Below are positions 1 through 64,000 of a DNA stretch of 64,000 bases, one piece after another (position 1 is the stretch's first letter; each line of letters opens with the position of its first letter). A program made the translations under genes and the position numbers. The DNA comes from Hirudinaria manillensis (Eukaryota; Annelida; Clitellata; Hirudinida; Hirudinidae): NCBI GenBank assembly GCA_034509925.1, contig CM067526.1, positions 1,774,001 through 1,838,000 on the forward strand. The letters run 5' to 3'. The notes below the pieces were generated by a model. It was not told the origin of the DNA. It saw only the letters and a list, made by a program, of their open reading frames with translations, and did no database searches.

Positions 1-364
1 TAATGAAGTATGTCGGGCAGCAACTTCGGTCTCTCCACTCTGTAATAGCAATTCATAATCTAAAGCATATAATTAAAATGCACTATCAAAATGTAATTGT
101 TTATTTATTATAATTTAGTTTATTTATATTCAGTTAATTCGCCTTTTCTATCATAATTGATTGGATGACTTCCAAGTATAACCTTAACATTATTTTTTTT
201 TAAAAGTCTTAAACCCGTGAAAATAAAACAGCCTCAAAAGGGGAACATTACTTTCCAAGGTGATGATGTGGAGAATCCTTGATGAGCATCCCAAGCTGAT
301 AGGTGCACTTGCTGGGCAGGTCTGGCCTCGACCAAACTTCCTCGTTTGCAGCGAATGATGCCAT
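1..364 (-). CDS. CBS: Cystathionine beta-synthase, second copy, 5' end only
   Basis: Partial gene on the minus strand running off the left edge. Exon 1 is 364-252 (ATG at 364, ends in phase 2) and exon 2 begins at 39 and is cut at base 1. The predicted start reads [20 protein letters not shown], followed by an SPHHH motif and then [12 protein letters not shown] from exon 2. This is the N-terminal heme-binding segment of animal CBS: human CBS ligates heme through the Cys of its RCTWQLG segment and the His of ESPHHH, and both positions are present here. The donor after exon 1 (GTAATG) and the acceptor before exon 2 (TACAG) keep frame. The complete CBS gene at 5176-9324 lies on the same strand with the same exon 1/2 boundary and phase, so the two are tandem paralogs. 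Whether this copy is intact cannot be judged from the window. Confidence 0.85.
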
Positions 365-995
365 TTCTTATTGGACTGCCAACGAATAATCGAATCGAAT
401 GTTAACAGTAAGCGTTGGCTTAAAATTGAAAACATAAACAGTGGATTTCTAAAGTGAAAGTCTTTTTTTTTTTTTTTGTCTTTTTATTATTTGTTTAATT
501 TTAAGTGTAAACTTAGAGATTTAAGTGGATGTGAAATGTAGATAAGAAGAATTAAAATCGTGTAGATTACATGAAGTCATGCAGAAGAACTCTTGCAGCT
601 GTCTGTTTTTGAAGTAAAAAACCCCAGTAATTTGCGTAGCATTAGTTTGGAATTTAATTCTACGGGTCGAATAATTTTATTTATTTGATCAACAAACCAA
701 ATTGGGGATTCTTGTGACCTTTAATACGAGTCTATGCAATTTACACAAGACCTTAAAAAATCTTGCTACATCCAAAGCAGAGGATGATGATAAATTTGTC
801 GCTGTCAAAAATCCTGACGAAAAACAGCACCGAGTGACCTTCCAAAGTTCAAGGTCACCAAAGGTGTCTTTCATAAAAATTCGTGCCAAAAAAATTTGGT
901 AATTTTTAACCCCTCCTCTTTTCTCCAATCGTATGTGAATGTCAACTTGAAACGAGATGATTTTTGAATATTACGATTTAAAACGTATTACTAAA

Positions 996-1020
996 TTATT
1001 ATTATTATTATTATTATTAT
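996..1020. repeat. ATT trinucleotide microsatellite
   Basis: Uninterrupted ATT repeats. The same motif recurs through introns and spacers of the window, for example near 7520-7560, 15955-15990, 16340-16375 and 46905-46970. Confidence 0.9.
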
Positions 1021-1437
1021 TTAAAAATTAAAGTTTAATGAAGTCTTAAAAACGTGCTTCGCTGGTCACTTTGTTCCAATTTGCCTCAAGAGCTGCAGAA
1101 AATTATTAAATCCGAGAAGATTTTACGACATTTTTCTAATTTAAAAGTTAAAAATAAATTTTTTTTAACAAATTCTGGGATCATCATCTCGATATTCTTT
1201 GACAGAGCCTCATGTATATTGAAATTATTATATATATAATTATTTATATTTTATATATAATTTAAAATATATAATATTTACTATTTATATATATTTATAA
1301 ATAAATAAAATTATTGACAGATTTATGTGCATTTTTTCACTCCGACATAAATCATAAATCAACAAAGTCATTCGAACGCTGACACAAAGGACTGAACTTT
1401 CTTCAATTAAACTTTGCCCTGAGATGAGTTGTAGCGA

Positions 1438-1519
1438 CAACAACAGCCTCAACAACAGCAGCAACAACAGCCTCAACAACAGCAACAACAACAGCCTCAA
1501 CAACAACAATAACAACAGC
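1438..1519. repeat. CAA/CAG/CCT compound repeat
   Basis: Glutamine-codon-like tract made of CAACAACAG units punctuated by CCT about every 21 bases. One plus-strand frame reads poly-Gln with regular Pro and ends in TAA. The minus strand gives a Leu-only open frame. No flanking exon signals were found, so it is treated as a minisatellite. Confidence 0.7.
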
Positions 1520-1805
1520 ATCGGAAGTCTTCCAACATGAAACCTACTGGAATGGAGAAGGAAACGAAAACGAATTTCAGAGAAGAATGAAAGAAAAGTT
1601 GGAAATGAGTTTCGACTTCTTTCTGAATTTAAAAAAAAAAAATAATTTTTCCTAAATTGACTATTCGTAGCTTAAAGAGAGTCAAAGGTCACGCATCGTG
1701 GGTCGACATTTAAAAAATGTCCGTGTAAAGTTCAAGCAAAAAAAAAATCTTCTGATGTGATGTACGACGATGAAAAAGATGTCTTGAAATTTTTTGCCGA
1801 CTCCA

Positions 1806-1806
1806 A

Positions 1807-1848
<42 letters not shown>
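1806..1848. repeat. AAT trinucleotide microsatellite
   Basis: About 14 uninterrupted AAT units. Confidence 0.9.
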
Positions 1849-1849
<1 letters not shown>

Positions 1850-3570
1850 TTGACAAAATGTTTATGAAAAGACTTAAAATCTGTTAAAAGCTTTCCTGAT
1901 AGAAAAGTAAGAAAAGAATGAAACTCTTTAACGTCATCGTGACATAATAAACTGAACCCAATAACCCCTTTTCTACTTCCCCTCTAGTTAGTATCATCAT
2001 CAGCACCACAAAACACAACAAAGAGGTATCACATGGTATCTTAGGACCGATGGTAATATTAAACTCGTGGCAGTCCTATCAGTAATAATTAAATTTAGGC
2101 TGTAAAATAAAAAAATTAATAAAACCAAATAACTTAATCTAACCAAGAAATGGAAGGCTGCAGTCAAATCCACATTATCTCACATCCGGACTTCACCAGT
2201 GATACGAAATCAGTTCAACAGAGGAAATGTTTGATTCTCGAAGGAACTGATTCGAGAAAAACGAGAAAATCGAAAACGAAACTACGATTCCAAAAAAAAA
2301 AAAATACTTCCAAAATGGACTGCAATAATCGACAATGAAAAACTAGTAAAATGGAGAGGAAAGTAAAGCATTAAAAACGAGCCATGTTTGTTATTATTTT
2401 TGTTTATCGCTTTCGTCATACCTCCAAGACAAAATGGCTACCCTTCCCCAAAGCGGGAATCAAAATGCTTTCAAAATACGGTCTCTTTTGATAACCACAT
2501 GTTTTTGTCCTATCGGCAGCAACTGATAAGAATGATTAGATGGCAATTTAATTGATAATAAAGTTTAAAAGTGGATTATTTCATTACAAAAAATATTATA
2601 AAATATAACTTAAAAATAAATAGATAATGTGATTACTATTCACCTTAAAAATTGTACTTTTAAAAATCAAGATGCAACAATTGAGATCCCTGGCAAGGAC
2701 CATAAAGAGCTTTTTTTTTTGTGAGACTATTATGACCCGATGACCCGCGTCAAAGTCCGAGGTCAAATTCCACTTGAGGTCATTCGAATTGGCTTGAATG
2801 AATGCACGGTGAATTAATTCACCGAATTCACCAGGCGAAACTAAAAGTCTATCTATTGTTATACCTAACCATGATGCAAAATAAACTGCTATTGGGATGT
2901 CCATTCTGATGGCAAAGATGGTATGTCATGACGACGATGACGGTGATAACTATGAAGCATGGTATGTGAGGATGATGACGATGAAGATGATAGTTAGAAA
3001 GTAGATAGAGGTGGGAAAAGAGCTTTCAATCATCTCTTGCATTCGCCAGAAAGTAAACAACATTCACCCAGATTCTGTAGAAACTAAAGAATTTAACAAT
3101 GTATTTTCGTTCGATATTTCTTCAGAGTTGTTAACATTTTGCTGGTTTCAAGACGATATTATTAGAATTTTGATGTTTGATAGATTTTAATAGAAAGACG
3201 TTCCACAAATGGACATAAAAAAAAAAACAGATTTAAGAGGTAGATTTGATTAAATTCTGGAAACAAATAGTTATCAATTAATGGATAAAACCAAGCAAAA
3301 AGCGTTATAAAACATTCATAATTTCATAATTTACTGACTAAAAACAAAACGCGTCCTCGGATTCAAAATAAAATAAATAAATAAATACCTGGAAAAGTGT
3401 GCGGTGGAAAAGCTAAATTCACAAACAAAAATTTTCTTGATTCTTCTGCCGATGTTTGTTGTGAGAAACTCAACAACAAAAAACGTTGAACTTCACTCGT
3501 GGGTTTTTATACCTCAGACCTGTAAGAAAGTTGGATGAGAGGTCGGTTCTGACGGAAAGAGCGTATTGGA

Positions 3571-3641
3571 TGTTGTTGTCGTCCTTGTCGTCGTCGTCGT
3601 CGCCGTTGTCGTTGTTGTTATTATTGTTGTTGCTGTTGCGT
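3571..3641. repeat. GTC/GTT trinucleotide-rich tract
   Basis: Degenerate array of GTT and GTC triplets. It produces a Ser/Leu-rich spurious open frame. Confidence 0.75.
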
Positions 3642-4480
3642 TTGTGCCTTTTTTTGCTACGGAATTAATCTATCTATTGTTAGTCATCAGGAAAATAATT
3701 TGGCAAGACATTTATATTGACGAGTAAATGTTTATTTTTTTCCCCTAGACTCTACGGATGTGTGTGTGTGTGCGTATGCGTGCGAATAGTTTGAATGAAG
3801 TGATACAAAATGGCGGACTGGAAAAGTGGAAAACTTTCACAATTCTTCCGAAATTCTAGACTTCGTCCTTGGTGGTCGAAATAGAAAATTTTGGAATGAG
3901 TGATCAGTTGTTAATGGTTCGTTGTTTTTGGTTCGTTGTTTGTGGTTCGTCGTTCTTCACTATGTTGCCATTTCTATCTTTAGATACGTTAGACGTGTCA
4001 GTCCGAAATGCAGTCTTAAAAATACACAACCCGTTTTAAAACGTTGACCTTTTTTTTTATTATCCAAACCGTCACCATGCACGTCATTAAGGACATTAGA
4101 CATTATTACAATTAGACTGCAGTCCAAGTAACTAAAATCGCACGACATTCAAAACCGACTGTGATTAGATCAGAAAAAGATTTATTTTGCAAATCATCAG
4201 ATCAAGAGCCGTGAAACTACTGTGGCGTTAGATATCAGTGTGCTTGATGATAATAACGAATTATAAGGAATAGTGGATTCCATTTTGCAAATGTCGGCCA
4301 AGAATACTGTGGAAAATTTACCGCGCGAAGATGAACGCAGACGAGACATTCCTGGAGGTCCGGCACACCTCCGGATCAGTGGAATTAGTGATGCAGAATA
4401 TAAACAAAAACAATTATTTAAAAAAAAATGTTCTTTGTGACTTCTTTACACTGAACCTATGGACCAGTTACATGTCGTTT

Positions 4481-4571
4481 AGATGGATGGATGGATGGAT
4501 GGTTGGATGGTTGGTTGGTTGGGTGGGTGGATGGATGGATGGATGGATGGATGGATGATTGGTTGGATGGA
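4481..4571. repeat. TGGA tetranucleotide array
   Basis: Tandem ATGG/TTGG/GTGG tetramers over about 90 bp. Open frames through it on both strands are low-complexity artefacts. Confidence 0.9.
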
Positions 4572-5175
4572 AGAATGAAAGTCTTTTTCTCTTTGGAAAT
4601 TTCATTAAAATCTGTAGCAATGAATGTTCTTAGTTTCAAACCGCAATATTTTTTAAAAACCGAGTTCTGTGAAATGTTTCTTCCCGGACGGGAAAAACAT
4701 GAGTTTGGCATTGGGTTTATTCCAACGAGTCGCAGTTACGTAACTCAGCGAATTTTTTTACCACGTTCTGGAACTTTTATGGCTTGATTTTTTTAAAAAG
4801 TGACTGATTGATTGATTGACTGACGTCCAAAATGGATCATAAAAACTATCAAAGCCCATTTTGATAGCAATCGTGATAGACACAACGAATTCCTAAATTT
4901 CTAATTTGATTTTAACAAGCCCTGAGGAAGAAATAAAGTGAAAGTTGAAGAATTCCATAAAAATTCTTTCGACAAAATTGAATAAAAACAAAGCCAATAC
5001 TTCCTAATTCATGCAAGTCACAACCGAAAGAAAATTTTCGTTATCATATCTTCAACAATTCTTGACATTTCACAGACCACCTCACAGTTGAACAAACACG
5101 TTAATCGCTGATACAAACACGACAAACAACAAGACGAGCAAGATAAGTAGGCATTCAATTAACGATTAAAATCTT

Positions 5176-9324
<4,149 letters not shown>

Positions 9325-10421
9325 TTCGAGTTTTTACGTCAACTGCTAATCTAGCAATTTGAGAAGCGACTGTTGTACGGCAGAAACTTACAAGCGTATT
9401 ACTATAACCGGATTAGTATTTATAACTATGAGTGGTGTGTGTGTATACGCATTATAACATTCAACTGTGATAGGACTTAACAAACCTTTGGACGGAGATG
9501 TTATGCTTTTAAAAAACACAAACTACATACCCCCAAGTAGTTTGAGATCAGTTGGCATGGTGCGTATCATGTCAGTAAAGGCTCAGAATTTAGCAATGTT
9601 TCTCGTCAGAAAATTCACCAAAAAAAAATGAGAATCGTCTTCAAGGAATTATTTTTTATATCTTTCAAAATTAATTAGACCATCGTAATCCAGTTTGTCT
9701 AAAGTAAACCACAAGCCTAATTACAAGCATTATACATTATAAATTAATAAATTAAGCAAAGCGATTCGATTGGAACTCAACGCTTAACTTCCAAATGGTA
9801 TTTTCTAAGTCGGTTTAGATTTAGTGGAATTTTTATGTGGTTAACCTTAGCCCTGGGCTCAAATCTGAGCCTTAAATTGTAAATAAACAATTTAATTAAG
9901 CATTAATTATTTATTTAACTTGAGATTAAATGCATCTATTTGTTTTCTTTATCAAATGCTTTTTCTTACGAATGCATCACATTTTATGGACGAAGTTTTG
10001 GAAATGTGACAAAATTTTTAAATCTTATTTTATTTTTATATTTTTTTTTTGGTGTCTTAAAATTGTTTCACAGATGCGTTGGTATAGTTAGTGATGCGTT
10101 CACCATTCTGTCTGTCACTCAAACACTCGTTGAATAATTTCTCCCAGCTTTCATTTCTCAACAAAATTCTATTTCAACTCTCTCAAGTAATCAGTATCAA
10201 TAACAGCTTTTATCGCTCGAATTCGCTTATAGTTGTAACTACAAACCAAAAACAAATCTAATTCATTTTCTAAAATTTTCTTTTATTAACTTAAATTACC
10301 CTTCAATTAAATAAAATTAATTAAATAATTTAGCTAATTCAATTAACTAATTCAATGCTGCTAACGTTCAACAGAGTAACATTCTAACGTTCATAAATGT
10401 CGCTGGAATAAAATGGAAAGA
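9325..10421. other. Spacer between CBS and the 5'-nucleotidase array
   Basis: About 1.1 kb containing the presumed CBS promoter side (near 9325) and the region downstream of the first nucleotidase terminal exon. AT-rich. I see no gene in it. Confidence 0.5.
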
Positions 10422-10861
10422 CTAAAACAAAAGTCCAGCCTCAAAGGGTGTAATAGCGAGAAGAACTATGGCTAAAGAATTAAAAGCGCCTCTGGAAACC
10501 TCAGACACTGCTCCTACAATAACATCCAAGCCAGAAATTCGTGCTTCCAGCTTTGGATGCACTGGAGATCGTTGTTGCAAGTGGTCTATAAGGATTTCCA
10601 TATCAAGGATGTCTGTAGATTATGAACACGATTAGACTTTTAGAAGCATGAAAATCATAAAGCGAGATTAATTTGTCCTTGAATCAATTAACCTTTAACC
10701 TACCGACTAACTAATTTATACTATATGTTTCAAGGTGGTAGTAGTCTAGCGATTGACTTATTTATTTATACAGATGGGGAAATTGAGAATAATTTTGTAA
10801 CCTCACCGTAAGACCTGATTTTGGATGTCTTCAGCATATCGTATCCAAAATCAGGTTTCAC
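10422..10861 (-). pseudogene. Extra 3' end of a 5'-nucleotidase gene: intact terminal exon plus truncated exon-8 fragment
   Basis: Just downstream of G1. 10612-10422 is a second copy of the family's last exon: acceptor CTACAG, open in the right phase for 62 residues to a stop, starting DILDMEILIDHLQQ and ending in a hydrophobic stretch (FNSLAIVLLAI) like a GPI-attachment signal. 10861-10807 matches only the 3' end of exon 8 (YDMLKTSKIRSYG then a GTGAGG donor), with no exon 8 body or acceptor upstream. Two readings fit: a leftover from a duplicated gene whose 5' part was lost, or an alternative last exon for G1. If G1 spliced to it, the C-terminus would be more clearly hydrophobic than with its own exon 9. 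RNA would decide. Confidence 0.6.
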
Positions 10862-10997
10862 GATCAATGTTTTTTTGGTATGACAAAAGTATTTTATAAA
10901 TCTTTTTTTATTTTTTTCTTAACTAATTCAACTGAAGAATATTTAATTCAGTTTCAAAACCTTGCTAATTAAAGTCGCTTCTTAAAACTATTTTAAA

Positions 10998-13900
10998 TTA
11001 ATAAAAACGAGAAACAAGTACCATTATCAGAACAAATTTCTGATACGAATTCAAAGTGCCTCTCGAGCTCGAGACTTCAGATTTTTTGTTCCCTAAAAAC
11101 CACGGAGGAATGTCTATGCCTGTAATTCTTCCCTCCAGCTTTGGATGAATTGGGGAATTATTCTCCAAGTAAGCTATAAGGATTTCCGTGTCAATGATGT
11201 CTATAAACAAGTTAAGCTAGTGTCTGATAAAATCATCTGACCTACGTGTTACCTATTGGCTAATTGAATAACATTCAAAGTTGTATATGGATGTTAATTA
11301 GCAATTTAACTGTTACTATAAGAATTGAAACTAAATAGTAAAAGCTAATTTCTAACCGTAAGACCTGATTTTGGACGTCTTTAGCATTGTGAAGCCGTCG
11401 CCCCCCTGAGCTATGAAATGAGGCATCGCTATTTCATAATCGACCGATTTATCGACCTTGACATATTCTGAACATCCGTGACATTTTCTAATCTCCAACT
11501 TGACGACTCTTTCCCCTTCCGGTTTCTTCAAATCGTACTTGACTTTTAAACCTTAGAAAGGAAACCGAAAAATTGAGTCAATGATAAAAATTGTAAGAAA
11601 TTCGAAATAAATACCAGAAACTTGGAGAAATTTTCCATGGCGACTCGTAAAGCTAAAACCTTTTACGCAATGTTCGAAGACTTTCCACAGTGTGGCACCT
11701 CCCACAGTTACCATTTCCATCTGATCACCGTATGGAAAAACGGCCGTCGCGTCAGCATAAGTGATTTCTCCTAATGTTAATTTTAATAATTAATCAAATT
11801 AAATTAAAATATGATTTTAATTAAATTTTAATTTAAATTAATTTAATGTCTGAAACGAATGAAGTATTTTATAATCGAGGACTGGGAAAATTTGATCGAC
11901 ATTGATTGCAATGATGGGGATGGCATTTCCATCGTCCATCCTAGGACGCCCTAAATGGATTTTGTTTCTAGCAGGAAACAGTCCTTAAGGAATGCTGTAA
12001 CTTGTTTAGTTAAATTCTACTTTCACATAACCACATAACCAGACCTTTGCCCAAAGAAGATCTTATGCTTCCACCGTTCATGACTCCAACTGTGAAATTT
12101 TTCCAACCACAAAAATCGTAAATAATTGCCACAAGGGCGTCGGCAAATAAATTTCCTAAACGAAATAAAATAAAATCAGTAGAAATATTTGCTTAAATTA
12201 ATTTTATTATAAAGTGTAAACATATTTTATTTTATTCGCATTAAAATCAATATTAATAATTGATGCTTTTATTAAAAAAAAACAAAAAAAAATAATTAAA
12301 GTTTTTAATATAACCTAATGTACACTCGCTTATTCTGCAAATTCCATCCGACGCATCGAAAGATTCGCTAGCCCATCCGACGTTGATGGAACTCACTGAT
12401 TGAATGTGTGTCTCCATAATATCAAAGAAATCAATCATAACTGGATCTGATGATTGTATTGTTTCAAACTTGCTTTAAACATTTACAAGGTAAACAAATT
12501 AATACGAAATGCCAGGTATAATTATAATTGATCATTTATGACAAATTTATAAAGAAATAAATACAATGCAATGTTTCTCTTATTATGAACAGTTTTGAAC
12601 TAGACCTTATGTTCCACGTTCTGCGTTATTATTTCTATATATTATGTATAGTTATATTATGTTAGTTATATTATGCAATAATTCTTAATAATAAATTATA
12701 CTTCCACTTCAGAATAACAAAATCCCTATTATTACCATTTTTTTATTGAAAATTATTTATAATACTAAAAAACACCACCTCAAAGTAGTAGGTAATATTT
12801 CTAATGCAAGCGACCCCTTTCGAGTTACACAATGATATCCACTTCAAATCATAACAACTGTAATCACCTTCGGAGATTTTCTCATCCATCAGGACGGGAT
12901 TTCCTGACCAGCTCGTCAAGTTCCCGTCGCCGTCGAAGGTAGTGTTCAACACTCCAATGTACTTTCCAAAACACCCGGCAGTGACGACCAAAGTCGTCCG
13001 ACCGTCATCATGTTTGACGACAAAAGGATATTCTCCTTCCACTTTGTCACCCGCTTCGTTATCACCTAATAAAAAACAATTAATGCTAAAATTTAGAAAA
13101 TCTAAGTTTTTTTTAAATTTAAGTGAGCTTGTTAAAGCGCGTTGGAAAACTATATAAACTAATTGATATTCAACATTATTATCTAGCAAAGCGTTATCAA
13201 TCTCGATGAGAAGAACCAAACAACCCTTGCACAATCCCTTGGCTATTCGACAATATATAATAAGAGCATACCTTTGTACAGCAAAGTATGTGTATGCCCT
13301 CCAACCAGAATATCAAGGTCAGGTATAGCTTTGGCTATCTGTTTGTCCCTGTCGATGCCCGAGTGACCCAAAGCGATGATTATGTTGATTCCTTTGGACG
13401 CGAGAATTTTTATTTCTCTTTGAATGGCTTGAACCTCATCGTCGAATTCTATTCCACCTGTTTTTAAACGATTAGAAATGAAAAAATATGTACGATATCT
13501 GCAAAGGACCAATTTTTATTTTGGCACTTATTTTCGATTATATGTTATTATTGATTTAAGATTTTAAGTTTATTAAAAATCCATATTAACACGTACACTT
13601 CTCTAATGAATGGTTCTTTATCTATTAATGAAAAAATAATTTTGGTAATGAAGAAATAGTATACTCATGCCATTCATAATTAATTTTGCCTTTAGTGGCA
13701 AGTGATTAAGTTTACATTATTGATGATTATATTTACATAATTATTATTACGTCTTATAATGACATTATTAATAGTGCCATTTTGGTTAATCTATGTTATT
13801 TCTCAAAAGCCCTCTAAGCGTCCCATAAGTTACAGCTAAGATTCCATATTCTTAAGCAGCATATATGTATTACGACAAAAGCATTACAATTATGAAACAG

Positions 13901-14670
13901 CTGGTAATAGGAATATTGCTAACATCCTGACGACTGGAAATGTTAAATGTTCCTACCAGTTTTAGAAAGGTAGAACACTTCAGGCGTGATATATCCAATT
14001 ATTCCTATCTGTCGGTCTTCTCTGGTCACCACAACATGATTATGAATACTGGCTTCTATTTCATTGTCAGTCACCAGAGTTCTTTTTATGTTTGCACAAA
14101 GTATGGATGTATATTTATTTGCAAACAGTGCCTTCAGACCTTCCGGTTTGTCATCAAATTCATGATTACCTAAGGCCTTAACCGTAAATTGTAAATTTAC
14201 ATTTAAATGTTTCGCCTCAAAATTATCGACAATATAAATGAATTTGGAGAATGGCTTAATTTTTATTCACGGAGGTGAATTTTTTTAAGTAGATCAGTAT
14301 ATTATAAAAAAAAAATAAGATATACCATGGCATCGTATTTGTGATGTTCGAGGTGGAATCTTGCGACGTTCCCCCGAAAAACATAGAACCACATCGTACC
14401 CTGGTACTGGTCACCAGCATCCAAAAGCAAAACATTTTTGTTCCTCGATCGAAAATCTTTGATGAATCCACCCCGTCGAACTATTCCTCCGTAACATTTC
14501 GTTTTCTTGTCATCCGGTTTCGAATCTTCGACCCTGCATTGTGAAGACTGTGCGGAAAACATTTCCACGCGAGCATGAACATCGTTCGTATGGAGAATGT
14601 GCAGCTGGAACGAAGAGGACGAATAGACAATAAAGACTGAATGCAAGAAAACCACCGTAAAAACGCTCAT
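10998..14670 (-). CDS. Ecto-5'-nucleotidase (CD73-like), array gene G1
   Basis: Metallophosphatase family that hydrolyses extracellular AMP to adenosine, normally GPI-anchored. Exons: 14670-14326, 14176-13957, 13457-13272, 13065-12868, 12446-12315, 12155-12045, 11770-11615, 11551-11357, 11200-10998; 581 aa (human CD73 574). ATG 14670 is the first in frame and precedes a hydrophobic signal peptide. An upstream TTG also keeps frame but is not favoured. Using human CD73 numbering, all checked residues are kept: D36 and H38 (HTNDVH), D85 (LDAGDQYQGT), N117/H118 (GNHEFD), H220 (ALGHSG), H243 (GGHTH), R354 (CRISEC), N390 and R395 (NGGSIR), F500 and D506 (FIAQGGDGF). F417 is Tyr. A TGACGTC element lies at 14797. 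An extra terminal exon is present downstream. Expected to be active. Confidence 0.9.
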
Positions 14671-14796
14671 CCCAGCTATTCGAACGACATAGAATTTTGT
14701 CAAACTTAGTTTAAGGTAAATTCAGGCAAATTCGGGCCGATTTCAAACATTCTGTTGGCTTGTTTAGAGCCTGTTTCCATGCTAGACGTGCTTTTG

Positions 14797-14804
14797 TGAC
14801 GTCG
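14797..14804. promoter_or_regulatory. CRE-like element upstream of G1
   Basis: TGACGTCG, 127 bp upstream of the G1 ATG. The other five array genes have TGACGT or ACGTCA at similar distances, so it is a candidate shared bZIP-type site. Confidence 0.4.
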
Positions 14805-14960
14805 TCAAAACTAAATTTTATGTTTGAATTCGTACACCTGCCTTCTGCTTGTAAATGAAAATATTCGGTTCGTATTCAGAAATTAAATTCGAGTATTTTT
14901 TCCTGGGAATGGATAAAAAAATTGATTGAAAAATGTTTAATAAGGTGCCTGACCCATGAC

Positions 14961-15012
14961 CTATGAGGTCAGACATTAAAATTCTGATGTCTTTGGCATT
15001 GTGCGGCCACTT
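14961..15012 (-). pseudogene. Decayed fragment of a nucleotidase exon 8
   Basis: About 50 bp between G1 exon 1 and G2 exon 9 resembles the 3' end of G1 exon 8; the block ATGTCTTTGGCATTGTG is close to the G1 sequence at 11380-11395. The donor and reading frame are degraded. It suggests another array member, or part of one, was lost here. Confidence 0.45.
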
Positions 15013-15152
15013 ATGTACACCCTTACGATTCATTTAACTTTTCAATTCCCTGTTACGAGATGCTAAACCGAATACGTATTCATACATTTTTAATTCACGA
15101 TGTTGCAAATTAAAATCATTTTCTACGGGTCCATTAACATTTTCTCGAACAA

Positions 15153-15949
15153 TTAAAAGGTGGAGGTAAGAAATAATATGAGAAGACAAGAAACCACGGA
15201 AGAAAGTGCCGTATTATGGAAATTTATGCCTGCTGTTTCAGCTTTTCCGAAAGCGACGCTTTCATCCAACGATCCTGGAAATGTGTCTATGCCATTTATG
15301 CGATCTTCCAGCTTTGGACTTATCGGAGAATACCGCTTTATGTATTTCATCATGACTTCCAAGTCAAGGATATCTAAGTAGATGAGAGTAAAAAAATTGT
15401 TATTCACAAATTTTATTTTATTAATTTTATTACAAATCAATCGCTAATCTCGTTCATCTTAGCTCCAAGCAAAGTATGAACGTGGTACAAAGTTCTGGAT
15501 AATATTTTTCTACATAATATATTTCGTTATATTACATTTATATTTTTATGTAATATAACACTCATGCTAGGATAAATGTTCCAAGCATTTAACTTAATAA
15601 AACACTTGCATTAATTATTATTATTATTATAAATTAAAAATCGGTCTGGATCTGACCAAAAGGACTAATCGCATACCGTAATATTTAACCTTGAACTTCT
15701 TGAACATTTCGTAACCATCCCCACCGTTGGCAAGAAATTGCGACATGGCCACCTCGTACCTATCCTCTCCGACGACGTCGATGAATTTGTGGCATCCGTG
15801 ACACTTCCTCACCTGTAACCTGACAACTCTCTTTCCATCCGGATTGACCATGTTGTACTGGACTTTGAAGCCTGAGGTTAATTGAGAAATCCCACGATAA
15901 TAAGTCACTGACTAATGATAGTTGACTTTAAGCAGGTTTAATATTGTTT

Positions 15950-15992
<43 letters not shown>

Positions 15993-16345
15993 CTTATTAT
16001 TTAATTTATTATTACATAACACAAAAATATATAATAATAATAATTAAAAAAAAAAAGAATTGAACCTGAAAAATAAATTTAAAATGAAAAGATTTACAAA
16101 ATACCAGATACTTGAAGAAATCTCCCTTGCTTCCTCGAAACACTAAAACCTTTTACTGAATGTTCAAAGGCATTGAACAGTGCCTGACCATCGACGGTCA
16201 CCATAATCATTTTGTTGTTGAAGGGGAAGACATCCATCAGGTCACCACAGCTGATCTTTCCTTAGATTTTTGGAAACGGATTTGGAAATAATGGAAGCAT
16301 AAACGCCTTTATAACTATTTATTTATTATTTATTACGTTCATAGC

Positions 16346-16376
<31 letters not shown>

Positions 16377-18721
16377 TATATTATTATTATTACTATCATA
16401 AATTACTGTTTTAATAAGGACGACGAAATTAATTCTTTTTATTGTTAAGAAAATGTAAAAAGAAACAAAATAATCTTAAATTTGACTTTACAAACCTTTA
16501 TTGATCGAAGCCCTTATGCCACCCCCATTCACGATGCCTAAGGTAAAATTCGACCAACCGCACAATTGGTGCAAAATTTCGACAAGTGCATCCGTGAATA
16601 AGTTTCCTATAAGTTATTAAAATAATATTTATCATTTGAAATGTAATAAAAATTAATAACAGGTAATAAATATGATTATTATTAATAGTGGTGGTAGTAG
16701 TAATTGGGGTAATTATTATTAGTAGTAGTAATTATTACTAGTAATTACAGTAATATTATATATAAATAATTACAGTGATAATAATTATTATTATTGTTAT
16801 ATTATGTATAATTATTATTATTATTAAATATAATTATTATGCTTTTCTTATTTCAAAACATTTCAAATACTCCCTGTAAATTCATTAAAACCCGGCCCTA
16901 AATTTGGCCAACCTAGCGTACACTCTACAATCCTACAGATTCCATTTGATCCTTCGAAAAGTTCCGTCGAAGTTCCGATAATTACGCTGTTTAGTTTCTC
17001 TAGTTCGACTGACATCAGCTTCAGATAATCTTTGGCTTCCTGGTCTGCAATTTATGCTAATTAACTTATTATTATTATTATTTTGTGAGAAATAAACACA
17101 GTTTAACAATTTTAAAAGCATAATTTTACAGTTAAGCCCATAATTAGTTGACATAATTTTGTAGATATTAATTAACTTCAAATTTGCAACTTGCAATCGT
17201 GATCAACCTTCAGGAGTATTTTCATCAATTACGAAGGTATTGCCGACCCAATTGGTGACCTTGCCCTCAGGGTCAAAGGTGACATTCAGAACCCCGATGT
17301 ACTTTCCGTAAGATCCTGCAGTGACTATTAATGTTTTCCTGTCATCATTGTGAAGGACCACCTGCGGATATCTTCCTTCCACGACATCATTTTCGTGATT
17401 AACTCCTGTCCAATATTAATTTATTTCTAATTTATGTCGGATTGAATGGTTCCATGCTAATCTCTGATTGGATGCCTTTACGTCCAACATATCCAATCAA
17501 ATTTAGTGTTAAAATAATATTAAATGTGAAAAAACTGCCGATTAATTCATTTCAAGAGGTTACCTTAAATGTAACCTCGAAAGATTGAGGCTATTGTTGA
17601 AAGCGATAGCATGAAAACTTACCATTGTACAGGAGAGTGTGTGACAGTCCCCCGACTATAATGTCAAGGTCAGGTACAGCTTTTGCTATTTCATTATCTC
17701 TCTCGATGCCCGAATGCCCGAGAGCTATGATTACGTTGATCCCTTTGGAGATTAGAATTTGAACTTCTCTTTTTATGGCAAATATTTCATCTTCAAAAGT
17801 GATGTTTCCTGTTTATTTGAGATGCAACAGACGTTGTTTTTTATAAGAACTAAAAAAAAAAATAATTTACTTCAACATCCAGAAATAGACAGATAGGTAA
17901 TGATATTGCAGATTGGATTAATTTCTCAATTATTATTATTTTAAGAAAAGTGAATTTTTAATGTAATAATTGATAATAACGTCTTATATTAAATTCTAGT
18001 TTACTTAATCATTCAATTATTTAATAATTTAATTCTAATTGTTTTCAGCAAAAAGTTCAAAAATCTTCCTACCCGTACGAGCCAGATAAACAACTTCAGG
18101 TGTGAGGTATCCGATTATACCCACCGAGAAACCTCCTACGGATACCACGATGTGGGGATGAACGTTACTTTTGATTTTGGCATTTGTATCATCATCCTTT
18201 ACGAGGTTGGCGCTAAGTATTGGAGTGTTCGGTTCGTTTATTAAAGGTTCCAAACCATTCGGTCCGTAGTCGAATTCGTGGTTTCCCAAGGCCTTAAAAT
18301 TCAGTTTAAACTAGAAAATGGCTGTGAATGTTAATCAATAAATTTGAAATCATTCGTTCTTTAAAAAAAGCTCTTTAACCATGGCATCGTATCCCATGTG
18401 ATCGAGAAAGTATCTCGTCAGATTCCCTCTGTAGACGTAAAACCACAACGTTCCTTGATACTGGTCACCTGCATCAAGCAAAAGGACGTTGGCGTGCTTC
18501 GAACGGAAAGCTTTGACGAATCCGGATCTCCTGGCAACGCCGCCATAGCATTTTGTTCTTTTGTCGGTCGGTATTATGTATTCGACCATGCACAGCTGAT
18601 GCTTTCCAGAGAACATTTCGAAATGAGAGTGGACGTCGTTAGTATGGAGAACGTACATTTGTAAAGATGATGCATAAACGAAAAAGGCCAGGCTCAGCTC
18701 GATAGTAACTAAAACCTTCAT
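15153..18721 (-). CDS. Ecto-5'-nucleotidase-like, array gene G2 (one metal ligand lost)
   Basis: Nine exons: 18721-18380, 18292-18073, 17808-17623, 17405-17208, 17044-16913, 16606-16496, 16260-16105, 15871-15677, 15373-15153; 586 aa. Starts MKVLVTIELSLAFFVYASS, a clear signal peptide, then LHTNDVHSHFEMFS. Retained, by CD73 numbering: D36, H38, D85, N117/H118 (GNHEFDYG), H220, R354 (CRIVEC), N390/R395 (NGGGIR), F417 (FPFNN), F500/D506 (FLANGGDGY). The exception is the GGHS motif: exon 3 reads GGLSHTLLY, so His243, a zinc ligand in CD73, is Leu. The C-terminus ends hydrophobic (SCLLILFLTSTF), compatible with a GPI signal. Activity may be reduced or altered. A TGACGTTA element lies 109 bp upstream of the ATG. 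Confidence 0.9.
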
Positions 18722-19378
18722 TTATGTTCTCTGTCTTCAAAATTATATCTGAACCTTTGGATTATTAGAATGTCGTTGGAAATTTGTGATTGAAATGGAT
18801 TTGGTGAACCTCAACAAAGTTTATTTACATGACGTTACACGGAATGGGCGCAGACCTTGGAAACAATACTAAATATTAATAGACAACTATGGCATTTGAA
18901 AACAATGAAAAGGCACGAGCAGGCCCGGACCGCCATCTACCATTTAGACACACGGCCCGATAAAATTAGGCACCCGTCCTACACAAGATATTAATAAATG
19001 ACGGATCAAAGAATGAGACGGAAGTTCAGGATTTTTTTCTTAATCTTATGTTGTCAAATATAGCGGAGATTTGAAAAAACAAAATAGGAAAAATTCGAGG
19101 CAGAATCGGAATTGGAACAAATCGATCATTCAATGCATAAGAAAAAAAGGTTATTAGCTTTCCTTGAAAACTAAATTAATAATAACAGTAAGATTAATAA
19201 TAATAATAACAATAATAATCTTCCGTCCTTACTGATTACTGGCAAGATTTTCGCAGTCATTTTACCTAAATGTTGAAACTTCCAATTGACGAAAACACAG
19301 ATATAATCTGAGATAACTCAAAAGTGTGTTTATTTTCAACTCATTCTGAACAACAAATTGTCATTAATATAGTCCAGT
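18722..19378. other. Spacer between G2 and G3
   Basis: About 650 bp. Contains the G2 upstream region (CRE-like TGACGTTA at 18830-18837), an AAT-rich tract near 19195-19220 and the region just downstream of the G3 stop codon. A GC-richer patch around 18915-18985 is not identified. No gene seen. Confidence 0.5.
18830..18837. promoter_or_regulatory. CRE-like element upstream of G2
   Basis: TGACGTTA, 109 bp upstream of the G2 ATG. Confidence 0.35.
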
Positions 19379-22300
19379 TCAAACAAATTCACTTAAATTA
19401 AGTAATATTAATAATACCAAATCGAGAGTAAAATGCAAATTGTTTGAAACAAACAATGATACAAAACAGAAAAATACAATCGTGAACGATTGCAACACAT
19501 TAATTGTTGTTCCTAAACCTTTCAAACGAAACGTCTTCGGATTCCAGGTTCCTAAAATGCGATCTTCCAATTTGGCCCTTACTTGATCATAACTTTCAAA
19601 ATATTTCTTAATTATGTCTATTTGAACCAAGCCTGCAATTTAATTAATGGATTAAATTTTAAAACATCAGATACTTGTATATCAAAAACAATCTATAAAA
19701 AAAAAAGATATTTTTCCTTCAGAGCAATTTATCAGTAGTACATAAATGTATTGGTCAAATGTTATCCACACCGAAAATTCTAATTTTAGCCTCTTTTAGC
19801 ATAGAATAGCCATCACCGCCATTGGCCAAGAATTGAGGCATGGCAACTTCATAGCTTTTTGTTATGTCAATTTCACTGTGTTTGGAACATTCATAACAAT
19901 CCTTTGCTTCCAGTTTGACCACTCGTTTACCATCTCGTTTAGCCAAGTTGTATTTGACTTTAAAACCTAATTGTAAATATTATTTAAATTTGCAAATAAT
20001 AATATCTAAATAACGACTATACCGGAAACTTGAAGGAATTTTCCATGTCGACGTTTCATGCTGAAGTCTTCGGCAGAATGTTCGAAGGCTTTCAGTAAAG
20101 TTCCACCATCCACTGTGGCCAAAACCATTTGGTCGTCGTAAGGGAAAGACATCATCACGTCGGCATAGTTAATTTCTCCTTTTACGGGAAATTTTATTTA
20201 AATGAAATTAAACAGAAAGAAAAATAGACAAGTTAAGTGCTACAACGCACGACAAATAAAAATGGCTTGGGGGAAGGATTAGCCCTGGGGAGACTTCTAA
20301 TATCAAAATGGTCTTAAAAATAAAACATTTTAGCGAAGGCATTTCAAAATTAATATGGATCTTGATATAGATTATAAATTCGAAAGCATCTTATCCACTG
20401 GCCAACTCCAAGCTTTTCAATAAAGGTCATAAAATTTCAAACAATAATAATCTAAAATGTCTGTTGTAAACTAGAAGTACACATTTTGCACAATGTTTCA
20501 ATTTATTCAAATCCCTACACCATGTTCACTTAACAAATAAAAACAACTCATTATTTTAAGAAAGTTTTAAGAAAGAGCATCTGAAGTAGGTTCGAGTTTT
20601 AGCACGATTTCAAATAAACAAACATCACTAATTGCAAACCTTTAGGAAGAGATTCTTTTATAGCACCTCCCTGCAAAATAGCTAACGTGACATTTGACCA
20701 CTTGCACAAATCATGAATTTCTTTGACGAGAGCATCAGTAAATAAATTTCCTAAAAAGCACAAAAAATAAAAGCCCACATTTTTATGACTTAGATTAAAA
20801 TATGACAAGAAAAATTAAACATTACAGTACTAGTCGTAACAGAAATAACAGTAGAAACGATAATATTAATAATTAAATACTTTAGGTTAACGTCTGACCT
20901 AAGGTACATTCCTCTATCCTGCAAATTTTATTGGATGCATCAAAGAAATCGCCAGTGGTTCCCATACGAACTAAATTCATAAGTTGTACCATAGGATTGA
21001 AATCATCGAAGTAGGTCTGTGCTTGTGAATCTAAGGAATAAATAGGTTAATTATAAACGTTTAATTATAATATTAGCAAATTTTTCATGTAATTGTTGAT
21101 GCAATTCAGCGCTGCCAATTAAACGAGCCATGTTAACCTTCTTTCATTCTATAGTCTATAAGTACAGGATTGCCTGACCAGTCAGTCAGATTGCCATTGC
21201 TATCAAAGGACACGTTCAGGACACCAATGTATTTTCCATGAAATCCTGCTGTGACAACCAGCGTTTTTCTGCCGTCTTCGTGTTGGATGACAATCGGGTA
21301 TTCCCCTTCCACAACGTCACCTTCTATGTTTTCCCCTTTTTGGGATTATTTCAATATTTGTAGATGATTTAAATTTCAATTAAATCGTCTTAATATTGCC
21401 ATAATTTGTTTTATTGTCTTAATATTAATATCAACGATAAGCAATAAATACCAAGCTTGTGAACAATAAAGTCCAGCCTTTATTGCATAATAAACGGGTC
21501 TTCTAGATATTCAACCGGATAATTGCATTTATTCAAAATACGATAGTTTTACCCTTGTACAGTAGGACATGGGATAGTCCTCCAATTATGATGTCAATTT
21601 CAGGCAGGGCTCTGGCTATTTCTTTGTCTTTATCAATACCTGAGTGGCCAAGGGCTATGATTATATCGCTGTCGTTGATTTTCGATATGGCAGATCGTAA
21701 ACCAGTTATTTCATCCTCGAATTTTATTCCTAAATTCAAACACGTATCAGTTATTATGAATTATTTATTTATTTTATTATTTATTTATTATTTATTCTAC
21801 CCATAATCATTTTAAGATCGATTTTTAAGGATTTTTACGGATTACGTTTACAGATTGACGATCGTTATTGATTTTAAGTCTCCACTAAAGTATAGAGATG
21901 GACCCGTGGAAAAGTAGCGATCGAGCGGAACTAATTCCAACCGGTGTGGCCCTTAAACCATATATTGTAATTTTATTTATTGTTTTTTATATTAATTAAA
22001 ATGTTCTCAAGAGAATTATTCTGGGTTCCCACCTGGTCTAGAAAGAATTTCAACTTCAGGAGTGATGTATCCAATGATTGATACGTTGCTAAGCAAGCCT
22101 ATTCTTTCGCGGAAGTTTTTTATCATGTAATCTTCAATGCGCAAAGGCATCTTGATCCTGTGATCTATGGCAATGTTGGAGCAGAGTATGTGGACTTCCC
22201 AGTCGTCCTTTCCATCTGCTAACAATGGTTCTATTCCTTCTAATCCGTTGTAAAATTCATGGACACCCAAGGCCTGTTTTAAGGAATAAGTGAATTTCAT

Positions 22301-23087
22301 TAATCTTTTATGTCTTAATATTGATTGTTACGATATCCGCAATAGAGTGCATAATGAATTGTCACGATTTCAAAATCGTTTTACTTTGAAACTGACTATC
22401 TGTCAAAGGACACGAAACTAAACATACAGATTGGACACAAATCGCTGTTGTAATCCATTAAATTTTAAATAATAAAAATATATGAAAATTTGAAGAATGA
22501 ACTGAACATTCATCATAGCAAGCCAAGTCAATCGGTGATTTAAAAAAATTATCGCCTTTAATGCCCTAGTCCCTAGACTCAGAAAGGTTTTAACAATTGT
22601 TAGTAAACTTAAAAGGCAAGTATTTCATTAAATCGTTACTTTGACTTGATAACGAATAACTATTATGATCAAATGTATTTTGTAGCAGTTTATGAGTTAT
22701 TAAGAAGGCCATGTTTTGTTCAATTAGTGGAAAAATAATAACGCCAACCATAGCATCGTATTTCAGTTGATTAAGAAACAAACTCGTAATATTTCCTTGG
22801 AAGACATTAAACCACATCGTTCCTTGATAGTGATCCCCAGCATCTAAGAGCAAAACGTTTTTATTTTTCTCCCGAAATTTTCTGATAAACTCCGCCATTC
22901 TGGTTATTCCTCCATAACATTTGGTCGTCTTGTCATCTGGTTTCATATCCTCGATCTTGCAAGATTTAGATTTTGCGGAAAACATATCGAAGTGTGAATG
23001 GAAATCGTTAGTGTGAAGGATAAACATCTGCAACGAAGATGTGGTTACAAGGAAAAGCAGGTTTAACCCGACCGTTGGAGAAATCAT
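19379..23087 (-). CDS. 5'-nucleotidase homolog, array gene G3, probable pseudoenzyme
   Basis: Nine exons: 23087-22749, 22273-22033, 21729-21553, 21335-21138, 21030-20899, 20750-20640, 20178-20023, 19966-19772, 19632-19379; 600 aa, no internal stops. Signal peptide, then LHTNDFHSHFDMFS. By CD73 numbering, D36, H38, D85, H220, R354 (CRIEEC), F500 and D506 remain. N117 is Val (GVHEFYNG), H243 is Leu (GGLSH), N390 is Gln and R395 is Lys (LQGGAIKESL). Two zinc ligands and two AMP-contact residues are therefore gone, while the fold-defining sequence and open frame are kept. The C-terminal tail is long and hydrophobic, consistent with GPI anchoring or membrane retention. Exon 1 is a mosaic: its 5' part (22807 upward) is identical to G4 and G5, while its 3' part is distinct. 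Confidence 0.88.
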
Positions 23088-23169
23088 CAAGGAAGCTATT
23101 ATTGCTTTGAATTAATTTGATTTTGTTAAAAATGTAAGCCTCCCTTAGAGATTAAACGGTTAGAATATT

Positions 23170-23177
23170 TTACGTCA
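23170..23177. promoter_or_regulatory. CRE half-site upstream of G3
   Basis: TTACGTCA, 83 bp upstream of the G3 ATG, inside the duplicated unit. It is followed by GTTTGTTT as in G5. Confidence 0.35.
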
Positions 23178-23334
23178 GTTTGTTTATGTTGCATGAATTA
23201 TTAGGTATGAATGTTAAAACACATCTCAGTTTAGTTATAAACTCGTTTTCATTATGGACTAAAAGTAAGGAACATTTTATTAATCAAATTAACATTAATA
23301 ATAGTAGATATAATATTAATGCATTTATCTTGGC

Positions 23335-23422
23335 ATGCCTAGATGCCTGAAATCATATTGTCCAACATTGTCCTGCCAGCTTTCTAACTGCGATATAGGA
23401 TCGATTGCCGGACAGTTGTTTT
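23335..23422 (-). other. Exon-like block of unknown origin
   Basis: Minus-strand block with an acceptor-like TTTTGTAG and a short open frame (begins NNCPAIDP, ends LGMPR then TAA). An exact second copy is at 27801-27888 by duplication. A diverged relative lies inside G6 intron 7 at 33502-33583 (ends LGMFR then TAA), but the reading frames of the two versions do not agree throughout. It could be a relic exon or a short noncoding repeat. Confidence 0.3.
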
Positions 23423-23548
23423 CTACAAAATATAATAAATTGATACTATATATCATATACTCGGGATAATCAATTTATGAATTTATTATTCAAATTATTA
23501 ATTTCTTTATCAGTTAATAAAAAAGTAAACCAAATGAAACCCAGTAAC

Positions 23549-23610
23549 TGCATGAAGAATAAACATCTGCTGCGAAGATGTTGTTAATAGGTTTTATGCA
23601 GGTTTTACGC
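23549..23610 (-). pseudogene. Relic of a nucleotidase exon 1
   Basis: About 60 bp matching the signal-peptide end of exon 1; the minus strand reads TTSSQQMFILHA, against TTSSLQMFILHT in G3. It sits upstream of G3 and has no continuation. An identical duplicate is at 28015-28076. It marks a lost array member. Confidence 0.6.
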
Positions 23611-23611
23611 C

Positions 23612-23660
23612 TCTGTAGCTCACGCGTTCGGCGCTATATAAATGACTTATTATTATTTTT
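23612..23660. repeat. Possible SINE tail
   Basis: A GC-richer segment containing GCGTTCGGCGCTATATAAATG followed by TTATTATTATT resembles the 3' tail of tRNA-derived SINEs in many invertebrates. No complete box A or box B head was found. Duplicated at about 28078-28126. Confidence 0.3.
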
Positions 23661-24074
23661 ATCATTATTATGCTAAGGGAATAAAAAGATTTTACTGAAA
23701 ACATTTTGCCAATTCCAGGCACGATTTCAACAAGAAATCGAGTTCTTCATTCAGTCGAATGCCATCGCTTTGTTTGTTTGTTTTTTTTTTTTTTTTTTTT
23801 TTTTTTGATTCATTCATCCATTTGGATATCTTCCTCATGAGATAATACTCTTATTATTTTTTTTTCAGAAAAAATGCCGGAAAAAATTTAAAACACTTTG
23901 TTTAGAGAAAAAGATTGTGGACGACTTATGTTGAGACTCTCAATGCACGAAAACACAGATAACTTTTTAAACAATTTAAAATTTATTTATTATTGATTAT
24001 AAAAAAAAATTCTGAACAACAAATTGTCATTAATCGAAGGAGTTCAACTCAAACGAAAGTTTACTTGAACTAAA

Positions 24075-27000
24075 CTATACAAAATCAATGTCGTAATGCA
24101 ACTTGTTTGAAACAACTGATGTCGCAAACGATAAAAATACCGTCGTGATTGATTGAAATATACTAGTTGGTATTCCGACGCCTTTTCTGAAAGGCTCCAA
24201 ATTCCATGTTCCTTTAATTCGGTTTTTCTCTTTCGGGTCCGCTTTACCGTAATCTTGAAAATATCTCTGAATGATGTCTATTTCGGACAAACCTGCAATG
24301 CAAACAATGGATGATTGGAATTTTAAAATGTCTGGCATTTTGTATGTCAAAGAAATTCTAAAATAAAAAAAAAACATTTTTTTCTCCAGAACGATTTATA
24401 TTTAATATGACATTTTGTTTTCCTCACCGTAAAATCTAGTTTTAGCCTCTTTTAGCATAGAATAACCTTCACCGCCATTGGCTAAAAACTGGGGCATGGC
24501 TACTTCGTATTTTTTTGAGATATCAACTTCAGTATAATCAGAACATTCATAGCAATTCTTTACCTCCAGTTTGACTACTCTTTCGCCGTTTGGCTGTCTC
24601 AAATCATACTTGACCTTAAAACCTAATGTGAAATTTAATGTAAATATTACTTGAACTCCAATGTTTCAGTAATAAATGTCCGCGAATCATAGTTCTCTAG
24701 TTAGTTTGTTAACTAGACAAGATAATGAACAAAATTTCATTACAAAATTTTAACCGGAATTTTATCAAGTTTTAATATCAATAAACAAATCAATAATAAA
24801 TACCCATTAGCAAGCATGATTAATATCAATAACAACAACAACAACAACAATAATAATAATAATAATAAAATCTAAACAAAGGTTATACCGGAAACTTGAA
24901 GGAATTTTCCATGTCGTCGTTTTAGGCTGAACTCTTCAGCAGAATGTTCGAAGACTTGCAGCAAAGTTTTACCATCCACCGTCGCCGAAACTATTTCATT
25001 ATTGTGCGGGAATGATGTTATCACATCAGCAAAACTGATTTCTCCTTTTATTAAATTAAACTGACACTTACGAGAGTTTTGATTGAATTTATTCGTAAGA
25101 ACATAAAAGTAAATTTGGGTTCGAATGAAATAATTATTTCTTATAAACAGTAAACGAACATTTTACTGAGTTTAATGACTCTGGAACTACTGTAGGAAGT
25201 TCAACTACAAATCCTTTTGTAAATAAAGGCCAGTGAACTTTTTGGTATTAACCTATTACTACTGTTAAGAGTATTATATAAGTAGTAAGGGCCTATGATC
25301 AATAGCAATGACCAATAATAAGAGCACGTATCTGAAACTGGTCATTATCACAAGTGCAAATAAAAAACAAGTAAACCGACCTTTATAAAGAGAATGTTGT
25401 ATAGCGCTTCCATGTATTATTGCTAAATAGATATTTGAACAGTCGCACAAATCATGAAGAACATTAACAAGAGCATCGGTAAAGAAATTTCCTTCAAAAA
25501 AAAACAATTAAAAAATTAAAATGAGTCTTTATGGGTTAGGCATTTCAAATTTAAAAATTAAAATATGATAAGAAGCGTCATGGAATAAACAATGATAATG
25601 GTAAAAATTATGATATTGTAGTGAAATACTTCAGATAAATGTCTGACCTAGGGAACATTCCTCTACCCTGCAAATTTTATTGGACCCATAAATCATATCG
25701 CTAGTGGTTCCAATATGAACTGAAGACATAGCTTGCAGTATCGGCCTCATCTTATCGAGGTGATATTTGGAATCTACATCTAAGAAATAAATCGTTTGAT
25801 TATATATTAAATTATTAATATATTATCAAATAAAGTAGTAATAGTTGAAATTTCTGATGCAACTCGATGCCGTCATTCATACCAGCCTCATTAACCTTCA
25901 TCAAATTTATCGTCTATAAGCATGGGATTGCCTGACCACAAAGACAGATGGCCTCTGAAATCAAAGGACACGTTCAGGACACCAATGTATTTTCCATGAA
26001 ATCCTGCTGTGACAACCAGCGTTTTTCTGCCGTCATCGTGTCGGATGACAATCGGGTATTCCTCTTCCACAACGTCACCTTCTTTGTTTTCCCCTTTTTG
26101 GGATTATTTCAATATTTGTAGATGATTTAAATTTCAATTAAATCGTCTTAATATTGCCATAATTTGTTTTATTGTCTTAATATTAATATCAGCGATAAGC
26201 AATAAATACAAAGCTTGTGAACAATAAAGTCCAGCCTTTATTGCATAATAAACAGGTCTTCTAGATATTCAACCGGATAATTGCATTTATTCAAAATACG
26301 ATAGTTTTACCATTGTACAGTAGGACATGGGATAGTCCTCCAATTATGATGTCAATTTCAGGCAGGGCTCTGGCTATTTCTTTGTCTTTATCAATACCTG
26401 AGTGGCCAAGGGCTATGATTATATCTCTGTCGTTGATTTTCGATATGGCAGATCGTAAACCAGCTATTTCATCTTCAAACTTAAGTTTTCCTAAATTTCA
26501 TCATATATTAGTTGTTATGAATAAGAATTTGTCCGGATGCTATAGATTTTCACTGTGCGCACAACCATTTCGTTATTATTTACAAAACGAAACGTATCAT
26601 TGAATTTGAAAGTTATGTCTTACTGTTTACATGAATTAAAATGTTCTCAAGATAAATAGAATTTCAAAAAGTCTCGTGTCCCACCTGGTCTAGAAAGAAT
26701 TTCAACGTCAGGAGTGACATATCCAATGACTGCCACTTTGACAGTAACACCTGGTCTTTTTTCTAAGGGTTTTGTCATATATTCTTCAATGCCAAAGGGA
26801 ATATCGATCCCTAGATTTTTGGCAATGTTGGCGCATAGTATTCTGACTTTCGGGCTCTGATTTATGTCTGGTAATAATATGTTTAATCCATCTATTCCGT
26901 AATCAAATTCATGGGTGCCCAAAGCCTATTTTAAAAAGTAAATCGACTTTATTAATCACTTGGTTTATATTTATTTATTATTACATTGTTAACATTTATG

Positions 27001-27553
27001 GATTACACTGAATTTTGTGATGAACTGTCACGACTTTATAATCGTGTTATTTTGAAATTGACAAAGAAATTTGTTTTTTCAAAGGATATGAATCAAAAGA
27101 GATCTTAACTAATTGGGAGATTGCTGGACTTGAAGATTATGAGTTATTAAGTAGACCTTGTTTTTTTTTTTAATAATGTAATAAATATAATAAATAAATT
27201 AATAATTCACCAACCATAGCATCGTATTTCAGGTGATCAAGAAAGAATCTCGATACATTTCCTCGGAAGACGTTAAACCACATCGTTCCTTGATAGTGAT
27301 CCCCAGCATCTAAGAGCAAAACGTTTTTATTTTTCTCCCGAAATTTTCTGATAAACTCCGCCATTCTGGTTATTCCTCCATAACATTTGGTCGTCTTGTC
27401 ATCTGGTTTCATATCCTCGATCTTGCAAGATTTAGATTTTGCGGAAAACATATCGAAGTGTGAATGGAAATCGTTAGTGTGAAGGATAAACATCTGCAAC
27501 GAAGATGTGGTTACAAGGAAAAGCAGGTTTAACCCGACCGTTGGAGAAATCAT
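24075..27553 (-). CDS. 5'-nucleotidase homolog, array gene G4, probable pseudoenzyme
   Basis: Nine exons: 27553-27215, 26925-26685, 26490-26311, 26093-25896, 25779-25648, 25491-25381, 25044-24889, 24622-24428, 24292-24075; 589 aa. Signal peptide, LHTNDFHSHFDMFS, and D85 in LLLDAGDHYQGT are present. By CD73 numbering, N117 is Thr (GTHEFDYG), H243 is Leu (GGLSH), N390 is His and R395 is Gln (HGSAIQ), F417 is His (FPHNN) and D506 is Glu (NGGEGY). H38, H118, H220, R354 and F500 remain. With this many metal and AMP contacts altered, ordinary AMP hydrolysis looks unlikely, yet all exons, phases and cysteines near R354 (CRVEEC) are kept. I found no coding difference from G5. The hydrophobic C-terminal segment (VFLSFATSVVSNKLHYD) suggests GPI anchoring. 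Confidence 0.88.
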
Positions 27554-28537
27554 CAAGGAAGCTATTATTGCTTTGAATTAATTTGATTTTGTTAAAAATG
27601 TAAGCCTCCCTTAGAGATTAAACGGTTAGAATATTTTACGTCAGTTTGTTTATGTTGCATGAATTATTAGGTATGAATGTTAAAACACATCTCAGTTTAG
27701 TTATAAACTCGTTTTCATTATGGACTAAAAGTAAGGAACATTTTATTAATCAAATTAACATTAATAATAGTAGATATAATATTAATGCATTTATCTTGGC
27801 ATGCCTAGATGCCTGAAATCATATTGTCCAACATTGTCCTGCCAGCTTTCTAACTGCGATATAGGATCGATTGCCGGACAGTTGTTTTCTACAAAATATA
27901 ATAAATTGATACTATATATCATATACTCGGGATAATCAATTTATGAATTTATTATTCAAATTATTAATTTCTTTATCAGTTAATAAAAAAGTAAACCAAA
28001 TGAAACCCAGTAACTGCATGAAGAATAAACATCTGCTGCGAAGATGTTGTTAATAGGTTTTATGCAGGTTTTACGCCTCTGTAGCTCACGCGTTCGGCGC
28101 TATATAAATGACTTATTATTATTTTTATCATTATTATGCTAAGGGAATAAAAAGATTTTACTGAAAACATTTTGCCAATTCCAGGCACGATTTCAACAAG
28201 AAATCGAGTTCTTCATTCAGTCGAATGCCATCGCTTTGTTTGTTTGTTTTTTTGTTTTTTTTTTTTTTTGATTCATTCATCCATTTGGATATCTTCCTCA
28301 TGAGATAATACTCTTATTATTTTTTTTTCAGAAAAAATGCCGGAAAAAATTTAAAACACTTTGTTTAGAGAAAAAGATTGTGGACGACTTATGTTGAGAC
28401 TCTCAATGCACGAAAACACAGATAACTTTTTAAACAATTTAAAATTTATTTATTATTGATTATAAAAAAAAATTCTGAACAACAAATTGTCATTAATCGA
28501 AGGAGTTCAACTCAAACGAAAGTTTACTTGAACTAAA
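27554..28537. other. Spacer between G4 and G5
   Basis: Duplicate of the G3-G4 spacer (23088-24074). Carries the CRE half-site, the exon-like block (27801-27888), the exon 1 relic (28015-28076), the SINE-like tail and a T-rich tract that differs in length and has an added G compared with the first copy. Confidence 0.8.
27636..27643. promoter_or_regulatory. CRE half-site upstream of G4
   Basis: TTACGTCA, 83 bp upstream of the G4 ATG, identical to the G3 site by duplication. Confidence 0.35.
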
Positions 28538-31500
28538 CTATACAAAATCAATGTCGTAATGCAACTTGTTTGAAACAACTGATGTCGCAAACGATAAAAA
28601 TACCGTCGTGATTGATTGAAATATACTAGTTGGTATTCCGACGCCTTTTCTGAAAGGCTCCAAATTCCATGTTCCTTTAATTCGGTTTTTCTCTTTCGGG
28701 TCCGCTTTACCGTAATCTTGAAAATATCTCTGAATGATGTCTATTTCGGACAAACCTGCAATGCAAACAATGGATGATTGGAATTTTAAAATGTCTGGCA
28801 TTTTGTATGTCAAAGAAATTCTAAAATAAAAAAAAAACATTTTTTTCTCCAGAACGATTTATATTTAATATGACATTTTGTTTTCCTCACCGTAAAATCT
28901 AGTTTTAGCCTCTTTTAGCATAGAATAACCTTCACCGCCATTGGCTAAAAACTGGGGCATGGCTACTTCGTATTTTTTTGAGATATCAACTTCAGTATAA
29001 TCAGAACATTCATAGCAATTCTTTACCTCCAGTTTGACTACTCTTTCGCCGTTTGGCTGTCTCAAATCATACTTGACCTTAAAACCTAATGTGAAATTTA
29101 ATGTAAATATTACTTGAACTCCAATGTTTCAGTAATAAATGTCCGCGAATCATAGTTCTCTAGTTAGTTTGTTAACTAGACAAGATAATGAACAAAATTT
29201 CTTTACAAAATTTTAACCGGAATTTTATCAAGTTTTAATATCAATAAACAAATCAATAATAAATACCCATTAGCAAGCATGATTAATATCAATAACAACA
29301 ACAACAACAACAATAATAATAATAATAAAATCTAAACAAAGGTTATACCGGAAACTTGAAGGAATTTTCCATGTCGTCGTTTTAGGCTGAACTCTTCAGC
29401 AGAATGTTCGAAGACTTGCAGCAAAGTTTTACCATCCACCGTCGCCGAAACTATTTCATTATTGTGCGGGAATGATGTTATCACATCAGCAAAACTGATT
29501 TCTCCTTTTATTAAATTAAACTGACACTTACGAGAGTTTTGATTGAATTTATTCGTAAGAACATAAAAGTAAATTTGGGTTCGAATGAAATAATTATTTC
29601 TTATAAACAGTAAACGAACATTTTACTGAGTTTAATGACTCTGGAACTACTGTAGGAAGTTCAACTACAAATCCTTTTGTAAATAAAGGCCAGTGAACTT
29701 TTTGGTATTAACCTATTACTACTGTTAAGAGTATTATATAAGTAGTAAGGGCCTATGATCAATAGCAATGACCAATAATAAGAGCACGTATCTGAAACTG
29801 GTCATTATCACAAGTGCAAATAAAAAACAAGTAAACCGACCTTTATAAAGAGAATGTTGTATAGCGCTTCCATGTATTATTGCTAAATAGATATTTGAAC
29901 AGTCGCACAAATCATGAAGAACATTAACAAGAGCATCGGTAAAGAAATTTCCTTCAAAAAAAAACAATTAAAAAATTAAAATGAGTCTTTATGGGTTAGG
30001 CATTTCAAATTTAAAAATTAAAATATGATAAGAAGCGTCATGGAATAAACAATGATAATGGTAAAAATTATGATATTGTAGTGAAATACTTCAGATAAAT
30101 GTCTGACCTAGGGAACATTCCTCTACCCTGCAAATTTTATTGGACCCATAAATCATATCGCTAGTGGTTCCAATATGAACTGAAGACATAGCTTGCAGTA
30201 TCGGCCTCATCTTATCGAGGTGATATTTGGAATCTACATCTAAGAAATAAATCGTTTGATTATATATTAAATTATTAATATATTATCAAATAAAGTAGTA
30301 ATAGTTGAAATTTCTGATGCAACTCGATGCCGTCATTCATACCAGCCTCATTAACCTTCATCAAATTTATCGTCTATAAGCATGGGATTGCCTGACCACA
30401 AAGACAGATGGCCTCTGAAATCAAAGGACACGTTCAGGACACCAATGTATTTTCCATGAAATCCTGCTGTGACAACCAGCGTTTTTCTGCCGTCATCGTG
30501 TCGGATGACAATCGGGTATTCCTCTTCCACAACGTCACCTTCTTTGTTTTCCCCTTTTTGGGATTATTTCAATATTTGTAGATGATTTAAATTTCAATTA
30601 AATCGTCTTAATATTGCCATAATTTGTTTTATTGTCTTAATATTAATATCAGCGATAAGCAATAAATACAAAGCTTGTGAACAATAAAGTCCAGCCTTTA
30701 TTGCATAATAAACAGGTCTTCTAGATATTCAACCGGATAATTGCATTTATTCAAAATACGATAGTTTTACCATTGTACAGTAGGACATGGGATAGTCCTC
30801 CAATTATGATGTCAATTTCAGGCAGGGCTCTGGCTATTTCTTTGTCTTTATCAATACCTGAGTGGCCAAGGGCTATGATTATATCTCTGTCGTTGATTTT
30901 CGATATGGCAGATCGTAAACCAGCTATTTCATCTTCAAACTTAAGTTTTCCTAAATTTCATCATATATTAGTTGTTATGAATAAGAATTTGTCCGGATGC
31001 TATAGATTTTCACTGTGCGCACAACCATTTCGTTATTATTTACAAAACGAAACGTATCATTGAATTTGAAAGTTATGTCTTACTGTTTACATGAATTAAA
31101 ATGTTCTCAAGATAAATAGAATTTCAAAAAGTCTCGTGTCCCACCTGGTCTAGAAAGAATTTCAACGTCAGGAGTGACATATCCAATGACTGCCACTTTG
31201 ACAGTAACACCTGGTCTTTTTTCTAAGGGTTTTGTCATATATTCTTCAATGCCAAAGGGAATATCGATCCCTAGATTTTTGGCAATGTTGGCGCATAGTA
31301 TTCTGACTTTCGGGCTCTGATTTATGTCTGGTAATAATATGTTTAATCCATCTATTCCGTAATCAAATTCATGGGTGCCCAAAGCCTATTTTAAAAAGTA
31401 AATCGACTTTATTAATCACTTGGTTTATATTTATTTATTATTACATTGTTAACATTTATGGATTACACTGAATTTTGTGATGAACTGTCACGACTTTATA

Positions 31501-32013
31501 ATCGTGTTATTTTGAAATTGACAAAGAAATTTGTTTTTTCAAAGGATATGAATCAAAAGAGATCTTAACTAATTGGGAGATTGCTGGACTTGAAGATTAT
31601 GAGTTATTAAGTAGACCTTGTTTTTTTTTTTAATAATGTAATAAATATAATAAATAAATTAATAATTCACCAACCATAGCATCGTATTTCAGGTGATCAA
31701 GAAAGAATCTCGATACATTTCCTCGGAAGACGTTAAACCACATCGTTCCTTGATAGTGATCCCCAGCATCTAAGAGCAAAACGTTTTTATTTTTCTCCCG
31801 AAATTTTCTGATAAACTCCGCCATTCTGGTTATTCCTCCATAACATTTGGTCGTCTTGTCATCTGGTTTCATATCCTCGATCTTGCAAGATTTAGATTTT
31901 GCGGAAAACATATCGAAGTGTGAATGGAAATCGTTAGTGTGAAGGATAAACATCTGCAACGAAGATGTGGTTACAAGGAAAAGCAGGTTTAACCCGACCG
32001 TTGGAGAAATCAT
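28538..32013 (-). CDS. 5'-nucleotidase homolog, array gene G5, duplicate of G4
   Basis: Nine exons: 32013-31675, 31385-31145, 30950-30771, 30553-30356, 30239-30108, 29951-29841, 29504-29349, 29085-28891, 28755-28538; 589 aa. It has the same residue losses as G4 (GTHE, GGLSH, HGSAIQ, FPHNN, NGGEGY). The coding sequence appears identical to G4, so the copies are very recent or homogenised by gene conversion. The promoter differs: the duplicated block ends at 32091, and beyond it G5 has a full palindromic TGACGTCA at 32095-32102 where G3 and G4 have TTACGTCA. G5 is thus likely to keep the original upstream region, while G4 and G3 share a copied one. Confidence 0.88.
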
Positions 32014-32888
32014 CAAGGAAGCTATTATTGCTTTGAATTAATTTGATTTTGTTAAAAATGTAAGCCTCCCTTAGAGATTAAACGGTTAGAACAATGACGT
32101 CAGTTTGTTTTTGCTATAAGGTGAAATATGTTGAAACATTTATTAAAACATTTATTAGATTTATCACGGTGGTCGGTTTTCATTTTAGCCTAATGAAAAA
32201 AATATTTATTTATTTATTAATTAATTAATTAGGCTGTATATTATTTTTTTATAATTTACAGTTTCATTGGCGTCTTTGTTGTGATTTGTTTGGAATTGTT
32301 TTATTAGAAATACTCCTCAATAAGACCCTTCCTACACAGTTTGTTAAGATCTGCTGCAAAAAATAACTACTTCAATTATATTATGTCAAATTAATTGGAA
32401 TAAAGAAATTTATTATCGTGCTGACGAAGTATACATTTAGGATATTCTTAAATTGATAACGAAAATGGAAATGATCCAAGCAAACATCTAGAGAATTCAG
32501 AACAAAAATGTTTTGTTTACTTGAAAAATAATTAATGTTCGACTTTTTTCATTTCTCTGAAGAAATTTTTGACTAATTGTATGGACATTCTAAGCAAGAT
32601 TTCAATAGAACGAAATTTCTCATGCTATCACCGTGCTCGGCCAAATTAACCCCTTTTCCGCCCCATCTACCCTCCACCCCCTCCAAAAAAAAAAACATTT
32701 CTATCTTGACAATCCATATAAAAATGAATTCCATTTCATTTAGGCTTGTGACGATTTAATTCTAAAAAAAACACAAACGAAACAAATTCTTGAACGAACT
32801 TAAAGAATAATTTAACCTCAAGAAATTCTGCTAACAACATGAAGCACACGAGTCGAACAGAAAAAAAAATCATTCGCTCGAAAGAAAA
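32014..32888. other. Spacer between G5 and G6
   Basis: About 875 bp with the G5 promoter region (end of the duplicated block at 32091, TGACGTCA at 32095), TTTATT-rich AT sequence and the region downstream of G6. An open frame at 32577-32759 begins at a non-ATG codon and is not supported. Confidence 0.5.
32095..32102. promoter_or_regulatory. Palindromic CRE upstream of G5
   Basis: TGACGTCA, 82 bp upstream of the G5 ATG, followed by GTTTGTTT. This is the canonical CREB/ATF site. Confidence 0.45.
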
Positions 32889-35800
32889 CTAAACGAAACT
32901 GCTACTGAAATGCAGACGGGTTGAAGCGACCAGTGATACAAAAGATAAAAATACAATCGATAGTAATTGAAATGCACCAGTTGTTATTCCAAAGCCGCCT
33001 TTTCCAAACGATTCCATGCCTTGTATGCGATCATTCAGTTGTGGTTTCACCGGTTCATTTTTCGTAAAGTAAGTCGTAATGACATCTATCTCTAAGATAT
33101 CTGTAATGGTGATGATACAATGCCAAGAAAGGAATATAACTTAAAAGAAAAAAAAATCACATCTATTACGAATCATTCAGGCAAACATTATGCGACCCTC
33201 CTAATTCGTGAATTCCTTTCAAAGCATAATAACTCTAATATTTTGTCTGTACTCACCGTAATTTTTAACTTTAACATTCTTGAGCATAGAATAACCATCA
33301 CCGCCATTGGCTAAGAATTGGGGCATGGCTACGTCATAATTAGCTGCGGTATCGACTTCAACATATTCGGGACATTCGTAACATTTCTTTACCTCAACCT
33401 TGGCAACTCTTTCTCCATTAGGTTTGCTCAAGTCATACTGAACTTTGAAACCTGAAATTCAAATTATTTATTAATATATATTAAACCTTTACTCGATGTA
33501 GTTATCTGAACATGCCTAGATTATCCAAATTATCAACTATCAACTCAGGCACTACGTCGGACTGATTGCCAGACAATTCTATTCTAGTAATAGTCTAAGT
33601 ATATTTCATTGTGGAAAAAGGTCAATTAAAAAAAGCTTGGAATCATTAAAATGCATTCCAGAAGTTCATTAGAAATAGGACCACATAGAAACAGTGCACA
33701 TTTTTATAGGAGTGGCTCTTTTAGAAATTCTAACCTAGAGATTAATAATAAAATTAATACAATAAGTAATTATTAATATAAAAATGTAATTTAAAAGTTA
33801 ATATCCCCTAGTGTTTACCGTTGATCTAGGAAGTTTTCTAGATCAATTTATTCCGCATTTTCGCAATCTATATAAATAAAAATGCAATGTGTGTTTGTAA
33901 CATGCAAATGTTCTCTGAAAGTACTTGACCAATTGCTTTGAAATTTTGACACAACATAGTGCTCGATTAGAGGAGTGTTTGTATATAGGTTTCATATATA
34001 CGCCACAACTATATCATGTAAAAATACGCTTTTTTCGAAAATCATATTGAGCCACGCGTTACTGTGGCTGGGCGCCACTAGTATCTTTATAAAATCTTCC
34101 TTCGAGTGCAATAAAATTGCTTCAAGACAAAAGTTACGAAAATAAACTCGCGCGGGGTTCCAGCACATAAAACGTTGTCGTCAGAATATAAAGTCAATAA
34201 TGGTATTCCATTATAAATTAGCATTATAATTAAGGTCGACAATAATGTCCAAACAACGGATATACCTGAGACTTGAAGAAATTTTCCATGCCGAGAGGTG
34301 AGGCTAAAATCTTCAACGGAACGTTCAAAGACTTTCAACAGAGTTGCACCGTCCATCGTCGCTACAACCATTACATTGCCAAATGGGAATACCGTCATCA
34401 CGTCACCGTAGTTGATAGTACCTATTCGTAAAACAAATTCGATTCTTCCATCGTTAATTATCGCACTGGAGAAGGTTTCGTCGTAGATATTCAACAGCAT
34501 CATTAGTACATTGCACATTGTACAATAACATTATTAGTACATCAGTACATTGTCATCAAAAAAAATGTTTAAACGATAAATAGCAGAACACTTTAGAATT
34601 TTTCGAGGCAGCCAAAACAGCTACGTATCCGTATTCTCGGCGGAATGTCGATTTCTAGCAACAATAGTAGCAGGCAGATTCATGACGCTTCTTTCAAAGA
34701 GCAAGTCATCAAAGAAATGTTCCAACCGCGAAACTAACCTTTCTTGAATGATGATCTTATACCCCCACCGTTCATGATGGCCAGAGTGAAATTTGGCCAC
34801 TTGCACAAATCATGAATTGCATCGACCAATGCGTCAGCAAATAGGTTTCCTAAAAAAAATAAATAACAGAAAATAAAAATAAACATCTTTTTTAATCAAG
34901 CATTTTAAAATGTTGAGATGCGATGAACGGCTGGACAGATTAGCAGTAGTCAAGATGATATGAATGTGATTATTATTAGTAGTAGTAGTAGTAGTTAATA
35001 AATAAATATTTTAAAATTGATATAAAATAATAATAATAATAATAATATCATTTGAAACGTTGACGAACAAATAATCCACAAGTGCATTCGACCTAAAGTG
35101 CATTCCTTTATTCTGCAAATGCTGTCGGAAGTATCAAATACGTCGCTCGTAGCTCCAACTTCAACGACGGCCATAGCGTCTATTTTCGGCCTCAAACTAT
35201 TCAGATATTCCGTGGCTTTTGGATCTGCAAAAAAAAAGTCACATCGATTCATATCGGCGAACTTTTCGTTCCAAATTTTCTATAATTGCTGCACTCAAAG
35301 CAAAAAAAAATAGTAGCAGGCAGAAAGCAATTCGGACATACAATAACATTACGTAATTAAAAAAATTGTTTTAGCATCTCAAATAATAATAATAACATTA
35401 ATAATATTAATTATTCATTTATTATAAGTATTAATTTATTATTAATAATAATTAATTATAATATTATAATTATAATTATTATTATTATTATTATTATTAT
35501 TTCAATTATAATAATAATTTGTCTTATGGTCTCATTTGTCAACAAAATGTTAATCATTCGAAGGGACCTTCTGCATGATCGTGGCCAATTGCCACAGTGT
35601 TGCCTGAATAAGCAGTGATTTCACCAGCGTCATCAAAGGTCACGTTCAGGACACCAATGTACTTTCCATGACATCCTGCTGTGACAACCAGCGTTTTTCT
35701 ACCGCCATCATGATTGATGACAATCGGGTACTCCCCGCCCACATAGTCGCCATGTTCGTTTTTCCCTTTTTTTTGAATATTTCAGTCATTTTAAATTATT

Positions 35801-37086
35801 TAAATTTCAATTGTCTTAGTTATTGCATTATAAATATCAAGAATAATCAACAATCAATAAGTCTCCTAAGGACTTTAATGCCTGAATAAATAGATTTTCA
35901 TGATGTTGATGTTTAATACTTTGTATAATTACCAGAATGCAATAGGGTGTGGGAATGTCCTCCAATTACAATATCAAGATCAGGAATTGCCTTAGCAATT
36001 TCTTTATCTCGATCAATGCCAGAATGGCCGAGAGCAATTATTATTTTGGTAGAAGGAGCCTTTTTTATAGTATCTCTTATGCCGGTTATTTCATCTTTGA
36101 ACTCCACATTTTCTGAATTCATAAGGAGATTGTAGAAATTCTGAGCCACGGTGTGACTTGAACGTCAGTCATTTTGCAAATTAAGCGTTTTTAATCATTT
36201 TAATTATCAGGAATTGGCGCTTAGTGAAATTTACTTTTGGTTTTTGAATTTGCAATTGAGTTTTGTTTTTTTCCTTTTAGTAATTTATATATTATTTTTT
36301 AAGACAAGCGAAATTTAACCCAGTAAAAAGTTTGTTTCTTTAGTTCTACCTGTTTTGGCGAGTACTTTAACTTCGGGCGTAAGGTACCCAATTATTGCTA
36401 CATCCTTCTCTAATTTCTTCATAATACCTTTATCGATTGTTCTTTCCGCCCCTTCTTGACTGAAATCGTCAGAGACAGGCAAACCATGATCAATGTTAGA
36501 ACACAATATTCTCGTTTTAATGGGCCCACGTGTTAGTGGTTCTAAGCCACTTAGTCCGTTATCAAATTCGTGATTGCCCAAAGCCTGTTTTTAAAAAAAA
36601 AAGTAAAATATCAACGAAAGTTTTTTAGTAATTTATAAAATTCGAAATAAAACCGCTCCAATATATGACGTCAAGTCAGTTTCAATGATAAATGTATTTA
36701 TTATAATACTTTTTTTTAACAATTTATGGATAAATAATAGTGCCAACCATAGCATCGTATTCCATGTAATCAAGAAAGTATCTCGTAACATTTCCTTGGA
36801 AGACATTAAACCACAAAGTTCCCTGATACTGGTCCCCAGCATCTAAGAGCAAAACGTTTTTATGGTTTTCGCGAAAGTTTTTGACAAATTGTGCCATTCT
36901 CGCTACCCCTCCGTAGCATTTTGTTTTAATATCATCAGCTTTAATATCTTCAATCTTGCATGATTGGGATCTTGCAGAAATCATTTCGAAGCGTGAATGG
37001 ACATCATTCGTATGAAGAATATGCAGCTGCATTGAAGATGTGGTTACAAGGAAACACAAGTTTAACCCAAGAATTGATGAAACCAT
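32889..37086 (-). CDS. Ecto-5'-nucleotidase (CD73-like), array gene G6
   Basis: Nine exons: 37086-36748, 36584-36350, 36112-35933, 35765-35568, 35224-35093, 34849-34739, 34421-34266, 33451-33257, 33100-32889; 585 aa. Starts MVSSILGLNLCFLVTTSS (signal peptide), then LHTNDVHSRFEM. All checked CD73 positions are intact: D36, H38, D85 (LDAGDQYQGT), N117/H118 (GNHEFDNG), H220 (ALGHSG), H243 (GGHSH), R354 (CRIKEC), N390/R395 (NGGGIR), F417 (FPFGN), F500/D506 (FLANGGDGY). A hydrophobic C-terminus (FQLLSIVFLSFVSLVAS) suggests a GPI anchor. Expected product: surface AMP phosphatase producing adenosine. Intron 7 contains a Helitron at 33867-34081. Divergent to NAT10, with 550 bp between start codons. 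The exon 4 acceptor is a T-rich-strand AAAAAG rather than a typical polypyrimidine-CAG. Confidence 0.92.
33502..33583 (-). other. Diverged relative of the 23335-23422 block, in G6 intron 7
   Basis: Shares the runs GGCAATC and ATCTAGGCATG with the spacer block near G3. Weakly exon-like (TACTAG acceptor, open to TAA). Origin unknown. Confidence 0.3.
33867..34081 (+). mobile_element. Non-autonomous Helitron-like element
   Basis: 215 bp with Helitron ends. The 5' end is TCTATATAAATAAAAATG, and the 3' end carries the hairpin GCCAC-gcgttact-GTGGC followed nine bases later by CTAG, matching the CTRR rule. It is inserted between A and T (A before TC, T after CTAG) with no target-site duplication. 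The internal segment (TTGACCAATTGCTTTGAAATTTT) resembles the GGCTGAACCGATTTTGATGAAATTT core of short Helitrons well known from arthropods. No coding capacity. Lies in intron 7 of G6. Confidence 0.75.
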
Positions 37087-37636
37087 CAAGGCATCTATTG
37101 TTGGTTTGAATTATTTCTAATTTTGAAAAAATAAACTTCTGCAGGAGATTAAACGGTTGCCTGTATAGAATATTTTAATGACGTCAATTTGTTTTGTTAC
37201 AAGATTACCTACTAAAGTCGAAATATTTATTGGATTCATCGTGTTGGTTTTAAACATTAATATATCGTTTGGAAAGTTTCATGACTTATTAAAAGCATGT
37301 CTGTTTCTTACATTCTTATGCTTTTTACAAAGTTCTTGAAAAGTTCTCAAAGTGCCTTTTGGAGTATTGTTAATTTTCATAAAATTTTATCAAAAATATT
37401 TAGTGATTTTTATTTAGTGATAATTATTGATTTTGTTTTAAGTTGAATTAACGTCATTTCCTTAATTTATACATGTCTTAAATTAAATTATAGAAATCAT
37501 AAGTTCTAAACCATATTTAAATCCATGTTTTGGTTTTTTCTGAATGGACAGGCGATAATCTATTCTAGGACACGCTCATTATATTCAAGTTTACCCGAAA
37601 CTTTTCTGGAAGCACAATTTGAAATTTTCTTAGAAA
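37087..37636. promoter_or_regulatory. Divergent promoter region between G6 and NAT10
   Basis: 550 bp between opposite start codons. On the G6 side it holds the shared array motif AGATTAAACGGTT and TGACGTCA at 37179-37186, 93 bp from the G6 ATG. The NAT10 side shows no obvious core element. Confidence 0.5.
37179..37186. promoter_or_regulatory. Palindromic CRE upstream of G6
   Basis: TGACGTCA, 93 bp upstream of the G6 ATG, followed by ATTTGTTT. Confidence 0.45.
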
Positions 37637-40600
37637 ATGACAACACGAAAGAAGTTGGACAATCGTATCAAAACTCTTATTGAAAATGGGATTGCAACGA
37701 ATCACAGATCTATATTTGCAATTGTCGGGGATAGGGGACGCGACCAAGTAATATTACTTTTAGCATTCGATTTTTTTTCATGTATTGATTTCCGTTGTAA
37801 ATCAAGACAAATACGACATTAGGTTGCTTGAAGTTGTCTTTATTATTAGTTTTATTAAGTAAAATAAATGTTATTTGAGATCCCCATCCTCTATCACATT
37901 ATGGCCAAATGCTGTGTCAAGCCAAATCCTAATGTTTTATGGGCTTACAAGAAAGAATTGGGATTTAGCAGGTAGGCTTTTGACTACTTTTGTTTACATA
38001 ATACGTAAAACATCAATTGTTAATTTTCCAAGTTGTAGAATGTATGAATTTACTGTTTATTTCGTTTTTTACATAACTTGCGAATAATATCAATGAGTAA
38101 CATGCATTCGTATCATTCTCCAGCAATCGGAAGAAGAGACTGAGGAGGGCAACGAAGATGTTCAAAAGCCGAGTGAAAGACGTAAACGACAGTAATCCGT
38201 TCGAAGTGTTCACAGTCTCCACTAAGATCAGATACTGTTATTACAAGGAGGTCCAGAACATTATGGGTCAAACATATGGAATGTGCATTTTACAGGTACA
38301 TCTATTTATCTATTTAATTACCTGGAGTCTGATCTTTTGCTCTTTATTTATATTATAAGACAATTTAGGACCAGACTAATAAAGAAACTATTTGCTAGTC
38401 TTAAAATATTTAAGTGATATTTTAGTTTATTTTACAGAGGAACCAGATTTTATTTTGATTCTTAAAATGCATTAAATGACCATTTAAAAAAAAAATCAAT
38501 CCACAAGGACTTTGAAGCTCTGACGCCGAACATATTGGCGCAGACGATCGAGACAGTCGAGGGGGGAGGAATCGTCGTATTCCTACTCAGCAGCATAAAG
38601 TCCCTCAAACAGCTCTGCGTCATGAAGATGGTAAGATCCGGATGCGGAACCGCGACGCTTGAACCGATCGTCGGTTATTTCGACGACAGAATTTAAGGTC
38701 GATGTTTTAGGATTCCGGTCGCTTATCTCATTACTATGCTTATTTACTTTTCTGAAATTTTTGCAAAAATGAACAACCTAGTTAGGGGCGTTAATTACCA
38801 GTTAACGATTAATTAGTTAGCGAGTTAGTAACCATCTGTTGACGCGTTGTTTCCGTCGCTAGGACATCCACGCCAGGTACCGGGAAGGATCGACCAATGA
38901 CGACGTCGTCGGAAGGTTCAACGAGAGGTTGGCAAAGAAGTGCCCTCAGTGCATTTATTTATTTCTTTAAATATTTATATTTATCATTAAAATATGATTG
39001 GCCACTAAGTGCAATAATCTGGAGCAACCGATTAAGCATTTGGCAAACAAAATCTAGGAATTTAAATGAACATTGGAGAATTTTAACGTCTTCTTTCAGA
39101 TTCATATTGGCTCTCTCTGGCTGCAACAATTACTTGGTACTCAATGATTCACTGGAGGTCATGCCAATCTCAAAGTCTCCCCACACCATTGAACCACTGC
39201 CCCCTAAGACTAAGGTAAGCTTTCTGGTCACACCTTTGGACAATTGATGTTTTTTAGCTGGGGTAATTCTTATACACGATTGGTTGGCATTAATTAATAT
39301 TAAATACTTCTTAATTAATTATTCATGTGAGATTAGAAAATCGTAATAGATTATAACTTCACCGAAAGGCACAACTTGCCTTGGCAATCGCTATTGTTAA
39401 CATGAATGTCGTCATTAGTAATGTGACCAATTTCATAGAAGAATCGATCAATTTAAATGTCAATCGATTGAAATAGGGCTTGAAGAATGGCGAAGAGGAC
39501 ATGGCTCTGAAAGAGTTGACAAAGGCGCTCATGGATTCCACGGAGACGACCCTAGCAGGGACCCTGGTCTCTTGCTGTGCCACTCTGGACCAGGTGGGTT
39601 AATTAAGGCAGTTGGGCATCTGATGTCTGTGATGGTTTTAATGTGGCTTCCTCAGTTATTAATAAGAATTAAACGACTGTAAACCAAGATACTTAATTAC
39701 AAATTACCGACTATACTATACCAAATCGAGTTATTATTATTATTACTTAAAACCATTTACTAGACGAGGTTATTTGCATCACCTCCATAATTTCTGCCAT
39801 CATCATTGACTCTGCAGATATTTGAGTTTATTTGATTTTGTTTTTGAAGGGCAGGGCAGTCTTGAAGATGATCGACGCTCTTGCTGACCCAACAGTCAAC
39901 AGCACCGTCGTCATGACGGCCGGAAGGGGGAGGGGCAAGTCGGCTGCTCTCGGATTGGTCATGGCAGCTGCTGTAGCTTACGGGTGGGTCTGATTTTGGC
40001 GTGACGATGCGACGGAAGCTGATCGGCAGAATTATAAATCTAATTTGAAATTCGTATCATCGAAATATTTTGCGTTACTGATTTCATCTTCGTTTCCGGC
40101 ACAACAACAGCTACAGGAACATCTACGTGACCTCTCCGAGCCCCGAAAATTTGAAAACCCTATTCGAGTACATCAAAGTCGGACTGATTGCACTCAAGTA
40201 CGAGGTGAGTGCAGAACTGCAAAATGATTTCTGTGGATGCTAATTGGGGTTACCATCTGGTGGATTTTAAGGGATAGTATGAACAATAATAATAATAAAT
40301 AATAATAACCTTTTTCAATGTACTGAATAGTAAGACAATCTTGCCAACCTTTTTTCTTTCCAGAAAAACCGGGAATACAAGATCATCTTGTCATCCGAGA
40401 AGGACCTCCGAAATGTCGTGGTGAAGATCGAAATTGGCAGGGATGGCTACCATCAGACCATTGAGGTGAGCAAGTACCCTGATGGTGCAGGTGGTTTGGG
40501 GAAATTTGGAAAAACTGTTTTTCATTCGATCCTCACTTCTACCGCTGACCAATCGAGTAGCACATCGCCCTGAGCCAAATCCATCTTTAGAATCGTTTCA

Positions 40601-43600
40601 TAGCAAAGGAAAACGTTCCTACCTATTGCCGTGATTCTGCAGACCTTGTTATCATATAATGACCAGATGCTAATGATGATGTAATATATTTTAAAAACAG
40701 TACGTGAACCCGAAAGACCACCAGATGGTGACACGGGCCGATCTGGTTTGCATCGACGAGGCGGCGGCCATTCCCACGACGCACGTCAAGAAGCTCTTTG
40801 GGCCGCACCACGTCTTCATGTCCTCGACTGTCGACGGGTTCGTACATCTCCTATGCGACTGAATTTTTGTTTATTCCAACCATATCCAAGTGGAGCATCA
40901 AACTGCTTTTCCCATTCCAGGTACGAGGGAACCGGAAGTACTCTGAGTACGAGGTTCTTAAACGTACTCAAGCAGAGATGCGAGCGAAGGGAGAAGGGAA
41001 TCGACCTGGAAAAGCTGCTCCAGCGACTGAGGACAAAAACGGAGAGGCTCTCTTGGAAGAAAAGTAATTATTCTGACTTTTCGCATTTCACTGCACGACA
41101 ATCTGAGGCTGGATTTAGTCGAAGCGTTCGGTTTATGGCTATTTATTTCATTGCTTTTTCACCTTTTTTGTCATTTAGTCGACATTTTGTTTTATTTTAA
41201 AACACTTTTGAAGGAGTCGACACGCTGTACGAAATAGAGCTTCAATGTCCGATCAGATACTCGGACAAGGACCCCGTAGAGCATTGGCTGAAGACCCTGC
41301 TTTGTCTCGAAGTGAGGGAACCGCAGGCCACCACGGAAATCCATCCTCCCGAAGCTTGCAAGCTCTACTATGTCAATAGGGACACTCTCTTCTCTTTCCA
41401 GAAGGGGACGGAAAAATTCCTGCAGAATCTCGTCTCTTTGTTCGTCGCCTCTCATTACAAGGTTTTGTTTGGTCATGGAATCATTTAATAGATTAAATAA
41501 CAATTATTCTTTCTAATTAATCTAATTAATAAGTATATTGTGTAATATGTTATGTAATAATCCAATAATTCTTGTTCAAACAGTACAGCCCGAATGACAT
41601 TCAAATGCTTTCCGACGCACCGAACCATCACATCTTCTGCCTCCTCGGACCGAACGCCAAAACCTCCAACGACCCGACCATTCTCTGTGCCGTGCAGGTG
41701 CGTCACTCGCTTGCCAAATAGGGGATCACGTGTTGTACTGTGAGAAAGGAATTCTGACATCTTACTTTTTATGAAAACAGATTGCTTTGGAGGGTGAAAT
41801 ATCCAGAGAAGCAGTCAACAATGCACTGAAAAGGGGTCTGAGGGAGAATTCAGACACCATCTCCTGGACAGTTGATGGACAGGTAATTACAATTTTATAT
41901 AATTTAATATATTTAATTTAATCGACAATTTTAATATTTATACTACCAATTCAAATTCATCATTACCAATTTATTTATTGCTAGTTTGCAATTTAGACAT
42001 TCATGCTCCAATATCCCGATATAACATGTCTGTCGCAATTGATATCTCAATCATTTAATCACTTTTTTTTTACCTTGTTAAATTATTCCTGTACTTAATA
42101 AATAAATAAATAAACTTAATAAAAAAAAATAAATCTTTCAAACCAGTTCCCGCAACTCGGCTTCAACAAACTGTCGGGCGCCAGGCTGGTCACCATAGCA
42201 ACCCACCCGAAATTGCAAGGGGTAAGCGAAAGGAGTAAGCTCTGGCTCCTCCACCTAGTTCTGTAACCACGAATGTCTTACGTCTACAGAAAGGCTACGG
42301 ATCCAGGACGTTGGAGCTGCTGATCGAGAAGCTGGAAGGGCAGCAACAACAGGGCGTTGAGGAAGAATTGGAGGACGACGCTGTCACGAATGTCGACGTG
42401 AGTCAAATGTCTTGTCTTTGCAAGTGCTAATGAAACAAGTACATTAATAATGTAGTAGTTGTAGTGAATGCATTGTCATTTAATAGTGTGACTCATCTGC
42501 TAGAGTGATATAATATAAAATATGCTGTCATATGCAAATTGGCTACCTTAGTTACAGGAATAGGGTTGGGATTGAACTGGGACTATGGCTATGTCTAATC
42601 TATAGCTATAGATTCAAAATGCCTATTTCAGTCTAGCATGGTTCTCAAGCCCTATCTTATATATCAACAAATATCAGTACTAGCATGTGATTTATAATAA
42701 ATATGTATATCATCTTGTATCATCATCATCACCTTTTTTGTTCCCTTCAAAAGCCAAGCCGACTGATTGACAGCAAGATAAAGGTCAATGCCAAACTGCC
42801 ACCTCTTCTCGTGAACGCCGTCAAAGCCAAGATCGGAAAACTTGACTACGTAGGAGTCTCCCTCGACGCCTCTTATCCGCTAGTCAGGTTGGTTATGCTG
42901 ACATTATCATAATTTATGCCAATCTTATCATCATAATTTATTTCTTTAATCAATGTCTCGTTAAATTGTTAACGACTATTGAGATTATTGACTTTGGTAC
43001 TTTGGAGCGGAATTTTGCAGAAACAATATTAAATTAAGAATAAAATTTAAAATAAATAATTAATTAATTATGTTATGAATATTATTTCCAGGTTCTTCAA
43101 GGGCAAGGGCATGGCACCAGTCTATGTAGACATTGAAAAGGTCAGTCCATTAGGCTGGAACCAACCTTAATCAAAAAATCTTGATTCTTAATCAAATTTA
43201 ATGATTATAATACTGATTATATTTAATGCTTAGTATTTAATAAATTACTACTATATTTATAATTATTTAAAATTAATCAATCATAATCATTATCAGAACG
43301 ACTCTTAATAAATTAGTACTATTTAACGACAAGTTTATTTGTGACATTTTAGAATCAGCTGACAGAAGAACACAATTGCATCATGCTCAGGCCTCTGAGA
43401 CATGCAGAAGACAACTTTGATGAAGACAACAACTGGTTTATCAGGATGTTTGCAGGTATGGTTTGTCACTTTGATAAGAAATGCATTGCGATATAAAATA
43501 ATCGTTTATCAATCGATTATAAATCGGTCATTACCGAGACCTCTGATACTAGAAGCGTCGCTTCTGTGACATGTTTATGCATATATTTTTCATTTCGAAT

Positions 43601-45045
43601 TTTAAATATAATATAATAAACTAATAATAATCAAAATCATCAAAATTATTTTGCTCGATCTCAGCCTTCAGGCGCACATTCGTCCTGAATCTGAACATGG
43701 AGTGTCGATCGATGGACTCAGCAGCCGCCTTTGCCCTGCTGAAGAAAAAGAACGACGTGACCTCTGCCTTACCTGAAGGTCAGTTGCTATGATTTACTAA
43801 CTTGAATTATTGATTATTACGATTATTATTATTATTGGCTTAACTAGGATTAACTGTTTTTAAATTAATTTTTAGTTATTTATATTCATTAGGCCATTTA
43901 ATTAGGAGTTCCTTGAGCTGGTCTTACTAGTAGAACCTAACAAGATTTCTAGCTGTGACAAACTCCTTATTATACTATTAGTTAAGTGATACTAAGTATA
44001 ATATCAATTAACTATTATTTATTCCAAATCATATTAGACAAAAGAAGGGAGGCCATTTCCTTCCACATGACAGAACACAACTTGAAGCTTCTCGATGAAT
44101 TCATGGTCAACAACGTCAACCACGTCCAAATACCAGACGTCATCACAAAACTGGCGAAACTCGTCTTCGACTGCAAGATAGAAGTCGCGTTGGACTCTTT
44201 CCAATCGGTGAGTCCAGGTCGATAGTTTGCTCGTGTCTTGTTGCGTGCTCGTGACTCGAGGCCATTTCTCGAACGTGCGTGTGATGCAAGTGCATGCGAT
44301 CGCCTGCCTAATTAATGGATTGAAACCATCGATAATTACTTATCAATTGTTATTAAATATTGTTTTAAACATCATTTCAAACATTGCTCTTAAAATATGC
44401 TTCATTTAAATCTCATTCCAGACCGTCCTGCTGGCCAAAGGTCTCCAGAAGAAATCCGATGACGAACTTGCCAGGGAACACGCAGCTTTGGGAATAAACA
44501 TGAATCACAACATTTATGAACAAGCTCTAGACTTGGCCATAAAAGCCGCCATCAAGGTAATCAAAATGGACGGCAATGCCCCCTGAGTTTTACCGCAACA
44601 GACAATGCGTAGATTAAGTTATACTGTAATTATGGTTTATGTAATTTTATTTATTACAGTCTCTGTATTATGGCTTGTTGCAATATTGAACTGGCTTATC
44701 AGTAATAAATTATAGATAAATAATAAATGTTACTTCCAGATGTCGCTTTCAGAATACTTATTCATTAAAAAACGTTTAAATAATTTAAAATGTTTATCAA
44801 CAGAGCGTGAGAAGCATTTTGAAGAGACACAAAGAAGAAAATAAGGTGCCTCAGGTCAGTGGATCGATGCAGTTCATTAAGAGATCTTCATTGTTTCATT
44901 CATTCACTCATCAATTCTTCGCTCCCCATAAGAATTTCTAAACCGCCTGTGGTCATTGCAGGGCTGTAGCAAGAACTCGCTGAAGAGGAAGGCGGACATG
45001 GAAGAGGCAGACGACACGAAAACAAAGAAGAACAAACAGAAATGA
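37637..45045 (+). CDS. NAT10: RNA cytidine acetyltransferase (NAT10/Kre33)
   Basis: Nucleolar ATP-dependent enzyme that makes N4-acetylcytidine in 18S rRNA and tRNA. 25 exons: 37637-37747, 37880-37971, 38124-38295, 38508-38630, 38863-38927, 39100-39214, 39477-39593, 39850-39983, 40111-40204, 40364-40465, 40701-40837, 40921-41063, 41214-41461, 41584-41697, 41781-41882, 42147-42221, 42290-42397, 42754-42887, 43092-43140, 43353-43455, 43665-43778, 44038-44207, 44422-44556, 44804-44854, 44962-45045; 963 aa (human 1025). Starts MTTRKKLDNRIKTLIENG. Helicase-like part: Walker A GRGRGKSAALG (exon 8) and Walker B IDEAAAIP (exon 11). GNAT acetyl-CoA site: LVTIATHPKLQGKGYGSRTL across exons 16-17. Lys-rich C-terminal tail, typical of nucleolar proteins. 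The shorter length is mostly in the linker and C-terminal regions. No lost motifs seen. Confidence 0.95.
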
Positions 45046-45089
45046 ACACCTTGATGACTTTGTTTGACTAACCGTCTCATTATGTTAAA

Positions 45090-45095
45090 TAAATA
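45090..45095 (+). terminator. Poly(A) signal for NAT10
   Basis: AATAAA (overlapping AATAAATAAAT), 45 bp after the stop codon. Confidence 0.5.
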
Positions 45096-45630
45096 AATAC
45101 TCGACAAACAATCAACAACTCGTTCACAACAACCAAACTCTTTGGATCTTGCATTATGGATCGGGCATTAAGAAGGTTGCTGCTCTAGATACAAGATACC
45201 GAAAGAGGCAATTTTAGATTTAAAAAGGAAAAATATATTAACAAATAACATTAAGTAATTCATAAATGATGAATAATGTCAATACTGTAACAGGTTTGCT
45301 AATAGGGCTTGAGCATTGTCAAGCAAGTCAGACTAACTTCTAAACTTTCATGTCCTTCAGACATGTTGTGTTAGCCAAAAATCTATAAAACACGAGTTCC
45401 TCAGACATAAGGGTTTATTAATTTAATTATAAACATAATCAAAAGTCAAGACCATGCAATTGTCACTGCCTGCATAAAATTTCACGCCATTAAGTCGTGC
45501 CAAAGAATGTCGTGAACTCACGAACCGACTTGCGGCCATCAAAATCCATCGGAAATGGTCGGAACGTTCTCAAAGAATGACGCTTACAATCCTCCCCATT
45601 CATGCATTTACAAAAAATGTACACTTGTAT

Positions 45631-45636
45631 TTTATT
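45631..45636 (-). terminator. Poly(A) signal for RBM17
   Basis: AATAAA on the minus strand, about 80 bp after the stop at 45715. Confidence 0.5.
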
Positions 45637-45714
45637 ATTTTAAAAACAATTGGTCCTCAATCATCACTGCCACTATCATCTTCGCCATCATTATCATCAC
45701 CACTGAAGACTGTT

Positions 45715-46910
45715 TCATTCAATCTCTCCTCCCAGGTCGAGGTCTTTGAACTTTTCGACGTCATAGAAGTTGCCCTTGACGACCCTGCCCCCGAAGAACC
45801 TGCCGTTCAGGTCCACGACGGCTGAAAAGGAAAGAGTCGAAGCCGTCGTTAATTTTGTGCCGTGTTTGTAAACGACATGGTAATGATAACGGCACGATGG
45901 GAAACATGATAATAATAACAGAATGTAGATAATAATAATAACAAAATGTGGACGATAATAATAATAATAAAAATAATAACTAAATGTAGATGATAATAAT
46001 AATGATTATAAAATTCAATTGCTAAGAGACATCATCACATAAGAGTGCCTTACCTTTTATTGAGGCTTCGAGTCTGTCAAATTCAATAAATATCCTCACT
46101 GCTTCTTCTTCAACACAATCCTGAATCTAAGAGCAAAAGAATTCAGTTTCTATTAAAAATGGAGTTTAATTCAAACATGCAGGACAAGTCGTTAAGGTTA
46201 CTTAATTAATGCACCAGAAGGAACAGATAAAGCCATTGTTGTTGATTTTTAATTTTTAATTAATAATACAGTCGGCCATCGTGGCTGATCGAGAAATTAG
46301 TTTTCGAAGGGACTCACCTCGTAGATCAAGCACTTGACGACCTTCCCGTACTTGGAGCACTCCTCCGAGACCTCTGCTTCTAGCATGTCGTCAACTTCTC
46401 CGGGCCCGACCATGTTCTGGAAGAAAAAAAATAGAATTTAGGATAAATCATCAAATACATTTCCAAGCAATACTACCTGTAATACTATTGTAATAATAAC
46501 ATTAATATAATAATAATCATAATATAATATAATATAATAATAATAATTGTATATAAATGAATTGTGTGATGAGCCTTCTCTTGCCAAACTTACCCTCAAG
46601 ACGATGACTTTTGAGGGATTCCTAAGAAGGTTGGCATTACTTGTTTCAGCCCTCGGTACACTCATGTCTTGTGCTGAAACAACAACAGAGTCGATTTAAA
46701 ATAAAAACAAAAATAATTTTACAAGTATTTTGTTATTCGTGAAATAATTGGAATAAAATGAATATACATATAATATAATAGTATATATTGTGTATAACAG
46801 TATATATAATAGTATTAACACTATTATATCCATATTATATTCAGTGAGTCATTCTTTTCACTACTTCAAAGTAGATTTATATTATAACCACCACTTAATT
46901 ATATTATTAC

Positions 46911-46946
<36 letters not shown>

Positions 46947-49421
46947 TGTTGTTATTATTATTATTATACCATCGCACAACAAGTTGATACCAACATTTGT
47001 GAAGGTCTTTCTCGTGGATAATCTTCCCGATCTTCTTGCTGGTCTTCTCGACCTGAAGGGCAATGCTCATGCCCTGCTCTTGTCTGCCCAATCCCTGGCC
47101 TTCTTTGTAGCCCATTCGAGCCATGATCTTAGAAGCTATTGAACCACTGGAACGAATTAAAATAACAGAATTAGGCTAAACAATTCTTCCAACAATATTC
47201 GTGTTATTTCTTGGAGTGCTTTGTAAATATTTCTTTCGATAATCGGATAAAAATCAGCAATTATTTCAACAATATTATTATGTCTTGAAGTATTATAAAT
47301 AGATATTTATCTTTGGATAATAGGATAATATCATATCACAATAACGTAATTATTTCAATATTATTTTGAATTAAAATGGTTCCCACCCCATGCCAAACTT
47401 TGAGCCGACCGGATCAGGCCTATTGAGGACGGGACCTGAAAATAATGGATGTCGTTAATTAAACTTTGTAGGAATGAAATGCATTTGCATAATAAATTCA
47501 TTCTATGAATATTCAAATTCTATGTACCATTCATTTCGTTTTCCAGTAGAGACTGTGGTGGAGCAATAGCGGCCTTCTGAGATGCTGTGAAAAGACACCT
47601 TGTTATAAATGACCTCATAAATTATTTACATTATTATATTAATTACATTAATAATTAATTGCTTAATAGTCAATATCATTCATTTTTCAATCCCCTTATT
47701 CAACCATTAATCAATCAATCAATCAATCAGTGATTGAAACGGAACAAGATTCAATCGATGATTGCCAGCAAATGTCAACCATCAACTAACATGACTCGAC
47801 TTGCTTCTCTTCATCTCTTTTTCTTCTCCTTGCTCCGTGATCATCATCATCATCATACTTCGACCTCTTCCTGCTTTTGAAATAAATTGAATGATTTTTA
47901 CCAATTTTTACTAATCCAAACTGGCAAGTGACGATGCCATGCAAGCAGATCAGAATCCCTTAAAATCACGACGACTCACCTTCCGTCGACGGCGTTGTCG
48001 TGACTCCGCCAGCCCGATGGCCGACCTCCCCTTCCAAAGTCTTCGTCGTGACGATGGTCGTCGCTCCTGTGCCTTCGCTCTTCTCGTCTGCTTTTCCTGG
48101 CCATGAAAACAATGAAAACATTAGGAGGAAAATCAAGAAGCAGAGATGATCATAATCCGGCGATTCGAAAATGTAGATTCATTAAAATATCATTAATTGG
48201 ACTGGCATTCAGACAATAAGTTGACATTGTTTTCATCAGCAATATCTGCTATGAAGTTGTAAAAGGCCAGAGCTACATGTAAAACCAGGGTCACAAATAG
48301 ACAGAGGATCCCCAATCACCTGTCGGCATCTTCTTCGTGGTCTCGACTCTGTTTCCTCAACTTCGTGAGTTTTTCGTAGTCGTTCGGTTTGGCAGGGTCA
48401 TACTCGTCGACTACTCCCGTGAACCCGATGTCCCCACCCACTATAAACTGAGGACCGACCATTCCTGTCTCGATAGTCTGCAGACGAAAAAATCGCAAAC
48501 GATCGTAGTAGACGTTGTCTCTTGTTGTCATCATTGTTTTTATGTTAAGGACATTTCAGTCGAATAACATTAAATATTATACTTGCAAAAGTTCAGACAA
48601 TGTTTGAAATTATGTAACTCTTTTAGTTTTACAACCAACCTTTGTACTCTGAAATACTGGTTGCGACTGTACCTCCTCGGTCCTCTTATTTTTTAAAACG
48701 TTGACAACTGGCGCTGGGTTGGCTACGTTTTTCTTCTATACATCCAACATTCAACAGTTCGTTACGGGATTAAATTGGAATATTTGATTTTGTTTGTGTA
48801 TTATTAAAACTCAAATATTAGAATCAAACTCAATTCTCCATTTCAAGAACCTTGCTAATGTTCTGCAACATCAATTTTTTCTCTTGCAACTGTTTCTGAG
48901 TTTCCAACAACTTTAGACTGGAGCCCCAACCAGCTAGAATAAAATAACACTAACACTTTATGACTCATTTAATGTGCTGAAGATTCTTAAGCAAAAATAT
49001 GAACAATTTCTGGATTTAATGGGATTTATATCTTTAATATGATATGATGTATCAATGTGGATTGTGCAATTGCAAGGTGGGCCTCCTTGACAATAACTTG
49101 TATTAATCCATTATTAATACTTACATTAACAAAAACTATCTATACCACAAACTATGAATGCATTCAAATAAAATATGGTCCATATTAATCGTTGGACAAC
49201 CAAGAGATCAAACTTGTCCTTGGTTTTTTTAAATACATTGAAAATTATAGCTCATAATTCGAGTGCAGCTAATACTCTGGCAATAAGCATCGATTTGATA
49301 TCTTTTTTTAAAAAAAGTGCTCGATGAGCCAAAACAACTCCTATAGAATTCACGAACCTATATCTGCTTTGGTCGAGGCAACAGATTTATCTTCAATATC
49401 TATACCATCGTACAGAGACAT
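45715..49421 (-). CDS. RBM17: Splicing factor 45 (RBM17/SPF45)
   Basis: Nuclear splicing factor acting in 3' splice-site choice and, in vertebrates, in splicing short introns. 13 exons: 49421-49358, 48933-48851, 48735-48640, 48477-48320, 48096-47980, 47870-47791, 47584-47528, 47435-47387, 47146-46995, 46673-46594, 46416-46318, 46126-46054, 45821-45715; 404 aa (human 401). Starts MSLYDGIDIEDKSVASTK, close to the human N-terminus. The middle is Arg/Asp-rich with a run of six Asp. The G-patch is in exon 9 (MARMGYKEGQGLGRQEQGMS). The C-terminal U2AF-homology RRM spans exons 10-13 and ends with GRFFGGRVVKGNFYD, which carries the Arg-x-Phe signature (GRYFGG in human) that binds ULM peptides of SF1 and SF3B1. 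All junctions keep phase. Confidence 0.95.
46905..46970. repeat. TTA microsatellite in RBM17 intron
   Basis: ATT/TTA repeats with a CTGTTG interruption. Creates a poly-Asn or poly-Leu spurious frame contiguous with RBM17 exon 9. Confidence 0.85.
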
Positions 49422-50688
49422 TTTTGTTTATTTTTCGATTAATAGGCAATTGCTTTCCAGTGGACCGATCGCTCAGCTTTGCCCTATCGCTCGGTATTCA
49501 TAACAAAAGCTCCAAAGTGTAACTTGCTCATATTTTATTTTGCAATTTTAATTTGAAATTAAATTTTTATAACTTTACATTATAATTTATTGCTAGTTGT
49601 TATGTTCTAAATTATAAACAAATGGATAACTCATTTATTTTCTAGCGAATCTCACTCCAGTTTCGCAGCTATATTAAATCTCCAGGCGGATCACTAAAAT
49701 AAAAAACTTAGGTATTCCGCTTATAAAACCTTATTTGAAAGTATCGAGATTTTTAAGTACTTTGGGATTGATTCGGCAAAATGCTCTGGATTATATAATT
49801 GCGGGCCAGATTGGGCTGGGGAAAAAATTGGCCCACGCAGACCCCTAACGTGTATTTGATAAAACATTCTAAGCTTTAGCGTAAATAATACTTCCAAAGA
49901 AAATAGTTCAATCAACGGCCCTGCTTCATTATTAAGTAAATATGTATTTTATATGATGAATATAACTGTAAACCTCCGTTCTTTTAATCAATTATGTGGT
50001 GTATTTTATATGATGAATATAACTGTAAACCTCCGTTCTTTTAATCAATTATGTGGTGTAATTTTCTGGCTAAGTTCGCGATAAGTCGGGCTGTACCTAT
50101 TTAGGAACGCATAGATGTAAACCAAAAGTTGATCCAGCACTATTTTAAGAGGAACCAAATAATCCCAGAAAGTATTTTATCCGTAATTTTCAAATATATT
50201 TATGAGTTGGGATGGTGTTAAAGCAAATTGTGTCAAATCATTTGCAGATAAAAATAAAGAAAGAAAATCAGGGCGTGGCATTTTAGCATAGATTTTCAAT
50301 TTTGGGGGATTGGTCAAGACAGTACTGAAGTAATGGAACATTTATGTTCGGCTCTTGCAAGTACTCTTCCATCCCAACATTTTTCAAATTATTGCATTCC
50401 AAGGTCAAGCCTGCTTCTTGCGTCTTCCAGACAAATATTTGAAGAAAATAATTATTGAGTCTAATTCCAACATCCAATTAGAGTCGCCATCAATAATAAA
50501 TTGCGTACAATTCCACCCTCCTGAAAACAACAAAGGATGGTATGGAATGCGCCTGAGACAATCCTTTGACGCTTAATTACCAAAATTTTACGCTTCCATG
50601 CGCACCGCACATGCCGCCACTCTGTTGCACCTGTCGCTAATTGCACCTGGAATTTGCACGAAAAATTATTCGACTGCTTTTAAAAGTT
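49422..50688. other. Spacer between RBM17 and the protocadherin
   Basis: About 1.27 kb: RBM17 upstream side, a 57-bp perfect tandem duplication, and the 3' flank of the protocadherin. Short frames at 49721-49915 and 50283-50646 overlap on both strands, without family similarity I can recognise. Confidence 0.5.
49944..50057. repeat. Perfect 57-bp tandem duplication
   Basis: Bases 49944-50000 are repeated exactly at 50001-50057. The unit starts GTATTTTATATGATG and ends TTATGTGGT. Confidence 0.95.
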
Positions 50689-53600
50689 TCAAAGCGAGGA
50701 AGACGCCGAACTTGCTTGTTTCTTTTTGTTTGTTTCGAAGAGGAGGAAAAGTCCCAGGATGACGAAGACGATGACAACCACCAAGACTCCGGAGAGAACT
50801 ACGGACAACTGCTCACTGGCAAGAGGGTGAGATTCTTGCCAAGATTCCTGTGCGTCATCGGTATAGAGAGAGCGAGAGACTGAACTCCAATTAGAACTGT
50901 CTTTTTCCAGCCGACACCACTTGTTGTCAGAAGAGACGTTGAAGATCATCCAAGCAGAATCACCACCGCGTGAGGCAGTCAAATTAAGAGAGAAATGTTT
51001 ACAAGCTTCCAATCTCTTTAGCAGTCGAAGAATACCAGAATCTCCGTCCAACGAGAAGTGACCCTCTTCGTTTCCAGAGGCAATGGCGAAGGTGTGATTG
51101 GACGTGGTGTTGCCGTCGTACATCCCCATCTTCACAATAACGGATTCAGGAGACCAGGTATAACCGACTTGGATGATCGCCCTATCCGGATGGATGCGAT
51201 GAATTGGCGACGATCTAAAAATATAGAAGAGGGTATTGTCTCCAGGATGAAGGGTGTGAATGATAACTTCTGCCGTAGAAGCTGGTTCGGAAGAATCGGC
51301 TTCAAAGACTCCTACTCTTGCTTTGAAGTACCTCGGGTCCTTCAGTACGCTAGCTGTTCTCAGCAATCCGGTCCATTTTTCGAGATACAGGTAACTTTCT
51401 AGACCGTTTCCGTCCAGAAAACTAAAGTAGAACGAATTGTGAGGAGAGGAGTCTCTGTCCCTAGCCCTGAGCCTGCCCACCATTTGACCAGACGGTTGAT
51501 TCGTATGGACGTGGAAGACAAACATGTCCTTGGCAAACCTTTTCAATTATTTTAATTCTGAGATTGAATCACCTTAAACAATTTTGAATTCATGTTTTAT
51601 AGTTGCTTGACATTAAATCGTTGCTGCCAGTATGGGCCCGACCTACCTCGGTTTTTCATCGTTCCTGTCGACGACATTGACTCTTATCGGAACAACTTCG
51701 GCACGTTCTGAACCGCTCTCGATCAAAACCTTGCAGACCAGCATCGACATCCTTTCGTGATCAAACATCTTGAGATGTCTGATCTCCCCAGAAGTTCTGT
51801 TAAGGCTTAGGAATTCTGCGCATGCTCCACCGTCGACGAATCTGAATGAGACCCTATCGCTTCTCGAACTCCTCAAGATCAGTAAAGGATTTGGAGACAA
51901 GAAATTCTCCTCTAAGGAGACGTCAAAACTCCTTTCTTCGACGCTGTCCTCGTCGTTTCTCCTCAGTAGGATGTTTATGCTGACGATGGTACTAAGCTGT
52001 GGCAGCCCGCAGTCGGAACACGACACCGAAACGCTGGTCGACCCTGACGGCATGTCCTTCAATTCCCTGGTCGTGACTAGTTTGAACTCTGACTTGTAGA
52101 GACGTACCACCTCGAAGTATTCGTTCATAGCTTCGCAGGCCACTCGACCGCATGGCCCCATGTCATAATCCACGACTGAGAGATGCGCTACAAATGTTCC
52201 GACCTTTGGAATCAAGAAACGAGCAATTTGAGTACGAAATGTACTTCATCGAGAGATCATTGTACTCGCCTCGACGTCTTCGGAGACTTCGGCGTAGCCA
52301 CTGGGCGTCAAGGTGGTTACTGTGACTATCGGTTGATTATCGTTGACGTCTTGAATGTGAACAAGGACAGAGGCAAAGGATTGGAGAGGGTCGTTGCCTT
52401 TATCTTGAGCAACGACGGAAAGGGATATCGTGGAATAGCCCTTTTCATAGTCGATATCGCCCTTCAGGTACAGCTGGCCAGATTCTTCTCCGACGCCGAT
52501 GAGAGATCCAAATTCTTGAAAAGAGTTGAACGACAGGTTGTAGGATACTTGTCCGTTCTCCCCTTCGTCTCTGTCTTCAGCGTGCATTTCCAGGAGAACG
52601 GTTCCAGGCGGAGTATTCTCTTCCACCCAGAGCTCGTACATGTTCTTGTCGAACTGGGGTTTGTTATCGTTGGCGTCCAACACCATGACTTTTACGCTGA
52701 GAACCCCTGCGATTAAGTGTGACCGATCGAAAATCTAACAGAGTTTGATCATCATTTGTCCGACTGGTTTCCTTTTAGAATCAATCATAAGCAGGTAACA
52801 AAGTAGATTAAATGCCAAATGAAATCACTGCTAGATTCGATTGCAATTTACCTACCGCTCTTGCAAGGATGTCCTCCGTCAGAAGCGACGACGACGAACT
52901 CGTAACTGTCCTGCTTTTCTCGATCCAACTTCTCTCTCAAGACGATGCGCACCTCGTCAATACTGGCATCGTTCCACGACTGGCGTCGCCTCAATTCAAA
53001 AGGCATTCCACGAGACGGGATGATGTCGTAGTTCTGGACAGAAAACTTTCCACTATCCTCGTCTATGGCCGTCGGAAGGAGAAAGCTCGTTCCCTCGTCC
53101 GACGATTCGGAAATCTTGTGGAGGAAAGAGGTGCAAGGAAAGACTGGTGAGTTGTCGTTGACGTCTGCCACTTCGATTTGGATCTTTAAGATTTGGAAGA
53201 ACCTCGAAAAAGTGAGCGTTTATTTATTGTTGAGTTTGTAATTTGCAAGCGCCTTTCAAAGACGAACTAGAATCGCTCGTAAGTTGCTTCTAATGATCGA
53301 GTTGACTAGGTAAAAAAAGGCAAAAATTATTGCCTGCTATTTTATTGTTTAGATTCTACGATCAATGCGATATGATTTCTATGTGATTGATGACTTTATG
53401 GAAAACGTTTACCGGGAAAGAAATACAATCCATGGGAGTGTAAAATTCAAAATTGGCGAATAATTTTCCAAAAATGTTCACACAAATTCAAAGTTTCACT
53501 TGGCAGGCTGGACAGCGACATCCAGTCTGACGTAACACTTCGAAGGCGACTTGGGGCACAGAACTTCCCTGTCAATGACAGTTCCAGTTGTCACTATGCC

Positions 53601-53891
53601 CCGTTCTCTGTGCACCTGGAAAAGGGTAAAAGCAGAATCCACTGATGATGAGTTGGCGTTACGATTTTTAGTGAGGGAGTGGAATCTGAGTTGCTGCAGG
53701 AGACTTGGAGAGTACTTGAGGTCTAATCCGAAGTCTACCACCAAATTTCCTACAAAATGATCGGCAGGCAACTCCTCCACCACCTGGTATTCGATGAAGT
53801 GGTCTGGTTTGTTGTGGGTTTCGTCGGAAAATATCGGATTTTCCAGCATAGCCGAGAAACAGACGAAGAGAAGGGACAAGATCTTTGTCAT
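50689..53891 (-). CDS. Protocadherin-like cell adhesion protein with a very short cytoplasmic tail
   Basis: Single-pass membrane protein of the cadherin superfamily. Exons: 53891-53500, 53202-52856, 52706-52270, 52203-51647, 51538-50689; 860 aa. Signal peptide MTKILSLLFVCFSAML. EC1 carries IDREVLC, the LDREELC-type signature of protocadherins. Calcium-linker motifs are DVNDNSPVF, DANDNKPQF and DVNDNQPIV; later linkers degrade (RRNDEDS, DRNDEKPR, LHPGDN), so about seven EC-like repeats with poor calcium motifs in the membrane-proximal half. The TM helix is LSVVLSGVLVVVIVFVILGL, followed by only about 16 residues (ETNKKKQASSASSSL) before the stop. Typical protocadherins have long tails, so either this is a short-tail form or a longer isoform uses exons I cannot see. 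The third junction fits best as a GC-AG intron (52269-52204, GAG before GCGAGT); a GTCGAG donor six bases earlier also keeps frame. Confidence 0.85.
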
Positions 53892-54597
53892 TCTTATAAT
53901 CGCTCTATCGACTCATAGCGCTGAAGAATTGAGAATTTCTTTCGGAATTTTTCCTGACAATTAAGTCGTCAAGCGCTAGTCAGGTGCATAAAATTTCTAT
54001 TCAAATTTATTTCTGGCGCTAAATTCCAAACTGCACGGATTTATACTGTTGCGTGCGCTCCGCGCGTCGGTATTTGCGTCACGCACGGACTGACGCTAAC
54101 GCAAAGACCCGACATGAAGGCGGCCAATCATACTAGTTGATCATGACAACGAAATGAAACTTGTCAGCAGGTTATCACGGAATACGTCAAGAGACGCAAA
54201 ATTATTGTTTGCGTTGAGCTACATTTTACCTGCACAACTTTCGGTGATATTTTGTTGTTGTTTTTTTGAAAATTTAATAAATAGGTCGGCTACGCTCGAA
54301 CATTGAATTGTATGTAATACCTCAATTTTACATATTGTTCATAAATTTTAGACTTATTCATAAGTTGAGAACAAGCTAATATGACGACATCACAGATTAC
54401 AGAAACACTTTGTGACCGAATTATAAAATTGTATTCCTTGAAGTCATCCCAATCACCAGATTAAAAACTGAAATCTCAAAATCACGGCGAAATTTGAAAA
54501 AAAATATTCAACATTTATTCTTCAACATTGCTCTTCAATCTAAAGGAAGGCGAGAAAAGGACCCCTTCTGATCAAAACCTAAACTCAGTGGAAGCAC
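53892..54597. other. Spacer between the protocadherin start and the eRF1 copy A stop
   Basis: About 700 bp. A CpG-richer pocket at 54050-54120 (GCGCTCCGCGCGTCGG, TGCGTCACGCA) stands out in the AT-rich background and may mark the protocadherin promoter. Confidence 0.45.
54514..54519 (-). terminator. Poly(A) signal for eRF1 copy A
   Basis: AATAAA on the minus strand, about 80 bp past the stop. Confidence 0.5.
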
Positions 54598-56693
<2,096 letters not shown>

Positions 56694-57854
56694 CTTAAAA
56701 AACAAAAATACAAATGTTATGCAAACGGCATGGAAGTGAACTGGCGATGCGATGAATATATGCAAACCAATTTAAATCAAATATTGGAAATGTCCGTTGC
56801 GGTGTTTATAAAATTGTATTATATCCAAAAGCACATTATGTGTACGATCGTCCATCAGAAATTGAAATCCGAACAAAGTTAAATCACGAGTACACGCCAG
56901 GAACCTATTAGCTGAAACTAGCAAAAACCGATTTACCTTATTGGGTCGTCTTGTATCAGAAAATATGAATTAAAAAATATACAGCAATTCACTTAAACAA
57001 CAATCGCTCTATACACAGGTGGTAATGGTATAAGGCGATAATAGTAAACCAGTGAAGCTAGCCAAGACCTAATCATACCAAAGAATGCGAGGCAGGACAT
57101 GCCTACGGTTTTTACAATTTTAAAAATGTTTATACGAATTTAATACTAATACGAATAAAAAATACGATAACGTCGGACAAATTTAAAATTTCCGATGGAC
57201 AATAATTTGCCCTTGAACAGGACTTTCACGTTTTCTGAACAAAGAATAATCGCTGCCAAAATGCTTTGTCCGTTGTTGTTAATCAACTTCATACTTAATA
57301 TCGCTCACGTGACACAAGTATTGAACTACGCCCCTTCTCTAAGGTCTCTATGAGATGCATCTAAAAACCATTTATGAATAATATTCCAGCATAATCACTA
57401 TCATAATATGCACTGCAGCCGACATTTCTAATCGGTCCCTTTTTGACGCCCATAAATAGTTGGTACCCTCCCGACGGTCAATTCTTACTTAACCAAGACA
57501 ACACAATCTACTCTCCACAGAAAGCCATGCATTTTCGCGACCCTAAGCCTCGACGTAAGAGACCAAACTATTGGAGGCACACTCACTGGCCCTTTAAACC
57601 AATCTCAGGCAGATTAGAAACAATGCGCATCTTAGAACCACACACATGCATACGCACAAGCACGCACGTACACACACGAGTAAATCATCCAAATCCACAA
57701 TTCCTAGCTCCATCAATACAAGATATTTGTGATTGTATACACTTCTACACCCACATTCATTATTGCATGCACAAACAACCAACAAACATTTTATTAATTA
57801 CAAAAAACTATCCTATAAATTAAAAAAAAAAGATAATTCAAAAGCAACATCCAA
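56694..57854. other. Spacer between eRF1 copy A and SIL1 3' end
   Basis: About 1.16 kb containing the eRF1-A upstream region. A plus-strand open frame at 57443-57823 starts at TTG, has a CA-repeat-like His/Thr-rich centre and no exon signals; I do not call it a gene. Confidence 0.5.
57790..57795 (-). terminator. Poly(A) signal for SIL1
   Basis: AATAAA on the minus strand, 60 bp past the SIL1 stop. Confidence 0.5.
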
Positions 57855-60800
57855 TCACAATTCAACTTTCATTCCGATCCTCTGCAGAATCTCCTCGACC
57901 TTGGCCGAAAGTTCGTCGTGGTATTCTCGCTGGTCTTCGGTTCCTCCGAGCGTCCTCAAGCCGTGCCCGAGGTCTTTCAGTTTCGGGACGGCGCGGAGAA
58001 AACCGGATCTGCAGGATTGAAACCAGGCGGACATGGCATTTAAAACGGTCTCGCTCAGATTCAAATCATCAACTGTCAGGAACTGTGGGAGGAGGTGGCA
58101 CCAATCTGTCGTGGTGACCCTTTCAATCAGTTGTACCCTGAAAAAAATATATATATACATATATATATTGCTGCTTATAACATCAATTGTCTAATGTTAT
58201 CATACATAACACCACATAACAAACATATGCATTTGTATACTTATATATGTTGCTACTTCTTATATATATATATATAAAACTTCAAGTCATCTGATATTAT
58301 CAGGTTTATGTAAAATACTTACATGGAGTACTGATTTAATTTCTCCTTTTTGAGGTCTTCATTCATATATTCATCCTTCCTGGTGTATTCCTGAAAACAA
58401 AGCGATATATTTTATCATTTAATAACATTAATAGCAATAAATGTTTGAAGATGCATCTACAGCATCAGGTAGGACAAACACACACACACACACACAGACA
58501 TCCTGAAATAATTCTTGAACAGAACCCAAGAAATAAACTTTTCGAAGACAACATGCAAATGACAAAAATGCAGAAGTAAATGCATCCAGTTTCTAAACCA
58601 TGTCCAAGAACCAAACTCATCACTGTATATCAGAAAGTATTGTACAACACAACACAATAAAATCCAAGCTCAACCTTGGTGCTATTCTTGGAAAGTCAGA
58701 CTAAACTTGTTTAAAAACTAATGACCAACCTGCTCTTCCAAAAGATCTGAAACCATAGAGATGACCTTGGCGGCCATCTTGTCATCAATCGAAGCGATTC
58801 TCAGGAGCTCCACGACTAAGCCAAACCCCCCAACATCACCAAACCTCTTCTGGGCAAAGGGGAAGTTCCTGATGGTGGCAGAGAGGGCGTGGATGCCAAG
58901 AGCCCTGACTTTGGGAGAGGTTGATGACATCACAATCCTAAGGATCAATTCCAGGAGCCCTTCCTTTACTGCAGCCACTTGGGAATGGGGATTGCTGTCA
59001 GAATGAATATCATCATCATCATAATCACCAACATCACTGCTAATATGATTAATTAATTCACCAATTAATCCCTTATTTCATCCACTTAAGTTGGTCCGTC
59101 CATCCATTCTTTCCAAAATTCAATAGGTAACACAAGTTAGTGCTTTTGTATATACAATTTGCTGTTTTCTTTAGTTACCGCTAAAGTAATGCCCCACCTT
59201 TGCACAGCAGCTGCAACAACCAGCAGTGAGGAGCTCTGAAGCTGAAGGTCAGTTCCATTCAAATCTCGACCGAGAAGAGACAAACCTCCAGCATCGACAA
59301 ACATGTTGGCATTGTCAATCTGAAGGGGAATAGTTAGAGATTAGTTACCCCCAGTGGCATTATGATTTGAATCATAACATATAGCTCAGGTAATGCATAT
59401 TAATAAATATCACCATAATAATAATAATAATAATAGTTATAATAATGTTTAGTTTAGCCTAATGTTTTGTAAAAAATGTTTAAAGAATTGCCTTTATTAT
59501 GCATGCAACTTGACAAATGGTCAGTCCAAAAAGACATCACGAATTAAAAACCTGGTGCAGGTAATACTCCAGACTATCTAAAATTTCCAGCTTCTCCAAT
59601 TCAGTCAGGTCTGAGCTTCTGTAATGACCTAAAAGTTCCTCTAGGATCTCAGAATCCAACTTCACGTCAATGTTTAGATCTTGAAATTCTTTCTTCAGTT
59701 GGTCAATGTTTCTTAGGTTGGTCTCTGGCTGCTCCTTGAACTCTGACTGCTCTTTAAACTCTGACTGCTCCTTGAACTCTGACTGCTCTTTGAACTCTGA
59801 CTGCTCTTTGAACTCTGACTGTCAAAGAGAATGAAAGCTCTATGACCACTGAATCTTCCAAAACATATTTTAAGTTTTTGTCTCAATGGCCAATTTCGTT
59901 GCCGACATGCAAAGGATACCTCGAGTAGTTTGTCATCTTTGATTTTCTTTAACACTCTTTTCAGTTCAGCTTTTCTAAGAAGACCATTGTCTGTTAAAGG
60001 AATAGTATTTCAAGGAAATGTCTTATCCATTATTGAATAAAAATCCATTATTGTATAAAGCTGTTTGAATAATTCAAAAATTACCATGCTGGACGGTCTG
60101 GCTCAGATTTTCAGTGTCAGACATCTCAACTCCCTAAATAACGTCAGGAATTTATCAGAAATAAAAAGTACTTTTGTTTAGGCATAGTAAAAGTAAAATC
60201 AAAACTGAAGTAGAGTAGTACAAACACAAAATTTACTAAAATTACATTTTTTAACTCCAGCAGGGACTCTTCAATGAGAGTTTGTAATGTTGATTTTAGG
60301 ACTTCCTCTCTAGCTAGAGATGGAAAACATGTTATTTTTAGTTGCTTAATCAAAATTAAAAATTCAAATTACCAAGTTTGAAAGTCTTTTTTCATAAAAT
60401 GAGCGTGGCTCTTCTAAATAAATTCACCTTTTTCAGTGTGAACATCTTTTGCTTCCTCAAGTAATTTTGCTTCTCTCATTCCTGTTTGCAGATTCATCCG
60501 AACATGCAGCCCAGGGGGAATTATTTCATCTTTAAAACAACCAAAATATTCAACATACATGCCTAAATTAACATCAGCCGCATAAATATGGCATGCCTGC
60601 TTCCACGGTTTTCCATTCGTGAGAGGCTTGGAAGATTTTTTTTTCCCCTCTAAAATCAACGTCTGGAGAAATTTTGTCGCCTTCACCTGGCAAATAATTT
60701 TTAAATTGACTGAAATGTGACAATTAATACTTTAATATATGTTAAAATTGTTCAACTATCGGAAACAGTCACTGGATTTGTTACGAAACAAGTCATATAT

Positions 60801-60938
60801 TATGATACCTTCTTGAGGCATAGCTACAAGCGCCTGTTTTTCATCTCCACCATTATCCAGGCTAATCTTAGAACCTTCATTCAAACAACTGGCAAATTGT
60901 AAACCAAATACAAACAAAAAGATTAAGACAGATCCCAT
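57855..60938 (-). CDS. SIL1: SIL1, nucleotide exchange factor for the ER Hsp70 BiP
   Basis: ER-lumen protein that releases ADP from BiP. Exons: 60938-60809, 60686-60597, 60529-60428, 60313-60246, 60133-60085, 59990-59920, 59818-59552, 59319-59198, 58994-58730, 58390-58323, 58137-57855; 504 aa (human 461). Signal peptide MGSVLIFLFVFGLQFASC. The segment FQASHEWKTVEA joined to DEIIPPGLHVRMNLQTG matches human [26 protein letters not shown] without a gap if intron 2 is GC-AG (AG before GCATGC at 60596). Exon 7 begins with five copies of an 18-bp unit encoding SEFKEQ, then LKKEFQDLNIDV as in the conserved core. The armadillo-like part follows (exons 7-10). The protein ends KVEL, a plausible ER-retrieval signal (human SIL1 ends KELR). 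Exon 2 contains an A9 run that must be counted exactly for the frame to hold. Confidence 0.9.
59729..59818 (-). repeat. In-frame 18-bp tandem repeat in SIL1 exon 7
   Basis: Five units encoding SEFKEQ (the last is SEFKEQ followed by PE), starting right after the splice acceptor. Synonymous AAA/AAG and TTC/TTT differences between units show it is not brand new. Confidence 0.9.
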
Positions 60939-62359
60939 CGTCTTCGTTAAAGCCCCGATCTCTTCTATGCAAATTCCACGACACCAATCACTTAGCTCCG
61001 CGCTCCCTATGGATATGAAAAGTGACTTCCAAAAAGTATCGATTTTAAACTTTTCAATCCTAAAATGAATTTAATCATGATTGAGCACCTAAATAAAATA
61101 AAATATAAATTTATAAGTTATCTGCAGACGCGTGATGACTTGTTTCTAGACAAATCTAACGACTATTTCCACCAGTTGAATAATTTTAGATAATGAATGC
61201 TAAAAATGAATTAATTAAACAAACAAAACCAGAATTGTAAATAATCGTCTAGAATTTAATTTTGATCAAAATATATCCATATTCTTTTTTTTATTGGAGT
61301 CGCTAGTTTTTAAATTATATAATTCTATGTTAATATCGCTTACACAATCAGTTGAAATAAAAGATGGATTATTATTACAACTTCCAAAGATAAATCTAAG
61401 TTTTATTGATTAGCAATCCAACATTTTATCTAAAACTAATAACGAGTGGCAATCAAAAATTGTAAGCGCAAATAGTTTCATGAGGTCAACTTATTACCAT
61501 TTATCACACCTTTATCCCATTCTAATGGAGTAAAACATCCTCAAGAAGTTCACTTCTAATTCAATTAATGGTACCCTAACTTAAGCGCTTAACCTTCTAG
61601 AAATTAGTCAAGTAATACAAACTATCTTCAAAACTAAAGACTGATGTTTTCAGATGTGCTTATATAACTTACAAAAAAAGGTTCGTTCCACATGTTGTCC
61701 TTCAAAGCCACATTCATATGTTCAAATTGAGGTCCACCTTAACTGGAATAAATGAGAAAAAAAATTAATTCGGCCAATGCAGCCGATTCTAAATATCTTT
61801 TAATTAAAATATTCTCGAAAAGGACTCCGAACAAACACTAAGGGTTTTGCACGAATTGTTGGATTTTTATGTTCACAGCATCACCAGATTAAATTTGAAA
61901 CTTTTATGTCATTTAATCATTAATAATGTATGCAAGATATAAAGGTTTCCATGCTTATTATATAAAAAAAAATACAAAATGAAGTAAACTATTAAACAAT
62001 GGCATTTGCTCCAAAACTTTTGCGCTAAACTTTTGAGCTCAGTCGAAATTATTCAGCAGCATTTAATTCTTATATGTTATGAAACATCAGGCTCGAAAGG
62101 AGGAAATGGCTCACTGATACAAAGACTGTCCTTAAAAAGCGAGCCTGTTGTGGTATATCTGGTCGGCCATTTTCTTACGTAGGACTTTTCACGTGCTGTA
62201 TCCTTTGTGAGGTTTGTCGGCATGCGGAGAAACATATTTTAAAATGAATGAAGTTTTTGGTTGAGAAACTTATTGTTTCCAGAATTTATCGGAAATTGTT
62301 TTTTTGTTAATCCTGACTTATTAGGACTTACATGAAGTTACGGTTACAGATTGTTGAAA
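60939..62359. other. Divergent spacer between SIL1 and eRF1 copy B
   Basis: About 1.4 kb between opposite start codons, AT-rich. It must contain both promoters. No motif stood out and no gene is seen. Confidence 0.5.

Positions 62360-64000
<1,641 letters not shown>

What the first reader, a model, noticed from the sequence alone, without database searches (positions are those of the whole stretch)
19379..32013. Three central array members (G3, G4, G5) look like nucleotidase pseudoenzymes with intact frames
The sequence shows open nine-exon genes with signal peptides, but position by position against human CD73, N117 becomes Val or Thr, H243 becomes Leu, N390/R395 become Gln/Lys or His/Gln, and in G4/G5 F417 becomes His and D506 becomes Glu. 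In CD73 these bind zinc or AMP. Flanking G1 and G6 keep them, apart from F417 being Tyr in G1. Keeping the fold, cysteines and secretion signals while losing catalysis suggests a binding or decoy role, for example sequestering nucleotides or acting as a surface ligand. The function is inference.
Basis: partly seen in the sequence, partly recalled or inferred. Interest (0 to 1): 0.85.

Follow-up and report, generated by a model that had tools for sequence, protein, structure and literature searches.

The report
Leech CD73-like genes with broken active sites
A blood-feeding leech carries a row of genes for a well-known nucleotide-cutting enzyme, three of which (two of them identical) have lost key parts of the active site but keep the rest of the protein, so they probably act by binding rather than by cutting.

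Summary
G3, G4 and G5 are open nine-exon genes of the ecto-5'-nucleotidase (CD73) family, and all listed substitutions are real. Corrections: G4 and G5 have identical coding sequences, so there are two distinct proteins; G2 also has H243L, probably independent; G3 also has D121Y and F417Y. The two lost zinc ligands belong, by recall, to one metal site; the other site's ligands are kept. The genome is Hirudinaria manillensis, the Asian buffalo leech. It holds at least 12 CD73-type genes: six keep all seven metal/catalytic residues, six do not, including two outside the window that lost six of seven. Active-site columns changed more than other invariant columns (6 of 14 versus 11 or 12 of 125). 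G3 is under purifying selection; G4 alone is not distinguishable from neutral, though its frame is open. The four pocket positions altered in both genes outside recombined tracts differ between them, as in an abandoned pocket. Nucleotide sequestration is therefore unlikely; protein binding or dimer partnership is likelier but unproven. No report of this array was found.

The parts
10422..14670 (-). G1: nine-exon CD73-like gene, metal and catalytic residues complete, F417Y
   Evidence: start codon read from the upstream in-frame codons
15153..18721 (-). G2: nine-exon CD73-like gene, one zinc ligand lost (H243L), the six substrate residues kept
19379..23087 (-). G3: nine-exon CD73-like predicted pseudoenzyme (N117V, D121Y, H243L, N390Q, R395K, F417Y)
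   Evidence: omega 0.37, neutrality rejected p=0.0032
24075..27553 (-). G4: nine-exon CD73-like predicted pseudoenzyme (N117T, H243L, N390H, R395Q, F417H, D506E)
   Evidence: omega 0.77, neutrality not rejected p=0.57
28538..32013 (-). G5: coding sequence identical to G4 (0 differences in 1770 nt)
32889..37086 (-). G6: nine-exon CD73-like gene with all tested metal, catalytic and substrate residues; sister of G3/G4 in the tree
22033..22273 (-). G3 exon 2, carrying the altered GNHE motif (LGVHEFY)
21553..21729 (-). G3 exon 3, carrying the altered GHxH motif (GGLSH)
26685..26925 (-). G4 exon 2, carrying the altered GNHE motif (LGTHEFD)
26311..26490 (-). G4 exon 3, carrying the altered GHxH motif (GGLSH)
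22732..23634 (-). Upstream flank plus most of exon 1 of G3, 98.6% identical to window 27196-28100 (G4): gene-conversion or recombination tract
   Evidence: exon 1 differences begin at nt 282
20875..21761 (-). Stretch shared by G3 and G4 (window 25624-26522), 86.5% overall: exon 3 96.0%, intron 3 98.6%, exon 4 88.9% identical
23534..27651 (.). Left copy of the tandem unit; 99.7% identical over 4118 aligned columns to about 28000-32110

Best explanation
G3 and G4/G5 are secreted or surface-anchored CD73-fold pseudoenzymes in the leech Hirudinaria manillensis. They arose by tandem duplication from a G6-like enzyme. Shown by sequence: two of the seven metal/catalytic residues are gone (N117, H243), and three (G3) or four (G4) of the six substrate residues examined are altered, while both family domains, three of four cysteine pairs, a hydrophobic signal-like N terminus and the reading frame persist. 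From recall of the metallophosphoesterase fold, the two lost ligands belong to the same (M2) site and the M1 ligands are kept. Inferred: hydrolysis is lost or severely reduced, and the proteins now act through the protein surface. The mechanism I think most likely is binding of a host or self protein, for example the platelet-receptor antagonism reported for 5'-nucleotidase-family proteins of tsetse and deerfly saliva. Tissue of expression and any binding partner are unknown.
For: Residue table; enrichment of change at active-site columns. CD73 homology and both Pfam domains over the curated cut-off for G3 and G4 (one search is G4 only). The two tips have omega 0.50 and neutrality is rejected, p=5e-05; G3 alone 0.37, p=0.0032. 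In a substitution-only neutral simulation the frame stayed open in 15 and 0 of 2000 runs for G4 and 8 and 0 of 2000 for G3, at 0.13 and 0.25 substitutions per site. Exons 2+5 and 7+8 differ in nonsynonymous:synonymous counts between G3 and G4 (89:20 versus 38:38, p=1e-05): part of the protein is held while another part is free. At the four positions altered in both genes outside the recombined exons (117, 390, 395, 417) G3 and G4 carry different residues, 4 of 4. The genome is that of a blood-feeding leech. Tsetse 5'Nuc binds GPIIb/IIIa with KD 92 nM, and chrysoptin is described in the same paper as a 5'-nucleotidase-related GPIIb/IIIa antagonist, both without an RGD motif.
Against: No expression, activity or binding data. 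G4 alone: omega 0.77, neutrality not rejected, p=0.57. The stem branch fits omega of 1 or above (stem=1 not rejected, p=0.8). No positive selection in three branch-site tests (p=0.42, 0.21, 0.23), where an arms-race role might predict some. Substrate residues also vary in paralogues with a complete metal set: F417Y in G1, N390P and F500S in P1766, N390T and F500Y in P874, F500Y in P846, so those changes alone do not mean loss of function. G3 and G4 share G393A next to the altered pocket, and about 40% of residues differ between them outside the recombined exons anyway (per-exon identities), so 4 of 4 differing pocket positions is only modest evidence. The tsetse protein keeps its catalytic residues, so that precedent is for dual function, not for a dead enzyme. 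Retained H118, R354, F500 and M1-type ligands could support residual activity. The C-terminal hydrophobic stretch is followed by 22 (G3) or 11 (G4) residues, so secretion, GPI anchoring or membrane retention is undecided. No structure model was made.
Confidence: 0.45

Rival explanations
1. Heterodimer or regulatory partners: G3-G5 pair through the C-terminal domain with active paralogues (G1, G6) and modulate them. CD73 is a dimer through that domain (recalled).
For: Two exons of the C-terminal domain have the lowest omega between G3 and G4 (exon 7 0.26, exon 8 0.12); co-located genes, with a shared upstream flank between G3 and G4.
Against: Other exons of that domain are less constrained (exon 6 0.61, exon 9 0.50); no interface was modelled; the constraint may only reflect folding; no co-expression data.
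Confidence: 0.15
2. Altered enzymes: a one-metal or re-specialised phosphoesterase with a different substrate.
For: M1-type ligands D36, H38, D85 and H245, plus H118, H220, R354 and F500, are retained; G3 R395K and F417Y are mild, and G1, with a complete metal set, also has F417Y; G393A is shared by G3 and G4.
Against: The four pocket positions altered in both genes outside the recombined exons differ between G3 and G4, 4 of 4, unlike a conserved new site; D36, H38, D85, H220 and H245 lie in exons 1 and 3, homogenised by recombination, so their retention in both is not independent evidence.
Confidence: 0.15
3. Young, decaying duplicates: relaxed genes that have not yet acquired a stop.
For: G4 alone is compatible with omega 1 (p=0.57) and the stem with omega 1 (p=0.8); about 38% of codons are released to omega near 1 on stem plus tips; G4/G5 is a nearly identical duplication.
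Against: G3 rejects neutrality (p=0.0032), both tips together reject it (p=5e-05), the neutral simulation left frames open in 15, 0, 8 and 0 of 2000 runs, and 46% of codons sit in a class with omega 0.08.
Confidence: 0.15
4. Nucleotide decoys: bind but do not cleave AMP or ADP, sequestering them.
For: R354 and F500 are kept.
Against: N117, R395, F417 and (in G4/G5) D506, reported contacts of phosphate, ribose and adenine, are altered.
Confidence: 0.05
5. Assembly artefact for G5: a falsely duplicated copy of G4.
For: Identical coding sequence; 5 mismatches and 3 gap openings over 4118 columns.
Against: The published assembly is reported as PacBio HiFi plus Hi-C (passages). Bears on copy number only, not on G3 or G4.
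Confidence: 0.05

Closest known systems
Ecto-5'-nucleotidase CD73 (NT5E), human 4h2i/9hd5, and snake venom 5'-nucleotidase 7d0v/5h7w
   Same: Same two-domain family over nearly the whole length (G4 versus snake E=1.3e-98, versus human about 2e-96); same cysteine pairs 51/57, 353/358, 476/479; hydrophobic N-terminal stretch.
   Different: G3-G5 lack N117 and H243 and have several altered substrate residues; the 365/387 cysteine pair is absent.
Tsetse salivary 5'Nuc and deerfly chrysoptin
   Same: 5'-nucleotidase-family protein of a blood feeder; non-catalytic GPIIb/IIIa antagonism without an RGD motif (PMC2843633, passages).
   Different: The tsetse protein keeps metal-binding and catalytic residues and is an active apyrase; receptor binding by leech proteins is untested.
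Leech 'apyrase' catalogued in the H. manillensis antithrombotic gene set (PMC10671345)
   Same: Same animal; a clustered multigene family linked there to platelet inhibition (passages).
   Different: Most likely the PF06079 cluster on C2 at 3.23-3.26 Mb, a different family from the PF00149+PF02872 array in this window; the passages say five (once six) apyrases, and 'nucleotidase' occurs 0 times in the main text.

Membership tests
CD73/UshA 5'-nucleotidase family (by descent) | N-terminal metallophosphoesterase domain (PF00149) plus C-terminal PF02872 | tested here: met
   G4: PF02872 8.1e-32, PF00149 1.2e-08; G3: 2.9e-32 and 1.8e-09, both over cut-offs. P3492 and P171 matched PF02872 only
CD73 (as an active enzyme) | Complete metal and catalytic residue set D36, H38, D85, N117, H118, H220, H243 | tested here: not met
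   N117 and H243 lost in G3-G5, H243 in G2; complete in G1 and G6
CD73 (as an active enzyme) | AMP contacts R354, R395, F417, F500, D506 (contacts of an inhibitor in the substrate site: PMC7508162, passages) and N390 (role recalled) | tested here: not met
   3 of 6 altered in G3, 4 of 6 in G4/G5; but 1 to 2 of 6 are also altered in G1, P1766, P846 and P874, which have complete metal sets
CD73 (as an active enzyme) | AMP hydrolysis | not testable with these tools
   needs protein
CD73 | Signal peptide and C-terminal GPI signal | tested here: inconclusive
   Hydrophobic N-terminal stretch present; hydrophobic C-terminal stretch followed by 22, 11 and 11 residues in G3, G4 and G6, by none in G1 and G2 (hydropathy only)
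Pseudoenzyme | Homologue of active enzymes with catalytic residues lost and the gene maintained by selection | tested here: met
   Met for G3 (omega 0.37, p=0.0032) and for both tips together (p=5e-05); for G4 alone inconclusive (p=0.57)
Pseudoenzyme | Measured absence of catalysis | not testable with these tools
   needs protein
5'-nucleotidase-fold GPIIb/IIIa antagonist (tsetse 5'Nuc, chrysoptin) | Binds platelet fibrinogen receptor | not testable with these tools
   needs a binding assay; no RGD or KGD in G2-G6, one KGD in G1 (position 248 of the model)
PF06079 apyrase | PF06079 domain | tested here: not met
   Not among the Pfam matches of G3 and G4; the 15 genome matches all lie on C2

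The most novel reading that the evidence does not exclude
In this leech half of the CD73-type genes found (6 of 12) have lost part or nearly all of the metal centre, apparently on at least three lines (G2; G3 with G4/G5; P3492/P171), and the fold has been recruited as a new class of non-catalytic secreted effectors at the bite, acting on platelet or purinergic-surface proteins.
Probability: 0.2. Interest if true: 0.8.

Novelty: new variant of a known kind. Interest (0 to 1): 0.52.

Why it matters
CD73 is a major drug target (recalled), and leech saliva is a source of antithrombotics. A natural series from complete enzyme (G6) through one lost ligand (G2) to two (G3, G4/G5) and six residues lost (P3492, P171) would show how an enzyme fold is turned into a binding scaffold, and would supply ready-made, probably non-catalytic CD73-like proteins to test. 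The array appears to be missing from the published catalogue of antithrombotic genes of this leech, as far as the passages seen show.

Tried and rejected
Plain pseudogenes: rejected for G3 by omega and open frame, less firmly for G4. Positive selection: three branch-site tests negative. Exon 4 looked fast between G3 and G4 (20.2 nonsynonymous to 1.8 synonymous), but 18 of its 22 differences lie at nt 135 or beyond, outside the recombined part, so it was not taken as selection. H243L in G2 as a conversion from G3: not supported; exon 3 identity G2-G3 is 67% against 73% for G1-G2, and the codons differ (CTG, CTA). Other animals were entertained from memory before the mitochondrial order and the hirudin matches pointed to a leech; the nematode SL1 search found nothing, but its control was silent too, so it shows nothing. 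The sequence collections on hand for related-locus searches are viral, metagenomic and prokaryotic and were not searched, so orthologues in other leeches were not examined. The C3 gene (L014) aligned poorly, looks like another 5'-nucleotidase subfamily and was set aside from all counts.
Full report
What was checked. Six minus-strand genes result: G1 10422-14670, G2 15153-18721, G3 19379-23087, G4 24075-27553, G5 28538-32013 and G6 32889-37086. Each has nine exons and GT..AG introns, the phase pattern is the same in all six, and there are 0 internal stops in 6 of 6 models. G4 and G5 have 0 differences in 1770 coding bases.

Residues. Human CD73 letters came from the alignment of chain 9hd5_A, numbered from E28. 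It adds D121Y and F417Y in G3 and H243L in G2. D36, H38, D85, H118, H220, R354 and F500 are kept in G3-G5. Of the 12 leech CD73-type genes, 10 have His at human position 245 (Asn in human; Arg in P3492, Gly in P171), which gives the GHxH form usual in metallophosphoesterases (recalled). Also recalled: D85, N117, H220 and H243 bind one metal (M2) while D36, H38, D85 and residue 245 bind the other (M1); on that assignment G3-G5 lose two of four M2 ligands and no M1 ligand. Contacts reported for a CD73 inhibitor in the substrate site are N117, H118 and R395 for one phosphonate, N245, R354 and R395 for the other, R354, R395 and D506 for ribose, and F417/F500 stacking for adenine (PMC7508162, passages). 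The role of N390 is recalled. Against a simple reading, substrate residues also vary in paralogues with a complete metal set: F417Y in G1, N390P and F500S in P1766, N390T and F500Y in P874, F500Y in P846. R395 and D506 do not vary in those.

Is it more than drift? Of 139 columns invariant in human, snake, G6 and P2872, G3 changed 6 of 14 active-site columns and 11 of 125 others (Fisher p=0.0023); G4 6 of 14 and 12 of 125 (p=0.0032); G2 1 of 14 and 7 of 125 (p=0.58). Three reference sets were tried and all three gave p below 0.025 for G3 and G4. G3 and G4 are not independent, because they share ancestry and recombined tracts. P3492 shows the same enrichment (11 of 14 against 45 of 125, p=0.0027); P171 does not (8 of 14 against 62 of 125, p=0.4).

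Which genome. The window is C1:1774001-1838000 of a 148,429,096-base genome in 23 contigs. C1 is 14,755,599 bases and C23, the mitochondrion, is 15,581. Reading the mitochondrial frames by eye gives the order cox1, cox2, cox3, tRNA-Gln, nad6, which I recall as typical of annelids. Eight hirudin-family matches, all weak (best E 5.8e-6, the only one under 0.001), cluster on C4 at 12.24 Mb. The assembly of Hirudinaria manillensis in PMC10671345 (passages) has 22 scaffolds, the longest 14.76 Mb, and a mitochondrial genome of 15,581 bp. The match is close to certain, though the totals (148.43 and 148.59 Mb) are not identical.

The family in the genome. A protein search of the whole genome and a PF02872 search, both lower bounds by their own statement, give 12 CD73-type genes: six in the window and six elsewhere on C1, called P1766, P846, P874, P2872, P3492 and P171. 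One further gene on C3 (L014) appears to belong to another 5'-nucleotidase subfamily and was left out. Of the 12, six keep all of D36, H38, D85, N117, H118, H220 and H243 (G1, G6, P2872, P1766, P846, P874); six do not (G2 lacks one; G3, G4 and G5 lack two; P3492 and P171 lack six). P3492 and P171 are nevertheless CD73 relatives over most of their length (best E 2.7e-69 and 1e-41), though Pfam's PF00149 did not match them at the threshold used. Models outside the window are partial at the ends, some splice choices are uncertain, and the alignment of P171 around N117 is unsure.

History. In the maximum-likelihood tree of 13 proteins (G5 omitted as identical to G4), G3 and G4 join (100/100) and G6 is their sister (100/99); G2 pairs with P2872 (87/88). 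H243L in G2 and in G3/G4 is therefore best read as two events; the Leu codons differ (CTG, CTA). P3492 and P171 are long branches and their join is unsafe. G3 and G4 share two recombined stretches: 98.6% identity over 905 columns covering the upstream flank and most of exon 1, and exon 3 to intron 3 (96.0% and 98.6%). The other seven introns align about as well as shuffled sequence, within 4 percentage points. G4 and G5 are copies of a tandem unit, 99.7% identical over 4118 columns with 5 mismatches and 3 gap openings. The retained M1-type ligands lie inside the recombined exons, so their retention in both genes counts once.

Selection. On exons outside those tracts (2 and 5-9, 326 codons; tree G1, G6, G3, G4) the tips G3 and G4 together have omega 0.50 (equal to 1 rejected, p=5e-05), G3 0.37 (p=0.0032), G4 0.77 (p=0.57, not rejected); the stem is compatible with 1 (p=0.8); the background is 0.11, with saturated branches. 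A run on all exons but exon 1 (451 codons) gave 0.60 for the tips (p=0.0009), and the pairwise G3-G4 estimate on exons 2-9 is 0.62 (2 delta lnL 9.5 against omega 1). Branch-site tests gave no positive selection in 3 of 3 settings (p=0.42, 0.21, 0.23); the stem-plus-tips fit puts 46% of codons at omega 0.08 and 38% in a class released to about 1. A substitution-only neutral simulation left the frame open in 15 of 2000 (G4) and 8 of 2000 (G3) runs at 0.13 substitutions per site, and in 0 of 2000 for both at 0.25; these depths were my choice. Between G3 and G4, exons 2+5 show 89 nonsynonymous to 20 synonymous changes against 38 to 38 in exons 7+8 (p=1e-05; exons chosen after seeing the table).

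What it most likely does. Four pocket positions outside the recombined exons are altered in both genes (117, 390, 395, 417), and G3 and G4 carry different residues at all four; two more are altered in only one (121 in G3, 506 in G4). G393A, beside them, is shared. Since roughly 40% of residues differ between G3 and G4 outside those exons (per-exon identities), this is modest evidence, but a re-tooled enzyme or a nucleotide decoy should keep a pocket, and this one looks abandoned while the scaffold is held. I therefore favour a surface-binding role. The nearest precedent is the tsetse salivary 5'Nuc, an apyrase that also binds GPIIb/IIIa (KD 92 nM), and chrysoptin; both lack RGD (PMC2843633, passages). 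G2-G6 also lack RGD and KGD. Salivary expression of the leech proteins is not shown; in Hirudo, salivary secretions are reported to contain apyrase, while known anticoagulant genes were not enriched in salivary cells over muscle (PMC7191736, passages). The hydrophobic C terminus leaves open whether the proteins are released or anchored.

What is known. The leech paper reports five apyrases (passages; 'six' in one sentence); a PF06079 search finds 15 exon-wise matches, all on C2 at 3.23-3.26 Mb, consistent with five genes, so that family is most likely the one catalogued. Searches of the open-access library for CD73 with pseudoenzyme (0 papers), metallophosphoesterase with pseudoenzyme, nucleotidase with Hirudinaria, nucleotidase with leech and salivary (listing only) and nucleotidase with catalytically inactive, salivary and gene duplication showed no report of this array in their listings or in the passages read; most of the papers listed were not opened, and subscription papers are mostly not held.

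Limits. No transcripts, no structure model, no orthologues from other leeches, and dN/dS on few and divergent sequences.

Noticed in passing
L013/L017 (G000 C1:3492027-3495033 as modelled): P3492, a CD73 relative outside the window with six of seven metal/catalytic residues replaced but an open frame in the modelled exons.
   Followed up: partly
L016 (G000 C1:167620-171694 as modelled): P171, a second, more divergent CD73 relative with six of seven metal/catalytic residues replaced; exon boundaries uncertain.
   Followed up: partly
L009 (G000 C1:1765604-1767877): P1766, about 6 kb left of the window: metal residues complete, but N390P and F500S, and no cysteine at positions 51, 57, 358, 476 and 479; possibly changed specificity.
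   Followed up: no
G000 C9:3026446-3027786 and C23:31-1371: A COX1 match on nuclear contig C9 with the same score and stop count as the mitochondrial one: a recent nuclear copy or an assembly slip.
   Followed up: no
window 50689-53219 (-): Cadherin-repeat gene with long open frames.
   Followed up: no
window 63020-63457 (+): eRF1 domain 2 match (PF03464), part of a release-factor or Pelota-like gene.
   Followed up: no
window 4455-4787 (+): Open frame with a short repeated unit rich in Gly, Trp, Met and Asp, probably a minisatellite rather than a gene.
   Followed up: no
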